Source of the DNA: Verrucomicrobiota bacterium
GTDB taxonomy: Bacteria > Verrucomicrobiota > Verrucomicrobiia > Chthoniobacterales > Chthoniobacteraceae
DNA length: 64,000 bases
NCBI GenBank assembly: GCA_009885995.1
Contig: VFJQ01000013.1
Span: forward strand, 1 to 64,000
Direction: 5' to 3'
Positions 1-64,000 of this stretch are shown piece after piece; within the stretch, counting starts at the first letter, position 1, and the number at the start of each line of letters is the position of its first letter. Below the pieces are notes generated by a model. It saw nothing but the letters and a program-made list of their open reading frames with translations. It did no database searches and had not been told where the DNA came from. A program made the position numbers and the translations under genes.

Positions 1-3000
1 ACCGCCACCCTCAGCTCCCGCGCCGCGTCTCCGCTGCCGATGACGACCGTCCCGTTGTAGAAGCCCGCGCGCTTGCGGAATGCGATGAGCCGCACCTGCC
101 CCTCCGCGCTCGCCCCGAGCGGATCAACCACGCGGTAAGTCAGCGCATCATCGTCGAGCACGTTGAACTGCGGATTGTAGCTGATGAACCGCCGATCCCC
201 CGTCACGCTCGCCACGCCCAGCGACGCATTCGGCGCCACTACCAGCGCCGGCGCGAGCACGAGCACGTCGCCATTCGCGTCCGTATCGTTAGCCAGCGGA
301 TCCACCACCACCTGCCCCGAGTAGAAGACGAGGTCCGCCACCGCGACGGGCGCCGCGTTCGTATCCGTCGTAAACGCCACCGCCCCACCATCCGTCTCCG
401 TCCCTGCCAACTCCACGCTCACTCGATAGCTATACGCCACATTCTCCAACAACCCCGTCACCCGCGCGCTCACCTCCGTCGGCCCATTGCTCGTCACCGT
501 CTGCGTGGCCGTCTCCAACACATTCGCCGGCGCCGAGTCCGCCCAATACTTAAACTTCACCGCCGCCAGTTGGCCGAAGGTGTTGATCGTCGCCCGAAAT
601 ATCACCTCGCTCACTCCTATATCGCTCTCTCCCAGCGCCGCCGTCGTCACGCTGAGAGTGCCGAAGCTCCGAGTCCCACTGATCGAGGATCCCTCGATAT
701 TCGTAGCTCTCAGCCGGTAATGCACCGCGCTGCCCGGCACAAATCCGGCCACCGCGACGCTGACCGCGTTATCCGCCAGGCCCGTGACGATGGGAGGGAC
801 GGAGGCGTTGGTGTTCGGAAAGGTATTCCCATCTGTGCCCCACTCGAAGACCACCGACGTAGCGATGCCACGAGCGTTCACCACCCCATTGAACCGCGCG
901 CTGGTCGGCGCGATCTCGGTGGGTGGGGTCGTCGCGACAAAGGGCTCCGTCGGCAATGAAAAGCTCTGGGGCAGCGTGAACGTTGTGCCCGCCGTGCTCT
1001 CCGCACGGAATCGGAAAGAGTAAGTCGTGCCCCCCACCAGCCCGCTCAACGTGGTCCCGAGCGGACGCGTGAGATAGCCGTCCACGCCGAAGGTCAGCGG
1101 CACTCTGTTCGGAAAATCCACGCCGTCCGTTCCGTATTCCAGCGTCACTTGCGTGTTTGCTCCGCGCGCGTTGACCAGCGCCTCCAGTTGCACCCGCCCG
1201 CTGTTGGGGAAGACGATTTTGTTCACCGAGACCTGCGGCGCGCCGGGGAAAATGAGCCGGTAGATGGTGCCGAAGGATTCAGTATCCGTCGCCAGGCCTC
1301 CGTAGCGTGATCCGGCGGTGGTGCCGTAGAGATTTCCGTCTGATGCCTTGATGAGCCCCGTCACGGGGAAGCCGTCCGCGACGGACGCGAAATCGTGAAT
1401 CGTCGTCAAAATACCCGCCGGGGTCATCTTGAAGACCGTGCCCCTTCCCCCTAAGCGGGTCGTCCCATAGAAATTTCCGTCACTGGCCAGCAGCAGCGGT
1501 GCCTCCGGGTAGAGACCACGGTTCGGGTTGGCCAGGAATTCCACCAGGGTCGTCAGATCCCCGCCCGACGTCACCTTAAATACGGTGCCACCGCCCCCAA
1601 CGCCCCCAACCCGCGTCGTCCCATAGAAATTCCCATCGGCTCCCTTCACCAAGCCCGCTTTTGGTTCGCGTCCCCGGTTCATCGCACCTTGGTCCGTGAA
1701 CTCCACGAGAGTAGTGAACACCCCTGCGGACGTAATCTTAAATACGGTCCCAAAACCGGCCACTCCCCCGGAAGCCGTCGTGCCATAAAAATGACCGGGG
1801 CTGCCCTCCACCAGTTTGCCGAGAGGTTCGCGGCCCAGATTGGGCATCTGGTCGTCGCTGAACTCTACCAAGGTCGTGAGTTCACCCGCCGGCGTCATTT
1901 TGAAAACCGTGCCGTCATTGCTGGTGCCGCCCCGCGTCGTCGTCCCATAGAAATTTCCGTCACCGCCCTCGACGAGTGCAGCCTGGGGATAGGCTCCCCG
2001 GTTCGACGCCCCGTCACCCGTGAACTCGACCAAAGTCGTCACTGCCCCCGCCGGAGTCATCCGAAAGACGGTGCCAACCTCGTGCGTTCCACCATGCGAC
2101 GTCGTCCCATAGAAGTTCCCATCGCTACCCTTCGTCAGCCCCCCGGGAAAGATTCCCAACGCTCCCACTCCAGCGTTGGCAAACTCCACCAGACTCTCCA
2201 GAGCTCCGAACGGAGTCGTCCTAAACGCGATGCCCCAGGTCCGCGTGCCGCCCTCACTGGTCGTGCCGTAGAGGTTTCCATCCGCACCCTCCACGAGTTC
2301 GTCGATCGGATAAGCCCCCGCGTCGGAGACCCCGAGCCCGCCGAACTCCGCCACCGTCGTCCGCACTCCCTCCGGCGTGACCCGAAACACCGTCCCGTGG
2401 GTCAAGCTTCCCCCGAATGTGGTGACCCCATAAAACTCACCGTCGGTGCCCATCACCAAACCACCGTCGGGCACGTAACCCCGGAGAGGTCCGTCTCCTT
2501 CGTTGTCGAACTCCACCAAACGCGTCCGCACCCCGGCGGGGGTGATCTTAAAAATGGAGCCCGGGTCCGTCTCGCCGCCGGCGATTCCGTAGAAGTTTCC
2601 ATCGAGCCCCTGGAGCAGTTCCGAACTCGGGCGCGTGCCTTGGAATACGCTCACATCCGTCAGATACTCCGACAGCGTCGTCAGTTCCCCCGCGGGGGTC
2701 ATCCGAAAGATCGTGCCCGCATCATCCGCTCCACCCAGGAAGGTCGTGCCGTAGAAATTCCCATCGGTAGCGAGCATCAAGCCCGCTCGCGGACGGCGCC
2801 CCTTGTTGTCCATCCCATTCCCGGTGAACTCGACCAGCGTCGTCAGTTCCCCCGTCGGCGTCATCCGAAAGACCGTGCCGTGGTCGTGCTCCCCACCAAA
2901 CTCCGTCGTGCCGTAGAAATTTCCATCGCTTCCCTCCACCAGGCGCGCGCGGGGCCGACGCCCTTTGTTCGTTTCACCGTTGTCCGTGAACTCGACCAGA

Positions 3001-3616
3001 GTCGTATGACCTCCTCCCGCCGCCGGAATCGAAAAGATCGTGCCATGGCCGGACTCGCCAGCGCCGGGGAGCACACCGAGCCCTCCCGCCGTCGTCGATC
3101 CATAGAAATTGCCGTCGCTGCCCCGAATCAAACCCACCTGCGGAGACCCCCCAGAGTTGAATTCCTCCGCGCCGAAAAAGTCCATCAGCGTCGTCACCAC
3201 CCCGGTGGGCGTCACCCGGAAGATCGCCCCGTTATTGAACTCACCGCCGAACCGCGTCGTGCCGATGAAATCACCCTCCGGGGTCTCCACCAGGGTCCCC
3301 ATGGGACTCTCCAGCTTGGGCTCCCCAAAAAAGCCCCCAAACTCCACCAGCGTCGTCACCACCCCGGCGGGCGTCACCCGGAACACCGTGCCCGCGAATT
3401 CCCGCCCCCATACTCCGTGACCCCGTAGAAGTTGCCGTCGCGCGCCAGCACCAACCCACCGCGTGGCTCAGAGTCCGTATTGCGCACACTCGCCACGTCT
3501 TCCGTCCGTGCATTGGTAAAGTCGAACACCTTCTCATACCCCTGCGCGCGGGCGGAGGGCGGGGAGGCGAGGAGGTGGCAGAGCAGAGCGAGAGCGAGGA
3601 GCAGGCGGGTGTTCAT
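1..3616 (-). CDS. GloVer-repeat (TIGR03803-type) secreted protein, frameshifted, 3' end outside window
   Basis: Seen: the start at 3616 gives a signal peptide (MNTRLLLALALLCHLLASPP, then ARAQ). About sixteen tandem units follow, each with a G-x-D-G-N-F-Y-G-T-T core, then G-T-V-F-R-x-T-P-A-G and a T-T-L-V-E-F strand. This is the pattern of the choice-of-anchor GloVer repeat family common in Verrucomicrobiota. After about position 1250 come fibronectin-like segments (x-V-N-A-R-G repeats), then a cadherin-like D-P-L-A-N-D-T-D unit, and the gene runs off the left edge. The frame breaks near 3401-3410: the first frame ends at a TGA at 3374-3376, while the repeat continues in another frame. One extra G in the G-rich tract would restore it. 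Inferred role: extracellular or surface beta-propeller-like adhesin; no catalytic motif seen. Confidence 0.8.
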
Positions 3617-3802
3617 AAGGCAGGTGACGGGGTGTGGGCTTCCTGAAGCGCGGGCCGCGCGCGGCGGGAGGGTTGCAGACGGGGGCTTGGCGGTCAACCG
3701 GCGCGGGCTGGGGCACCGTTCGGCTGGTGCGTCGGCTCTGTGAGCCGACCGGGCGACCGCTGGCGGCTGGACATCGGGCAGCAGGCCCACCCTCCTCGCG
3801 CG

Positions 3803-4054
3803 ATGCACGGATTGCCCTGTCGGAAAACCGAATATGGCCGGTGGTTGGCGGTGGTGATCGGGAAGGAGCTGCGGCGGGTGCGGCTGCGGCGGAGGTTCAA
3901 GGTGCGGGAATTGGTCGTGCCCGGGCAGCTCAGTGCGTCCACGATCCGCAATAACGAGAAAGGGAGGCACAGCGCCGGGCTGGAGGCGCTGGCGCTGCAC
4001 TGCCATGCATTCGAGGCGCTGGTGATGGCGGCGGTCCGCCGATGGGGGCGCTGA
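3803..4054 (+). CDS. small XRE-like helix-turn-helix protein (possible)
   Basis: An 83-residue reading frame (an upstream in-frame ATG at 3740 would add 21 residues). Its middle reads like a Cro/C1-type helix-turn-helix: an I-G-K-E-L-R-R-x-R start, a diverged recognition region containing L-S-A-S-T-I-R-N-N-E-K-G-R-H, then G-L-E-A-L-A. These match the usual spacing of XRE proteins. It lies divergent from the GloVer gene and upstream of a two-component system. No obvious ribosome binding site decides the start. It could be a local repressor or a decayed regulator; the family call rests on the motif pattern only. Confidence 0.45.
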   Translation: MHGLPCRKTEYGRWLAVVIGKELRRVRLRRRFKVRELVVPGQLSASTIRNNEKGRHSAGLEALALHCHAFEALVMAAVRRWGR

Positions 4055-4534
4055 GTGTTTTCAGAGGCAGCCGCACAATATTCTGTGCTCGCGGGCCGGA
4101 GACGTCCGCCGAAGGTCTTTGGCGTGAGAGCCCGCTCAGAATCTTCCAACTCCAAACGTCGCCGCCGGTCGTCTCCCGGCCAAAACCGCGTGTTTCTGGC
4201 TGTTTCGCGGTCGTTTTGGCGGTTCCGGATGCGGGCCCGGGGCGAAGGCACAGACTCTCCCGCATGACCTCCCGCCTTCCCGCCACTCCAGCCGAACGCC
4301 CCGAGCGGCGTCCTCGGACGGTTTGCGGGCGTGTTCAGAGAGGCAGGGGCGTTGCGCAGTCATCGCGGACCTTGCCGCGGTCATCGCGGATCACTCCCAC
4401 TGACACCCGGCGTCCATCTCAACCCTGATGGCCCTCCCCGCGGAAGCAGATATTCCCCTCACTCGCGGCCCCGCATCCATCGCGGACGATGGCGAAGACG
4501 CGGTATTTCCCCGGCGGCTTCGGGGTTCCGGTGA
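4055..4534 (+). other. no convincing gene
   Basis: About 480 bases with only short overlapping frames of skewed composition (Arg/Pro/Ser rich) on both strands. No recognisable protein motif, RNA gene or strong hairpin was seen. The right end, from roughly 4480, may already belong to the decayed lyase gene that follows, because a D-D-G codon triplet resembling the D-D-G-R of the intact lyase at 9466 occurs near 4485. Confidence 0.5.
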
Positions 4535-4662
4535 TGGCAGATCAAGGACCAGCACGAGTTGGAATTCATGCCCATCTTGCGGCAGGCCGCCCTCACTTAT
4601 GGAACAACAACTGGAAGCGCTTGTTCGGTGCGCCCGGGTATTTTGTGACGATGGCCTCGTAA
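4535..4662 (+). pseudogene. 3' remnant of an alginate-lyase-family gene
   Basis: Seen: translation from 4535 reads W-Q-I-K-D-Q-H-E-L-E-F-M-P-I-L-R-Q-A-A-L-T-Y-G. This aligns without gaps to the C-terminus of the intact alginate-lyase-family protein at 9466-10728 (Q-Q-I-K-E-K-H-E-x-x-L-L-P-I-F-R-Q-A-T-L-T-Y-G-G). After the Y-G the frame must shift by one base to continue as N-N-N-W-K-R-L-F-G-A-P-G-Y-F-V before a TAA at 4660-4662. Most of the gene body is missing upstream. Inferred: a decayed relative of the locus lyases, left in front of the two-component genes. Confidence 0.6.
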
Positions 4663-4691
4663 GCGGGCGCACCTTCCGTGAGGGTATTCCG

Positions 4692-6896
4692 ATGTCGTTA
4701 CCAAGTAACCCCAGCTCCATCGTGCTGCGCTTTATGGTGGCCTCATGGATCGTGGTTCCGGCGCTCTTGGCCCAGGAGCCTCCGCTGACGCCGATCGCGG
4801 ACCTTCTCGCGATGCCGCGGGTGGAGGCGGCGAAGCGCCCTGCGGTGCGGGTGCGGGGCATCGTCTCGCTGGTGGGCGAGGGTCTGGCCTCACCGGCGAA
4901 GAGTCCGCCGGTCTTCTCGTCCTTCTGCGTGGAGGATGATTCGGCGGGCATCTGGGTGGCGGTCTCGCAGGCGCTGCGGGAGAAGATTTGGCTCGGAGAA
5001 AAGGACGCTCTGCTCGCGCTCCACGAAGGCTCGGAGATCGAGTTGGAGGGCGTGCTGGATGAAGGTGCGTTCGCGCCCGTCGTCGTGCCGCGCAGCGTCC
5101 GCGTGCTCGGAGAAAAGGCGCTGCCGCCCGCGCGGGTCGTCCCGCTCATGGACCTGATGAGCGGCGCCGCGGATGTGCAGCGCGTGCAGGTCTCCGGGGT
5201 GGTGCAGAGCATCGCGGATGAAGGTGGAACGCGCTGGCTTTTGAAGGTGGAAACCGGGTTGGGACATTTCCTCGCCCGGTTGCCCAAGACCGCACCTTTC
5301 GCACCTCCGCGCCTGCTCGACGCGGAGGTGCGCATGACCGGACTGGCTGCGGTCTCGCGAAACTGGCGGGCCGAGTTTGTCTGTCCGCGCCTGGTCATCA
5401 GCCACGAGGCGGATGTCGTCATTTTGAAAGCGGCGCCCGCCGATCCGTTCGCTGCGCAAAAGGTGCCACTCAATGCGCTGGATGCCTTTTCAGCAGAGGG
5501 GCGTCCGCGGCATCGGCGGCGGATCGAAGGCATCGTGACTTACCACGAGCCGGGAGCTTTCCTTTTCATTCAGGATGGAACGTGCGCGGTGCGCGTGGAG
5601 CCGGGCGGCAACGAGTCGCTTGCCGCGGGCGACCGGGTTGAAGCATCCGGTTTTATTGATACCAGCCGCCAGGTCGCCGGGTTGAGCGGGGCGCTGATTC
5701 GCCGGCTGGGCGACGGCGCGGGGCCATCGCCCATTCCCATCCGCATGGCGGAGATCGATGCGGACTTTGCGCTGATGAAACGCGGGCGCCCCGCGCGGCT
5801 GCCCGGTTGCGATGGGCTGCTGGTCAGCGTGACGGGTCGCCTGCTCAGCGCGCAAGGGCCGTCGTCGGATGGCGTGCAGCGGCTGGAACTGGACTGCGGG
5901 GATTCCATCACCACGGCCTTTCTGCGTGGGCGGCAGGAGGCACTCCGCCCCGGCACGGAACTGCGCGCCACCGGCATCGCCGTGGTGCAGTATGCGCCTG
6001 CGGGGCAGACCGCGAATTTTGCCCGCCCCGCGCGCCTCGATCTCCTGCTGCGCGACGAGAGCGACCTCGCGGTGCTGCGCGCGCCGTCGTGGTGGACGCC
6101 GCAGCGCACCTCGGCCGCGCTGCTCGGCGTGCTGAGCGTCGCGCTGGCCGCGCTGGCGTGGGCCATGGCCTTGCGTCGCACGGTGGCAAAGCAGACGCAG
6201 CAACTCGCTCAGGAAATGCGCGGGCGTCGTGATGCCGCCGTGGAATTTCAAGCGGCGCTGCGCGAACGCTCCCGGCTCGCAGCGAATCTGCACGACACCG
6301 TGCTCCAGACGATGACGGGCATCGCCTACCAGATCGAAGCCTGCGAGACCGAGGCCCTGCCGCCGGATCAACGCACCGCAAACCATCTCGAAACCGCACG
6401 TCGCATGGTGCAGCGCGGACAGGAAGATCTGCGCAATTCGGTGTGGGCGTTGCGAGCGCTGCCGCTGAAGGAACGCACCTTCACCGAGGCGGTGCAAAGC
6501 GTCGCGAAGCAGATCAGTGCCGGGCATGACGTGCAGATCGCCGTGGAGCACACGAACGAGTTGCCGCCGCTCGCGGATTTCATCGCGGGCAATCTGCTCC
6601 TCATCGCCCAGGAGGCCGTGCACAACGCGATCAAGCACGCGAAGCCGAAGCTGATTCGCATCACGCTCTCGGCGGTGGAAAATGGCGAGCGCTTCTCCCT
6701 GCTCGTCGAAGATGACGGCGTGGGTTTTGTGCCCGGATCACAGCCCGGCGCGGGCGCCGGTCATTTCGGCATGGATGGCATGCGCGAGCGCGCCGAGCGA
6801 CTCGGCGGAACGCTCGACCTGCAAAGCGAACCCGGCGTCGGCACCCGCGTTCGGGTGGAAGTGCCCTTGCGCTCCTTCGATCACGAACTGGACTAA
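4692..6896 (+). CDS. membrane sensor histidine kinase (NarL-type partner) with OB-fold-like periplasmic region
   Basis: The start at 4692 is preferred over 4428 because it follows a GTGAGGG ribosome site and opens directly with a signal/anchor segment (L-R-F-M-V-A-S-W-I-V-V-P-A-L-L-A). Residues about 35-460 hold several beta-rich modules of the kind V-x-G-x-V ... D-x-x-x-x-I-W-V, which look like repeated OB-fold units. A transmembrane helix follows at about 473-494. A HisKA_3 dimerisation domain comes next with phospho-acceptor His534 (in A-N-L-H-D-T-V-L-Q), then a HATPase_c domain with N box A-Q-E-A-V-H-N-A-I-K-H and D-D-G-V-G-F near 674. The response regulator gene starts 4 nt downstream. 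It probably senses a periplasmic cue for the downstream polysaccharide locus; the ligand is unknown. Confidence 0.85.
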   Translation: MSLPSNPSSIVLRFMVASWIVVPALLAQEPPLTPIADLLAMPRVEAAKRPAVRVRGIVSLVGEGLASPAKSPPVFSSFCVEDDSAGIWVAVSQALREKIWLGEKDALLALHEGSEIELEGVLDEGAFAPVVVPRSVRVLGEKALPPARVVPLMDLMSGAADVQRVQVSGVVQSIADEGGTRWLLKVETGLGHFLARLPKTAPFAPPRLLDAEVRMTGLAAVSRNWRAEFVCPRLVISHEADVVILKAAPADPFAAQKVPLNALDAFSAEGRPRHRRRIEGIVTYHEPGAFLFIQDGTCAVRVEPGGNESLAAGDRVEASGFIDTSRQVAGLSGALIRRLGDGAGPSPIPIRMAEIDADFALMKRGRPARLPGCDGLLVSVTGRLLSAQGPSSDGVQRLELDCGDSITTAFLRGRQEALRPGTELRATGIAVVQYAPAGQTANFARPARLDLLLRDESDLAVLRAPSWWTPQRTSAALLGVLSVALAALAWAMALRRTVAKQTQQLAQEMRGRRDAAVEFQAALRERSRLAANLHDTVLQTMTGIAYQIEACETEALPPDQRTANHLETARRMVQRGQEDLRNSVWALRALPLKERTFTEAVQSVAKQISAGHDVQIAVEHTNELPPLADFIAGNLLLIAQEAVHNAIKHAKPKLIRITLSAVENGERFSLLVEDDGVGFVPGSQPGAGAGHFGMDGMRERAERLGGTLDLQSEPGVGTRVRVEVPLRSFDHELD

Positions 6897-6900
6897 GACC

Positions 6901-7524
6901 ATGCCCTCCCCGATTCGCCTCCTTTTGATCGACGACCACGCCGTAATGCGCGCCGGCCTGGCAAATATGCTCAACGCCAATCCCGCGTTTCGCGTGATCG
7001 CCGGTGCGGATGACGGCGCGAACGGGCTGGCTCTGTTTCGCGAGCATCGGCCGGACGTCACGCTGCTCGATGTCTCCATGCCTGGCGTGAGTGGTATCGA
7101 GTGCCTGCACCTCCTGCGCGCCGAGTTCCCCGATGCGCGAGTGCTGATGCTTAGCTCGTCGGATGCGGAGGAAGACATCGTGCAGGCGCTGGAGGCTGGC
7201 GCGTGCGGCTATGTGACCAAAACCGCGCGCCCCGCGGAACTCACCGCCGCCATCATCGCCGCGCACGCGGGCGAACGAGTGATCAGCCCCGCGCTCGAAC
7301 GCCGCCTCGCCGAACGCGCCTCGGGCAGCACGCTCACCGCGCGCGAAATCGAGGTGCTGCATCTTTTGAGGAAAGGGATGACCAATCCCGACATCGGCCG
7401 CCTCCTCGGCATCTCCCCGCGCACTGCCAAGGCGCACGTCGCCGCGATCCTCGAAAAGCTCGAAGCCACCGATCGCACGGAAGCGGTGACGCGCGCCTTC
7501 GAGCGGGGGTTGCTGAAGGTCTAA
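6901..7524 (+). CDS. NarL/FixJ-family response regulator with LuxR-type HTH
   Basis: A 207-aa protein. The receiver domain carries the acidic pair D11-D12 (L-L-L-I-D-D-H), phospho-acceptor Asp57 (V-T-L-L-D-V-S-M-P-G) and the conserved Lys in Y-V-T-K-T. The C-terminal LuxR helix-turn-helix reads L-T-A-R-E-I-E-V-L-H-L-L followed by N-P-D-I-G-R-L-L-G-I-S and T-A-K-A-H-V. It is 4 nt after the histidine kinase stop, so the two are a cotranscribed pair. The usual switch Thr/Ser is present as S-S-S. Inferred target: the palindromic sites at 7531 and 9384, the first of which begins 6 nt after this gene's stop. Confidence 0.92.
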   Translation: MPSPIRLLLIDDHAVMRAGLANMLNANPAFRVIAGADDGANGLALFREHRPDVTLLDVSMPGVSGIECLHLLRAEFPDARVLMLSSSDAEEDIVQALEAGACGYVTKTARPAELTAAIIAAHAGERVISPALERRLAERASGSTLTAREIEVLHLLRKGMTNPDIGRLLGISPRTAKAHVAAILEKLEATDRTEAVTRAFERGLLKV

Positions 7525-7530
7525 GGCGGT

Positions 7531-7574
7531 CATTGGCCAACTGGCCAATGGCGGAAGGGGCGAGAGCGTATGAG
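7531..7574 (+). promoter_or_regulatory. palindromic operator plus promoter-like block, copy 1
   Basis: Arms CATTGGCCA and TGGCCAATG (9 bp, perfect) are separated by AC at 7531-7550. After 10 nt comes CGAGAGCGTATGA (7561-7573), which contains a candidate -10 TATGAG. The same palindrome and a near-identical block (CGACAGTATATGA) occur at 9384-9433. It lies upstream of the YHYH gene (start 7631). Binding by the adjacent response regulator is an inference. Confidence 0.55.
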
Positions 7575-7630
7575 GATTTGCATCGCCGTAAGGCGGTTGC
7601 CGCATGGCCACAGTTTCCCCGTTACCCCTC

Positions 7631-9202
7631 ATGAAGACCATTCTTTCCCTCGCCTGTCTCATTGCCGGTTCCATGACCGCGCAGGCAGACCCGATTCTAA
7701 GCTCCTGGTTCACGGAGAACTCCGGGGTGCTGGCGCGCGTGATCCAAAACGGCACCAACCAGACGACGCCGCTGACCACGTGGCCTTCGGCCGGAATCAC
7801 GAACAACAACACCGGCGGCGCGGCGCAGGCGGTGCCGGCGTATGCGGATGTGCAGCGGATCCGCTACACGGCGACGGACGTTTACATCAACGCGAACGGC
7901 TTTGCCTCCTACACGATGGGGCCGTGGTTTACGAATGGCGGTGGGCTGTTCGGCTTCTGGCCGTTGGCGCGGGATTACCAGGTGCGCATCACGCGCAGCC
8001 CGGCACCGGCGGCGACGAAGACGCGGCATCCGGGCGGGATGATCGGTATGATGGTGAATGGCGTGGCGATCTACGACTTGGGCGATGCCTTCTCGTTTCA
8101 CCAAACGGCCAACTCGCCATCCGTGACGGGCACCGATGGCATGGGCGCGACGGGCGATGGCTGGTGGTCGCGCGATGCGCTGGCGGTGGAAGTGGTGACG
8201 TTTGATCCGGGCTTTGCGCACCAACCGGGGAATAACGGGCAGTATCACTACCACGCGCAGCCCAAGGCGCTGCGCTACCAGCTCGGGGATAATGTGCAGG
8301 CGACTTACAACGCCGCGACGAACACTTACACCTACACGGAAGACACCTCGAATCTGCATCACTCGCCGATCCTCGGCTGGGCTTACGATGGCTACCCGAT
8401 CTACGGGCCGTATGGTTACTCGTCGGCGATGAACGCCGCCAGCCCGGTGACGCGGATGCGCACCGGCTTCGTGCTGCGCAACGGCCAGAACGGCACGCAG
8501 GATCTCCGTGTCACGGGGCGTGTCACGATGCCAAATTGGGCGGCGGCGGTCTTCGGCATTGCCAACCCCGGCAATACGAATCCCGTCACGCTCCCGGACA
8601 CGCAGTATGGCCCGACGACGACTTATCAGACCACCGGACCAGGCGGAGTGACGACTTACTCCCTCGGTCGCTACTGCGGCGACTACGACTTCCTCGGCGA
8701 CCTCGGCCAGACGCAGAGCGTGGGTTTCGATCTCGATCAATACAACGGTCGCAACTGCGTGACGCCGGAGTTTCCCGGCGGGACGTATGCCTATTTCGTG
8801 ACGATCGACGCCAGTGGCACCACGGTCTTTCCCCACATGCTCGGGAAACAATACTACGGCACGCCGAACGCCGGAAACGCTACGACCGTTCCCGGCACCG
8901 CGGTGGAGCTTATTAACGGCGGACCAAACACGCAGGAGGTGATGCACCCGCCCGCCGTCAATGCCAGCAACGGAAATGTGACGCTGACGTGGAGCAGCGT
9001 GGAAGGCGGCACCTACCGGCTCGAAGTGACCAATGACCTCACGACATCGTGGACGACGCTCAACGCCGCCATGCCGGCCGCAGCCAATGCGACGCAGACC
9101 ACGACGACGGAAGCGGGCGCAGCCTTGAGCACATCGAAGCGATTTTACCGAACCACGCGCACCGGCACGGCGACGTATGACCCCGCCTACCCCGGCCAAT
9201 GA
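7631..9202 (+). CDS. YHYH-domain secreted protein
   Basis: Start at 7631 gives a signal peptide (MKTILSLACLIAGSMTAQA-D). The central part has the family's name motif Y-H-Y-H (G-Q-Y-H-Y-H-A-Q, near residue 205) and the linked H-H-S-P-I-L-G-W-A-Y-D-G-Y-P-I-Y-G-P-Y-G block (about 242-263). This pair defines the YHYH family of secreted, metal-site-like proteins of unknown activity. The last ~90 residues form a beta-rich domain (L-T-W-S-S-V-E-G-G-T-Y-R-L) like the small C-terminal domains of other verrucomicrobial exoproteins. It sits between the two copies of the operator, so it is probably coregulated with the lyase operon. Function unknown. Confidence 0.8.
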   Translation: MKTILSLACLIAGSMTAQADPILSSWFTENSGVLARVIQNGTNQTTPLTTWPSAGITNNNTGGAAQAVPAYADVQRIRYTATDVYINANGFASYTMGPWFTNGGGLFGFWPLARDYQVRITRSPAPAATKTRHPGGMIGMMVNGVAIYDLGDAFSFHQTANSPSVTGTDGMGATGDGWWSRDALAVEVVTFDPGFAHQPGNNGQYHYHAQPKALRYQLGDNVQATYNAATNTYTYTEDTSNLHHSPILGWAYDGYPIYGPYGYSSAMNAASPVTRMRTGFVLRNGQNGTQDLRVTGRVTMPNWAAAVFGIANPGNTNPVTLPDTQYGPTTTYQTTGPGGVTTYSLGRYCGDYDFLGDLGQTQSVGFDLDQYNGRNCVTPEFPGGTYAYFVTIDASGTTVFPHMLGKQYYGTPNAGNATTVPGTAVELINGGPNTQEVMHPPAVNASNGNVTLTWSSVEGGTYRLEVTNDLTTSWTTLNAAMPAAANATQTTTTEAGAALSTSKRFYRTTRTGTATYDPAYPGQ

Positions 9203-9383
9203 AACGCTGTCGGTCACGCGGCTCGGTTCTTTGCTGGGCAAGTTTGCCGTCGATGTTTCCACGCCTCCTTCCTCGCCTGCCGGCATTGAGGCAGATGAGT
9301 ATTCGAAAATGCAGCACGATGCCGTCTTCACGAGTTGACCACTCAGTCGGCCTTCGAGAGCGGGTTAATGAAGGTAAAGGACG

Positions 9384-9434
9384 CATTGGCCAACTGGCCA
9401 ATGGTGGCAGTCGGCGGTAGCGACAGTATATGAT
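9384..9434 (+). promoter_or_regulatory. palindromic operator plus promoter-like block, copy 2
   Basis: The identical 20-bp palindrome (arms CATTGGCCA / TGGCCAATG, spacer AC) lies at 9384-9403. After 17 nt comes CGACAGTATATGAT (9421-9434), where TATGAT is a good -10 candidate. It is 63 nt before the preferred start of the alginate-lyase-family gene that opens the polysaccharide operon. The only other copy found in the window is at 7531. Confidence 0.6.
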
Positions 9435-9465
9435 CTGTTTTCTGCCTTCCCCCAGAAGTCCCGCC

Positions 9466-10728
9466 ATGCATCGACTCATCATCGTCTTCCTGCTCGCTCT
9501 GACCTGTGCGAAGCTGCCCGCCGCTGAACGGAAATACACCAAAGACGTGGCGAAGCTGGCCGCTGCGCCCGCGCCGGCCCAGGACCATGCACTGCGCTAC
9601 TTCGGCGCCAGCCCGGATTCACTTGCCAAGGCAAAGGAACGCCTTGCCGCCGGGGACAAAAATCTCGCGAAGGCTTTGAAAAAGCTCATCGAGGACGCCG
9701 ATGAAGCACTGGAGGCGAAACCGGTGTCTGTGATGCAGAAGGAAAAAACTCCGCCGAGCGGCGACAAGCACGACTACATGAGCCTCGCGCCCTATTACTG
9801 GCCCGATCCGCAGTCGAAGGACGGGCAGCCTTACCTCCGCCACGATGGAAAGGTGAACCCGGAGAGCCGCGATCCCAAGGCAAACGACAGTGGGAGCGTG
9901 AAGACCATGGGCGAGACCATCGCGACGCTGGCGCTCGCGTATCACTTCACAGGCAGTGAAGCCTACGCCGCTCATGCGTCAAAGTTCGCGCGGGTGTGGT
10001 TCCTCGATCCGGCGACCCGGATGAATCCGCACTTCAAGTATGCGCAGGCGGTGCCCGGAAAGAGCGAGGGACGCGGCACGGGCATTCTCGAGGCCCGCAA
10101 TATCGCGAATGCCGCGGACTCGCTCGGACTGCTCGCGAAATCGCCATCCTGGCCGGTAGCGAATCAAAAGGCGTTGGACGCATGGCTCGGCACTTTTCTC
10201 GACTGGCTGCTCACGAGCGATGCGGGACAGGACGAGCATGCGGCGAAGAACAATCACGGCACTTTCTATGATGTGATGACCGCGCGCCTCGCCCTCTGCC
10301 TCGGGCGCAACGATGTCGCGTGGCGCATCGTCGAGGAGGCAAAGCAGCGCCGCATCGCGTTGCAAATAGCGCCTGACGGCCGGCAGCCGTTCGAACTCAG
10401 CCGCACGACATCCTTCAGCTACTCACGGTTCAATCTCGAAGCCCTCTGCGAACTCGCGACTCTTGGACAGCATGCCGGCGTGGACCTCTGGCACTTCACC
10501 ACGGACGATGGCCGAAGCATCCGCAAAGCCATCGACTATATGCTGCCCTACGCCGATGTGCCGGCCAAGGCATGGCCGCTGCAGCAGATCAAAGAAAAGC
10601 ACGAAGACGGCCTTCTCCCCATCTTTCGCCAAGCCACACTCACCTACGGTGGCCACGCCTACGAATCGATCATCGCCAAGTATCAAGATCAGCTCAGCAA
10701 GCGTTTCCAACTCCTGATTATCCGATAG
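9466..10728 (+). CDS. alginate-lyase-family (PF05426-type) secreted protein
   Basis: Start at 9466 is chosen because it begins a clean signal peptide (MHRLIIVFLLALTCAKLPAA); an in-frame ATG at 9430 would overlap the -10 candidate. The 420-aa product has the alpha/alpha-toroid lyase signatures Y-Y-W-P-D-P with Y-L-R-H-D-G-x-x-N-P-E, then R-M-N-P-H-F-x-Y-A-Q-A-V-P-G with G-R-G-T-G, then K-N-N-H-G and S-F-S-Y-S-R-F-N-L. Residues about 22-38 (R-K-Y-T-K-D-V-A-K-L-A-A-A-P-A-P-A) resemble the N-terminus of the SGNH hydrolase at 15905 rather than other lyases. First gene of the operon. Likely a polysaccharide lyase acting on a uronate polymer; exact substrate not readable. Confidence 0.85.
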   Translation: MHRLIIVFLLALTCAKLPAAERKYTKDVAKLAAAPAPAQDHALRYFGASPDSLAKAKERLAAGDKNLAKALKKLIEDADEALEAKPVSVMQKEKTPPSGDKHDYMSLAPYYWPDPQSKDGQPYLRHDGKVNPESRDPKANDSGSVKTMGETIATLALAYHFTGSEAYAAHASKFARVWFLDPATRMNPHFKYAQAVPGKSEGRGTGILEARNIANAADSLGLLAKSPSWPVANQKALDAWLGTFLDWLLTSDAGQDEHAAKNNHGTFYDVMTARLALCLGRNDVAWRIVEEAKQRRIALQIAPDGRQPFELSRTTSFSYSRFNLEALCELATLGQHAGVDLWHFTTDDGRSIRKAIDYMLPYADVPAKAWPLQQIKEKHEDGLLPIFRQATLTYGGHAYESIIAKYQDQLSKRFQLLIIR

Positions 10729-10756
10729 CTCAAGATCATCCCTTCCCTCTCCCTTT

Positions 10757-12505
10757 ATGAAATACACCCTCATTCTAACCCTCCTCGCTTCTTCATTTGC
10801 ACTCGGTCCTTCGTCCTTTGCGGAGGACACCAAACCCAATGTCCTCTTCATCGCCGTCGATGACATGCGGCCCGATCTGGGCTGCTACGGAAACAAGCTG
10901 ATCAAGACCCCGAACATCGACCGCATCGCGGCACGCGGCATCGTATTCAACAAGGCCTATGTCTCGCAGTCGGTGTGCAGCCCCTCGCGCACCGCGATCA
11001 TGACCGGCCTGCGTCCGGACGTGACCAAGGTCTGGGATCTCGAGACGCACTTCCGTGTCGCGCAGCCGGACTGCATCACGCTGCCGCAGCACTTTAAGGC
11101 GAACGGCTATCACACGGCGGCGTTGAGCAAAGTGTATCATGCCGGTCTTGAAGATGGCCGCTCGTGGAATGAGCCGCACTGGTATCCGAAAGGTCGCGCG
11201 GTGGACACCGATCCGGTGGACTGGACGAAGCAGATCGTCGCGAGGCATGACGTGGACGTCGAGGAATTCAGTGCGCCGGAGGCGGGCCCGGAGCGAAAGA
11301 GCGGCAAGAGCGCGAAGAAAGGTCCTTCGTTTGAAGTCAGCCCGAAACAAGACGATCAACTCCCCGATGGAGCGACGGCCGCCGAGGCGGTAAAGCGTCT
11401 CGCCGCGCTGAAGTCGAAGAGTGAGCCGTTCTTTCTCGCCGTCGGCTTCCTCAAGCCGCATCTGCCCTTCGTCGCACCGAAGAAATACTGGGATCTCTAC
11501 GATCCGAACAAGATCCCTCTGCCGGCAATCGATCATCTGCCCAAAGGCGCGCCTGAGTTCGCCGGTCACAACAACAGCGAGCTTCACGCCTACCCTGGAG
11601 TGCCGAAGGAGAATCCCATCCCCGCGGATTTCGCGAAGCAACTCCGCCACGGCTACTATGCCTGCATCAGCTACACCGATGCACAGATCGGCAAGGTGCT
11701 CGACGCGCTGGAGAAAGAAGGACTCGCCGACAACACCATCATCGTGCTCTGGGGCGATCACGGCTGGCAGCTCGGAGACCACGGGCTGTGGCACAAGCAC
11801 ACGAACTTTGAACTCGCCGCCCGCGCCCCATTGCTCATCAGCGTGCCAAAGTCAAAGACCGCGGGAAAGAAATGCGACGCGACCGTGGAGTTCGTGGACG
11901 TCTATCCCACGCTGGCAGATCTTTGCGGACTGCCCGCTCCGACCGGCCTCACCGGCGCGAGCTTGAAACCTTTCATCGAGAACCCCGCAGCTCCCGCGAA
12001 GAAAGTCGCGATCAGCCAATACCCCAGGAAAGCCCCCGAAGGTCCGGTCATGGGTTACAGCATCCGCGACGCACGCTGGCGGGCCACCTTCTGGCGCGAA
12101 CGCGACGGCGCGAAGATCGTCGCCGCGGAACTTTACGACGAACAAAACGATCCCAACGAGACGGTGAGTCTCGCCGACAAACCCGAGCACAAAGCCCTGC
12201 TCGAAACGCTGGCGAAAAACCTGCCGCCCGTGGGCTCCTCATCTCCAGCCGAAGGTGCCAAGTCCCAAGGCAAGGGCAAAAAGGGGAAGGCCGCCGCTCC
12301 CGCGTCCGCCGCAGCGTTGGGCGGCGACGATGAGCGGAACGCACGCTTCGACAAACTCGACGTGGGGAAGACCGGCAAGCTGAGACGTGAGTATTACACC
12401 ACCCACCAGTCCGACGCCGCAGCCGCCGACGAACGCTTCACCAAATGGGACAAGGACAAAGATGGGTTCCTTACCCGCGAGGAGTTCCTGAAGATGGGTA
12501 AGTAG
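10757..12505 (+). CDS. secreted sulfatase (iduronate-2-sulfatase-like) with C-terminal EF-hands
   Basis: A 582-aa protein with a signal peptide. The sulfatase core has V-D-D-M-R-P-D-L-G-C-Y-G metal-binding residues and the C-x-P-S-R motif with Cys74 (Q-S-V-C-S-P-S-R-T), the residue normally oxidised to formylglycine. K-P-H-L-P-F and W-G-D-H-G-W-Q-L-G-D-H complete the active-site set, as in family S1 iduronate-sulfatase-like enzymes. After a low-complexity K/G/A linker (about 492-520) the tail holds two EF-hand-like loops; the second, D-K-D-K-D-G-F-L-T-R-E-E-F, is canonical. Start 28 nt after the lyase stop. Removes sulfate esters from the polymer or oligomers; no formylglycine-generating enzyme is seen nearby. 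Confidence 0.88.
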   Translation: MKYTLILTLLASSFALGPSSFAEDTKPNVLFIAVDDMRPDLGCYGNKLIKTPNIDRIAARGIVFNKAYVSQSVCSPSRTAIMTGLRPDVTKVWDLETHFRVAQPDCITLPQHFKANGYHTAALSKVYHAGLEDGRSWNEPHWYPKGRAVDTDPVDWTKQIVARHDVDVEEFSAPEAGPERKSGKSAKKGPSFEVSPKQDDQLPDGATAAEAVKRLAALKSKSEPFFLAVGFLKPHLPFVAPKKYWDLYDPNKIPLPAIDHLPKGAPEFAGHNNSELHAYPGVPKENPIPADFAKQLRHGYYACISYTDAQIGKVLDALEKEGLADNTIIVLWGDHGWQLGDHGLWHKHTNFELAARAPLLISVPKSKTAGKKCDATVEFVDVYPTLADLCGLPAPTGLTGASLKPFIENPAAPAKKVAISQYPRKAPEGPVMGYSIRDARWRATFWRERDGAKIVAAELYDEQNDPNETVSLADKPEHKALLETLAKNLPPVGSSSPAEGAKSQGKGKKGKAAAPASAAALGGDDERNARFDKLDVGKTGKLRREYYTTHQSDAAAADERFTKWDKDKDGFLTREEFLKMGK

Positions 12506-12526
12506 TCGCCGAGACCGTTCTTCCCT

Positions 12527-14140
12527 ATGACCTCCCGCCGCGACTTCATCGTTGCCACCTTTGCTGCCGCTGCATTTCCGCGGACCGGTTTTGCCGTGGA
12601 TGACGATTCGGCTGACATCTGCATCTATGGCGGCACCGCCAGTGGCGTGATGGCGGCAGTCACGGCGGTGAAGCAGGGGCGCACGGCGGTGATCGTTGAG
12701 CCGAGTCGCTGGCTCGGGGGCATGACGGGCGGGGGCTTGAGCCATGTGGACTGGGGGCGCGAGAAGGCGGTGGGCGGCTCGGCGTTGAGCATCCTGTCGA
12801 AGAACTACGACGATGCGCAGTATCGGCAGGTGTTTCAGGATCTGGTGATGAAATACCGCATCCGCGTGATCTACGAACATCGCGTGAGCGCGGTGCAGAA
12901 GGACGGCACGAGCATCCGTAGCATCACGCTCGATCATGCGCCGCCGGATGCGCTGGGGTGCCCAGTGGCGACTCCGACGAAGGCGGGCGCGATGACAATC
13001 ACCGCGCGGGTTTTCATCGACTGCTCGTATGAGGGCGACCTCATGGCGCGGGCCGGGGTGAGCTACACCTGGGGTCGCGAGAGCCGCGATGAGTATGGCG
13101 AATCGCTCGCCGGTGTGCGGCCAAATCTCGCTGTGTATGACATCGACCCGTATGTGACGCCGGGCGATGAAAAGAGCGGCCTGCTGCCCTTTGTGCAGGA
13201 CATGAAAGCGCAGCCGGAAGGCAGCGCGGACCGGCTCACGATGGGTTACGGCTTTCGCTGGAAGTTCAGCAGGGACGCCGACCGCATCCCAATGGATCCG
13301 CCGGAGAACTATGATCCGAAGCAGTTCGAGCTTTACCGTCGTGGCTTCAAAAACAAGGCCGGCATCGACATGGGCCGCCGCATGAAGGGCAAGCTGAATG
13401 CCTTTGAGCCCGCAGGCGGACGCATCCATTCCATCGGCCAGGGAAATCTCGCGCGGGCGCTGCTCGCGCCGACGAACTATGGCAGCAACGCCGCCTATCC
13501 CGATGGCGACTACGCGACTCGCGCCCGTATTTGGAAGGCCGACCAGGAATTCATGCGCGGCATGACGCACTTCCTCCGCACCGATGACTCCGTGCCGGAT
13601 AAGCTCAAGCAACTCGCCACCGAACTTGGCTTTCAGCGCGGCATCTTCGACGACACGCACGGCTGGCCGCATCAGCTTTACGTCCGCGAGGCGCGCCGCA
13701 TGAATTCCGACTATGTCGTGACCCAAAAGGATCTCGAAGGCACCACCGATCCCGAAGACAGCGTCGGCCTCGCCTCTTACGGCGTGGATGACTGGCCGTA
13801 TGCAACGTATGCGCACGAGGGCAAAGTGGCGCTCTATGGTGGGGAGTTCTCCATGCTCTACCTCGATGAGAGGCACGAAGGCATTTACAAGATCCCGTAT
13901 CGCGCCATCACGCCCAAGCAGAGCGAATGCACGAACCTCCTCGTGCCCGTCTGCGTCTCCGCCAGCCACATCGCCATGACCTCCATTCGCATGGAGCCGG
14001 TGTGGATGATCCTCGGCGAATCCGCCGGCGTCGCCGCCGCGATGGCCGTGACCGAAAAGATCCCCGTGCAACAAGTCACCTACAGCAAACTCGATCCGAA
14101 GCTCATCGCGCTGAAGCAACGGCTGTCCCGCCCAGCGTAG
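12527..14140 (+). CDS. FAD-dependent oxidoreductase (FAD_oxidored family), Tat-exported
   Basis: A 537-aa protein opening with a Tat-type signal (T-S-R-R-D-F-I-V-A-T-F-A-A-A-A-F). The dinucleotide fold follows as I-C-I-Y-G-G-T-A-S-G-V-M-A-A-V with E-P-S-R-W-L-G-G-M-T-G-G-G-L, typical of the PF12831 family. Further conserved blocks include F-I-D-C-S-Y-E-G-D-L and, near the end, S-A-S-H-I-A-M-T-S-I-R-M-E-P-V. It starts 21 nt after the sulfatase. Family members are frequent in polysaccharide loci of the PVC group, but their substrates are poorly known; oxidation of a sugar or oligosaccharide is an inference. Confidence 0.85.
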   Translation: MTSRRDFIVATFAAAAFPRTGFAVDDDSADICIYGGTASGVMAAVTAVKQGRTAVIVEPSRWLGGMTGGGLSHVDWGREKAVGGSALSILSKNYDDAQYRQVFQDLVMKYRIRVIYEHRVSAVQKDGTSIRSITLDHAPPDALGCPVATPTKAGAMTITARVFIDCSYEGDLMARAGVSYTWGRESRDEYGESLAGVRPNLAVYDIDPYVTPGDEKSGLLPFVQDMKAQPEGSADRLTMGYGFRWKFSRDADRIPMDPPENYDPKQFELYRRGFKNKAGIDMGRRMKGKLNAFEPAGGRIHSIGQGNLARALLAPTNYGSNAAYPDGDYATRARIWKADQEFMRGMTHFLRTDDSVPDKLKQLATELGFQRGIFDDTHGWPHQLYVREARRMNSDYVVTQKDLEGTTDPEDSVGLASYGVDDWPYATYAHEGKVALYGGEFSMLYLDERHEGIYKIPYRAITPKQSECTNLLVPVCVSASHIAMTSIRMEPVWMILGESAGVAAAMAVTEKIPVQQVTYSKLDPKLIALKQRLSRPA

Positions 14141-14190
14141 AATCTGGCACCCGCCAGCACCTTGATAGAAACCTCAATCTGAAACACCCT

Positions 14191-15882
14191 ATGAAACACG
14201 CTCTCGCACTTTTCACCGCGCTGCTCTGCGCATGTTCGGCCTTCGCCGCGTCGTCACCATCGAAACCCAACATCATCTTCATCCTCGCCGATGACCTCGG
14301 GTTCGCCGAAATCGGTGCGAACGGAGCGGATCACTACAAGACGCCCAACATCGACTCGCTGGCCAAGACCGGCGTTCGGTTCAGCCACTTCTACACGGCT
14401 CCGCTCTGCGGCCCTTCGCGCGCCCTCATTCTCACCGGACGTTATGGATTCCGCTCGGGTGCCGTTACCCAGGATGCTTGCGGTTCCATCATCCGCACCG
14501 GCGAGAAAGCCGAAGTCATGATTCCCACGGTCCTGAAGAAGGCCGGTTACACCACCGCGATGATCGGCAAATGGGGCCAGCTCCTGCCCTCGGGCGACGC
14601 GGCGGAATGGGGCTTCGATCACATGATGACTTTCAAGGCCAGCGGCATCTATTGGAACAAGGCGGCAGCAGCGGCTTGGGTGAAGAAGTATGAACTCGCC
14701 GGCGACAAAGACGGCGAAGGCGGAGTCCGCGCCAACCCCGGTCCTTACAATATCGATGCGAAGAAGCTGACGATGTCGGACACGGAATACATGCCCGATT
14801 TGATGCACAAGGACGCCATGGCTTTCCTCAACGCGAACAAGGCCAAACCGTTCTTCCTCTATTACTCGCTGGCGCAAGTGCATTCGCAAATCCTGCCCAC
14901 GCCTGACAGCGCGCCGCCCGCTCCCGGCACGGACGCCGCCGCCCGTTACGTCCAGCTATACAACGACAACATCACTTACATGGACAAACTCGTCGGCAAG
15001 CTGCTCGCGGAATTGGACCGCCTTAAACTTCGTGAGAACACGGTCATCTTCTTCATGGGTGACAACGGCACCGCCAAGGCGAATGCGGACCGTGCCACTA
15101 TCGGCGGTCGTCGCATCATCGGACAAAAGGGTGGCATGGAAGAAGGCGGCGGGCTCGTCCCCTTTGTCGTCAGTTGGAAGGGCGTGACCCCTGCAAACAA
15201 GCTGAATGAAAATTTGTCCGATGCATCCGACCTGCTCCCCACCTTCGCCGAGATCGCGGGTGCGCCGTTGCTTGAGAATCTCATCATCGACGGCAAGAGC
15301 CTGCTCCCACAAATCAAAGGCGACACCAAGTCCCCACGCACCTGGGCTTTCACCCAACTCGGAGAAAACTTTCACGTGCGTGAAGCGGGGTGGAAACTCA
15401 ACCAGGCTGGCCAGCTCTTCGACATGAAGAACGCGCCGTTTGAAGAAATTCCGGTTCCTGCTGATTCCAAAGACGCTGCTGCCACCGCTGCTCGCCAACG
15501 TCTCAGCGGAGTCCTCGCCGAACTCAACCCCGCGGCCGGTTTCAAAGGCGAGGGCAGCGGGCGCGGTGACAAGACCAAGAAAGAGAAAAAGAAAGCGGCT
15601 GCCGAGCCTGCGCCGGCTGCGCCTGCTGCCAAAGCGAATTCCGAATCCACGTCCAAGCCAGCGCCCAGTTCGGTCGCACCCGCAGACGCGGCGACCGCGG
15701 AACGTGCCGCGAAATTCGACAAGCTCGACAAGGGAAAAGTTGGAAAGCTCACTCGCGAGGAATACCGCAGCCGCCAATCTGATCCCGAAGCCGCAGCGCT
15801 CCGCTTCGATAAGCTCGATGTCAACAAGGACGGCGTGATGACGCCCGAGGAGTATCTGGCTGGCGGCAAGAAATCGAAATAG
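14191..15882 (+). CDS. secreted sulfatase with C-terminal EF-hands (second copy)
   Basis: Start at 14191 gives a signal peptide (MKHALALFTALLCACSAFAA). The core shows I-L-A-D-D-L-G-F, the C-x-P-S-R motif with Cys73 (A-P-L-C-G-P-S-R), I-G-K-W-G-Q in place of the common G-K-W-H, and F-F-M-G-D-N-G-T. It belongs to a different S1 subfamily from the first sulfatase (arylsulfatase / N-acetylgalactosamine-6-sulfatase-like). A lysine/alanine/proline linker (about 450-510) leads to paired EF-hand-like loops: D-K-G-K-V-G-K-L-T-R-E-E-Y (degenerate) and D-V-N-K-D-G-V-M-T-P-E-E-Y. The tail is clearly related to that of the 10757 sulfatase. Gap of 50 nt to the upstream gene. Confidence 0.87.
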   Translation: MKHALALFTALLCACSAFAASSPSKPNIIFILADDLGFAEIGANGADHYKTPNIDSLAKTGVRFSHFYTAPLCGPSRALILTGRYGFRSGAVTQDACGSIIRTGEKAEVMIPTVLKKAGYTTAMIGKWGQLLPSGDAAEWGFDHMMTFKASGIYWNKAAAAAWVKKYELAGDKDGEGGVRANPGPYNIDAKKLTMSDTEYMPDLMHKDAMAFLNANKAKPFFLYYSLAQVHSQILPTPDSAPPAPGTDAAARYVQLYNDNITYMDKLVGKLLAELDRLKLRENTVIFFMGDNGTAKANADRATIGGRRIIGQKGGMEEGGGLVPFVVSWKGVTPANKLNENLSDASDLLPTFAEIAGAPLLENLIIDGKSLLPQIKGDTKSPRTWAFTQLGENFHVREAGWKLNQAGQLFDMKNAPFEEIPVPADSKDAAATAARQRLSGVLAELNPAAGFKGEGSGRGDKTKKEKKKAAAEPAPAAPAAKANSESTSKPAPSSVAPADAATAERAAKFDKLDKGKVGKLTREEYRSRQSDPEAAALRFDKLDVNKDGVMTPEEYLAGGKKSK

Positions 15883-15904
15883 CCGGAAACGCGCTGATCG
15901 CTTT

Positions 15905-16636
15905 ATGCACCTGCCACAAACCATCCCCGCAAACGCCGCGATCTTTGCAGCCATACTTGTCGCCGCTTGCGCGCTTCACGGCGCGGAGCCGAGCCCATCA
16001 CCGGCAAAGCGGAAATATACCGCCGACGTGGCCAAGTGGGCCGCCGCGCCGGCACCGGCACCCGGAGGAATCCTGATGGTGGGAAGCAGCATCTTCCGCA
16101 AGTGGACGAGCGCTGCCGAGGACCTTGCTCCGCTACCGGTGACGAACCGCGGCTTCGGCGGTTCCAAAACGGAAGACCAACTGTTTTTCTTTGATCAGAT
16201 CGTGCCTTCTTCGAGCGCTGCGCTCGTCGTCTGGTATTGCGGCAGCAACGACGTCAACGCGAAGAGGACGCCCGAATCCATCCTGAACAACACCAAGGAA
16301 TGGATCGCGCGCACGCGTGCTGCGCTTCCGCAAACTCGCATCTTGATTGTGTCCGTGATCCGTGTGCCGCAGAAGCGTGAGAAGGGACTGCTGACCCAGG
16401 TGGATGCGGTCAACAAGGGGTTGCTCCAACTGGCCGGATCAATCCCAAATGTCACCTATGCAGACGTGAACCCGGCTTTGGAAACCGCTGCCGGCGAGCC
16501 CGTGGCCGAGTGCTATGTGGCGGATAAACTCCACCTCACGCCCGAGGGTTACCGCCGGATGACCTCGGTCTTGAGGTCGTTGATCGAAAAGAACTGGAAA
16601 GCATCTCTGGTTTCCAAAACCCCAAGCCGCCCATAG
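15905..16636 (+). CDS. SGNH/GDSL hydrolase, secreted
   Basis: A 243-aa protein. An N-terminal hydrophobic signal is followed by block I (M-V-G-S-S-I-F, candidate nucleophile Ser62), block II (N-R-G-F-G-G-S), block III (Y-C-G-S-N-D-V-N) and block V (D207-K-L-H210-L-T-P-E-G). This is a complete SGNH catalytic set. Members of this type often deacylate or deacetylate carbohydrates, which fits the locus. Starts 22 nt after the second sulfatase and 30 nt before the GH2 fusion. Its leader R-K-Y-T-A-D-V-A-K-W-A-A-A-P-A-P-A resembles the one in the lyase at 9466. Confidence 0.85.
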   Translation: MHLPQTIPANAAIFAAILVAACALHGAEPSPSPAKRKYTADVAKWAAAPAPAPGGILMVGSSIFRKWTSAAEDLAPLPVTNRGFGGSKTEDQLFFFDQIVPSSSAALVVWYCGSNDVNAKRTPESILNNTKEWIARTRAALPQTRILIVSVIRVPQKREKGLLTQVDAVNKGLLQLAGSIPNVTYADVNPALETAAGEPVAECYVADKLHLTPEGYRRMTSVLRSLIEKNWKASLVSKTPSRP

Positions 16637-16666
16637 CGCGGGTGATTTGCCTGCTCCTCGCATTTC

Positions 16667-19600
16667 ATGAATAACGTCTCACGAATCCTCATTGTTATCC
16701 TCGCCATTACCTGCGCGGGAAACCTCACCGCCGCCGAGTCACGCCAGCGACTCGCCGAAGGCTGGGAGCATTACCAAGGCTCGCTCGGCAGCACTTGGGA
16801 AGTGTGGCGCGGCGATACGGCGAGCGACAATGTCGCGTGGTCGCCGGTGACGCTGCCTCATTGCTTTAATGGGCGCGATGCGGTGGACCCGGACGCGCGT
16901 TACTACCAAGGGCCGGGCTGGTATCGCACGCGGCTGAAGATCGCGAATCCCTTTCCGAATGGGCGCACGCTGTTGCACTTCGATGGTGCGGGGCAGAAGT
17001 CGCAAGTGTTTGTTTACACCGACAAGGTCGGCGAGCACGTCGGCGGCTATGATGAGTGGACGGTGGACATCACCAACGCCGCGGCGAAGGCGCTGAAGAA
17101 TGAAGCCTTCAAGGGCGAGGTGCCACTCGCGGTGATGTGCGATAACTCGCGCGATGCGGAGGCGATCCCGTCCGACCTCAGCGACTTCAATCGCTACGGC
17201 GGGCTCTATCGCCACGTGCGTCTCGTGTATGTCCCGGCGCTCTCGGTGGAGCGCGTGCATGTGGAGGCGAAGGTGGAAGGCAGTAAGGCGACGGTGAAGG
17301 TGCGGTCGCGGCTCGCAAACCCGACGGCGCTGAAAGACGAAATCGAACTCGCGATCGAAGTGCGCGATGGGAAGGACAAGGTCATCCACACGGCGGCGCA
17401 GAAGCTTGTTCCGTGGTCGGGCGTGAAAGAGATCGGGGCGTTTGAGATTGCGACACCCGCGCGTTGGTCGCCGACGACGCCGGCGCTGTATCGCTGTGTG
17501 GTGACGTTGAAATCGAAACACGGCGAACAGAAGACCACCGAGCGCTTCGGCGTGCGTTCGTTCGAGTGGGTCGAGCACGGGCCGTTCAAGCTGAACGGCG
17601 AGCGGCTCCTGCTGCGCGGCACGCATTACCACGAAGATCACGCGGGCGTTGCGGCGGCGGTGCCGGATGACGTGGTCCGTAAGACGCTGACGATGATCAA
17701 GGAGATGGGCGCGAACTTCGTGCGCCTCGGGCATTACCAACAGGCGCCGCTGGTGCTCGATCTGTGCGATGAACTCGGCCTGCTCGTGTGGGAGGAAGTG
17801 CCGTGGTGCCGTGGCGGGCTGGGTGGCGAACGTTACCAGCAGCAGACTCGCGACATGCTGCGGGCCTTGATCGATCAACATTACAACCACCCATCGGTGA
17901 TCCTATGGGGACTGGGCAACGAGAACGACTGGCCCGGCGACTTTGAGGTCTTCGACAAAGACAAGATCCGCGCCTTAATGACCGATCTGAACACGCTCTC
18001 GCATGAGCTGGATCCCTCTCGCCCGACGTGCATTCGCCGCTGCGATTTCTGCAAGGACATCGTCGATGTCTATGCGCCGAGCATCTGGGCGGGCTGGTAT
18101 TCCGGGCGTTACACCGAGTATCGCGCGGCGTCGGAGAAGGCGCTGAAGGACACGAAGCATTTCTTCCACGCCGAGTGGGGTGGCGACAGCCATGCGCGGC
18201 GCTTTTCCGAAGAGCCGGAGAAGATGATGGAGAAGGTCGCGACTGGCCAGGGCACGGCGGAGAAGGGCAAGGCTTACAAGGGCTCGGGCGGCAAGGTGCG
18301 CATGTCGAAGGACGGCGATTGGTCGGAGAGTTACATGTGCAACCTCTTCGACTGGCATCTGAAGGAGCAGGAGGAGATGCCGTGGCTCACCGGCAGCGCT
18401 CAGTGGATTTTCAAGGACTTCGCCACGCCGCTGCGGCCGGAGAATCCGGTGCCGCGCGTGAACCAGAAAGGCGTGATCGAGCGCGACGGCACGCCGAAGG
18501 AGAGCTTCTACGTCTTCCAGAGCTACTGGGCGGAGAAGCCGATGCTCCGGCTCTTCGGCCACAACTGGCCGGTGCGCTGGGGTGAGGCCGGCGAGGAGAA
18601 GGAGATCCGCGTTTATTCGAATTGCCCCGAGGCGGAGTTATTCGTGAACGGTAAGTCCGCCGGCGTGAAGCAACGCAAGAGCGCCGACTTTCCCGCCGCT
18701 GGCCTGCGCTGGAACGTGAAACTCAACGAAGGCGAAAACAAGCTGCGGGCCGTCGGCAAGCGCGATGGAGTCGAAGTCAGCGATGAGATCACCGTGGGTT
18801 ACCAGACCAAGAAGTGGGGCAAACCCGCGAAGATGAAGCTGGAGGAGATCGCGCAGAAGGACGGCATCGCGACGATGGAAGTGCGGATGCTCGATTCGAA
18901 CGACGTGGAGTGCCTCGACGCCGCCAATGTCGTGCGCTTCGGTCTGACTGGCGATGGCCGCTTGCTCGACAATCTCGGCACCTCCACCGGCGCGCGGGTC
19001 GTGCAGCTCTACAACGGCCGCGCGCAGATCAAGGCCGAGATCACGAACTACAAGGTGTGCGTCTCCGTATCTTCGGAAGGCCGGAAGCCGCAGTTCAAAT
19101 ACATCGCCGACAACCGCGCCCACACGACCGAATCGAAGACAACGAAGCCCGCGAAGGCCACCGCCGAAACGAAAGCCCCCGCGAAAGCCTCCGCGCCGAA
19201 ACTCACACTCGATGTCGCCGCGATCGATCGCGAACGCATCCTGAGAGCCGCCGCCGCCGCGCTGAAGCAGGAGCCCGTTACCATCACCGCCTTTCCCGCA
19301 AAGCTCAGCCAGGGCGGACCGAACGACTTCTACTCGAACGGCGACTACTGGTGGCCCGACCCGAGCAAGCCCGACGGCCTGCCCTACCTCCGCCGCGACG
19401 GGGAATCGAATCCCGAGAACTTTGCGCAGCATCGCCTCGTCGTGAAGGCGCTGCGTGACTCCGTGGCCGCGCTCGCGGCCGCCTACAAGATCACGGGCGA
19501 GGACCGCTACGTGACCAAGGCCGCGAAACTGCTGCGCAGTTTCTTCCTCGATCCGAAGACGCGGATGAATCCGAACCTCGATTTTGCGCAGGCCATTCCC

Positions 19601-20302
19601 GGCGTCTCACCCGGACGCGGCATCGGCATCATCGACGCACTTCACCTGATCGAAATCCCGTCCGCGGTGCGTGCGATGGAGAAGTCGAAAGTTTTCCCGA
19701 GCGGCATGGGTGCGGAGCTGCGCGGTTGGTTCCGCCAGCTCGCCGAGTGGATGACCACGAGCAAGAACGGCGCGGAGGAAGCGCGCGCGAAGAACAACCA
19801 CGCCGTCGCCTTCCACCTCCAGCTCGCCGTGTATGCCGACTTCATCGGCGACGAGGAAAAGCTCGCGCGCTGCCGCAAGGAATACAAAGAAGTCTTCGTG
19901 GCAAAGCAAATGGCCTTGGACGGCGGCTTCCCGCTCGAACTCGAGCGCACCAAGCCTTACGGCTACTCGATCTTCCAACTCGATAACATGACCACGCTCT
20001 GCCATGTGCTGAGCACCGAGCAGGATAACTTGTGGACCTACGAGCTGCTCGATGGCCGCGGCATCCGCAAAGCCATCGCGTTCCTCTATCCTTTCCTCGC
20101 CGACAAATCGAAGTGGACGCTCAAGCCCGACGTGCAGGCGTGGGAAGGCTGGCCCGCGCGGCAGCCAAATCTGATCTTCGGCGGCCTCGCGCTCGGGGAA
20201 CAAAAGTATCTCGACCTCTGGCAAAAGCTCCCCGCCGATCCGACCGACCCTGAAGTGCAGCGCAACATCGGCATCACCCAGCCGGTGCTGTGGGTGAAGT
20301 AA
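16667..20302 (+). CDS. GH2 glycosidase fused to a C-terminal alginate-lyase-family domain
   Basis: A 1211-aa protein with a signal peptide (M-N-N-V-S-R-I-L-I-V-I-L-A-I-T-C-A). Residues about 30-830 form a GH2 enzyme: sugar-binding and immunoglobulin-like domains, then a TIM barrel with acid/base Glu419 (L-G-N-E-N-D-W) and nucleophile Glu503 (F-H-A-E-W-G-G), followed by DUF4982-like beta domains. An Ala/Lys/Pro linker (about 822-845) joins a complete alginate-lyase-type domain (about 850-1205) with Y-W-W-P-D-P, Y-L-R-R-D-G, R-M-N-P-N-L-D-F-A-Q-A-I-P-G, G-R-G-I-G and K-N-N-H-A. No stop or frameshift separates them. A beta-galactosidase/glucuronidase-like activity joined to a lyase is the likely role; substrates unproven. 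Confidence 0.88.
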   Translation: MNNVSRILIVILAITCAGNLTAAESRQRLAEGWEHYQGSLGSTWEVWRGDTASDNVAWSPVTLPHCFNGRDAVDPDARYYQGPGWYRTRLKIANPFPNGRTLLHFDGAGQKSQVFVYTDKVGEHVGGYDEWTVDITNAAAKALKNEAFKGEVPLAVMCDNSRDAEAIPSDLSDFNRYGGLYRHVRLVYVPALSVERVHVEAKVEGSKATVKVRSRLANPTALKDEIELAIEVRDGKDKVIHTAAQKLVPWSGVKEIGAFEIATPARWSPTTPALYRCVVTLKSKHGEQKTTERFGVRSFEWVEHGPFKLNGERLLLRGTHYHEDHAGVAAAVPDDVVRKTLTMIKEMGANFVRLGHYQQAPLVLDLCDELGLLVWEEVPWCRGGLGGERYQQQTRDMLRALIDQHYNHPSVILWGLGNENDWPGDFEVFDKDKIRALMTDLNTLSHELDPSRPTCIRRCDFCKDIVDVYAPSIWAGWYSGRYTEYRAASEKALKDTKHFFHAEWGGDSHARRFSEEPEKMMEKVATGQGTAEKGKAYKGSGGKVRMSKDGDWSESYMCNLFDWHLKEQEEMPWLTGSAQWIFKDFATPLRPENPVPRVNQKGVIERDGTPKESFYVFQSYWAEKPMLRLFGHNWPVRWGEAGEEKEIRVYSNCPEAELFVNGKSAGVKQRKSADFPAAGLRWNVKLNEGENKLRAVGKRDGVEVSDEITVGYQTKKWGKPAKMKLEEIAQKDGIATMEVRMLDSNDVECLDAANVVRFGLTGDGRLLDNLGTSTGARVVQLYNGRAQIKAEITNYKVCVSVSSEGRKPQFKYIADNRAHTTESKTTKPAKATAETKAPAKASAPKLTLDVAAIDRERILRAAAAALKQEPVTITAFPAKLSQGGPNDFYSNGDYWWPDPSKPDGLPYLRRDGESNPENFAQHRLVVKALRDSVAALAAAYKITGEDRYVTKAAKLLRSFFLDPKTRMNPNLDFAQAIPGVSPGRGIGIIDALHLIEIPSAVRAMEKSKVFPSGMGAELRGWFRQLAEWMTTSKNGAEEARAKNNHAVAFHLQLAVYADFIGDEEKLARCRKEYKEVFVAKQMALDGGFPLELERTKPYGYSIFQLDNMTTLCHVLSTEQDNLWTYELLDGRGIRKAIAFLYPFLADKSKWTLKPDVQAWEGWPARQPNLIFGGLALGEQKYLDLWQKLPADPTDPEVQRNIGITQPVLWVK

Positions 20303-20317
20303 GAAACGACGTTCCCC

Positions 20318-23300
20318 ATGAATCGCCTCATCCAACTTTCGATTACCATCCTGGTCGCTGCGCTTTTAACCGTGGCGACACCGGCGCGGGCCGATGAATA
20401 CGACACGCTTCGCGCTTCACGGCTGAACACCCTTCTCGCCAGTGCGTCGAGCGTGACGAGTGTGGCCAACCGGGCGAATCTCTATTGGCTGGGCAATGGC
20501 ACCACGCAGGTGGCGATGAACACGACTCCATCGGTCGCGACCCCTTACCTCTGGAGCGATCTGACGTTTGGCTCCAATGCGGGGAACATCTCCTCTACTT
20601 ACAAACGCTTGCAAGCGATGGCGCTGGCTTGGGCGCAGCCGGGGAACTCGCTCAACGGCAATGCCAGTCTCGCCACCGCAATCTCCAACGGTCTCGATTG
20701 GATGAATGCGAATGTCTATAAAGCAACCGGTGGACAGTATGAGAACTGGTATGACTGGGAGGTCACCGCACCGCAGGCGCTCGATGACACTATGGTGCTG
20801 TTTTATCCAGCACTGACTACCACCCAGATCGCCAACAACTGCGATGCAATCGACAACTATGGGCCGACCAGCGCGAATGCGACGCCCTACTTTACCTGGA
20901 ATGCCCTCACCGGAGCCAACACGGTTGACGTGGTGCTGGTCACGGCGATTCGCGGCATCCTCGGCAAGAACAGCACCAAGCTCACGGACGCCAAGGTCAA
21001 TCTGAGCAAAGTGTTTCCCTTCGCCACCAGCGGCGACGGCTTCCATGCCGATGGCTCCTTTGTCTTTCATGCCAACATCGCCTACACGGGTCACTACGGT
21101 ATCACACAGTTGGAAGGTGTTGCGACGATTGTAAATCTGCTGCAAGGCTCGACGTGGGCGATCACGGACCCGGAGCTGGCCAATGTCTATGACTGGATCA
21201 CCAACGGATTCGAACCGCTGATCTACAACGGCGCGATGATGGACATGGTGCGCGGCCGCGCCGCTTCGTGGTCGTCTTCCACGGAGTATGACAAAGGTGC
21301 CGAGGCCATCGAAGCCATCCGCCAGATTGCGCTGTTTGCGCCTCCCGCCACGGCTGCGGCGTTGACGGCGTTTGCGGATTCACCTCGCCTCGCCTCGGGG
21401 CAGTTTCATTTTGCTGGCATGGATCGCGTGGTGGCTCTTCGTAGTGGTTTTGGTTTCGGACTGAGCATGTCGTCGAGCCGCATCGCGAACTTCGAGAACC
21501 TCTTTAGCACTTCGAATCTCAAAGGCTGGTTCACGGGCGATGGCATGACCTATCTGTATGTCGGCGCGACGGACACACAGTTCACGGACACCTTTTGGCC
21601 TACAGTGGACTACTACCATCTGCCGGGCACGACCGTGGAGCAGGGTTATGTGCCGCAGCCGAGCACGACAGATCAAAGCTGGGTCGGTGGTGCGCAAGTC
21701 GCGGGCACGTATGGTGCCGCCGGGATGTCGCTGCACCCAGCGGCGAGTCCGACTGCAAGCTCGACGCTGAATGGGAAAAAATCCTGGTTCATGCTCGACA
21801 ACAAGATCGTCTGTCTCGGCGCGGGGATCGCCTGCACGACGGGCAACGCGGTGGATACGACGGTGGAGAATCGCCGACTGGGTGCAGCGCCGACGAGCAA
21901 CCTCACCGTGAATGGCGTGCAGTATCCGCCCACTGCTGGCTGGAGTGCGTCGCTTTCGGGCTCGACTTGGTGCTCACTCGATGGCGTTGGCGGCTACTAC
22001 TTCCCGAGCAGCACGAGCAGCTTGAGCGCATCGTTCGTGGCGAGGTCCGGCTCGTGGACGCAGATCCGCCCGGATGACTCCGATACCACGGTGTATAGCG
22101 AGAACTATCTGAAGCTGTGGTTCAATCACGGCGTCGCGCCCTCGAACGCCAGCTACGCCTATGTGCTTCTGCCCGGCATGAACGCGAGCGGCACGAGTGC
22201 TTACGCGCAGAATCCGGATGTGACCGTGGTCGCGAACACGACGAATATTCAGGCTGTGAAAAGCGTCGACCTCGGCGTGGTGGGTGCGAATTTTTGGGCG
22301 ACCGGCGGCGGCACGGCGGACTGGATCACTGTGAACAAGCGGGCGTCGGTGGTCACGCTGGAGACTTACAACGGCATCACCGTCGGCATCTCCGATCCGA
22401 CGCAGAGCATCACTACGCCCGTCCCCGTCACCTTGAACCGTGCGGCTTTGAGCACTGTGGCGGCTGATGCGGGCATCACGGTCACACAACTCACGCCGAA
22501 CATCGTTTTCACCGTGAACGTGAATGCGGCGAAGGGGAAAACTTTCCAGGTGTCCTTCGCTCAGGCGGCTCAGCCGCCCGTGATCACGAGCCTCGGCACG
22601 GCGGGCGGCAATCAAGGAACGACGTTCAGTTATCAGATCACCGCGAGCAATGCTCCGGCCAGCTACGGAGCGAACGGACTGCCCGCGGGTTTGAGCGTGG
22701 ACCCGGTCACCGGCATCATCAGCGGCACGCCAGCGCAAACGGGAACCTTCAACGCAACGTTCAGCGCAACGAATCCCGGCGGCACCGGCAGCGCGACATT
22801 GTCGCTCACGATCCTGCCGCCCGCACCGGCGATCACGAGCGTGCTGAGTTTGATCGGCATCAATGGGCGCGCGCTTGCCTATCAAATCACCGCCACGAAC
22901 AACCCGGTGAGTTATGGTGCCAGTGGATTGCCCGCGGGACTGAGCGTGAACCCGGCGACCGGTGTGATCACGGGAACGCCGGGCGGAATGACGATTCCGA
23001 CGAATGTCACGATCACGGCGACCAATTCAGGCGGCACGACTTCGGCGACACTCGTGATTACGGATGCGACGGCGTCTTTTCCAGCCACCGGCACCTGGAT
23101 TTGCCCCGCGAATGTCACCGCGATCCAGATCGAGTGCTGGGGCGGTGGCGGCGCGGGCGGCAGCGCGCAGCGGACAGGCGGCGCGGGAAGCGTGCAATAC
23201 GGCGGTGGCGGCGCGGGCGGCGCATATGCGAAAGCGAATGCTCACGCCGTCGTGCCTGGCGCCACTTACTACATCAATGTAGGTGCAGGCGGCGTGAACA

Positions 23301-24379
23301 CGTCATCGACCACCGGCACGACCGTTGCGGGGGGTGATTCGTGGTTCAATGGGATCGACTCCGCCTCCAGTTCCATCATCGCGAAAGGTGGTGCCGGGGG
23401 CGCGAGCGCCATCGGCAACACCAGCACCACGCGCTACGGCGCCGGCGGCGCGGGCACCGCAACGGCGAGCGTGGGCGATGTCGTGTATGCAGGCGGCAGC
23501 GGTGCAGTCGGTTCCGCGGGCGGGGCCGGCGGGGGCGGTAGCAGCGCGGGCACGAGCAGTATCGGCACGACCACGACGACCAACCTCGGTGCCACCGCAC
23601 CCGCAGGCGGCGGCAGTGGCGGCACAGGCACGGTCACAGGTTCCGTCAGCGGCGCCGCAGGCACCGCACCTGGCGGTGGAGGCGGTGGATCACGAGACTC
23701 CAGTAACGTCGTCATTGCTGGTGGCGCGGGAGGCGCGGGCAAGGTCGTGCTCACCGTGGGCAAGACCGCAAGCATCATCACCCTCGGGAATCTCGCGCAT
23801 CACTACGACGGCAGCGCCAAGTCAGCGACCGCCATCACCAATCCCACGATCACCGGCACGATCAGCTTCACCTACAACGGCTCATCCACCACTCCGAGTG
23901 CCGCAGGCAGTTACACCGTCGTCGCCTCGATCAACGACACCAATTACAGCGGCACCGCCACCGGCACGCTCGTCATCGCCGAGGCTGTCACCGCGTGGCG
24001 TCAGCTATTTTTCCTGACGACCGCGAACACCGGCGCGGCCGCCGACTCCGCCGATCCCGACGGCGATGGCTGGTCGAATGCAGAGGAGTATCTGTTCGGA
24101 ACCTTTCCCACAACACCCGGTAGCACGTCTCTGCTCGGCACGTCATCATCCGGCAACGACATCACGCTGACCTTCATCGCCCGACAGGCGACCGGCACCG
24201 GCTACACCGGACTGGTTCGGCATTATGCCTTGGAATTCACGACTGACGTTTCCAACGCGGCCTCATGGGCACCACTGGCCGGTTACTCCGACATCCTGGG
24301 TGCAGGTCAAACCGTGACGATCACGCAGCCCGCATCCGGACCAAACAAATTCTACAAGCTGAAAGCCTGGCTCGAATGA
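20318..24379 (+). CDS. PL8-family polysaccharide lyase with long C-terminal modular tail
   Basis: A 1353-aa secreted protein. Residues about 25-720 match polysaccharide lyase family 8 (hyaluronate, chondroitin AC and xanthan lyases): N-W-Y-D-W-E, catalytic Asn201 (T-G-A-N-T-V-D), His251 and Tyr260 (D-G-S-F-V-F-H ... Y-T-G-H-Y-G), and Arg312/Arg314 (M-V-R-G-R-A). Spacings agree with characterised PL8 enzymes. The tail has two putative Ig modules (G-L-P-A-G-L-S-V-x-P-x-T-G-x-I-x-G-T-P), a glycine-rich region (about 930-1145), an MBG-like module (Y-D-G-S-A-K-S-A-T-A) and a D-P-D-G-D-G-W-S-N-A-E-E-Y calcium-type C-terminal segment. It is 15 nt after the GH2 fusion. Cleaves uronate-containing polymers by beta-elimination. 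Confidence 0.88.
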   Translation: MNRLIQLSITILVAALLTVATPARADEYDTLRASRLNTLLASASSVTSVANRANLYWLGNGTTQVAMNTTPSVATPYLWSDLTFGSNAGNISSTYKRLQAMALAWAQPGNSLNGNASLATAISNGLDWMNANVYKATGGQYENWYDWEVTAPQALDDTMVLFYPALTTTQIANNCDAIDNYGPTSANATPYFTWNALTGANTVDVVLVTAIRGILGKNSTKLTDAKVNLSKVFPFATSGDGFHADGSFVFHANIAYTGHYGITQLEGVATIVNLLQGSTWAITDPELANVYDWITNGFEPLIYNGAMMDMVRGRAASWSSSTEYDKGAEAIEAIRQIALFAPPATAAALTAFADSPRLASGQFHFAGMDRVVALRSGFGFGLSMSSSRIANFENLFSTSNLKGWFTGDGMTYLYVGATDTQFTDTFWPTVDYYHLPGTTVEQGYVPQPSTTDQSWVGGAQVAGTYGAAGMSLHPAASPTASSTLNGKKSWFMLDNKIVCLGAGIACTTGNAVDTTVENRRLGAAPTSNLTVNGVQYPPTAGWSASLSGSTWCSLDGVGGYYFPSSTSSLSASFVARSGSWTQIRPDDSDTTVYSENYLKLWFNHGVAPSNASYAYVLLPGMNASGTSAYAQNPDVTVVANTTNIQAVKSVDLGVVGANFWATGGGTADWITVNKRASVVTLETYNGITVGISDPTQSITTPVPVTLNRAALSTVAADAGITVTQLTPNIVFTVNVNAAKGKTFQVSFAQAAQPPVITSLGTAGGNQGTTFSYQITASNAPASYGANGLPAGLSVDPVTGIISGTPAQTGTFNATFSATNPGGTGSATLSLTILPPAPAITSVLSLIGINGRALAYQITATNNPVSYGASGLPAGLSVNPATGVITGTPGGMTIPTNVTITATNSGGTTSATLVITDATASFPATGTWICPANVTAIQIECWGGGGAGGSAQRTGGAGSVQYGGGGAGGAYAKANAHAVVPGATYYINVGAGGVNTSSTTGTTVAGGDSWFNGIDSASSSIIAKGGAGGASAIGNTSTTRYGAGGAGTATASVGDVVYAGGSGAVGSAGGAGGGGSSAGTSSIGTTTTTNLGATAPAGGGSGGTGTVTGSVSGAAGTAPGGGGGGSRDSSNVVIAGGAGGAGKVVLTVGKTASIITLGNLAHHYDGSAKSATAITNPTITGTISFTYNGSSTTPSAAGSYTVVASINDTNYSGTATGTLVIAEAVTAWRQLFFLTTANTGAAADSADPDGDGWSNAEEYLFGTFPTTPGSTSLLGTSSSGNDITLTFIARQATGTGYTGLVRHYALEFTTDVSNAASWAPLAGYSDILGAGQTVTITQPASGPNKFYKLKAWLE

Positions 24380-24419
24380 CTTATTCGCTAGGAAACACGA
24401 CGCCCCCAGACGCAATCCC

Positions 24420-25742
24420 ATGAACGCCCCCATCATCACGACCCGCTATCGCTGGGTTATCTGTGCGCTGCTCTTCTTTGCGGCGGCGATTAACTATATC
24501 GACCGGCAGGTCATTGGGATCCTCAAGCCGGCCTTGCAGGAGCAATTCCACTTCGATGAACGCGCCTATGCGGCCATCGTGTTTAGCTTTCAGGCGGCTT
24601 ATGCGATTGGATTGCTGGCCGCGGGTCGCGTCATGGACCACATCGGGGTGCGGTGGGGATTTGCGCTGGCGGTGATCATCTGGAGTTTCGGCGCGATGGC
24701 TCACGCGCTGGCCGATTGGTTCCCGTGGCTGTCACTGCCGACCGTCTCGATCGATCCTCCGGCCATCGTGTTGCTCGGCGGTGCGACGGCGGGCTTTGCC
24801 ATCGCGCGACTCGTGCTCGGTCTCGGGGAGGCGGGAAACTTTCCCGCATCCATTAAGACCGTCGCCGAGTGGTTCCCAAAAAAGGAACGCGCGCTTGCGA
24901 CGGGCATTTTCAATTCCGGAACCAATATCGGCGCGCTGCTGACGCCCGTGCTCGTGCCGTGGATCACCCTGCGCTGGGGCTGGCAGTGGGCCTTCATCGC
25001 CACGGGTCTGCTGGGTTTTGCATGGGTCGTGTGGTGGCTGATGTCTTACCGCTCTCCAGAACTGCACCCCCGCGTCTCCGCCGCCGAACTGGCGCACATC
25101 CAAAGCGACCCGCCCGAGTCCTCCGTGCGTATTCCGTGGCGCCGGCTCTTTCCGCACCGGCAGTTGTGGGCTTTTGCCTTGGGTAAGTTCATGACCGATC
25201 CGATCTGGTGGCTCTATCTCTTCTGGGTGCCGGATTTTTTGAAACGCAATCACGGTCTCGACCTCAAGACGATGGGTCTGCCGCTGGTCGTCATCTACCT
25301 CGTGGCCGATGTCGGCAGTATCGGCGGCGGCTGGATTTCCTCGCATCTGCTCAAACGCGGCTGGACGCCGAACTCGGCGCGCAAGACCGCGATGCTCGTC
25401 TGTGCGCTGGCGGTCGTGCCGATCATCTTCGCGGCGAAGGCCAGCAATCTCTGGGTCGCCGTGGGGCTCGTCTCGCTCGCTGCCGCCGCGCATCAAGGGT
25501 GGTCGGCGAATCTCTTCACGCTCACGAGCGACATGTTTCCGAAACAGGCGGTCGGCTCGGTCACCGGCATCGGTGGCATGGCGGGCTCGATCGGAGGCAT
25601 GCTCATCGCGCTCGTCGTCGGCGAGATTCTGCAGAAGACTGGGAGCTATGTCCCCATCTTCCTCATCGCAGGTTCGGCGTATCTCGCGGCGCTGCTTGTC
25701 ATCCATATTCTTGCGCCAAGGCTTGAGCCGGCTCGGGTCTGA
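24420..25742 (+). CDS. MFS permease, ACS family, hexuronate transporter-like (ExuT type)
   Basis: A 440-aa protein with about 12 hydrophobic segments. The N-terminus (N-Y-I-D-R-Q-V-I-G-I-L-K-P), the block G-L-G-E-A-G-N-F-P-A-S-I-K-T-V-A-E-W-F-P and K-E-R-A-L-A-T-G-I-F-N-S-G-T-N-I-G-A resemble ExuT-like anion:cation symporters. Last gene of the lyase operon, 40 nt after PL8. Import of free hexuronates or unsaturated uronates released outside the cell is the obvious role. Family assignment is secure; the exact sugar is inferred from context. Confidence 0.87.
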   Translation: MNAPIITTRYRWVICALLFFAAAINYIDRQVIGILKPALQEQFHFDERAYAAIVFSFQAAYAIGLLAAGRVMDHIGVRWGFALAVIIWSFGAMAHALADWFPWLSLPTVSIDPPAIVLLGGATAGFAIARLVLGLGEAGNFPASIKTVAEWFPKKERALATGIFNSGTNIGALLTPVLVPWITLRWGWQWAFIATGLLGFAWVVWWLMSYRSPELHPRVSAAELAHIQSDPPESSVRIPWRRLFPHRQLWAFALGKFMTDPIWWLYLFWVPDFLKRNHGLDLKTMGLPLVVIYLVADVGSIGGGWISSHLLKRGWTPNSARKTAMLVCALAVVPIIFAAKASNLWVAVGLVSLAAAAHQGWSANLFTLTSDMFPKQAVGSVTGIGGMAGSIGGMLIALVVGEILQKTGSYVPIFLIAGSAYLAALLVIHILAPRLEPARV

Positions 25743-26152
25743 AGCCAGTGGCGTGAGCGCACGATGATCCTAGCCGCCATTGGTTGAAGAACGCAGCCGT
25801 CTTTATGGTGGCTCAAGGTTGACGTGGAGCCATGAAACGCGCGCCGTATTGAATCAACGTAGCGATTCGCCTCAGGCGAATCTTCCAGCGCGCTCTCCTG
25901 CTGGCCACAACTGGCGCAAGTCTTTTGCGTCGGACGCTGCCACGGCGGCGGACTGGACGCGCTTTAGGGAACCTCTAATAACCCACTATTGCTAACAACG
26001 TGTATTGCATAGGTGATCGCTAAGGTAAGCGGAACGTTGGGAGGATTCTCGCTCCGCTCGAATCCGAGTCTCCCAGTCTCCCAGTCTTTCCCCAACCCGG
26101 GCCTTTTGATCCTGACTATCGCCAAGGCGGCGCGCCGACGGACCCGGCGGCG
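25743..26152 (+). other. intergenic region after the polysaccharide operon
   Basis: No intact gene. It contains a strong triloop hairpin (separate entry) and a short direct repeat (TCTCCCAGTC twice, about 26069-26088). From 26024 the frame that enters the collagen-like remnant is open without an ATG, suggesting that the front of that gene was lost here. Confidence 0.5.
25864..25882. repeat. 8-bp-arm triloop hairpin, possible terminator or interspersed repeat
   Basis: GATTCGCC, loop TCA, GGCGAATC: perfect 8-bp arms, 122 nt after the permease stop. No T-run follows, so it is not a classical intrinsic terminator. The triloop geometry is like that of the hairpins at 29554-29700, so it may belong to an interspersed repeat type. 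Confidence 0.45.
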
Positions 26153-26528
26153 ATGCTGGCGCAGCTCAGTTCGCTCAACGACAAGATCGACGGCACGCTG
26201 GTCGGTCCGCCGGGCCCGCCGGGACCGCCGGGCGACCCGGGAGCGCCAGGTGGGCAGGGCGATCCGGGACCGGAAGGACCGCAAGGGCCGCAAGGCGATC
26301 CGGGCGGACCGCCGGGACCGCCGGGGCCGGAAGGGCGAATCGGGGCCGCAAGGTCCGTCGGGCGAAGTGACCGAGGCGGAACTCAGCGCGGCGATCAATG
26401 GCACGTCGGCGAACACGAACGGAATCGCGACGCTGGATACGCCATTCGGGAACGACCCGCTCTCGCTCGCGGACGGCGAACTTCTTCGCGCGAAGCTCAA
26501 CGAACTGATCCTGAACGGGCGCCGCTAG
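26153..26528 (+). pseudogene. collagen-like (Gly-X-Y) protein, frameshifted and probably 5'-truncated
   Basis: From 26153 the frame reads a short helix ([10 protein letters not shown]) and then about 15 G-X-Y triplets ([10 protein letters not shown] ...). At about 26333-26335 one extra G shifts the frame. In the second frame [11 protein letters not shown] continues the triplets and leads into a 45-residue C-terminal segment ([14 protein letters not shown]) ending at 26528. The frame upstream of 26153 is open to 26024 but has no ATG. Collagen-like proteins are usually surface structural proteins. Single-base error versus true decay cannot be told from here. Confidence 0.6.
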
Positions 26529-26652
26529 GGGCGCGGCGAACCCGCGCCGGAGTCGTCGAGATTCGCGACTTGGAATCCAGCCGCTTGCAGATGCGGAATG
26601 GCACACCGCCGCTCTTGCAACGCAGCCCGCACTCCGTATCCACTGCGCCCGC

Positions 26653-28383
26653 ATGACGCTCACGCCCGAGAAACCCATCGCTGGATTGCTTGCCCCGCTC
26701 TTCGCACTGCGCCGCGAGCGCGATCTCGGCATCGGCGATACGGCTGCGCTGCGCGAGTTCATCGACTGGGCCGCCGAGCACGGCTTCCGCCTCGTGCAGC
26801 TCCTGCCGGTCAACGAAACCGGCAACGACCACTCCCCCTACAACGCCATCTCCTCCGTCGCGCTCGACCCGACCACCATCGCGCTCGATGCCGTGCCCGA
26901 GTTGAGCGCCGCGGAAATCAACGCGGTCACCGCCGGGCTCGATCTCCGCACGCTGCGCGAAGGCCCCGTCGCCTACAACGCCATCAAGCCCCTCAAGCAG
27001 CGCCTCCTCGACCGCGCCTACGAAAGTTTCCTCACCACGAGCTGGCGCACCAACGACACCCGCGCCCGCACCTTCCGCCGCTTCTGCCGCGAAGAATCCG
27101 GCTGGCTCGACGACTTCGCGCTCTTCCGCGTCCTCATCGACGAACACGGCGGCAGCGAGCGCTGGGACACCTGGCCCGCGAAGCACTCCGACGCCACCAC
27201 CGCGTGGCAGCACCTCGCCACGCTTTCGCGCGCCGAGCAGGACCGCTACGCCCGCGCGCTGCGCCGCGTGCAATACATCCAGTGGATCGCGTGGACGCAG
27301 TGGCGCGAGGTGAAAGCCTACGCCGAATCCCGCGGCGTCGCGCTCATGGGCGACATCCCCTTTGGCGTCTCCTACTACTCCGCCGATACGTGGGCCAAGC
27401 CCGAGCTCTTCGACCGCGAATGGTTCGGCGGCTGCCCGCCCGAGCGCATTTTGGAAGTCGATGCCTTCACCAAGAAGTGGGGCCAGAACTGGGGCATCCC
27501 GCTCTACCGCTGGGACGCCCACCGCCTCGATGGCTATCAATGGTGGCGCCAGCGCGTGCGCAAGGTGCGCGACATCTTCCACCTCTTCCGCATCGACCAT
27601 ATCCTCGGCGTCTTTCGCATCTACTCCTTCCCCTGGCGCCCGCAGCGCAACGAGGAGTTCCTGCCGCTGACCGAGGAAGAGGCCGGCGAACTCACCGGAG
27701 GCAAGCTCCCCCACTTCACCCCGCACGAAGACGACACCCCCAAGCACAAGGCCGCCAACTGCGCGCAGGGCGAGGAACTACTCAGCGCCCTGATCGAGGA
27801 ATGCGGTCCGAACCGGCTCGTCGGCGAAGACCTCGGCATGGTGCCCGACTACGTCCGCCCGTGCCTCCAGCGCCTCGGCATCGCCGGCTTCAAAGTCCCG
27901 CAATGGGAGTGCAAGCCGGACGGCGCGCTCATCCCCGGCTCGGAATACGAACGGCTCTCCCTCGCCGCCTACGCCACGCACGATCACGATCCCATCCGCG
28001 CCATGTGGGAGCACTGGATGCACGCCATCCACATCGCCGAACGCGGCCCCACCACCACCTACGCCGCGCGCGACAAGGCCTGGCGCGAATGCCGCGCCCT
28101 CGCCAAGTGGTGCGGCTTCGAGGTGCCGCGGCTCGCCTCCTGGAGCGACGAGATCCACGACAAGCTCTTGCGCGCCCTGCTCGGCAGCAACTCCTGGCTG
28201 GTCGTGATGATGATCACCGATCTCTTCGCCACCACGCAGCGCTTCAACGTGCCCGGCGCCGTCAGCGAAACGAACTGGAGCCAGCGCCTCCTCGGCACGT
28301 GCGCCGACTGGCGGCGCGATCGCGACCTCGCCGAGACCGCCACGCGCATCGCCGACCTCGTGCGGGCCAGCGGGCGGGCGTAG
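26653..28383 (+). CDS. malQ: 4-alpha-glucanotransferase (amylomaltase), GH77
   Basis: A 576-aa cytosolic enzyme that transfers alpha-1,4-glucan segments in glycogen/maltodextrin metabolism. Conserved GH77 blocks: L-Q-L-L-P-V-N-E-T near the start, [13 protein letters not shown], the nucleophile region [11 protein letters not shown], acid/base region V-G-E-D-L-G-M-V-P and the third acid in A-T-H-D-H-D-P. Length is normal for the short MalQ type without N-terminal extension. It stands alone on the plus strand, with malate dehydrogenase 81 nt downstream. Confidence 0.93.
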
Positions 28384-28464
28384 CGGAAAGAGGGGTTGAG
28401 CTTCGCGCGGGAGCGTGGATGATGCGCGCCCTTTTCGCCGAAACCAAGCATCCCACTCGTCATC

Positions 28465-29451
28465 ATGTCCAAGTCACCCATTCGCGTCGCAGTCACCGGG
28501 GCCGCAGGCCAGATCGGTTATTCGCTCCTCTTCCGCATCGCCTCGGGCGCAATGTTCGGGCCGGATCAGCCGGTCATTTTGCACCTCATCGAGATCGAGC
28601 CCGCGCTGCCGGCGCTCGGCGGCGTGGTGATGGAACTCGACGACTGCGCCTTCCCGCTGCTCAAGGGGATCGTGGCGACGAGCTCGCTGGATGAAGGTTT
28701 CCGAGGAGTGAATTGGGCGCTGCTCGTCGGCTCGGTGCCGCGCAAGCAGGGCATGGAGCGCAAGGATCTGCTCGGCATTAACGGCAAGATCTTCATCGGC
28801 CAGGGCCAGGCGATCGCGCGCAATGCCGCGAGCGACGTGCGCGTGCTCGTCGTGGGCAACCCGTGCAACACGAACTGCCTGATCGCGATGAACAATGCGA
28901 AGGAGATCCCGGCGAACCGCTGGTTCGCGATGACGCGCCTCGACGAGAACCGCGCGAAGTCGCAGCTCGCGAAGAAAGCCGGCGTGGACATCACCGCCGT
29001 CACGAACCTCGCCGTCTGGGGCAACCACTCGCCGACGATGTTCCCGGACTTCCACAACGGGCGGATCAATGGCGAGCCGCTCACGGAGATCATCCACGAT
29101 CACGCGTGGCTGGAGGGAGAATTCCTCGCGACGGTGCAGCAGCGCGGCGCGGCGATCATCAAGGCGCGCGGCGCATCGAGCGCGGCGAGCGCGGCGAATG
29201 CCGTCGTGGACACGGTGCGCTCGCTCACCACGCCGACGGCGTATCGCGACTGGCACAGCGTGTGTGTCTGCTCGGATGGCGCATACGACATCCCCGCCGG
29301 CATCATCTGCTCCTTCCCGATCCGCACGACGGACAACGGCTGGGAACTCGCGAAGTGGGTGCCGATCAATCCTTACAGCCGCGCGAAGATCGACGTCTCC
29401 GTCGCGGAGTTGCTCGAGGAGAAGGCGATGGTGGCGGAACTGCTCGGGTAG
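28465..29451 (+). CDS. mdh: malate dehydrogenase
   Basis: A 328-aa NAD-dependent malate dehydrogenase of the long (cytosolic/Thermus-like) type. N-terminal dinucleotide fold [13 protein letters not shown], substrate-binding [14 protein letters not shown], the catalytic D-E-N-R-A and N-H-S-P-T-M-F-P-D, and a C-terminal I-C-S-F-P block. Interconverts malate and oxaloacetate in the TCA cycle. Followed by an 800-base gene-poor region with repeats. Confidence 0.95.
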
Positions 29452-29471
29452 CCCGCGTTCACAGACTCTCT

Positions 29472-29740
29472 CCATCGGATTCGCGCCCCAGGCGCCCCAC
29501 AAGACTTGGCCGCGCCGTAATCCGTGTTCGCTACCCATCGGATTCGCGCCCCAGGCCCAACGGGCCGCACGTCGAAAGCCCAAGGCGCAGCCTTGGGTTG
29601 GCGTGGTTTGGGAGAGCGCGAGCCCTGCAAGGGCGTCCCTCGCTGGAACGCCCCGATGGGGCTCGACGCTGTTCACGGATGGGAACCCAGGGCTGTGCCC
29701 CGGCTATCGACGGACGCGCCGTTGGCGCTGGAGGTCGCGG
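29472..29740. repeat. interspersed repeat region: 22-bp direct repeat and five triloop hairpins
   Basis: A 22-bp direct repeat (begins CCATCGGATTCGCGCC) occurs at 29472-29493 and 29535-29556. Then come five consecutive perfect hairpins with three-base loops: GGCCC-AAC-GGGCC (29554-29566), CCCAAGGC-GCA-GCCTTGGG (29579-29597), GCCCT-GCA-AGGGC (29622-29634), GCCCC-GAT-GGGGC (29650-29662) and GGGC-TGT-GCCC (29690-29700). Similar hairpin mosaics occur between genes in Planctomycetes and Verrucomicrobia, as far as I recall. No convincing protein is encoded. Confidence 0.65.
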
Positions 29741-30273
29741 AGTAGCCGCCACGAACAGTGCTCCCAACTCCCAATGAGGCCCATGTATTCGGCGTGGTGC
29801 CAGAGGCCATTATCCACTCCAGAGGATAAAGCAGAACGCATGCGCACTCACAGCCCGCCACAGGGCGCGACGCTGCCCCAAACAGACGACACCGAAACCG
29901 CGGGCGATGGTTGGCACGACGAGAACCAGCGCGAACGCGATCAGAGCGATGCATCCGCAATTCTAGAAGAAATATGCGACGGTGAGCGCGCGCGATGGAA
30001 CAAACCTCATGTGTCGATCAACCGAGGCAGGTGCAGATCGAACAGATTTTGTATTACGGAATCAGGCGCGATTGGGGCATACGACCAAAGCAAGACTGCG
30101 TCGGTGATGTAAATCGCAAGCATCCCCCACGCTGCGGTGCGCTCGAACCACGAAGCAGGGGCATGGCGGCGGGCGATTGGAGTTGAGTCGGACATTGGCA
30201 TTCAGCCAAGGGTTGACGCACCCCGCCCCTTTTCAAGCCCGCCGACCGTGCTACGCTGCGCGCCCTTTTCACC
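29741..30273. other. gene-poor region with traces of a decayed membrane protein on the minus strand
   Basis: No intact gene. On the minus strand a 64-codon frame (30201 to 30007) holds one membrane-like segment (A-W-G-M-L-A-I-Y-I-T-D-A-V-L-L-W). A second frame, read leftward from about 29965, opens with another hydrophobic stretch (C-I-A-L-I-A-F-A-L-V-L-V-V-P). Stops and frame changes separate them. This looks like a remnant of a small multi-span protein, but the evidence is weak. Confidence 0.3.
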
Positions 30274-31467
30274 ATGCCCATCGCCAGCATCATCCCATCC
30301 GACCGACTCGAGCGCATCGAGTTTAGCAACGACGAGATCGCCCGTTACTCGCGGCACCTCATCATGCCGGAGGTCACGCTGGAGGGGCAGAAGCGGCTGA
30401 AGGCTGCGAGCATCCTCTGCATCGGCACGGGCGGGCTTGGCTCGCCGATCGCGCTTTACCTCGCTGCGGCGGGCGTCGGGCGGCTGGGGCTCGTGGATGG
30501 GGACGTGGTAGATTTCTCGAACCTCCAGCGGCAAATCCTGCACGGGACGAAGGACGTGGGGCGGAAGAAACTCAACTCGGCGCGCGACCGCATCCGCGAC
30601 GTGAACCCGAACGTGCAGGTGGATCTTTACGACACCTACTTCACGTCGGCGAATGCCCGCGCGATGGTGGAGCCCTACGACATCGTGATCGATGGGACGG
30701 ATAATTTTCCCACGCGCTATCTCTCGAACGACATCTGCGTCTTCATGAAAAGGCCGAACATCTACGGCTCGATCTTTCGCTTCGACGGGCAATGCACGGT
30801 CTTCGCGCCGCATCTCGGCGGGCCGTGCTATCGCTGCATGTTCCCCGAGCCGCCGCCGCCAGGCATGGTGCCGAGCTGCGCGGAAGGTGGAGTGCTCGGC
30901 GTGCTGCCGGGCATCATCGGCGTGATGCAGGCGATCGAGGCGGTGAAGCTGATCATCGGCATCGGCGAGCCGCTCATCGGCCGCATGATCCAGTTCGACG
31001 CGCTGAAGATGAAGTTCCGCGAGTTCAAGCTGCGGCGCGATCCGAAGTGCCCCGTGTGCTCGGAGAACCCGACGATCACCGACCTGATCGACTACGATCA
31101 GTTCTGCGGCATCCCGCAAGCGAAGGCCGCGGAGGAAGCCGAGGAGCCCGTGCCGACGATCACCGCGACGGATCTCAAGGCGAAGTTCGACCGGGGCGAG
31201 AGCTTCAAGTTGATCGACGTGCGTGAGCCCTTCGAGTGGGACATCTGCCGCATCCCCGGCGCGACCTTGATCCCGCTCGGCCAGCTCCCCGCGCGCCTCA
31301 GCGAACTCGATAGCGCCGACGAGATCGTCCTCCAGTGCAAGAGCGGCGTCCGCTCCGCGCGCGCGCTCCACCTGCTGCAAGAGGCCGGCTTCGGGAAGCT
31401 CTGGAACGTCGAGGGCGGCATCACCGCCTGGGCCGAGCAGGTCGATACCAGCGTGCCGAAATACTAG
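30274..31467 (+). CDS. moeB: MoeB/ThiF-type adenylyltransferase fused to rhodanese (MoeZ-like)
   Basis: A 397-aa two-domain protein. The E1-like domain has the ATP-binding G-T-G-G-L-G-S-P at 51-58, the R-Q-I-L-H motif and two zinc-binding pairs (C-Y-R-C and C-P-V-C). The C-terminal rhodanese domain (about 295-392) carries the active-site loop with Cys in C-K-S-G-V-R-S-A-R. Such fusions activate and thiolate ubiquitin-like sulfur carriers for molybdopterin, thiamine or cysteine synthesis. No carrier gene is adjacent, so the pathway is open. The stop at 31465-31467 directly abuts the twin-hairpin element. Confidence 0.9.
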   Translation: MPIASIIPSDRLERIEFSNDEIARYSRHLIMPEVTLEGQKRLKAASILCIGTGGLGSPIALYLAAAGVGRLGLVDGDVVDFSNLQRQILHGTKDVGRKKLNSARDRIRDVNPNVQVDLYDTYFTSANARAMVEPYDIVIDGTDNFPTRYLSNDICVFMKRPNIYGSIFRFDGQCTVFAPHLGGPCYRCMFPEPPPPGMVPSCAEGGVLGVLPGIIGVMQAIEAVKLIIGIGEPLIGRMIQFDALKMKFREFKLRRDPKCPVCSENPTITDLIDYDQFCGIPQAKAAEEAEEPVPTITATDLKAKFDRGESFKLIDVREPFEWDICRIPGATLIPLGQLPARLSELDSADEIVLQCKSGVRSARALHLLQEAGFGKLWNVEGGITAWAEQVDTSVPKY

Positions 31468-31523
31468 GGTAGGGACGGCTGTCCTCAGCCGTCCGCGGCG
31501 CGCTGAGGACAGCGCGCCCTACC
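31468..31523. repeat. 56-bp twin-hairpin palindromic element between convergent stops
   Basis: Outer arms GGTAG (31468-31472) and CTACC (31519-31523) enclose two perfect 9-bp-stem hairpins: GGACGGCTG-TCCT-CAGCCGTCC (31473-31494) and GGCGCGCTG-AGGA-CAGCGCGCC (31497-31518). The loops TCCT and AGGA are complementary. The element occupies every base between the two convergent stop codons. Likely a bidirectional terminator and/or a REP-like mobile palindrome; a related one is at 51478. Confidence 0.75.
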
Positions 31524-32471
31524 TCACTTCGCCGTCAGCTTCTCGATCAAGTAGGCGTCGATCGACGCGTGCTGCACGTCGGGCGCGCCGGGATAAACCA
31601 GCTCGCACGGCACGCCGATCGCCTTGCAGTGCTCCTGGAGTTTCACGCCGTAGTTGGACGAGTGCGTGGGGTCCTTCTGCTCCTGGCCGATCCCCGGCGC
31701 GGCTTTGTAGTTGAGATACACGGGCGCATCGCCGGGGCTGACGAGTTCGTAAGGCGAGTATTCCTTGATCCACGGCAGCACCTGCTCGCGGTTTTTGAAG
31801 AAGACCTCGAACTGCGTGTCGCGTGATTTCGGGTCAGCCATGAAGCCGAACGCGTGTCCGCCGTAGCGGCTGTTCGGGGTCCACTCGCGGAGCTGCTTCG
31901 GGTCGAGCGAAGTCTGCGCTCCGCTCACCGCGGCGCAGAGCAGGCGGGTGGATTCGCGGGCGATGGGGTCGCTGCTCTTCGGGTCGGCGAGGTCGTCGTG
32001 AAAGGCCAGCCACAGGCTCGAGCACGCGCCCGCCGAGCCGCCAGTCGCGCCGATGCGCTTCGGGTCGATGTTCCACTCCTTCGCCTTGCTGCGCACGAAT
32101 TGCAGCGCGCGCGCGGCGTCCTTCAGCGGGGCATCGACGGGCGGCTTGATGCCGAGCGCCTGCGCCTCCTGGATGAAGCGATACTCGACCGACACGACCG
32201 AGATCCCGGCCTTGAGATAGGAGGTGACGCCGACTCTGTCCTTGCTCCCGCCCGTCCAGCCGCCGCCGTGGATGTAGAAGACGACCGGCGTGGGCGTCGA
32301 GGACTCGGCCTTGTAGAAGTCGAGCACCTGCTTCGCGTGCGTGCCGTAAGCGACATTGGCGAGCGTGGGTGGAGTGCCGGGGATGGGTGTGGGCGTCGCG
32401 GGTTTCGGTGCAGGATCGGCAGCGTGGAGCGCGGCGACGACGAGGAACGGGAGGAGTGTTCGGTGGGGCAT
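31524..32471 (-). CDS. alpha/beta hydrolase (esterase/lipase), secreted
   Basis: A 315-aa protein with a short signal peptide (L-L-P-F-L-V-V-A-A-L-H-A-A-D). The oxyanion-hole motif H-G-G-G-W begins at residue 68, the nucleophile elbow is G-G-S146-A-G, and a C-terminal His lies at about 301 (D-V-Q-H-A-S). This is the BD-FAE / hormone-sensitive-lipase-like group often found with sugar-ester degradation. It is 27 nt downstream of the SGNH hydrolase gene on the same strand, so the two, with PBP1A, may be cotranscribed. Confidence 0.85.
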   Translation of the reverse strand: MPHRTLLPFLVVAALHAADPAPKPATPTPIPGTPPTLANVAYGTHAKQVLDFYKAESSTPTPVVFYIHGGGWTGGSKDRVGVTSYLKAGISVVSVEYRFIQEAQALGIKPPVDAPLKDAARALQFVRSKAKEWNIDPKRIGATGGSAGACSSLWLAFHDDLADPKSSDPIARESTRLLCAAVSGAQTSLDPKQLREWTPNSRYGGHAFGFMADPKSRDTQFEVFFKNREQVLPWIKEYSPYELVSPGDAPVYLNYKAAPGIGQEQKDPTHSSNYGVKLQEHCKAIGVPCELVYPGAPDVQHASIDAYLIEKLTAK

Positions 32472-32498
32472 GGCGGGTGAATCCGCGAGGGCTGCGAG

Positions 32499-33776
32499 CT
32501 ATTTGACCATTTCCCCCATGAGCAGGATCGCCCCGGGGTAGATCGCCGTGCCGTCGAAGCGCTCGGGCTTGTCGATCGTGTTCTTGTTCTTCGCGAGGAT
32601 TGCCGCCTTGTCCGGCTGCTCGGGATGAATCTCGATCTTCACCGTATGCACCGCGTCCGGCAGCTCCGTGCCGAGCATGAGCGTCGAGAGGCGGTGGTTG
32701 GTGCAGTAGGCGTCGAAGCGCGGGACGATCTTCGCGGGCTGATCGTCGAGCGTGACGATGACCTGCCCGCAGTCCGGGCCGACGAGGTCGTAGATCGCCG
32801 CGCGCGTGCCTTTGAACTTGAACGTGATCGTCTCGCCCGGCGTCCCCGCGCGGTGCAGGTCCTTGAGCCGCACGTAGCGCTTGGCCATCTCGTCCTTCGC
32901 CGGGTCGAGCTTCGCAAAACCCGCCGAGAGCTTCGCGTCGCTGATCGGCAGGAGTTGCGCGCGCTCATAGTTGTCTGCCACCAGCGGCACGCCCAGCGTG
33001 TGCGCGCCCGCTTTCCCCGATGCAGCGCGGATCGGCGCCAGCGAGCGCACGATGGCCGCGAGGTAAAGCTCGTGCCCGGTCTCCGGATGCGGATGCACGC
33101 TGTCCGGCGCGAAGACGAATTTGTCGCCGAGCCCGGCCTTCTCCTCGTCGGTCTTCGGGAGCTTCGCCTTCCACACGAGGCGGCCTTCCTTCGCCAGCTT
33201 CGCGACCTCCACGCCCATGTGAATGGACGGGATGCCGTAGTGGTCGGCGATCTTCTCCATCGCGCTCGCCGCGCGTGGATACTTGCCCTCAAGCATCGGC
33301 CCCACGAGCGCCTCGGTGACGGTATAGACGAAGCAAATGTCGCACGTCGGGAGCGCGCGCCACGTCTGCCGCACGATGCCTTCCATGCAGCGGAAGATCT
33401 GCTCCGGGTCCGCGCCGCCGTCGTTCACCGCGAACTCGACGAAGAGCAAATCCGGCTGCTGATCGAGCACGTCCTGCTTCACGCGGAAGACGCCGAGGTC
33501 CGAGCCGGTGCCGCCGATCGCCGCGTTGATCTCGTCGAGCTTCGCGCCGGGGAACATCGTCCGGAAGTGCGCGAGCGACTTCACCCGCCAGCCGGTCTGC
33601 GCGGTGATCGAGCCGCCGAGATACCCGATCTTGAGCTGCGCGCCGGGCTGCGTGGCCTTGGCAAAAAAGTTTGGCAGACCTTTGCGCGCGTGGACTTCCT
33701 CCGCAGGCACGAGTGGGAAGTCGGCTGCGTGTGAGCAGGCGAGCAGGGTGAGCAGGGCGGGGAGGATTCGTTTCAT
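32499..33776 (-). CDS. SGNH/GDSL-type esterase, secreted
   Basis: Start at 33776 (signal peptide M-K-R-I-L-P-A-L-L-T-L-L-A-C-S) rather than the long upstream extension, because this ATG overlaps the PBP1A stop as TGATG, a typical coupling arrangement. The 425-aa protein has block I as G-Y-L-G-G-S-I-T, block III as E-F-A-V-N-D-G-G and block V as D-S-V-H-P-H. A C-terminal beta domain (about 285-420) follows. The catalytic set fits the GDSL/SGNH esterases active on carbohydrate polymers; substrate unknown. Confidence 0.85.
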   Translation of the reverse strand: MKRILPALLTLLACSHAADFPLVPAEEVHARKGLPNFFAKATQPGAQLKIGYLGGSITAQTGWRVKSLAHFRTMFPGAKLDEINAAIGGTGSDLGVFRVKQDVLDQQPDLLFVEFAVNDGGADPEQIFRCMEGIVRQTWRALPTCDICFVYTVTEALVGPMLEGKYPRAASAMEKIADHYGIPSIHMGVEVAKLAKEGRLVWKAKLPKTDEEKAGLGDKFVFAPDSVHPHPETGHELYLAAIVRSLAPIRAASGKAGAHTLGVPLVADNYERAQLLPISDAKLSAGFAKLDPAKDEMAKRYVRLKDLHRAGTPGETITFKFKGTRAAIYDLVGPDCGQVIVTLDDQPAKIVPRFDAYCTNHRLSTLMLGTELPDAVHTVKIEIHPEQPDKAAILAKNKNTIDKPERFDGTAIYPGAILLMGEMVK

Positions 33777-36298
33777 CAAAAGTCGATCGGCTTCGGCGGC
33801 GCGAGCTTGATGGGCACTTCCGGACCGAGCGTCTCCACGGCGTTGACCGGCTCGGCTCGCCGCACCTCGGGCCCTGCGCCTTCGGTCGGCGCGGGCACCT
33901 GTGCGGAGTTGTCCATCGGCGCGAGCTGTCCCGTGAGCGCGCGGGCGGCGACGGCGTTGTTCAGCGCGAGCGTGGAGTTGTAGGGATCGAAGTCGCCGAT
34001 GACGGTCGGCGCCTGCATCGTCACCGGTGTGTGCGCGGAGAGATCGACGGCCGCTGTGGCGCGCGGCCACTCGCCCGCGGCGATGCTGCGCACATTCGAG
34101 CGGATTCCGCCGCCGTGGATGTCGCACATGTCTTTCGGCGCCTGCTCCTCGGTCGCCATCTCGAAGTAAGTCGTGCGCCGCTGCACCTCCTCGCCGGTCT
34201 CCGCGTTCTGCAGCGTCTCGAAACATTTCGGGCACGCGAGCAGGCCGCTCGATGCGCAGATCTCGATATTCCGCAGCCCGGCAGGTCGCGCGATCTCGAC
34301 CGGGCGATGATCCGCGAAGCTGGCCTGCATCACCTCGGCCCACACGGGCAGCGCGATGTCGCGGCTGAACGCGCCGCGGTAGATCGTGCGCGGCTTGTCG
34401 AAGCCGACCCACACGCCGCACGTCACCGCGCTGGAGTAACCGAGGAACCACAAGTCGGTGAAGTTGTAGGCCGTCCCCGTCTTGCCCCCGAGCGCGAACT
34501 TCTTCACCCCAAGATCGGTGAACGTGCGATCCGCGGTGCCGCGCTCGAGCGAGTCGGCGAGGCAGGAGTGGACCTCGTAAGCGCTGGTCGGCCGCAGCAC
34601 GCGCACGAGCTCCGGCTTCGCCTGGTAAAGCGTCTGCCCGTCCTTGTCCTCGATGCGTGCGATGATCCACGGCTTCTTCGGACGCACGCCGCCGGTGGCG
34701 AAGACCGTGTTAGCCAGCGTCATCTCCATCAGCGTCACTTCGCTCGACCCGAGGAACGTCGAGGGATACTGCCGCATCGGGCTCTCGATGCCCGCGGCCT
34801 GGCTCACCGTGCCGACGCGAGCGAGCGAGTCCTTCAGGTCCTTGCCGAGCATCATCCCGAGCCGCACCGACGCTGCGTTCTTCGACTTCACCAGCGCCTC
34901 GCGCGCGGAGATCGCGCCCTCGTAACGATTGTCCACGCGCTCCGGGCCCCACTCGCCGAGGATGCCGGTGAGGCCGCCGATCATCACCTGCCGATTGTCC
35001 ATCACCTCGTCCTTCACCAGGGTGCCGGGGAAAAGGCCGCTCTCAAACGCGGTCGCATACACGATGGGTTTGAACGCCGTCCCGACAGGCCGCCGCGCGA
35101 GCAGCGCGCGGTTGAAGTCGCTGTGCTGCGAATCGCGCCCGCCGACCAGCGCGAGGATGCCGCCATTCGTGTTGTCGAGCACGACCACGGACCCTTGCAG
35201 GTAATCCGGCGGCGCGATCGAATCGAACTCGCCATCCGGTCCCGCCGGCTTCTTCGACCACGCCTTCCACTTCGCATCGTAGTCGGCGAACTTCTGCCCC
35301 TCGTAACTCGCGGTCCGCTCCACGGTGGCGAGTTGATTACGCAGCGCTCGCTCCGCTTCCTTCTGCAAGTTCGCGTCGATGGTTGTGTAGATGCGGTAGC
35401 CGTCGCTCACCGCCGCCTCGTGCCCCACGAGCTTCTCGACCTGGCTCGCCACGAGATCCGCCGCGTAGCTGTCCTGGTGGATCGGTCGCCGGTTCTTCAC
35501 CACGATGTCTTCCTGCACGGTCCGGTCGAACTCCTCCTTCGTGATCAGCGCGAGCTCGAGCGCGCGCTGGAGCACGTAGTTGCGCGAATCGATGCACGCC
35601 GCGCGGTTGCGCCACGGCGAGAGATTGCTCGGGCTCTTGAGCAAGCCCGCGAGCGTCGCGGCCTCGGAGAGGTTGAGATCCTTCGCCCGCTTGCCGAAGT
35701 AGCCGCGGGCCGCCGCTTCCGCGCCGTAGAAACCCGAGCCGAAGAACACGCGGTTCATGTAGAGCTCGAGGATCTGCTGCTTGCTGAGCTGGTTCTCGAT
35801 CTCGCGGGCGACGAAGATTTCCAGCACCTTGCGCTGATACGTGCGGTCGTTTGGTGGGAGCTGCGCCGGGAAGGTGTTGCGCGCGAGTTGCTGCGTGATC
35901 GTGCTCGCGCCTTGCTTGGATTTCTTGCTGCGGAAGTTCGTCACCGCCGCGCGCGCTATCCCGATCCGGTCCCAGCCGTGGTGTTTGTAAAACCGTGCGT
36001 CTTCCGCCGCGATCACCGCGGTGACGAGATGCGGCGAGAGTTCACTGAAAGGAACCTGGTCGCGGTTCTGGGTGAAGATGCGCCCGAGCACGTTGCCGCC
36101 GCGGTCGAAGATCAGCGACGCCGACTCCATCTCCCGGAGCCGCGCGTAGTCGAAACTCCTCGCCTTCGTCTCCCAGCGTCCTTTTTCCACCCAAGCCCAC
36201 AGCCCTCCCGCAAACAGCAGGATGAGCAGCAGAGTGAGCGTGGCGAGAAACCACGGACGTCGATAAAAGCGAGGGCGGGCCTGGTAAAGGTCCAGCAT
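33776..36298 (-). CDS. mrcA: class A penicillin-binding protein (PBP1A type)
   Basis: Start at 36298 (M-L-D-L-Y-Q-A-R-P-R-F) puts a single membrane anchor at residues about 20-36; the extension to 36409 would lie in a repeat and is rejected. The glycosyltransferase domain has E-D-A-R-F-Y-K-H-H-G-W-D and G-A-S-T-I-T-Q-Q-L-A-R-N. The transpeptidase domain has S-K-N-A-A-S and K-T-G-T-A, but the first motif reads G-T-A-F-K-P, with Thr407 where Ser is normal. Cysteines in the region after it (C-A-S-S-G-L-L-A-C-P-K-C) are usual for the family. Polymerises and crosslinks peptidoglycan in the periplasm. 840 aa. Confidence 0.92.
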   Translation of the reverse strand: MLDLYQARPRFYRRPWFLATLTLLLILLFAGGLWAWVEKGRWETKARSFDYARLREMESASLIFDRGGNVLGRIFTQNRDQVPFSELSPHLVTAVIAAEDARFYKHHGWDRIGIARAAVTNFRSKKSKQGASTITQQLARNTFPAQLPPNDRTYQRKVLEIFVAREIENQLSKQQILELYMNRVFFGSGFYGAEAAARGYFGKRAKDLNLSEAATLAGLLKSPSNLSPWRNRAACIDSRNYVLQRALELALITKEEFDRTVQEDIVVKNRRPIHQDSYAADLVASQVEKLVGHEAAVSDGYRIYTTIDANLQKEAERALRNQLATVERTASYEGQKFADYDAKWKAWSKKPAGPDGEFDSIAPPDYLQGSVVVLDNTNGGILALVGGRDSQHSDFNRALLARRPVGTAFKPIVYATAFESGLFPGTLVKDEVMDNRQVMIGGLTGILGEWGPERVDNRYEGAISAREALVKSKNAASVRLGMMLGKDLKDSLARVGTVSQAAGIESPMRQYPSTFLGSSEVTLMEMTLANTVFATGGVRPKKPWIIARIEDKDGQTLYQAKPELVRVLRPTSAYEVHSCLADSLERGTADRTFTDLGVKKFALGGKTGTAYNFTDLWFLGYSSAVTCGVWVGFDKPRTIYRGAFSRDIALPVWAEVMQASFADHRPVEIARPAGLRNIEICASSGLLACPKCFETLQNAETGEEVQRRTTYFEMATEEQAPKDMCDIHGGGIRSNVRSIAAGEWPRATAAVDLSAHTPVTMQAPTVIGDFDPYNSTLALNNAVAARALTGQLAPMDNSAQVPAPTEGAGPEVRRAEPVNAVETLGPEVPIKLAPPKPIDF

Positions 36299-36353
36299 GA
36301 GCGGAGGCGTCTCGTTGCACAGAGGGAGCGCTGGCGCAAGGGACGCAGAGTGA

Positions 36354-36433
36354 TCAGTAATCAGTGGACAGTAATCAGTGACCCGGATGACGCGTGCATA
36401 CTGGACCACTGATTACTGCCCACTGATTACTGA
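36354..36433. repeat. CAGTAATCAGTG direct/inverted repeat in a divergent promoter region
   Basis: The left arm (36354-36380) carries CAGTAATCAGTG twice, separated by GA; the right arm (36407-36433) carries the reverse complement CACTGATTACTG twice, separated by CC. The 27-bp arms match at all but one position, around a 26-nt loop. The element lies between the divergent PBP1A and methyltransferase genes and ends 2 nt before the latter's ATG. Confidence 0.75.
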
Positions 36434-36435
36434 AT

Positions 36436-37545
36436 ATGTCCCTCACCGAAATCCTCCGCGCCGAAATCGCTGCCCATGGGCCAATGCTCTTTCGCGATTT
36501 CATGGCGCGCGCTCTCTACGACCCCGCGCACGGCTACTATGCCAGCGGCCGCGCGCGCATCGGCAGGAAAGGGGACTACTTCACCAGTGTGAGTGTCGGC
36601 CCGCTCTTCGGCGCGCTGCTCGCTCGGCAATTCGCCGAGGTCTGGGAAAAGCTGGGCCGCCCCGCCGACTTCACGCTCGTCGAGCAAGGCGCCCACGACG
36701 GTTCGCTCGCTGCCGACGTGCTCGCCGCACTGCCCGCGGAAATGCCCGCGCGCCTCACGATCGTCGAGCCTTCGCCGCACTGGCGCTGTTTGCAGCAGGC
36801 GAAGCTCGCGGGTCGCGACGTCCGCTGGGTGGACGACGTCGCCGCGATCGATCCCTTCACTGGCGTGCATTTCTCGAACGAACTCCCCGACGCCTTCCCC
36901 GTGCATCTCGTCCACCGTAGCTGCGACGCCCTCGTCGCAGGAAGTGCCTGCGGCGCCCCCGCCGCAGACGCCTGGCGCGAACGCGCCGTCGTTCTCGACG
37001 GCGACCGCTTCGTCTTCGCCGACGTGCCGCTTTCCACCGAACGCCTTCGCGCGCACCTACCCGACGCGCCGGAAGGCTCCATCGCCGAGGTGAATCTCGC
37101 CTCGCTCGACTGGATCGCCGCGCTCGCCCCGAAGCTCACGCGCGGCCTCGTGCTGGTCATCGACTACGGCCATACGCGCGCCGATCGCCCCGCAGCCGCG
37201 ACGCTCGAAGCCATCGCCGCGCACCGCCGCGTGGACCCGCTCGAAAATCCCGGCGCAGCCGATCTCACCGCCCACGTCGATTTCACCGCGCTCGCTGCCG
37301 CCAGCGATCTCGACGTGCTCGGCTTCACCGACCAGCACCACTACCTCACCGGCCTCGCCCGCCTGCATTTCGTCGAAGGCGTGCCGCCCGCTCCGCGCGA
37401 CATGCGCGCTTTCCAGACGCTCGCGCATCCCACGCTGCTCGGGCGATCCTTCAAGGTGCTTGCACTCGGCCGGGGATTGGAAGGTCAGCTCGCCGGCTTC
37501 GCCTTCGCCCGCGATGCGCTCCGCGCCTTGGGCTTGGATGGCTGA
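36436..37545 (+). CDS. class I SAM-dependent methyltransferase, MidA/NDUFAF7 family
   Basis: A 369-aa protein with the DUF185 (MidA) signatures: F-R-D-F-M-A-R-A-L-Y-D-P-x-x-G-Y-Y near the N-terminus, G-D-Y-F-T-S-V-S-V-G-P-L-F-G, the SAM-binding V-E-Q-G-A-H-D-G-S-L-A, S-N-E-L-P-D-A-F-P and a late V-I-D-Y-G-H. The mitochondrial homologue methylates an arginine of complex I. The bacterial substrate is not established. Its 3' end overlaps the convergent uvrA 3' end by 61 bp. Confidence 0.9.
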   Translation: MSLTEILRAEIAAHGPMLFRDFMARALYDPAHGYYASGRARIGRKGDYFTSVSVGPLFGALLARQFAEVWEKLGRPADFTLVEQGAHDGSLAADVLAALPAEMPARLTIVEPSPHWRCLQQAKLAGRDVRWVDDVAAIDPFTGVHFSNELPDAFPVHLVHRSCDALVAGSACGAPAADAWRERAVVLDGDRFVFADVPLSTERLRAHLPDAPEGSIAEVNLASLDWIAALAPKLTRGLVLVIDYGHTRADRPAAATLEAIAAHRRVDPLENPGAADLTAHVDFTALAAASDLDVLGFTDQHHYLTGLARLHFVEGVPPAPRDMRAFQTLAHPTLLGRSFKVLALGRGLEGQLAGFAFARDALRALGLDG

Positions 37546-40500
37546 AGCACCCCGCGCAGGAACGGCGCCGTGCGGCTCGACTTGCACGCAGCGATCTCCT
37601 CCGGCGTCCCGCACGCGACGAGTTCGCCGCCCGCGTCGCCAGCCTCCGGACCGATATCGATCACGTAGTCCGCATCCGCGATCACACTCAGGTGATGCTC
37701 GATCACGATGACCGTGTGCCCGTCATCCACGAGCCGGTGCAGCACCTTTAGTAACTCGGCCACGTCCGCCGGGTGGAGCCCGATGGTCGGTTCTTCGAGC
37801 AAGTAGAGCGTCGATTTCCCATCGCTCACACCGCGCAACTTCGCCGTCTCACTGCGGCCGAGCCCGCGCGTGAGTTCGCTCACGAGCTTGAGCCGCTGTG
37901 CCTCGCCGCCGCTGAGCGTCGGGCTGGCTTGGCCGAGGTGCAGGTAGCCGAGCCCGGTGTCGCAGAGGAGCTGAAGCGGACGATGAATCTTCCGCTGCGC
38001 GCTGAAAAACTCCGCCGCCTGCTCCAGCGTCATGTCCATCACGTCGCCGATGCTGCGGTCGTTCCAGAGCACTTCGAGCGTCGCGGAGTTGTAGCGTTTC
38101 CCGTGGCAGTCGGAGCAGGGGATGTAGCTCGTCGGTAGGAAGTTCATCTCGATCTTGATCACTCCCTGTCCCGCGCAAGTCTCGCAGCGTCCACCATCCG
38201 TGTTGAACGAGAAGCGGCTCGCCGTGTGCCCGCGCATCCGCGAGAGCGGCACTTGCGCGTAGAGCTTACGGATTTCGTCGAAGACGCCGAGATACGTCGC
38301 CGGCGTCGAGCGCGAGGTCTTGCCGATGGGCGACTGATCGACCTCGTAAATCGCGGCGAGATGCTCCGCGCCGCGCACACCGGTGGACTTCTTCGCGCCG
38401 CGAGCGAGTGCAGCTGTGACAGCGGGCTTGAGCACGCCGCGCATGAGCGAGCTCTTGCCGGAACCGGATACGCCGGTGATGACCGTGAGACGGCGCAGCG
38501 GGAAGCGCACATCGATGTCCTTGAGGTTGTTCGTCCGTGCACCGCGCACCTCCAGCCACTGCTCCGCTGCCGCCCGCCGTTCGCCGCGCGTGGGATGCAC
38601 GAGCGGTTCGCGCAACCACCGCCCGGTGGTCGAGCCCGGACAGCGCTGGATCTCCGCGAGCGTGCCGCATGCGACGACTTCGCCGCCGCGCGTGCCCGCG
38701 CCGGGCCCGAGATCGATAATTGTATCGGCCGCGCGCATCGTGTCCTCGTCGTGTTCGACGACGACGAGCGAGTTCCCCTTCGCCTTGAGTGCCATGAGCG
38801 TCGCGAGCAGGCGCTCATTGTCGCGTGCGTGCAAGCCGATGGTCGGCTCGTCGAGCACGTAGAGCACGCCGCGCAGATTCGAACCGAGCTGCGCCGCAAG
38901 CCGGATGCGCTGGGACTCGCCGCCGCTGAGTGTCTTCGCCGAGCGGTTCAGCGCGAGGTAATCGAGCCCCACCTGGCCCATGAAGCTGAGCCGCTGCGTG
39001 ATCTCGGGCAGGATATCCGCCGCGATGATCTTTGCCGAGCCGGCGAACTTGAGCACCTGCGCCCACGCGAGCACGTCGCGCGACGACAGCGCCGCGATGT
39101 GCCCGATGGAATGCTCCCGCAACCGCACCGCGCGCGCGATGTCATTTAGCCGCACGCCGGCACAACTCGGACACGGCTGCGCCTCATCCTCATCGAGCCA
39201 TTCGTGCTGCCGCTCCTGGTCCATCTCGATCTCCAGTTGCGACTCCAGCCGCGGATCGACGTGCGCCTTCCACACCTCGCCAAAGCCGCGGCACTCCGCA
39301 CACCAGCCGTGCGGCGAGTTGAACGAGAACAGCCGCGGATCGAGTTCCTCGAACGATTGCCCGCACGACGGACAACTCATCTCGGTGCTGAGCACGTGCA
39401 GCTTCTTCTTCGCGTCGAGGATGCGCGCCGTGCCTTTGCCAAATTCGAGCGCGCGCCGCACATCATCGACGACCACATCGATCGAGTGTTCGCGAAAACG
39501 CTCCAGCTTCGGGAAGCGATCGACGTGCTCGAACTTCCCATCGACGAGCAACTCGGTGAAACCCTGCCGCTTCGCCCACGCTGCGACCTCCGTGTGAAAA
39601 CCTTTTCGCGCCTTCACGAGCGGCGCGAGCACCTTGATCTTCCCGCGCTTCGCCAGCGCCGCCGCCTTCGCGATCGCCGAGGCGACGCTCTGTTTCTCCA
39701 CCGCCACATCGCACTTCGGACAGAACTGCGTGCCGAGCTTCGCGAAGAGCAACCGCAGAAAGTGATACACCTCCGTCACCGTCGCGACGGTCGATTTCCC
39801 GCCGCCCTGCGTGATGCGCTGCTCGATTGCCACGCTCGGCGGCAGCCCGGAGATCGAGTCCACGTCCGGCTTCTCGAGCTGCTCGACGAACTGCCGCGCG
39901 TAGGTGGACATCGAGTCGAGAAAGCGCCGCTGGCCTTCCGCGAAGAGGATGTCGAACGCGAGCGTCGATTTCCCCGAACCGCTTAGGCCAGTGATGACGA
40001 CGAGTTCGTCGCGCGGCACTTCGACGTCGATGTTCTTGAGGTTGTGCTGCCGCGCGCCGCGGATGGTGATGGAGTTCTCAGTGTTCAGTGCCCGCTGCAC
40101 AGTGGCTTCTTCTGCGACGCGCAAACTTTCCTCGGACTGCGCACTGAACACTGAACGCTGAACACTGAGCGCCTCGCGTAAGAATCTCCCCGTGTGCGAC
40201 TCCTCCACGCGTGCCACTTCCTCCGGCGTGCCCGTCGCGACGACTTCGCCGCCCATCGCGCCGGCTTCCGGGCCGAGATCGATCACGTGGTCCGCGCATT
40301 TGATGACCTCGAGATTGTGCTCGATCACGAGCACGCTGTGGCCGCGCTCGACGAGGCGATCGAGCACACGCACGAGCAGCGCGATGTCGTCGAAGTGCAG
40401 CCCGGTCGTCGGTTCGTCGAAGATGAGCAGGCAGTTCGCTTCGTCGCGGCGGGTCAGGCGCTCGACGAGCTTGAGCCGCTGCGATTCGCCGCCGGAGAGG

Positions 40501-42956
40501 ACGTTGAGCGGCTGGCCGAGCCGGAGGTAACCGAGACCGACTTCCTCCAGCACGCGCAGAGGCTCGGCGACTTTCGCGGCATCGTGCGCGGCGAAGAACG
40601 CGATGGCCGACGTGACGGTCATCTCCAGCACGTCGTGGATCGACTTCCCGCCGAACTTCACCGCGAGAATGTGCGGCTGGTAGCGCCGGCCTTCGCACTC
40701 GGGGCAGCGGATGAAGACGTCGCTGAGAAACTGCATCTCGATCTTCTCGAAGCCGCTGCCACCGCAGCGTTCGCAGCGACCGGTGCCGGTGTTGAACGAG
40801 AACGCGCCAGGCGTGAGCCCCGCGGTGCGCGCGTCGGGCGACCCGGCGAAGAGTTCGCGGATCGGATCGAACACGCCGAGGTAGAGCGCCGGGCTGGAGC
40901 GTGGCGAGCGGGCGAGGGGACTTTGATCGACCATCACCACCTGCGCGATCTGCTCCGCTCCGCTCAGCTTGCGACACGCGCCGGGCTGGTCTTCGCCAGC
41001 TAGGTTTTTTGCTCGGAGGAGATTCCCGTAGAGCACGTCGTGCACGAGCGTGCTCTTGCCCGACCCGGACACGCCGGTGATGCACGCGAAGACGCCGAGC
41101 GGGAAGCCTACGTCGATGCCGCGCAGGTTGTGTTCGCTCGCGCCTTCGACGTGCAGCCAGCCGCGCGGCGGGCGGCGCTTTGTCGGCACGGGGATGCCTT
41201 TGCGCCCGGAGAGGTAGTCGGCGGTGAGCGTCTTGCGCAGCGTCTTGAGCGGTCCATTGAAGACCAACTCGCCGCCTGCTTCGCCGCGCCCGGGGCCGAG
41301 CTCGACAAGATGATCCGCAGCGCGGATGACGCTTTCCTCGTGCTCGACGACGAGCAGCGTGTTGCCTTTGTCGCGCAGGTTTTTCATCACGCGGATGAGT
41401 TGGCCGGTGTCGCGTGGGTGCAGGCCGATACTGGGCTCATCGAGGACAAAGAGCGTGTTTACCAGCGACGCGCCGAGGCACGTCGTGAGGTTCACGCGTT
41501 CGAGCTCGCCCCCGCTGAGCGTTCGCGTCGGGCGATCGAGCGAGAGGTAGCTGAGGCCGACTTCGATGAGGTAGCGCAGGCGGCTGGTGACCTCGCTTGC
41601 GAGCGTCGCGGTGGTCGAGTCGCCAGCAGTGGGTTGATTGCCAAGCGTCGCGAGCAGCCCGTTCACCGGCAGCGCCATCAGCTCCGGCAGGGTCTTTCCG
41701 CCGAGGCGGAAGTTGAGCGTTGCCGGCTGGTAACGGCCGCCGTGGCAGACGGGGCATTGCGCGTAGTTGCGGTAGCGGCTCAGCAGCACGCGGACGTGCA
41801 TTTTGTAAGCCTTCGACTCGAGCCAATCGAAGAACCCCTTCACTCCATACCACAGGCTCTCGTCCCATTCGCCGCTGTCGCCAATCAGCGCGGGTCGCTC
41901 GCCTTTGATCACCCAGTCCTGGTCGCGCTTCGGCAGCTCGGCGAAGGGCGTCTTCACATCCACGCCACGCTCCGCGGCGCAGCGCATGAGGTCGCGCTGG
42001 CACTGCTGGCCGTTCTCGGTCTGAAAGGGTTTCACCACGCCGGCCTTGATGCTCAGCGAGCGATCGGGAAGCGCGCGATCGAGATCGATCGTGATCGTGC
42101 GCCCAAAGCCGCGGCACGTCGGGCACGCGCCGAGCGGGTGATTGAAGCTGAACAGCCCCGGTGATGGCGGCGTGATATCGACATCGCAGTGCGCACAGTG
42201 CCAGCCGGTGGAGAACGGCTGGCCGATGGTGATCTTGCCTTTGCCAAACCGCAGCGCAGTCTCCACCGCCTCGGTGAGCCGCGAGCGGTTCGCGTCGCTG
42301 ATCGCCACGCGGTCCTGGATTACCTGCACGACCGCCGGCAGACGCATCGCGCACGGCTCGTCGGTGCGGACGATTTCGCCGTCGAGCAGCACGCGGAGAA
42401 AGCCCTGCTGCTTCACGAAGTCGAAGAACTCCCCGGGCTTCGTGCCGGGCGGGACGGGAACACCGAACGTCACGAGCACGCTGTCGCCGACGTGCTGCGC
42501 GAAGACTTGATCGACGATGCTGCGCGCCGTCTCGGGTCGGATACCTTGTGCGCAACTCGGGCAATGCGCGGTGACGACGCGCGGCAGCAGCAGCTTCAAG
42601 TAGTCGTTGATCTCCGTCATCGTGCCGACGGTCGAGCGCGTGGTCTTGACCAGATTGCTCTGCTCGATGGCGATCGCCGGCGGGATGCCGCGGATCGCAT
42701 CGACCTTCGGCTTATCCATGCGCTCGAGGAACTGCCGCGTGTAAGGCGAGAACGTCTCGACGTAACGCCGCTGCCCCTCGGCGTAGATCGTGTCGAAGGC
42801 GAACGACGACTTGCCCGAGCCGCTCGGACCGGAGACGACGATCAGCTTCCCGAGCGGCAGATCGAGGTCGAAGCCCTTGAGGTTATTCTGCCGCGCGCCG
42901 CGGACTTCGATGCAGTCCGGGCTGGCGACGATGGTGAGCGGTTTCTTCACAGGCAA
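37485..42956 (-). CDS. uvrA: tandem-fused excinuclease subunit UvrA (two complete UvrA copies in one chain)
   Basis: An 1823-aa protein, twice the usual ~940 aa. Four ATP-binding loops are present (G-P-S-G-S-G-K-S at 43-50, [24 protein letters not shown]) and four ABC signatures (each L-S-G-G-E). Zinc-module cysteine pairs occur in both halves (for example C-x-x-C-x-G-x-G). Half 1 spans about 1-930, half 2 about 962-1805, with a linker at 934-959 encoded by a CACTGAA-type repeat. Since UvrA works as a dimer that scans DNA for lesions, the fusion is probably an obligate pseudo-dimer. The gene converges on the methyltransferase. Confidence 0.93.
40078..40154. repeat. inverted repeat inside the uvrA fusion linker
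   Basis: Arms TCAGTGTTCAGTGC (40078-40091) and GCACTGAACACTGA (40141-40154) are perfect reverse complements, 49 nt apart. The right arm continues into a further CTGAACACTGA copy. It lies in frame in uvrA and encodes linker residues about 934-959. Its CAGTG-rich unit is reminiscent of the repeat at 36354-36433. Confidence 0.65.
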
Positions 42957-43001
42957 AGGACGCGCACGCTCACCCGGCGCGTTCCCATTCGCAACCGGAC
43001 G

Positions 43002-46000
43002 CTACGGCACGACCGTGAGTTGCACGCTGCCCGCGTCGGTCGTGCCGAGGAAAAATCCCGCGCCGCGATTGTCGCGCTGGATGAGCACGCCGCGGAATTT
43101 TACCCGCTTGCTCACAGGCCTGATCGCGCCGCTGAACAGGCCGGTGCGCGGCGCGAAGCTGAGCGTCGCCCTGGCCACGTTGCTGGCGGGATCGGGTCGC
43201 GGGCGGCCATTGACGATGTCGAAGCGGGACTCGAGCGCGGCAAAAAGTCCGCCGCGATCGAATGCGGCTGCGACTTGCGATCCGTCCGGCACATTGAGCG
43301 GCGGCGTCTGCGGCGTGTAGCGCCCGCCGAATGCAGTGAGCGTCGTCGAGAAGCCGGTGGCAAAGCGTGTCTGGCGGAGGAGGACGGGCTTCTCCCAGCG
43401 GGTCGTCGTCCCGGCTGCGGCATCGACTTCACCCGTGCCGGCGAGATGCAGCGTGCCGTCGATCACCCCGGTCTTGCCTTTGTAGGGCTGGGAGAAAAAC
43501 GGGAGCAGGCCGCCGGGATCGACGGTCGATTTCTTCGAGAACGCAGTCCCATCCGGCAGCACGCCGATGAGCGTCGCGCGCGCGGTCCTGCCTTGGCGGA
43601 TCAAGCCGAAGCCGCTGCCGGCCGGCAGACCGTCACCGGCGATGGGGTCTGCGATTTCGTCGGGTGTGAAGCGCACGGTGAATGCGCTCGCCGGGCGTTG
43701 GACGCCCGCGGCAAAAAAGCCCTGGCCGGCGCGGAGGATGAGCGTGCGGCCGTTGAACGTGATGCGGCCCTCGACGCCGGCGGGCACCGTGCGGATCTGG
43801 CCGGATAAGCGGTCGCGGTCGCCGCGCACCGTCGTGTCGCGATCGGCTGCGAGTCGGCCTCGCACCGGGATCGAGCGCGCGCCGAGTTCGAAGCGCGCTG
43901 TGAAAGTCCTGCGCCGCGTCAGCGCGAGGCTCGCGAAGCCCGCCGCGAGCCGATCGGCTGCCGCGGCGGCGGGCGCGCCCTCGCGTGCCGCAGCTGTGGC
44001 GCCGGTGGTGTCGTCCTCGAAAAGCAGCCCCGCATATTCCCCCGAGACCACCGCCGCGACCATCACGTTGACCGTGGCAGTGGCGGTTTCGCCGAGGCCG
44101 TCGCTGACTGTGTAGGTGAAGGAGTCGCGGTCGATGAACCCCGTGCCCGGCGTATAGACGAGTGTGCTGCCGACGAGATCGACCGAGCCAAGGGAGCCTT
44201 GCGTGTAGCTGTCGATCGTCAGCGGGTCGCCGTCGGGTTCGAGATCGTTGGCCAGCACGTCGCCGACGAATGCATCCGTCGCGCTTTCCGCGAGGATCGC
44301 GTCGGTCTGTGGCTGCGGTTTGCCGTTGAGGAGAGTGAAAGGAATGGGCGTGCCCGTGATCGTGACGGCGTCGCTGCCGAAGCCGACGCGCGCGTGGAAT
44401 TGGAACGTGTAAGTGCGGTGGCCGCGCAGGGCCGTCAGCGTTTGTTCGAGCATCTGCGTCCCGTAAAAGCCGTCGATGGTGACATGGGTGGTCTCCTGGT
44501 CGAGCGGGCCGACGCCTTCGCCGTAAGTGAACCAATACTCACCGCCGTAGCCGTTCGACATGAGGCTCGCGTTGAGCGTGACGGAGTTCGCGAGCACGTC
44601 GCTCGCGATCGTGGTGCTGCCGGTGGCCAGCGTGGTCGTGGCGAAGCGGAAGAGCGCCCCGCCGCCCTGCGGACCGCCGCGCGCGGTCACGCCGTAGAGC
44701 GCGCCGTCCGGGCCGAGTTTGAGGCCGCCGCTTGGCGCGAAACCGACGGCGTCGGATTGCGCGCCGCCACGAAACTCGTAGGCGACGGTGAAGGTGTTGA
44801 TGCCGTCGATGCGGACGAGCACGCCGCCGCTGTCGAAGCCGCCGTCGCTGAGCAGAGCATAGACGCGCCCTTGCGAGTCGCGTGCCAGCGGAGCCACCCG
44901 CTGGAATGCGCCGGCCACATCCTCGCTGCGCAACTCGGCCACGAGTTCCACCGTCCCGTCGAGCTTCAACCGGAGCACCTTGTTGATTGCGTCCTCCGTC
45001 GGCACCCCGCCGAGGAACAGAAAGCTCCCGCCCGGCTCCGGCAGCAGCGGGCCGCGCGGGTTCACGCTGCCCGCGGGCGACGCGCTGCCGCCGAACTCCA
45101 CGAGTGTGGTCACCGCCCCTGCCGGCGTGACGCGGAAGATCGCTCCGCTTTCATTCGTCCCGCCCTCCGGCAGCGCGCCGAGGAGATTGCCACTCCCGTC
45201 CAGTGCGAGGCCGCCCTCGATGAAGGTCTGCCCGAGCCCGAGCGGAGCGACGCGGAAGATGATATTGAGCGGGCCTGAGAAGCGATACAGCGCCGGTTCG
45301 TCGTCGAAACTCGACCCTGAGTTCATCGCGAGGCCGTAGAAATTTCCGGAGCCGTCGGATAACAGACCTTCCTTCGGAAAGCGGGCCGGTGTGTCTGCTA
45401 CGTTGGCGCTGTCGCGAAAGCTGGCGCGGTCATTCACGATGCCGGAGGAGTCGATTTGCAAGATGCGCCCTTTGCCCTCGGTGCCGCCGGAGCTTTGCGT
45501 GAGCAGCACCGAGCTGCCCGGCTCCTCGAACGCGAGCGGCTGGCTGTCATCGTGGATGAAGTCGCTCGGCAGCGCAGCGAGCAGGCTGAGCGGACCGGAG
45601 GAGGGTCGTTTGAAAACAGTGCCGGTGAGACTTGTGCCGCCTTCCGAGGCGTAGCCGTAAAGGGTGCCGTCTTGCGCGAAGACGACCTGCCCATTCGGCG
45701 TCGCGCCGGTGCCGGTGCCTCCGTCGGGCAAGGGAATGGCAAACAGAGTCGGCGTGCCGTTTGCGTCGGCTTGGTAGAGCGAGCCGAAGATCGAGCCGAT
45801 GAACCCGCCCGCACCATCCGCCAGCGGCCCGGCCTCCGTATAGTAAGACGTGGTGATCGGCGGCGCGATGCTGTCGAACAGGCTCAACTCGTCGATCACG
45901 CCTGCCTCGGACACGCTGAAGAGACCGCCGGCGTCGCCGTTCGAGACCGATTGGAAAGCGACGAGCAATTTGCCCGAGGCCAGCACGGCGAGGCCGGTGG

Positions 46001-46982
46001 TCGGAGAGCTGATGAATCCGCCGTTGCTCGCCTGGCTGAAGGTCAGCAGGCGGCTCGCCGCGCCGACGAGCGGCAACTGCCAGATGCCCGCAGCGCTGCC
46101 GATTTCCGTCGGCCCGACAAACAAACCATAGACTGCGCCGCTCGGCGTCTGCGCGAGTCGGCCCACGGGGTATGCGGCCTTCAGCGCGCCGGTGGGTCCG
46201 GTGAAAGCCGCCACGCTCGCGAACGTGACGACGCTCGTCGGCAGGATCGTCAGGCGAAAGATCGTGCCGAAGCCGAGCACGTCCGGGCTGCCCGCGGCTT
46301 TGCCGCCATAGAAAGTGGTGCCCACGAGCGTGCCGTCGGCCAGCTTCAGCAGCGGCGATCCCGGCGCTGCTCCGGGGAACTTTCCGGTGGTGCCGGTGAA
46401 ATTTAGGATCGTTTGAAACCGGCCCTCCGGCGACACGCGAAAGACCGTCCCATTGTCCACGTCCGGCCCGCCGTTGGCCGTCGTCCCGTAGAAATTCCCG
46501 TCATTCGCGCGAACTAGCCCCGCCGCCGGATTGATGCCGATCGCCGCTCCGAGGTAGCCGCTGAAATCGACCAGCGTCTCGACCGTGCCATCCAGCGCCA
46601 CACGGAAGACCGTGCCGCAGTTGGATCGCCCGCCGGAGCTCGTCACGCCGTAGAATTTGTCCAGGCCATCAAACGCCAACTGCCCCGCCGGATTCGCGCC
46701 GCGTGCGGCACCCTGCGGGTCGCCGAAATTCGCGAGGATCGTGATCGTGCCCGGCCCGCTCGACATCGAGGGCTCCACGCGAAAGAACGTCCCGCGCCCG
46801 AAGCGCCCGCCGCTCGACGCGACGCCGTAGAAATTCCCGTCAGGCCCGGGCACCACGCCCTGGGTGAGATTCGGGACGCCGGCGGAAAAGCCGTGGAGCA
46901 GCTCGGGTTTAAGCCCGTCCGCGCGAGTTGGAATCGAGGACAGAACGACTGCGAGCCAGCAAAGGGGACGAAGGACTTTCAT
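43002..46982 (-). CDS. GloVer-repeat (TIGR03803-type) secreted protein with cadherin-like and C-terminal beta domains
   Basis: A 1326-aa intact protein with a signal peptide (L-C-W-L-A-V-V-L-S-S-I-P-T-R-A-D). Residues about 25-830 are tandem units with G-P-D-G-N-F-Y-G-V, G-T-V-F-R-V and T-L-V-x-F cores. A fibronectin-like segment (about 845-930) follows, then a cadherin-like unit (V-L-A-N-D-L-E-P-D-G-D-P-L with Y-T-P-G-T-G-F-I-D-R-D-S-F-T-Y-T-V-S-D-G, about 940-1025) and a 300-residue C-terminal beta domain resembling that of the gene at the left edge. Predicted extracellular, probably a beta-propeller or solenoid adhesin; no enzyme motif. Complete reference for the broken copy at 1-3616. Confidence 0.85.
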   Translation of the reverse strand: MKVLRPLCWLAVVLSSIPTRADGLKPELLHGFSAGVPNLTQGVVPGPDGNFYGVASSGGRFGRGTFFRVEPSMSSGPGTITILANFGDPQGAARGANPAGQLAFDGLDKFYGVTSSGGRSNCGTVFRVALDGTVETLVDFSGYLGAAIGINPAAGLVRANDGNFYGTTANGGPDVDNGTVFRVSPEGRFQTILNFTGTTGKFPGAAPGSPLLKLADGTLVGTTFYGGKAAGSPDVLGFGTIFRLTILPTSVVTFASVAAFTGPTGALKAAYPVGRLAQTPSGAVYGLFVGPTEIGSAAGIWQLPLVGAASRLLTFSQASNGGFISSPTTGLAVLASGKLLVAFQSVSNGDAGGLFSVSEAGVIDELSLFDSIAPPITTSYYTEAGPLADGAGGFIGSIFGSLYQADANGTPTLFAIPLPDGGTGTGATPNGQVVFAQDGTLYGYASEGGTSLTGTVFKRPSSGPLSLLAALPSDFIHDDSQPLAFEEPGSSVLLTQSSGGTEGKGRILQIDSSGIVNDRASFRDSANVADTPARFPKEGLLSDGSGNFYGLAMNSGSSFDDEPALYRFSGPLNIIFRVAPLGLGQTFIEGGLALDGSGNLLGALPEGGTNESGAIFRVTPAGAVTTLVEFGGSASPAGSVNPRGPLLPEPGGSFLFLGGVPTEDAINKVLRLKLDGTVELVAELRSEDVAGAFQRVAPLARDSQGRVYALLSDGGFDSGGVLVRIDGINTFTVAYEFRGGAQSDAVGFAPSGGLKLGPDGALYGVTARGGPQGGGALFRFATTTLATGSTTIASDVLANSVTLNASLMSNGYGGEYWFTYGEGVGPLDQETTHVTIDGFYGTQMLEQTLTALRGHRTYTFQFHARVGFGSDAVTITGTPIPFTLLNGKPQPQTDAILAESATDAFVGDVLANDLEPDGDPLTIDSYTQGSLGSVDLVGSTLVYTPGTGFIDRDSFTYTVSDGLGETATATVNVMVAAVVSGEYAGLLFEDDTTGATAAAREGAPAAAAADRLAAGFASLALTRRRTFTARFELGARSIPVRGRLAADRDTTVRGDRDRLSGQIRTVPAGVEGRITFNGRTLILRAGQGFFAAGVQRPASAFTVRFTPDEIADPIAGDGLPAGSGFGLIRQGRTARATLIGVLPDGTAFSKKSTVDPGGLLPFFSQPYKGKTGVIDGTLHLAGTGEVDAAAGTTTRWEKPVLLRQTRFATGFSTTLTAFGGRYTPQTPPLNVPDGSQVAAAFDRGGLFAALESRFDIVNGRPRPDPASNVARATLSFAPRTGLFSGAIRPVSKRVKFRGVLIQRDNRGAGFFLGTTDAGSVQLTVVP

Positions 46983-47102
46983 AATCGGTGATGGCTCTCG
47001 GTGGGTCGTGTCACCGCGCGGGCACCGAGCACTCGCGCGACTCGATTCGCTTACGCCCCGCCCGTCGCCGGGTCAAGACTGCCTCTGCATTGACGGAGGC
47101 GG

Positions 47103-47426
47103 CTACTTGTCCTTCGCTGCCGCCTTCATTACGGCCGAAAGCTTGGAGACTTTCTGCCGCATGATTTTGCCAGACTTGAACTTCACCGTTGCCCTCGCAG
47201 GGATAACGAAGCTGCTGCCAGGTTGATTTGGATTTCGTCCGACGCGTGGCTTGGTCAGCCGCACCTCGAGGATGCCGAAGTTTCTCAACTCGACGGTGTC
47301 GCCCTTGGCGAGCGCGTCGGTGATGTGGTCGAGCGTCCGTTGCACCACATCAAAAACTTGATGCTGCACGAGCCCTGTTTCATTCGCGATTGCGACTACG
47401 AGTTCCCTTTTCGTAAGTGTTCCCAT
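47103..47426 (-). CDS. HU/IHF-family DNA-binding protein
   Basis: A 107-aa protein from the ATG at 47426 (six further codons upstream are possible). The N-terminal helices read T-K-R-E-L-V-V-A-I-A-N-E-T-G-L. The beta-arm region has V-E-L-R-N-F-G-I-L-E-V and G-R-N-P-N-Q-P-G-S-S-F-V-I-P, with the conserved N-P at the DNA-intercalating tip. A basic tail (K-L-S-A-V-M-K-A-A-A-K-D-K) extends beyond the usual 90 residues. Nucleoid architecture or bending of DNA is the known role. It stands between the GloVer gene and rnhC on the same strand. Confidence 0.92.
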   Translation of the reverse strand: MGTLTKRELVVAIANETGLVQHQVFDVVQRTLDHITDALAKGDTVELRNFGILEVRLTKPRVGRNPNQPGSSFVIPARATVKFKSGKIMRQKVSKLSAVMKAAAKDK

Positions 47427-47526
47427 AACGGCTGAGGCTTGCACCCCCGGTGGAATTTCGCAAGCCCGTCATGGAGAAAAAGTTCCGCGAGGTGTGTGAA
47501 ATAGCGCCTTCGCGGTTGGTGTGGGA

Positions 47527-48477
47527 TTAACTTCGGGGTTTGCCCCGATAAGTGCTCACTTTCAGTCGGTAGTGCTCCGGCGCGAGTTCGTGCGCGGTCT
47601 TGAAGTGGGTCTTGGCCACACGCAGGAGCACCTCCGGGCCATGCGCGGCGATGAGCTCGCGCGCGACCGTCTTTACCCGCGGATCGGACGATCCACGCGG
47701 CATCTGGACTTCGAACTCCCGACTGGCCCGATCCATCCACGAGATGAACCCCTCGCGTGCCAGGATCGACGCTGCGGCGACGGCGAGGTCGCTCTCCGCT
47801 TTCGTCCGCGCGTCGAGTTGGATCTCCACGTTGCGCTTCGTCAGGGCTGTCTTGATGAGCTTCGGGTTCGCGAATTGATCACTCAGCGCACGCGGGCAGT
47901 CGGGCTGGATTTGCTGAAGATCGCCGATGATCGCGGCGTGGCCCCATGCGAGTAGACGGTTGAGGTTGTCGAAGCCCGCATACATCTCGTTGTAGCGCTG
48001 CGGCACGAGCACGATCACCTTCGTCGCCACTCCCGGCGTCTCGCGGATCAGCCTCGAGAATTCGCGGATCGCCTTGTCGGAAGTGATGCGTTTGCTGTCC
48101 TGGATACCCGCATCCATGAAGCTGCGCGCGATCTCGCGATCGGTGTAGCACCCGGCGATGACCAGCGGGCCGAAGAAGTCGCCCTTGCCGCTCTCATCGA
48201 TGCCGAAGTGCGGCTCGAACATCGCCGCATCGTGGACTTCCTCGTAGCCGAGCTTCGCCTCGCCGAGGATCTCCGGCTCGAGCATGAACGTGACGAACTC
48301 CTCGGTCCCTTTGCCCGCGACGACGATCTTCGGTCCCTTCTCATAAACCGAGACGTTTGCGTTCGCTCCCTCGGCGAAGAAGAGCATGTAAGGCCGCTCG
48401 GCGAACTTCCACCCACGCTCGGTCAGCAGCGCGCGCAGCTTCTCCGCTTGCGCCGTGGTGAGCGGGCAGACGTGCAT
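47527..48477 (-). CDS. rnhC: ribonuclease HIII
   Basis: A 316-aa protein; start at 48477 fits the family N-terminus, with 48522 as an alternative. The N-terminal TBP-like substrate-binding domain (about 1-85) precedes the RNase H fold with G-I-D-E-S-G-K-G-D-F-F-G-P-L-V-I-A-G (two catalytic acids), I-Q-D-S-K-R-I-T, and A-R-T-K-A-E-S-D-L-A-V-A-A-A-S. The G-K-G-D-F-F-G-P form separates HIII from HII. Cleaves RNA in RNA-DNA hybrids. Divergent from mutY, with 57 bp between the starts. Confidence 0.92.
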   Translation of the reverse strand: MHVCPLTTAQAEKLRALLTERGWKFAERPYMLFFAEGANANVSVYEKGPKIVVAGKGTEEFVTFMLEPEILGEAKLGYEEVHDAAMFEPHFGIDESGKGDFFGPLVIAGCYTDREIARSFMDAGIQDSKRITSDKAIREFSRLIRETPGVATKVIVLVPQRYNEMYAGFDNLNRLLAWGHAAIIGDLQQIQPDCPRALSDQFANPKLIKTALTKRNVEIQLDARTKAESDLAVAAASILAREGFISWMDRASREFEVQMPRGSSDPRVKTVARELIAAHGPEVLLRVAKTHFKTAHELAPEHYRLKVSTYRGKPRS

Positions 48478-48534
48478 GGCTTTTGGTTTTTGCGATGGCG
48501 GCAGTGAAGATCCCGAGGGCATATATCGCAGCGA

Positions 48535-49539
48535 GTGAACATCACGAACCTGCCCGACCCAAAGCCATTTCGCGCGCGCCTCACCGCGTGGTTCCGCCGG
48601 CACGGGCGCGACCTGCCGTGGCGCCGCGACACATCGCCCTACGCGGTGCTCGTCAGCGAGTTCATGCTCCAGCAGACTCAGGTCGCCACGGTCATCCCGT
48701 ATTTCGAGCGCTGGATGCAGCGCTTTCCGGACTTCGCCACGCTCGCTGCGGCGGGTGAAGCCGACGTGCTCTCGCAATGGCAAGGTCTCGGCTACTACTC
48801 TCGCGCGCGGAATCTCCACCGCGCCGCGAAGCTGATCGTCGAGCGCTTCGACGGGAATCTTCCCGACGACAATGATGCGATCGCGTCGCTGCCCGGCGTG
48901 GGCCGCTACACCGCAGGCGCCATCGCCGCGTTCGCCTTCGACCGATCGGTGGCGACGGTGGACGGGAACATCGCCCGCGTGCTCGCACGCTTGCTCGATC
49001 ATCGCGAGGCGATTGATTCGGGCGAAGGTCAGGCCTTCATCTGGCAGACCGCCGAGGCGCTGCTGCCCGCGCGCGGTGGTCGGCTCCACACCTCCGCGCT
49101 GATGGAACTTGGCGCGCTCCTCTGCACGCCGCGCGCGCCGCAGTGCCTGCTCTGCCCGGTGCGCGAGTATTGCTCCGCGAAGGAGCCGGAGAAGGTGCCG
49201 CTCAAGAAAGCCCGCGCCCGCACGATCGCGCTCGACGAGCCCTGCGCCTGGATTCGACGCCGCGATGCGATCCTGCTCGAAAAGCAAACCGGTTCGCGCT
49301 GGCGTGGGATGTGGAAGCTTCCGGGCACGGCGCCGCGCGAATCAGTCCCGCTGCACACCGCCGAGTATCCATTCACGAATCACCGCGTCACGTTGCGCGT
49401 CTTTGCCGGCCGCTCGACGAAGACCCTTGGCGAAAACCAGGCGTGGATTTGCGACGCCGACCTCGACGCGCTCCCGCTCACCGCGCCGCACCGCCGCGCC
49501 ATTCGCGCGTTGCTTTCGCGCGACACAGCCGCCAGCTAA
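48535..49539 (+). CDS. mutY: A/G-specific adenine glycosylase
   Basis: A 334-aa protein with a GTG start at 48535. Key parts: W-R-R-D-T-S-P-Y-A-V-L-V-S-E-F-M-L-Q-Q-T (catalytic Glu), the helix-hairpin-helix L-P-G-V-G-R-Y-T-A-G-A-I, catalytic Asp in V-D-G-N-I-A-R-V, and an iron-sulfur site with the exact C-X6-C-X2-C-X5-C spacing (C-T-P-R-A-P-Q-C-L-L-C). A C-terminal NUDIX-like domain recognises 8-oxoG. Removes adenine mispaired with 8-oxoguanine. The aldolase gene follows after 9 nt. Confidence 0.94.
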   Translation: MNITNLPDPKPFRARLTAWFRRHGRDLPWRRDTSPYAVLVSEFMLQQTQVATVIPYFERWMQRFPDFATLAAAGEADVLSQWQGLGYYSRARNLHRAAKLIVERFDGNLPDDNDAIASLPGVGRYTAGAIAAFAFDRSVATVDGNIARVLARLLDHREAIDSGEGQAFIWQTAEALLPARGGRLHTSALMELGALLCTPRAPQCLLCPVREYCSAKEPEKVPLKKARARTIALDEPCAWIRRRDAILLEKQTGSRWRGMWKLPGTAPRESVPLHTAEYPFTNHRVTLRVFAGRSTKTLGENQAWICDADLDALPLTAPHRRAIRALLSRDTAAS

Positions 49540-49548
49540 TTCATCCCC

Positions 49549-50184
49549 ATGCAAAAGAATGCGATCATCCGTCGCCTCCTCGATCCCGGCGTCATCGCCA
49601 TCATCCGGGCCGATTCTTCCGACCAACTCATCGAGTGCGCCGAGGCGCTCTACGCCGGCGGCGTCACTGCGATGGAAGTCACCATGACGACGCCGAATGC
49701 GCTACAAGTCATCACAGATGTGAGCGGGCGCTTCGGCGGCAAGGTGCTCATGGGCGTGGGCAGCGTGCTCGACCCGGAGACGTGCCGCGCGGCGATCCTC
49801 GCGGGCGCGGAATTCGTCGTCACGCCGGTCACCAAGCCCGATGTGATCCGCCTCGCCAACCGCTACGGCAAGCCGATCGCCGCGGGTGCGTTCACGCCGA
49901 CCGAGATGCTCACCGCGCATGAGAGCGGCGCCGATTTCATCAAGCTCTTCCCAGCCGATTACGCCGGCCCGGCTTACGTGAAGACCGTGCTTGCTCCGCT
50001 GCCGATGCTGCAGATCATCCCGACCGGCGGCGTGACGCCCGAGAATGCCCGTGAGTTTCTCGATGCGGGTAGCGTCGCGCTTGGTGCAGGCTCCTCGCTC
50101 GTCTCAAAAGACATCTTGAAAAAGCGCGACTGGCCCGCGCTGCGCGCTCGCGCAGAGGCCTTCGTGCGCGCGACGAAGCGCTAA
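49549..50184 (+). CDS. eda: 2-dehydro-3-deoxy-phosphogluconate (KDPG) / KHG aldolase
   Basis: A 211-aa class I aldolase. Catalytic Glu lies in A-M-E-V-T-M-T-T-P and the Schiff-base Lys in D-F-I-K-L-F-P-A. The phosphate-binding P-T-G-G-V-T-P-E-N and G-A-G-S-S-L motifs are present. It splits KDPG to pyruvate and glyceraldehyde-3-phosphate, the last step of hexuronate and Entner-Doudoroff catabolism, which suits the uronate locus at 9-26 kb. kdgK and kduI-type genes are not in the window. Its stop overlaps the convergent MFS stop by 4 nt. Confidence 0.94.
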   Translation: MQKNAIIRRLLDPGVIAIIRADSSDQLIECAEALYAGGVTAMEVTMTTPNALQVITDVSGRFGGKVLMGVGSVLDPETCRAAILAGAEFVVTPVTKPDVIRLANRYGKPIAAGAFTPTEMLTAHESGADFIKLFPADYAGPAYVKTVLAPLPMLQIIPTGGVTPENAREFLDAGSVALGAGSSLVSKDILKKRDWPALRARAEAFVRATKR

Positions 50185-51470
50185 CTTTCCCGGATCAGCG
50201 GTCGTGTGCTGTCCACGAAGAGGATGGCGACCGCGAGCACGACGAAGCCGGCTGCGCACATCCAAAATACTTCGCTCCAGTCCGCGCGGTGCAGCGGGCT
50301 CGCGAGCGCGAGAGGGATCCATTTCGCCACGGCGGACGCGCCGAGATTTCCCCACATATTGCTCCATGCCATCGTCGAGGCGACGTGCGCGCGACCGATG
50401 TCCTGACTGAAAGCCCAGATCGCTGGCCCGGCGCTATCCGTGGCGAACGCGACGATGCCGCACGCCACCGCGACGCCGAGCGCGCTGCCGAGCATTGGGC
50501 ACAAGACGTAAGCGACCGCGCCGACGAGCCCGCCGATCACGATGGGCAAGCGTCTTCCCCATCGCTGGCCGAACCAGCGCGTGAGCGCATCGCACCACCA
50601 GCCGCCGAAGAGCACGCCGCTCATGCCGCACACGAGGGCAATGGTGACATAGAGATTCGCATCCGCCTCGCTGAGTCCGCGCACGGTGCGGAGATACTTC
50701 GGCAGCCAGGTGATGAGCAGCGCCCAGCCGAAGTTTAAGCCGATGCCGCCGAGGCTCAGCAGCCACAGGCCGGGATGGCTCAGCAACGCGCGCCACGGAA
50801 AGCGATAGTCTGGCGCCGGTGGTGGCGGACCGCTGTCGCGGATGAGCGCGCGCTCGGCGTCGTTGGTCCACGGGTGCGAGGTCGGATCATCGCGGAAGAT
50901 GAAGTGCGTGGCCGCGGCGAGGAGGAGGCCGATCGCGCCGTAGGTCCACAGCACGGGCCGCCACGATCCGAGGGCGAGGATCAGCGCGCCGGTGAGCCAC
51001 GGTGCGAGCGCGTTGCCCACACGGCCGCCGAAGCTCACGAGCGAATTCGCCCGCGCGCGGTGGCCGAAGGGAAACCAGCGCGAGATCACGCGGCTGCTCG
51101 CGGGATACGCGCCGGCTTCCGCGAGCCCGCACGCGAGCCGCACGACCACGAGCGCGGCGAGCGCGCCGGTGAAGCCGGTGAGCGCCGTGCAGGCCGACCA
51201 CAGGACGATGTAGGCCACGAGCATTCGCCGCGGCCCGAAGCGATCTGCCAGATAGCCCGCCGGGAGCTGCCCGAGCGCGTAGGCGAGGAAGAACACGCCC
51301 AGCACGCTGCCGACATTTTCATCGCTCAGCCCGAAGTCGCGCATGAACGACTCCGAATGCACGACCGTCGTCATGCAGATGCGGTCGAGGTAGAGCAGGA
51401 AGGCGTTCGCCGTCGCTACGCCGAGCAGCGCATAGCGGACGCGCGTGGGCTGACTCGGTGGTGGGTTCAT
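50181..51470 (-). CDS. MFS permease, ACS family (sugar-acid type)
   Basis: A 429-aa protein with about 12 hydrophobic segments. Conserved blocks: L-Y-L-D-R-I-C-M-T, A-Y-A-L-G-Q-L-P-A-G-Y-L-A-D-R-F-G, R-L-A-C-G-L-A-E-A-G-A-Y-P-A-S-S-R and S-R-W-F-P. This resembles glucarate/galactonate/hexuronate symporters and is distantly similar to the permease at 24420. It lies downstream of the dipeptidase and RidA genes on the same strand, with the twin-hairpin element at 51478 between. Substrate unknown; acid sugar likely. Confidence 0.85.
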   Translation of the reverse strand: MNPPPSQPTRVRYALLGVATANAFLLYLDRICMTTVVHSESFMRDFGLSDENVGSVLGVFFLAYALGQLPAGYLADRFGPRRMLVAYIVLWSACTALTGFTGALAALVVVRLACGLAEAGAYPASSRVISRWFPFGHRARANSLVSFGGRVGNALAPWLTGALILALGSWRPVLWTYGAIGLLLAAATHFIFRDDPTSHPWTNDAERALIRDSGPPPPAPDYRFPWRALLSHPGLWLLSLGGIGLNFGWALLITWLPKYLRTVRGLSEADANLYVTIALVCGMSGVLFGGWWCDALTRWFGQRWGRRLPIVIGGLVGAVAYVLCPMLGSALGVAVACGIVAFATDSAGPAIWAFSQDIGRAHVASTMAWSNMWGNLGASAVAKWIPLALASPLHRADWSEVFWMCAAGFVVLAVAILFVDSTRPLIRES

Positions 51471-51477
51471 GAGGAGG

Positions 51478-51527
51478 TGTAGGGCAAGCGCATCGCTTGC
51501 CGTGGCAGGCGGAGCGCCTGCCCTACA
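51478..51527. repeat. 50-bp twin-hairpin palindromic element, second copy type
   Basis: Outer arms TGTAG (51478-51482) and CTACA (51523-51527) enclose two perfect 8-bp-stem hairpins: GGCAAGCG-CAT-CGCTTGCC (51483-51501) and GGCAGGCG-GAG-CGCCTGCC (51504-51522), separated by GT. The geometry is the same as at 31468-31523 but the stems differ in sequence. It starts 7 nt from the MFS start codon and ends 1 nt from the dipeptidase stop codon. Confidence 0.72.
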
Positions 51528-51528
51528 G

Positions 51529-52629
51529 TCACAGATGCTCGTGCAGGAAGCGGAAGAAGTTGCCGTGCATGATGCCGTCGATGTCCGCCTGCGAGTAGCC
51601 GCGCGCGGCGAGCAGGGGATCGAGCGTGGCGAGATCGGCGATGCTATCGAGGTCCATCGGCGTCTGCTCGGTGCCGTAGCCGCCGTCGAGATCGGTGCCG
51701 ATGCCGACGTGGCGTGCGTTGCCGGCGATCTGGCAGATGTGGTCGATGTGCTCGCAGATCTTCTCGATCTTCAGCCCGAAGTCCTGCGGCTTCGAGCGTT
51801 TGTGCGCCCAGCCGTGGACCATCATGATCGCGTCGAACGCCATGCCGATCACGGCGCCGCGATCGATGAGCGCTTTGATCTGCTCGTCGGCGAGCTGGCG
51901 GTTCCAGTTTGCGAGCGCGCGGCAGTTGTGATGACTCGCCCACACCGGGCCGTGGTAATGCGCGAGCGCATCCCAGAAGCTCTCGTCGCACAGGTGCGTG
52001 ACATCGAGGATGATCCCGAGCCGCTCCATCTCCTTGAGCAACTCGCGTCCGCGCGGCGTCAGCGGTCCTTCATCATCGGTGCCGCAGCCGTAGATGCCCG
52101 GCCCGTAATGAACGGGCCCGAGCGCGATGAGTCCGTCGGCGCGCGACTTCTCCAAGTGCCGCCAGCTTAGGATCGAGTCCGCGCCTTCGAGGCTGAGCAG
52201 GTAGCCGATCGGCAGCTTCGCGGCATCCTCGTCGCTCGCGTTCATCCAGCGCTCGGCGTGCGCTTCCACCTCGGGCCACGTGCGGAGCTGCAGCATCTCA
52301 CCGCAGTCTTCCATCGTGCGATAATACGCGAGCTGCCCCTGCGTCTGCGCCCATGCCTGCTCGGGGCTGCGCCAGCCGGGCAGGTTGTGAAAGCGCGGCG
52401 AGTAGCGCGCGATCTGCGTCGCCACGATGATGCCGAAGCGTCCGCGCCGCAGCTCGGGGAAGCACACGGTATTGCGCGAGCGGTGCCGCTCAGCCTCCGG
52501 CGCGATGAACTGCGCCGTGAGTTCGCAGCGGCGGATTTTCTCCTGCGACCAGCGCTGGTCGCGGTTGAACTCCATCGCGTTCATCGAGATGTCGAGATGG
52601 CAGTCGAAGATGAGGCGGGGTGTGCTCAT
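51529..52629 (-). CDS. membrane dipeptidase family protein (peptidase M19)
   Basis: A 366-aa protein of the renal-dipeptidase (M19, amidohydrolase-like) family. The metal motif D-C-H-L-D-I-S is at the N-terminus, S-L-E-G-A-D in the middle, D-V-T-H-L-C-D-E-S-F, A-S-H-H-N-C-R-A-L and the late H-V-G-I-G-T-D-L-D-G-G. No signal peptide, so probably cytosolic. It starts 10 nt after the RidA gene. Family members hydrolyse dipeptides, often with D-residues; pairing with RidA suggests amine or amino-acid catabolism. Confidence 0.88.
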   Translation of the reverse strand: MSTPRLIFDCHLDISMNAMEFNRDQRWSQEKIRRCELTAQFIAPEAERHRSRNTVCFPELRRGRFGIIVATQIARYSPRFHNLPGWRSPEQAWAQTQGQLAYYRTMEDCGEMLQLRTWPEVEAHAERWMNASDEDAAKLPIGYLLSLEGADSILSWRHLEKSRADGLIALGPVHYGPGIYGCGTDDEGPLTPRGRELLKEMERLGIILDVTHLCDESFWDALAHYHGPVWASHHNCRALANWNRQLADEQIKALIDRGAVIGMAFDAIMMVHGWAHKRSKPQDFGLKIEKICEHIDHICQIAGNARHVGIGTDLDGGYGTEQTPMDLDSIADLATLDPLLAARGYSQADIDGIMHGNFFRFLHEHL

Positions 52630-52638
52630 GGCGTTGGA

Positions 52639-53031
52639 TTAAGCAGGGCGTTTCACCGCGACGACTTCGATCTCGTAGCGGAGGGTCGGCGGGAGGCAGT
52701 TGGTGATCGTGGTGCGCGTCGGGAACGGCTCGGCGAAAACTTCGCGATAGAGCTGGTTGTAGAGCGGCACGTCCTCGGCATCGCGCACGTAGTTCCGCGT
52801 CTGGATCACATGCGCGAGGTCGCTGCCTGCGGCTTCGAGCACCTTGCGCACGTTTTCGATCGAGCGGCGGAACTCCGCCTCAAACGTGTCGCAGACGATC
52901 TTGCCGGTCGCATCGACCGACGCCTGGCCGGAGATGAAGATGAGATCGCCGAAGCACACGCTCGGGCTAAACGGAAGCGTCGAAGTGGGCGTGTCGGCGT
53001 TGCGTGGGTAGGAGACGAGTGGGTGGGTCAT
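52639..53031 (-). CDS. RidA family protein (imine/enamine deaminase-like)
   Basis: A 130-aa protein; start at 53031 (M-T-H-P-L-V-S-Y). It has F-I-S-G-Q-A-S-V-D, an N-V-x-x-V-L-E-A-A-G-S block, and the late R-T-T-I-T-N-C-L-P and Y-E-I-E-V-V-A-V, where the conserved Arg sits. RidA enzymes hydrolyse reactive enamines/imines formed by PLP enzymes. Its neighbour is the M19 dipeptidase, and a PLP aminotransferase lies 4.7 kb away on the same strand. Confidence 0.87.
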   Translation of the reverse strand: MTHPLVSYPRNADTPTSTLPFSPSVCFGDLIFISGQASVDATGKIVCDTFEAEFRRSIENVRKVLEAAGSDLAHVIQTRNYVRDAEDVPLYNQLYREVFAEPFPTRTTITNCLPPTLRYEIEVVAVKRPA

Positions 53032-53150
53032 GCGCACTGGATACAACCCGCGCACCGCTGGATCGACGATACAAAATCGAGCGAGGAGCGACTGTCCACG
53101 CGAAGCAGCGCTCCCGTGTCCGAGCCTCTACTTTCCACCGCGGCGGCGTG

Positions 53151-56100
53151 CTATCGAGCCGGCGAAGAATCAGAGGCGACAACTCGAAAACCGACGCTCG
53201 GGCCGATGCTCTTTTCGCCGTGGCCGGCCCGGGCGGACCACCACATAGGTCCCTTCTCGTAAGTGAGGAAGCCTGCGCCGCGCAAGATCCGTTGCCCCAC
53301 GTTAGACTCGTCGAGATCTTCGCACAATTCGCGCACGTTACCCCCGAGGTCGAACAGCCCGAACTTGTTGGCCGTAAAGCTTCCTACGGGGGCGGTCGTC
53401 GGGAAGTTGTCGCGGTAGCCGGGCAGGATGCTCTGGCCGGGAGCCTCGATCCCTTTGCACTCTTCGCCGCTAAAGTTGCCCGCACTGCGCGGCGGCGGCC
53501 ACTCCAGACCCCACGGAAACTCCTGGACCTTGCCGCTCTTGTCCGTGGGAGTCTTCCGCTTCGGATCCTCGCGCTGCTTGCTCCCGATGGCACTGCTCCA
53601 TTCGTGGTCCGTCGGCAGTCGGTAAAGCTCCGTCGCACGCATCCGTCCGATCCGCCGCTCGCGCTCCGTGAGCCAGTTGCAGAAGGCTTGGGCGTCCTCC
53701 CAGCTCACATTGACCGCGGGGTGGGTCGGCCCTTGCTCGAAGGTCGGTTTCGTCCATGCGCGCTTGGTTTCCGTGGCGAAAACCTCGTAGTCCTGCACTC
53801 GCGTTTCCCAGATGCTGAAGAGCACGCGCTGCTGGCTGCCCGGACCACCGGTGATCTTCACCGGCACGAACTTCATGCCCAGCGAGTTTACGAAGGGCCG
53901 CTCCTTGGCCGCCAAGGCGAAGGAGTTTTGATTTGGCTGGGAGAGCCGGACACTGGGAGAACCTACTTCCGGAGTGGCTGAGGGTGGTGCAGCGGCGGCG
54001 AACAGTGGCAGCCACGTCTTGCTCAACTCGTCCCGCTTGGCCTTGAGCACCAGGGCGTCGTCGAGGCGTTGGCGCTGGGTGAGGGCGGTTTGGTTTTGCG
54101 CGAGGATGGCATCATAGGCCGTGTAAAGCTCCATGGCCTTGGCTGCACGCGCCTGCTCGAGCTTGGCGCGGCGCTGGCGAAATGCGGACCGCAGCGATTG
54201 CACCCCGCTGGGAAGACCGGTGTCGGTGCCCGTGACCGCGTGCGTTTCCTCGAAGGCCTTGCGTTCATTCTGCCACGCGATGGCTTCGGTGAGTTGCTTC
54301 GAGGCCGTCGCCCGGGCGATCCCTGCATCGAGCGCCGCCGTGTGCTGCTTGCGCAAGTCCGTCACGCCCGCGTCGAAAGGTTCGCTCACCTGTTGGCGAA
54401 AAGTTTCCTGCTGCGTCGCATCGACCTGCGCGAGCCACTTCTCGACTTCGGTCTGCGGCTTCGGCGTGGCCGCCGCCACCACTGGGGGCGCCGGCGCGGG
54501 AGTCGCGACGGGCGCGGGCGCGGGATCAGGTTTGCCGTCGTCCCATTCGATGATGAAGCCGGCGAGCGATTTTATGGCCGGCAGAACTCCGATCCAACTC
54601 GGTTCGCCATCCTTGAGCCGCACGACGTAGAGTCCCGCAGGAGCCTTTTTTTCGTCGGTGTCCAGAAGTTGGCGCCACCACGGATTGCCGGAAATCCAGT
54701 GGAGCTTGCCCACGGATGCGCCATTCAACCAACGATAGTCGATCGAGTTTTCCTCGCCGCTTCCTCCGACCGCATAGCGGCGCAACTCGTCCGTCTTGAG
54801 CGGTCCGATGAGATGGTCGCGCGCCCACAATTCCTCCTCCTCGGTGATGAAGGTGGCGAGGTGCCCTCCCATGACTTCCGCCTTCGCCTTCGCTTCATTC
54901 CAAGTCATGGCGTCCGGCACCAACTGATAACGGTGCCCGGCGAAAGTGAGCACTTCGCTGGGCTGCACCGGCAGCGGCGTGGCCGGCTTGGCTGTCGGAG
55001 CAGGAGTCGGCTTCGGCGTCGCCGGAACTGGGGGCGGAGGAGGCGGAGTTGCGGGTGTGGGTGTCGCGACGCTCGCCGCCGGGGTTGGAAGGGGCGTGCT
55101 CGGCTCGATCGTCTGCCCCGTTGGGGAGGTCGGTCGCGTGAGCATGAAGACCGCGCCGCCGATCACCAGAGCGCCGATACCGATCCACAAGCCCGTGCGC
55201 GCGGGCTTGGCAGGCGCACCACTTGCATCGCCGCGGCGCAGCGTCACTTCCGTCGGTTGCGCAGACGCACCGGTCACCAAGGTCGTGCGGATCGAATCCA
55301 CGTCGGCCTTCATCTCGGTGGTCTGCTGATAGCGCCGCTCGGGGAACTGCTGCATCGCCTTCTTCACCACCTCGTCGAGGCGCGCATCCACGCCGGCGCG
55401 GATCGAGGGCGGATCGACAAAGCCCCGCGGCACGTCCTTGCACAGCATCTCATAGAGCATCACCCCGAGGCTGTAGATGTCTGCACGATGATCGACCGCC
55501 ATCCCCTTGGTCTGCTCGGGCGCCATGTAATCAGGCGTGCCCATGATCATGCCGGTTCGCGTCTCCCCAATCTTTGCCGCGGTCGGGTCGGTCAGACGCG
55601 CGAGGCCGAAGTCGGCGACCTTCACGCGGCCCCGCTGATCGAGCATCACATTCGCGGGCTTGATGTCGCGATGCACCACGCCCTGCTCGTGTGCGAAGGC
55701 GAGCGCTTCGCAGACTTGTGCGGTGATCGCCAGCGTCTGTGCTGGCTCGAGCCCCGGGCCGTGGATGATCGTGTGCAGGTTCGCGCCATCGACGAACTCC
55801 ATCGCGAAGAAGAGGTGCCCCTCGGTCGTCGTGCCGAAGTCGAAAACGGTGATGATGTTCGGGTGATGAAGCTTCGCCATCGCGCGCGCCTCGCGGCGGA
55901 AGCGGTCGGCGAAATCGCGATCCACGCTGATCTCCAGCGGCAGCAGCTTGATCGCGACGAGCCGGTCGAGCTCGATCTGCCGTGCCTTATAGACCGCGCC
56001 CATGCCGCCGCGGCCGAGCAGGGTGAGCACTTCGTAGTTTGGGAAAAGCCGCGCGGCTCCCTCGACGCTCGGCGGTTCCCAGCCATACACGCCCGCGCTG

Positions 56101-56198
56101 CTGGTCATGCGGACGCTCTTCATCCCGCGAGCGAAGAGCTGCTCGGGACTGATTCCACCGAGTGCGGAAGGTGGTGGCGGGTCGCTTTCGTCTGGCAC
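53151..56198 (-). CDS. Ser/Thr protein kinase with C-type-lectin-like and FGE-sulfatase-like domains
   Basis: A 1015-aa protein. The kinase domain (about 54-315) has G-R-G-G-M-G-A-V-Y, Lys84 (V-A-I-K-L-L), H176-R-D-I-K-P-A-N and D197-F-G. A transmembrane helix lies at about 337-357 and a Pro/Ala/Thr-rich spacer at about 360-420. Next come a lectin-like domain (about 420-550: F-A-G-H-R-Y-Q-L-V with M-G-G-H-L-A-T-F), a helical segment (about 575-730) and an FGE-like domain (about 770-1015: N-S-L-G-M-K-F-V-P-V, V-S-W-E-D-A-Q-A-F-C, R-L-P-T-D-H-E-W, G-N-V-R-E-L). The catalytic cysteines of true formylglycine-generating enzymes are absent from R-G-A-G-F-L-T-Y-E-K. Probably an outward-sensing signalling kinase. 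Confidence 0.88.
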   Translation of the reverse strand: MPDESDPPPPSALGGISPEQLFARGMKSVRMTSSAGVYGWEPPSVEGAARLFPNYEVLTLLGRGGMGAVYKARQIELDRLVAIKLLPLEISVDRDFADRFRREARAMAKLHHPNIITVFDFGTTTEGHLFFAMEFVDGANLHTIIHGPGLEPAQTLAITAQVCEALAFAHEQGVVHRDIKPANVMLDQRGRVKVADFGLARLTDPTAAKIGETRTGMIMGTPDYMAPEQTKGMAVDHRADIYSLGVMLYEMLCKDVPRGFVDPPSIRAGVDARLDEVVKKAMQQFPERRYQQTTEMKADVDSIRTTLVTGASAQPTEVTLRRGDASGAPAKPARTGLWIGIGALVIGGAVFMLTRPTSPTGQTIEPSTPLPTPAASVATPTPATPPPPPPVPATPKPTPAPTAKPATPLPVQPSEVLTFAGHRYQLVPDAMTWNEAKAKAEVMGGHLATFITEEEELWARDHLIGPLKTDELRRYAVGGSGEENSIDYRWLNGASVGKLHWISGNPWWRQLLDTDEKKAPAGLYVVRLKDGEPSWIGVLPAIKSLAGFIIEWDDGKPDPAPAPVATPAPAPPVVAAATPKPQTEVEKWLAQVDATQQETFRQQVSEPFDAGVTDLRKQHTAALDAGIARATASKQLTEAIAWQNERKAFEETHAVTGTDTGLPSGVQSLRSAFRQRRAKLEQARAAKAMELYTAYDAILAQNQTALTQRQRLDDALVLKAKRDELSKTWLPLFAAAAPPSATPEVGSPSVRLSQPNQNSFALAAKERPFVNSLGMKFVPVKITGGPGSQQRVLFSIWETRVQDYEVFATETKRAWTKPTFEQGPTHPAVNVSWEDAQAFCNWLTERERRIGRMRATELYRLPTDHEWSSAIGSKQREDPKRKTPTDKSGKVQEFPWGLEWPPPRSAGNFSGEECKGIEAPGQSILPGYRDNFPTTAPVGSFTANKFGLFDLGGNVRELCEDLDESNVGQRILRGAGFLTYEKGPMWWSARAGHGEKSIGPSVGFRVVASDSSPAR

Positions 56199-56258
56199 GG
56201 TTCGCGAGCGATAGCGCGTAGCGCGAAAAAAGCGAGTGTGGTTGCGACGCGTGGGGCG

Positions 56259-57728
56259 TCAGCCGTCGAGCGGGAAGATGGGGCGGCGGACGTGGCGATA
56301 GGGGAGCGCGCGCAGGTTGCTCGAGCAGGGGCCGGGCGTCTCCACCCACAGCATTCGCGCCGCGATCGGATCGTAGGCGCGGCGATGCGCGACGGCGGCT
56401 TTCACGACGATGACCGACAGCGTCTCAGGGTCGATGCCCTGGCTGCGCCACTGGCCAAGATCGAAGGGCGGCGTCCTCCGGCTCGTGAGCAGGATCGTGA
56501 TCCCCGGATGCCGCACGACCACGCACGGCCCCATGTCGAAACGATCGCCGCACATCGAAGCGAGATGGCTCTGCTTATCCTCGAGCTCGAACTTGCCGTT
56601 GCTCGTGCGGAGCAATTCGACTTCGAGCTCGAACGGCCCCTCATCGAGCCGGCTGCCCTTGCCACCGATCGGTAATGTCACGCGCGTGCCGATGCGCATC
56701 GCCGAGAGTTGGCGCACGGCTTCGGGATCGTTGATCGCGATGGCCGCATTCGGTATCGAATGCTCGACCAGCGCGCGGAGTAAGCCGGTGCCGTCGCCTG
56801 GCGCACCGCCGCCGATGTTGTCCGACGGCTCCACGAGCACCGTCAGGCCGCGCGGCAGGGGATCGAGTTGAGCGAGCACGTCCGCGATGGGTGGATCGGT
56901 CACGTTGCCCGCTTCCCGCGTTCCATTCGCCAGCGAGTTCAGCTGCTGCAACGCCGCGCGCGCCTGCGCTTCGGAGCCCGTCGTGGCGATGGCGAAGCTC
57001 ACTCCCGTATCCGGCGTGTCCGCGAACGAGAATCCAGCGACGACGTTCACCGCCCAAAACTCCGGCGTCCCGGTCTCCATCCTGCGCGCGAGACGTTCGA
57101 GCGAGAGCATCGGTTCGCTCGCCGTGCCGGTGCCGGTCGGCGGCCACATCAGCGGCGGGTGATGCCAGAACATCCGCGGCATCTCCTTCGTCGTCAGCGA
57201 GCGCTGCAACAGCTCGGCGGCGAACTTCGTGACTTGGCGCGCGTCGGCGTGCGGGTTCTCGCGGTAAGCGACGAGGCAGTCGGCGAGGTCGGCCATGCGC
57301 TGCGTGAAGTTTGCGTGCAGGTCGAACACGCCGAAGACAGGCACGTCGTCACCGATGAGCGTGCGCAGCCGCGCGAGCATTTCGCCCTCCACGTCCGTGA
57401 GCGACTGCGAGACCATCGCGCCGTGCAGGATGAGGAACACCGCGTCTAGCTGCGGCTGCACGCGCGCGGCGAGTTCCCGCCAGAACGTCTCGACCACGTG
57501 GTCTTCGACTGTCGCGCTCGGCGACGCGCGGAAATCAACGGTCGGGAACACCTCCCAGTCGAACTCCTTCGCCGACTCCAGCGCCCCGCCGAGCGGCGAA
57601 CTGTCGCCCGCGCAGCGCAGCATGTCCGACCCGAGGAGCACCTGAAAATCACGCAGCCCGGTCGTGCCATCGACGAAGGTGTGCGTCTCGTGAAAGAGCC
57701 CGGCGAAGAGGACGCGGGGACGGCTCAT
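56259..57728 (-). CDS. M81-family metallopeptidase (MlrC-like)
   Basis: A 489-aa protein from the ATG at 57728, chosen because it overlaps the upstream aminotransferase stop as ATGA. The N-terminus has F-H-E-T-H-T-F (metal-binding, family H-E-T-N/H-T-F), later L-H-G-A-M-V, D-L-H-A-N-F-T and E-P-S-D-N-I-G-G-G-A-P-G-D-G-T, all diagnostic of the microcystin-degradation protein MlrC family. Family members are often in amino-acid and amide catabolic clusters; the true substrate is seldom known. Probably translationally coupled to the aminotransferase. Confidence 0.88.
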   Translation of the reverse strand: MSRPRVLFAGLFHETHTFVDGTTGLRDFQVLLGSDMLRCAGDSSPLGGALESAKEFDWEVFPTVDFRASPSATVEDHVVETFWRELAARVQPQLDAVFLILHGAMVSQSLTDVEGEMLARLRTLIGDDVPVFGVFDLHANFTQRMADLADCLVAYRENPHADARQVTKFAAELLQRSLTTKEMPRMFWHHPPLMWPPTGTGTASEPMLSLERLARRMETGTPEFWAVNVVAGFSFADTPDTGVSFAIATTGSEAQARAALQQLNSLANGTREAGNVTDPPIADVLAQLDPLPRGLTVLVEPSDNIGGGAPGDGTGLLRALVEHSIPNAAIAINDPEAVRQLSAMRIGTRVTLPIGGKGSRLDEGPFELEVELLRTSNGKFELEDKQSHLASMCGDRFDMGPCVVVRHPGITILLTSRRTPPFDLGQWRSQGIDPETLSVIVVKAAVAHRRAYDPIAARMLWVETPGPCSSNLRALPYRHVRRPIFPLDG

Positions 57729-59062
57729 GGCTTCCACCCGGCGGCGTGTTGGGCGAAGGCGGCCGCGGAGCGGCTGAGCGCTTCATCGATGTCGGCGTCG
57801 GTGTGCGCGAGGCTCATGAACCACAGCCCGCGCTCGATCGCGCGCACGCCGTTCTCCAGCAAGCAGCGCCGCAGGTGCGTCCAGCGCGGCGCATCGTGGC
57901 GGCGGACGTAGTCGCGGTAGTCGCGGATCGGCCCATGCGCGGCGCCGGGCTTGAGCATTGCGGTGTGGAAGACGAGACCGGGACCTTGCGGTTGCAGCGG
58001 GATGCTGTGTTGGCGCGCGAGTGCTTCGAGTCCGGCGATGAGCTTAGCGCCGAGGCGCTGAAGTCCGGCGGGATGCTGCGGGCCGAGCGCGAGGATCTGG
58101 TCGAGGCACCAGCGGCTTGCGGCGAGGCAGAGCGGGTTCGCGTTGAGCGTGCCGGCGTGGACGACTTCTCCGCGGATGATCGGCTCGAAGACGCGCGCCT
58201 TCCCCGCGAGCGCGGCGAAGGGCACACCACCACCGATGGCTTTGCCAAAGATCGTGAGGTCCGGCGACGCGCCGTAGTAGCCCTGCGCGCACGATGCGCC
58301 GAAGCGGAAGCCGGTGATCGTCTCGTCGGCGATCATCAGCGCGCCTTCGCGGTCGCACAGCTCGCGGATCGTCGCGAGCAGACCGTCGGCGGGTTCCATG
58401 CAGCCGGTGTTGCACAGCGCGGGCTCGAAGATGATCGCGGCGATCTGCCCGCGGTATTGCTCCACGCGGCGGCGCAGATGTTCAGGATCGTTCCAGCGCG
58501 CGACGACGAATTGATCGAGCACCTCGGAGATCACGCCCTTGCTCGGATGCAGCCGTGTCGGCTCGTCGTCGCTGCCCCACTGGTCCGGCGGCGGTGCGAA
58601 GCCGACGAGCCCTTCGTCCGACCAGCCGTGGTAGTGCCCCTCGAACTTCAGCACCAGCCGCTTGCCCGTGAGCCCGCGCGCGAGACGCAGCGCACTCATC
58701 ACCACTTCGGTCGCGGAGTTGTTGAAGCGCACGCGCTCAGCTCCCGGCACCATCGATTGCACGCGCTCCGCGACATCGATCTCCAGCTCCGACTGCGCCG
58801 CCCAGTGTGTTCCGAGCCGCGCTTGCGCTGCGATCGCATCGGCGAGTCCCGCCGGTGCGTGACCGAAAAGCAGCGCGCCCTGGCCCGTCTGGAAGTCGAT
58901 ATATTCGTTCCCATCCACGTCCCACAGTCGCGAGCCTGCGCCGCGTGCGAAGTAGAGCGGCACGGGCTGCTCCATCTTGCGGATGCCGCTGTTCACGCCG
59001 CCAGCGATGCTCTGCTGCGCGCGTTCGAAGAGCCGGCGGGATTGGGAGAAACGATCGGTCAT
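57725..59062 (-). CDS. class-III PLP aminotransferase (glutamate-1-semialdehyde aminomutase-like)
   Basis: A 445-aa protein. N-terminal G-G-V-N-S-G-I-R-K, R-F-N-N-S-A-T-E-V (the usual N-S-G-T-E-A is altered), G-H-Y-H-G-W-S-D, E-P-x-x-C-N-T-G, A-D-E-T-I-T-G-F-R and the PLP-binding Lys274 in F-G-K-A-I-G-G-G define the family. The changes from the housekeeping HemL consensus and the operon partner (MlrC) argue for a catabolic aminotransferase rather than HemL. It overlaps the MlrC gene by 4 nt. Confidence 0.88.
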   Translation of the reverse strand: MTDRFSQSRRLFERAQQSIAGGVNSGIRKMEQPVPLYFARGAGSRLWDVDGNEYIDFQTGQGALLFGHAPAGLADAIAAQARLGTHWAAQSELEIDVAERVQSMVPGAERVRFNNSATEVVMSALRLARGLTGKRLVLKFEGHYHGWSDEGLVGFAPPPDQWGSDDEPTRLHPSKGVISEVLDQFVVARWNDPEHLRRRVEQYRGQIAAIIFEPALCNTGCMEPADGLLATIRELCDREGALMIADETITGFRFGASCAQGYYGASPDLTIFGKAIGGGVPFAALAGKARVFEPIIRGEVVHAGTLNANPLCLAASRWCLDQILALGPQHPAGLQRLGAKLIAGLEALARQHSIPLQPQGPGLVFHTAMLKPGAAHGPIRDYRDYVRRHDAPRWTHLRRCLLENGVRAIERGLWFMSLAHTDADIDEALSRSAAAFAQHAAGWKP

Positions 59063-59104
59063 GGTGTGCGATGAAAGCGCGCGCGCGGACGAAGGCTTAG
59101 CGCC

Positions 59105-59995
59105 TTATTTTTCGTGCAGCCGCTGCCACTCCAGCGCCGGTTGATCTACGCGGAACTGCACGAGCCGCTGATGATCGACCTCGGTTACGTAAGCCGTGCG
59201 CCCATCCGGCCCGCCGAAGCAGATGTTCGACGGCTTGAGCCCGAGCACGTCGATCTCGCGCAGCACTTCGCCGCCCGGCGAGAGCTTCACCACCGTGCCC
59301 TTGCCATGCCGCGTCGCGTAAAGATTCCCGTCCACGTCGCAGCGCATCCCATCGAAGCCGAAGTCGTCGAACTGCTTCACCAGTTTGCGCTCACCAAGCG
59401 AACGATCCGGCTTGATCGGGAACGCCCACACGCCGCGCTGCTCGCTCTCGTTCACGTAGAGCGTCCTGCCGTCCGGGCTCACGTCGATGCCGTTCGTCGT
59501 GCCGAGTCCGCTTGCGAGAAGATGCGTGCTCCCATCGCGGTCGATCCGCCAGAGCTGCCCAGTCTTGTTCTTCCAATCTGGATCGCTCGCGTAGAGCGTT
59601 CCGTCGGCGGCGATGGCGATGTCATTCGGCTGACTCATCCTCGGCTCGTGTGCGAAGACGCTCACCGCCTTCGTCTTCATGTCCACGCGCAGCACGTTGT
59701 GCCCCATGTAGTCGGCCACATACATCGTCCCGGCGCGATCGAAGCGGATGCCATTCCCCGCGCTCCCCTCGGGCAACGTGACGAACAACTCCGCTTTCCC
59801 ATCCGGCGTCACCTTCCCGATGTTGCGCTTCTCGCCAAAACTCACCGCGTAAAGATTCCCAGCCCCATCGCAAGCCGGCCCCTCGATCCCCGGCGTGAAT
59901 GCGCCTCCAGCCGTGAGCGGCGTGGCGACAAAGAGCTGCTCGTCCGCCGCGCGAGCGAGAGCGAGTGAGCAGAACAGGGCGAGGAGGGGTTTCAT
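59105..59995 (-). CDS. SMP-30/gluconolactonase-like secreted protein
   Basis: A 296-aa protein with a signal peptide (M-K-P-L-L-A-L-F-C-S-L-A-L-A-R-A-A-D). The six-bladed propeller pattern is clear: E-G-P-A-C-D-G-A-G-N-L-Y-A-V, G-N-G-I-R-F-D-R-A-G, P-N-D-I-A-I-A-A-D-G-T-L-Y, T-N-G-I-D-V-S-P-D-G-R-T-L-Y and G-M-R-C-D-V-D-G-N-L-Y, with the acidic/Asn metal residues of the family. Sugar-lactone hydrolysis in the periplasm is likely but not certain. It is 42 nt upstream of the aminotransferase on the same strand. Confidence 0.86.
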   Translation of the reverse strand: MKPLLALFCSLALARAADEQLFVATPLTAGGAFTPGIEGPACDGAGNLYAVSFGEKRNIGKVTPDGKAELFVTLPEGSAGNGIRFDRAGTMYVADYMGHNVLRVDMKTKAVSVFAHEPRMSQPNDIAIAADGTLYASDPDWKNKTGQLWRIDRDGSTHLLASGLGTTNGIDVSPDGRTLYVNESEQRGVWAFPIKPDRSLGERKLVKQFDDFGFDGMRCDVDGNLYATRHGKGTVVKLSPGGEVLREIDVLGLKPSNICFGGPDGRTAYVTEVDHQRLVQFRVDQPALEWQRLHEK

Positions 59996-60123
59996 CGGGA
60001 AGGCGAAACGCTCTACCCGCCGGCAGCGCGCACCGTCAATGCCGCGTGCTTTGATTCGATTAAACGAATCTTCATCCGGGATTCATCGTTCCTTCAACTA
60101 GCGGCTCCACGGTGCGTGGCGAT

Positions 60124-60503
60124 ATGAAACCACTTCCAAATCCACTCCGCTGTATCCGCAACCTCTTCACACCGCTTGCCCTCGCCGCGCTCAGCGCGGT
60201 TTCGTCGGCGGCTGCGACTGACCTCTCGTATCCACCGACGACCTCACCGGCTCGATCTATCTCTCCAGCATGTCGGTGCTGCTCATAGCCTGCTGCTACT
60301 GGCGCCGCGCGAACAACTGGGGCGCGCTCGGCGCGATCATCCTCGGTGCCGCCGTCCCGATCGCGCACCTCGCTATGGAGAAGATCGCGAGCACGGCGAA
60401 GCTCGCCGCCGACATCGGCAAGGATTGGGCCGGCATCGTCGCCTTCGTTGCCGCCGCGCTCGGCATGGTCATTGGCTCACTCATGAAACCTCGCACGACA
60501 TGA
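60124..60503 (+). pseudogene. collapsed sodium/solute symporter gene (signal-peptide start and symporter C-terminus, middle deleted)
   Basis: From 60124 a frame encodes a signal-peptide-like start (F-T-P-L-A-L-A-A-L-S-A-V-S-S-A-A-A) but ends at a TAG at 60283-60285. In another frame, open from 60222, the sequence reads L-T-G-S-I-Y-L-S-S-M-S-V-L-L-I-A, then C-C-Y-W-R-R-A-N-N-W-G-A-L-G-A-I-I-L-G and two further membrane segments to the TGA at 60501-60503. That is the typical C-terminus of an SSS-family symporter. The central ~450 or more residues are missing. A symporter with an N-terminal exported domain, internally deleted, is my inference. Confidence 0.6.
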
Positions 60504-60649
60504 CGCACGGACATGGCTTCTGGTTCTTCCTCATGTGGACGTGCGTCGTGTGGTATTCGACGACGACGATCTACGTCGCGATCCAGGGCAGCATCGACAT
60601 CAGGGAGATGCTGCGGCGGCTGCGGGATAAGCAGGACTCGGAGCGCTGA
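60500..60649 (+). CDS. small single-span membrane protein after the symporter remnant
   Basis: A 49-aa frame whose ATG overlaps the symporter stop as ATGA. It has a His/Gly start (M-T-H-G-H-G-F-W-F-F), one membrane helix (F-L-M-W-T-C-V-V-W-Y-S-T-T-T-I-Y-V-A) and a charged tail (R-E-M-L-R-R-L-R-D-K-Q-D). The stop overlap and membrane-plus-charged-tail layout suggest a genuine accessory protein coupled to the symporter. It converges on the dehydrogenase gene with a 3-nt gap. Function unknown. Confidence 0.6.
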   Translation: MTHGHGFWFFLMWTCVVWYSTTTIYVAIQGSIDIREMLRRLRDKQDSER

Positions 60650-60652
60650 GCT

Positions 60653-61669
60653 CTACGGAGCGAGCACCATCTTGATGTCGCTGCCCTTCGCCGCGAGCGC
60701 GCGCTGGAATGCTTCCACGCCGCGATCGAGTGGCAGGACCGTCGTCCAGGTTCGTGCATCCACGGCTCCGCTGACCATCAAGTCCACCGCGGTCTGTAGC
60801 TCCGCCTGCGTCGCCGCATAGGTGCCGAAGACCGTGCGCTCGGGGAGCGTGATCTCGTAGGTGTCGATCGTGACGTCGTTTTCGTGAAGACCGATCCACA
60901 CCGCAGCACCACCGGGGCGTGCGGCGGCGAGGGATTGCTGCTTGGTGATCCTCCCGCCGACGGCATCCACCACGAGGTCCACGCCCTCGCCGTCGGTGAG
61001 GTCGCGCGCGATCTTCACCACGTCCTCGCTCGCCGGATTGATCACCCGCTTCGCCCCGAGCGCCGTCGCTGCGTGCAGCCGCTCCGGCACGAGGTCGCTC
61101 ACGAACACCGTCGCGCCGAGCATCGCCTGATACGCCTGCTGCGTCATCAGCCCGATCGGTCCGCCGCCGATCACGAGCACCGTGCGCGGCGCGAGATGGT
61201 GCGTGAGGTTCACGATGTGGACGCCGTTGCCCAGCGGTTCGGCGAGACACGCCGCCTCCGCGGGCAGCCCATCCGGCCACGGGATGAGGCTGCGCGCTGG
61301 CGCATTCACGAACTCCGCGAATGCCCCGGCCCGGTGCATCCCGAAAATCTGCCGCTGCGCGCACAGGTGCGTGTCGCCGCGCCGGCAGCGCACACACGCG
61401 CCGCACGGCACGAGCGAGTTCGACACGACCTTCTGCCCGACCGTGACGTTCGTCACACCTTCGCCCAGCGCCTCGACCACTCCGCAAAACTCATGGCCCA
61501 TGATCAGCGGCGGCACGCGGCGCGGGCTGCGTTTGCGAAAGCCTTCGAGTTCGCTGCCGCAGATGCCGCACGCGGCGACCTTGAGCAGCACTTCGCCGGC
61601 GGCGGCGCGGGGCAGGGGAGCCTCAGCCATCTCGACGCGATCAAATTCCGGGTAGAGGAGACATTTCAT
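60653..61669 (-). CDS. zinc-dependent alcohol/polyol dehydrogenase (MDR family)
   Basis: A 338-aa protein; start at 61669 (M-K-C-L-L-Y-P). Catalytic zinc residues lie in C-G-I-C-G-S-E and G-H-E-F-C-G. The structural zinc cysteines are in C-G-A-C-V-R-C-R-R-G-D-T-H-L-C, and the nucleotide fold in V-L-V-I-G-G-G-P-I-G-L-M. Closest in style to sorbitol, idonate and threonine dehydrogenases. It is divergent from the amidohydrolase, with 43 bp between the starts. Oxidation of a polyol or sugar-acid hydroxyl is likely; exact substrate unknown. Confidence 0.87.
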   Translation of the reverse strand: MKCLLYPEFDRVEMAEAPLPRAAAGEVLLKVAACGICGSELEGFRKRSPRRVPPLIMGHEFCGVVEALGEGVTNVTVGQKVVSNSLVPCGACVRCRRGDTHLCAQRQIFGMHRAGAFAEFVNAPARSLIPWPDGLPAEAACLAEPLGNGVHIVNLTHHLAPRTVLVIGGGPIGLMTQQAYQAMLGATVFVSDLVPERLHAATALGAKRVINPASEDVVKIARDLTDGEGVDLVVDAVGGRITKQQSLAAARPGGAAVWIGLHENDVTIDTYEITLPERTVFGTYAATQAELQTAVDLMVSGAVDARTWTTVLPLDRGVEAFQRALAAKGSDIKMVLAP

Positions 61670-61712
61670 TGAGCCTGTGAAAGTGGCGGCGAGCCGGGTT
61701 ATTAGGCGTCCC

Positions 61713-62684
61713 ATGATCATCGACTGTCACAACCATGTCGGCGCAGACATCATGTTTTACCTGCGCGGCGATTTCCCCTACGCGCAGCATCTCGTGACGA
61801 TGACGAGCGAAGGCCGCGCGCTCGGCGTGGATCGCTGGGTCGTCTTCCCCTTCGTCATCAATCTCTCGCTCAAGATCGAGGCGCTGCGCCGCGGCGAGAT
61901 CGAATATGGCGGCTTGGAAAAGGTGCCCTACGCGTTCGAAAACCGGCGGCTGCTTTTCGAGATCAACGAGCTCTTTCCCGAGCAGGGAAAACATTGCCTG
62001 CCCTTCGTGATGCTCGACCCGATGCGCGAGCAGGCTGGGCAGATCGCGGAGCTGCGCAAGCTGCGCGGCGAATACAAATTCTACGGCCTGAAGCTCCAGA
62101 CCACGATGCTCCAGTCCTTCATCCAGACGCTGGGCGAGGAAGGTCGCGGTTTCATCGAACTCGCCGCCGAGTGGGACATCCCATTCCTCATCCACTCGAG
62201 CGTCGGCCCCGACGACCCGTGGGCGCAGGCGAGCGACATCCTCGACCTCGCCGAGAAGTTCCCGCACGTCCGCTTCTGCCTCGCGCACTCGTGCCGCTAC
62301 GATCGCGAATGCCTCGACCGCGTGAACGCGCTGCCGAACACGTGGTTCGACTGCTCCGCGCACTGCATCCACTGCGACGGCGCGCTCGAAGACCTGCCTT
62401 ACATCGCCGAGCGCTCGCGCCGCTTCGACTCGGACTTCACGAACCCCGCGCGCGTCATCGCCGATCTCGCCGCCGCCTATCCCAGCAAGTTCATGTGGGG
62501 CAGCGACTCGCCCTATTACAGCTACGTCGCCATGCTCGGCAGCAAGCGCATCGCGCTCATCAGCACCTACGAGCGGGAAGTGTCGGCGCTAAAAGCGCAG
62601 CCGCTCGAGGTGCTGGAGCGCATCGCTGACAAAAACATCCGCGCGTGGTTGAAGCTCAAAGATGAAAACATTCTCGCTCACTGA
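61713..62684 (+). CDS. amidohydrolase-2 family metal-dependent hydrolase
   Basis: A 323-aa protein; start at 61713 (M-I-I-D-C-H-N-H-V-G) places the metal H-x-H at residues 5-7 as usual for the family. Further blocks: G-L-K-L-Q-T, P-F-L-I-H-S-S, F-C-L-A-H-S-C-R and the final M-W-G-S-D-S-P-Y-Y with the metal Asp. Members hydrolyse or decarboxylate cyclic acids and lactones. It overlaps the SDR gene by 23 nt, implying a tight operon. Confidence 0.87.
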   Translation: MIIDCHNHVGADIMFYLRGDFPYAQHLVTMTSEGRALGVDRWVVFPFVINLSLKIEALRRGEIEYGGLEKVPYAFENRRLLFEINELFPEQGKHCLPFVMLDPMREQAGQIAELRKLRGEYKFYGLKLQTTMLQSFIQTLGEEGRGFIELAAEWDIPFLIHSSVGPDDPWAQASDILDLAEKFPHVRFCLAHSCRYDRECLDRVNALPNTWFDCSAHCIHCDGALEDLPYIAERSRRFDSDFTNPARVIADLAAAYPSKFMWGSDSPYYSYVAMLGSKRIALISTYEREVSALKAQPLEVLERIADKNIRAWLKLKDENILAH

Positions 62685-63420
62685 CCGCGCCGCCCTCGTC
62701 ACCGGCTCATCGCAAGGCATCGGCTTCGCCATCGCGAGCGGCTTGCGCGAAGCGGGCGCTCGCCTCGTCTTCCACGGTCTGCCCTCGCGTGCCGACAACA
62801 TCCCGGACGATTCGGCCTACGTCTCCGCCGATCTCATGCAGCCCGACGGACCGGCGCGGCTGGTCACCGCCGCCTTTGGCGCGGCGCCGCAACTCGACAC
62901 GCTCGTCTGCAACGCCGGCAGCTTCTTCGATGTGCCCTTCCTCGAGATGACACGTGAGCTGTGGGACAAGACCGTGCAGCTTAATCTCACCGCGACCTAC
63001 TTCGCCGCGCAGGAGTTCGCGAAGCGGCTCGCCGCGGAAAAGCGCGGCGGCTGCATCGTCATCACGACCTCGACGAATGGCTTCCAGGCCGAGACCGACT
63101 CGACCGCTTACGACACGTCGAAGGGCGCGCTCGTCATGCTCATCCGTTCACTCGCCGTCTCGCTCGCGCCGCACGGCATCCGAGTGAACGGCATCGCCCC
63201 CGGCCTCATCCGGACGCCGCTCAATGCCGCGTGGATGGAGGCGCGCAACAGCGACCTGCCGCAGCATTACGAGAAGAAGATTCTCCTCGGCCGCATTGGC
63301 AAACCCGACGACTGCGCAGGCGCCGTCACCTTCCTCTGCTCCGAAGCCGCGAGCTACATCACCGGCGAGATCATCACCATCGATGGCGGGCTCACGGTCG
63401 TGCAGATCGGGAAGATGTAG
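62662..63420 (+). CDS. SDR-family oxidoreductase
   Basis: A 252-aa classical short-chain dehydrogenase. Cofactor motif T-G-S-S-Q-G-I-G, N-A-G-S-F, catalytic Ser in T-T-S-T-N-G-F, Tyr and Lys in A-Y-D-T-S-K-G-A, then R-V-N-G-I-A-P-G-L-I-R-T and C-S-E-A-A-S-Y-I-T-G-E near the end. Translationally coupled to the amidohydrolase upstream (23-nt overlap). Probably a sugar or sugar-acid dehydrogenase in the same pathway. Confidence 0.9.
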   Translation: MKTFSLTDRAALVTGSSQGIGFAIASGLREAGARLVFHGLPSRADNIPDDSAYVSADLMQPDGPARLVTAAFGAAPQLDTLVCNAGSFFDVPFLEMTRELWDKTVQLNLTATYFAAQEFAKRLAAEKRGGCIVITTSTNGFQAETDSTAYDTSKGALVMLIRSLAVSLAPHGIRVNGIAPGLIRTPLNAAWMEARNSDLPQHYEKKILLGRIGKPDDCAGAVTFLCSEAASYITGEIITIDGGLTVVQIGKM

Positions 63421-63452
63421 AGCGCCTCGGTGCCTCGGGGGGCAGCGGCGAT

Positions 63453-63653
63453 TTACTTCAGCGGGCGGTCGTGCTTGTGCCTGATCTCTGCGCCCGCTCC
63501 GCCGAGGATGATGTCGGCCACTCGCTCCTGAATGACGCTGTCGCTCGGATCAACCGGATGGCCCTGGCGCTCGCCCTCGAGTCGGCATTCATCGCGGACG
63601 ATCTGTTCTACGTCGGGGATTTCGTCGCGGATGATTTCAGCTTCTGGATCCAT
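63453..63653 (-). CDS. small hypothetical protein
   Basis: A 66-aa acidic frame (M-D-P-E-A-E-I-I-R-D-E-I-P-D-V-E-Q-I-V-R-D-E) with balanced composition unlike the Arg-rich shadow frames. No membrane segment or known motif. It converges on the SDR gene with a 32-nt gap. Coding status rests on composition only. Confidence 0.5.
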   Translation of the reverse strand: MDPEAEIIRDEIPDVEQIVRDECRLEGERQGHPVDPSDSVIQERVADIILGGAGAEIRHKHDRPLK

Positions 63654-63782
63654 GATGAGCGGGTTGGTTCACGATCGGCTGGGATGAGAGCACATCCTGA
63701 GCTGTTTCCAAGCCAGGTGATCGAGGCCGTCGTGAATGCATCGGCTGCGACGGGGATGGGGATCCCGTCAAATTACCGGCGG

Positions 63783-64000
63783 CTACAGGGGCATTTGCCC
63801 GGGGCGCACGCGTGGGGGAAAACGCAGCTCGGGCGTGCCGTCGAGGCGCTTGGCGAGGTCGATGGGATCGCCGAGGTTCACTTCGGCGGGATCGACCTGG
63901 TAGTTCCAGACGCTGAACCACGCGAGCTGCGCGGCGCCGTAGAGCGTGGAGAAGGCGCACTCGACCGCGTCGAAGCCGCACGCGATGTGGATGCGGCCGA
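63783..64000 (-). CDS. C-terminal part of an unidentified protein, start beyond the right edge
   Basis: An open minus-strand frame of 72 codons that enters from the right edge and stops at 63783-63785. It reads C-G-F-D-A-V-E-C-A-F-S-T-L-Y-G-A-A-Q-L-A, then N-Y-Q-V-D-P-A-E-V-N-L-G-D-P and ends R-V-R-P-G-Q-M-P-L. Codon use and composition look genuine; I do not recognise the family. Confidence 0.55.
   Translation of the reverse strand, partial: GRIHIACGFDAVECAFSTLYGAAQLAWFSVWNYQVDPAEVNLGDPIDLAKRLDGTPELRFPPRVRPGQMPL

Follow-up and report, generated by a model that had tools for sequence, protein, structure and literature searches.

Gene content of the locus

We analyzed a window of 64,000 nucleotides (the whole stretch of DNA under study) from the assembly of a Verrucomicrobiota bacterium, which is 91% complete and consists of 181 contigs. 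As presented in Table 1, eight genes run in one direction, in the order lyase A, sulfatase, FAD oxidoreductase, sulfatase, GDSL esterase, fusion, PL8 lyase and MFS transporter, with intergenic gaps of 28, 21, 53, 22, 30, 15 and 40 bases. The fusion gene encodes a GH2 hydrolase followed by a PL38-like lyase domain, hereafter domain B. Only two PF05426 matches were found in the assembly, the fusion and the stand-alone lyase A; the latter is the separate lyase paralogue that a previous sequence-only reading of this DNA had placed in the same operon. Both sulfatases retain the C-x-P-S-R motif and, with PL8- and PL38-type lyases present beside sulfatases, the locus has part of the composition by which glycosaminoglycan utilisation loci are recognised.

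A YHYH-domain protein (7604-9202, + strand) is located directly upstream of the operon. Further upstream lie a histidine kinase (4428-6896) and a LuxR-type response regulator (6682-7524), a possible regulator. The window also carries a KDPG aldolase (49549-50184), the only match in the assembly, a Ser/Thr kinase with a C-terminal FGE-sulfatase (sulfatase-modifying factor) domain (53151-56198, - strand), in the same window as the two sulfatases, and a UvrA-like protein in which domains are repeated (1823 aa; 37485-42956, - strand).

Table 1. Features of the operon and of the fusion gene (window coordinates).
Feature	Position	Strand	Basis or remark
Stand-alone PL38-like lyase A	9430..10728	+	PF05426, 288 bits; in relatives fused to B or GH2-B
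S1 sulfatase, EF-hand tail, CSPSR	10757..12505	+	Nearest solved chain 6hhm arylsulfatase, then iduronate-2-sulfatase
FAD-dependent oxidoreductase	12527..14140	+	PF12831
S1 sulfatase, EF-hand-like tail, CGPSR, ATG at 14191	14191..15882	+	Nearest solved chain 6bia sulfatase, then iota-carrageenan sulfatase 6b0k (searched from 14194)
GDSL esterase	15905..16636	+	Pfam
Fusion gene	16667..20302	+	1211 aa: N-terminal hydrophobic leader, GH2, linker, PL38-like lyase
Signal-peptide-like N-terminus, residues 1-23	16667..16735	+	Judged by eye
GH2 enzyme part	16733..19096	+	Residues 23-810 align with residues 27-823 of 6d7j
Glu419, expected acid/base	17921..17923	+	GNEND; 26/26 fused, 17/17 unfused GH2 rows
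Glu503, expected nucleophile	18173..18175	+	HAEWGG; 26/26 fused, 17/17 unfused GH2 rows
Asn599-Gln600-Lys601, N-x-K motif	18461..18469	+	26/26 fused, 17/17 unfused GH2 rows
Ala/Lys/Pro/Thr-rich linker, residues 813-848	19103..19210	+	Sequence, alignment of relatives
PL38-like lyase domain B, residues 849-1211	19211..20302	+	Pfam, solved-structure kinship, predicted fold
Gln975 = Q173 of BoPL38	19589..19591	+	Hand-counted on alignment; 99/99 rows
Asn1044-His1045 = N242, H243 of BoPL38	19796..19801	+	99/99 rows
Arg1094 = R292 of BoPL38	19946..19948	+	99/99 rows
Tyr1100 = Y298, catalytic Tyr of BoPL38	19964..19966	+	99/99 rows
PL8 lyase, Ig/MBG/Gly-rich tail	20318..24379	+	Nearest solved chains: xanthan lyases
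MFS transporter	24420..25742	+	Pfam

In agreement with the sequence-only reading, the fusion gene is a single uninterrupted frame of 1211 codons, and its parts follow the order GH2, Ala/Lys/Pro linker, lyase. From its N-terminus, the protein is predicted to be secreted. The GC content at codon position 3 was 0.83 in the GH2 part, 0.81 in the linker and 0.84 in the lyase. Compared with 20 complete fused relatives, the window gene differed at codon positions 1, 2 and 3 by 0.182, 0.130 and 0.458 in the GH2 part (15693 codon pairs) and by 0.180, 0.135 and 0.453 in the lyase (7252 codon pairs), with most differences at position 3 on either side of the linker. The values are near-identical, so coding sequence is equally well preserved in GH2 and lyase. 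The linker differed by 0.486, 0.322 and 0.607 (624 pairs), and is thus a fast-drifting stretch that nevertheless stays in frame throughout. Since the assembly is in many contigs, we considered an assembly or frameshift artefact. However, the 20 complete fused frames, all from other assemblies, span the GH2-lyase junction and the codon signal is continuous over it, leaving no support for a stop or frameshift at about 19140-19220. As far as sequence goes, an artefact is ruled out and its probability is negligible, in line with the recurrence of this GH2 part in 25 of the 81 lyase frames from 80 related loci, where linker length varies.

The stretch matching window residues 812-855 (44 residues here) ranged from 21 to 76 residues across fused relatives. 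The linker is therefore not conserved, which argues against a fixed geometry of the two parts, and the processive action suggested earlier is unsupported. An AlphaFold2 model of the full-length chain was poor (pLDDT 53.3, pTM 0.37) and gave no guide to the layout of the parts.

The two catalytic parts

In the GH2 part, we observed PF02837 (residues 68-190), PF00703 (194-297), PF02836 (302-621) and DUF4982 (642-704), with the two catalytic glutamates at positions 419 and 503, confirming the complete GH2 enzyme described previously. The 17 unfused rows of the GH2 alignment include the window's own piece (L083). We take the N-x-K motif (N599, K601) to be the uronate motif by role. The whole GH2 part aligned to the solved chains 6d7j (1011 bits), deposited as a beta-glucuronidase, and 6d1p (983 bits), the next solved chain reaching 251 bits; these two are presumably the Parabacteroides merdae enzyme PmGUS and BuGUS-3 from Bacteroides uniformis. 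Both align at the catalytic glutamates and at N-x-K, although these chains, 830 and 814 residues long, have no lyase domain. This kinship with gut beta-glucuronidases and the motif suggest a specificity of the beta-glucuronidase type. The GH2 part stayed under every NCBIfam equivalog cut-off (GalA, LacZ4, PRK10150, others; 298/900, 284/950, 163/544 bits) and therefore we claim no named equivalog for it. This result would also fit a beta-galacturonidase or a beta-galactosidase, names carried by some related solved GH2 chains, and many relatives are labelled beta-galactosidase by their sources. Nevertheless, 6d7j and 6d1p are by far the closest solved chains and N-x-K is present in all GH2 rows, so that we regard this assignment as improbable.

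In the second part, PF05426 matched residues 881-1150 of the fusion with 257 bits (cut-off 22.2) and, with a full set of active-site residues, the lyase domain is complete, as had been proposed. Its label as alginate-lyase-family holds at the level of PF05426 and can be refined: from sequence kinship, predicted fold and active-site residues, domain B is PL38-like, and alginate is just one of the reported PL38 substrates, which include glucuronan, hyaluronan and chondroitin in the available text of the sources (PMC13027841, PMC11790493). Sequence kinship and predicted fold are shared with solved PL38 chains. Over its whole length, domain B resembles in fold both BoPL38 from Bacteroides ovatus CP926 (8bdq, 9fh/9fi series) and BACOVA_01668 (3nfv, 3nnb), although both were solved without a partner domain and are named alginate lyases. 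Domain B matches BoPL38 at Y91, D108 and Q173 (all three counted by hand) and at N242, H243, R292 and Y298, and the active-site set Q173, N242, H243, R292 and Y298 was matched in all 99 rows of the lyase alignment. In contrast, at position 297, where BoPL38 has His, 98 of the 99 rows have Gly or Ala. By analogy with BoPL38, domain B is probably an active lyase.

Recurrence of the fusion and partners of the lyase

Scanning genome contigs, we found 227 relatives of the lyase and kept 80 loci. Of the 81 lyase frames in these loci, 39 stand alone and 25, of which 20 are complete, are fused to GH2; a further 15 are joined to another PL38 lyase and 2 carry other N-terminal sequence. Beside 15 of 39 unfused frames that have at least 2.6 kb upstream, the same GH2 is present as a separate gene, directly adjacent and on the same strand; the other 24, with room upstream, have no such neighbour. 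The stop-to-stop frames of all the GH2-adjacent cases are -222 to +4 bases apart. Among 387 sampled genomes of the phylum, the lyase (E ≤ 1e-60) was detected in 26, the GH2 part (E ≤ 1e-120) in 13 and both in 6, the lyase being absent at that threshold from 7 of the 13 GH2 genomes. Without the window's genome, the lyase is present in 5 of 12 GH2 genomes (p 4e-4, a statistic that ignores kinship among genomes). Fused frames in this sample are those of the window, G088, G091 and G035, the last with GH2-type tail domains and lyase in a partial piece. Since 24 of the 39 unfused frames with room upstream have no GH2 neighbour and 7 of the 13 GH2 genomes no lyase, neither part needs the other.

On a tree of the 99 lyase rows, the label GH2-B (GH2 ahead of domain B) requires 13 changes, at least 6 of them forced by starred branches; on a tree of 96 proteins, sampled as 30 of 110 A-B chains, 36 of 87 GH2-B chains and all 30 others, it requires 14, of which at least 8 are forced. 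GH2 and domain B have therefore been joined or separated repeatedly, gain and loss being indistinguishable. Together with the variable linker and the many relatives whose genes are adjacent yet unfused, the changes on the lyase tree would also suit two active but independent parts, for which the fusion merely fixes the ratio and joint secretion, with no gain from one chain. This is a serious although somewhat unlikely alternative, since the union recurs over the tree and with several partners, beyond what one neutral accident would give.

In flanks of unequal length, sulfatase genes were found near at least 17 of 25 fused, at least 14 of 18 GH2-adjacent and at least 7 of 38 other frames; the corresponding minima are 3, 5 and 0 for PL8, and 7, 2 and 2 for lyase A. 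No match to the FAD oxidoreductase reached 100 bits within these unequal flanks of the 81 frames; the sole resemblance is an end piece of 94 residues (55%) in L022.

Two protein searches returned 836 and 623 matches, and the best 120 of each, 218 different proteins in all, were examined. Among the matches listed, 104 combine lyase A with lyase B, 90 GH2 with B, 2 A with GH2 and B, 21 B with another partner, and 1 has the order B-A. Among the best 120 of the 623 matches (candidates at least about 794 residues long), GH2 domains are present in 81, the window protein among them. Another 20 have GH27, accompanied by GH29 in two; 1 has GH29, and 18 show PF05426 only. The order is GH2-B-GH88 in P0135 and P0141, and GH2-B-GH18-ThuA in P0164. 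P0130 and P0132 (1586 and 1589 aa) unite in one chain lyase A, GH2 and lyase B, the three modules encoded by two separate genes in the window. The lyase module is also found N-terminal to GH27 or GH29 (P0146, B-GH27; P0158, B-GH29-GH27; P0209, B-GH29; and kin), behind a PF14592 (Chondroitinase B) domain (L061:8561-11089, L085:106-2586), and ahead of a PF14099 polysaccharide lyase domain (L091:667-3036, L092:1318-3417).

Partners as diverse as GH2, GH27, GH29, PF14592 and PF14099 are what one would expect of a binding module, and domain B could be a pseudo-lyase that binds an acidic glycan and anchors its fused enzyme. We find this very improbable: the catalytic residues are retained in all 99 rows, at the first two codon positions the lyase differs as seldom as GH2, GH88 shares the chain in two proteins, and 39 of the 81 frames consist of the lyase alone. 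Tentatively, the PL38-type lyase may rather be a plug-in module, repeatedly joined to GH2, GH27, GH29, GH88 and other lyases, each one-chain enzyme trimming a different branch and all cutting one shared uronate backbone. The polymer would be a sulfated polysaccharide that bears fucose and galactose and serves as food for Verrucomicrobiota and Planctomycetota. The targets of the partners by family (beta-GlcA for GH2, alpha-Gal for GH27, alpha-Fuc for GH29, unsaturated GlcA for GH88) fit a branched sulfated uronate polymer. If the partners all serve the same polymer, they give a readable hint at its branches and the substrate could be guessed.

Proposed function and known hydrolase-lyase chains

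The chain combines a GH2 part having a beta-glucuronidase-type active site with a PL38-like lyase having the full active-site set. We propose that it probably strips terminal beta-GlcA from one acidic sulfated polysaccharide outside the cell and cuts this same polysaccharide by beta-elimination; both parts would then meet the same polymer, and side-sugar removal with backbone cleavage by one protein is our best reading. The two sulfatases and the GDSL esterase would uncover the glycan first. GH2 hydrolases are exo-acting as a rule, and the GH2 part may remove GlcA capping chains or branches by a retaining mechanism, with E419 as acid/base, E503 as nucleophile and N599/K601 holding the GlcA carboxylate. 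The lyase part would cut 4-linked uronate bonds and leave 4,5-unsaturated ends, with H1045 and Y1100 as putative base and acid, aided by N1044, R1094 and Q975. Since such unsaturated ends should not be substrates for a beta-glucuronidase, native chain ends or branches are the most likely targets of the GH2 part. The stand-alone PL38 and PL8 lyases may cut further, and the MFS protein may import the small products.

Several observations count against this reading, among them the variable linker and the relatives that have one part but not the other. In the 91%-complete assembly, no match was found for an unsaturated uronyl hydrolase GH88/GH105, a further mark of glycosaminoglycan utilisation loci (PF07470; the same search was positive in 3 of 14 genomes), nor for UxaC or KduI, for handling both expected products. 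In addition, PmGUS is described as a very poor enzyme on pNP-glucuronide in the available text of its report, whose authors argue that GUS with C-terminal domains prefer larger glucuronide-bearing polysaccharides (PMC6351562).

Two further PL38 enzymes, likened here by description, are Amuc_0778 of Akkermansia muciniphila and RiPL38 of Roseihalotalea indica, whose substrates are hyaluronan/chondroitin-type glycans in the available text of the sources (PMC11790493, PMC13027841). According to the same part of its report, RiPL38 is also a two-domain chain from a locus containing PL8, but its partner is a 3keto-disac_hyd domain and not GH2 (PMC13027841).

The sequence-only reading knew of no described hydrolase-lyase fusion of this order. 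Such fusions are published: CelAly (GH5+PL31), PL14+GH9, PL7+GH16 and PL7+GH16+PL6 likewise hold hydrolase and lyase catalytic domains in one chain (PMC13235733, available text). The pairing of GH2 with PL38 appears new within the open-access literature searched, where, among the matches listed, no title or abstract opening names such a chain. If our reading is true, hydrolase-lyase fusions would extend from glucanase/alginate-lyase pairs to a glucuronidase joined to PL38, and ready-made two-activity enzymes for acidic glycans would become available. In the available text of PMC13235733, GH2 and PL38 are both absent from the types and families surveyed, PL38 not being among the 13 PL families behind the three types other than CelAly. 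CelAly-type enzymes join a glucan hydrolase to an alginate lyase, have two target polymers and carry binding modules, whereas the window fusion matches none of the four domain pairs published there and Pfam shows no binding module in it.
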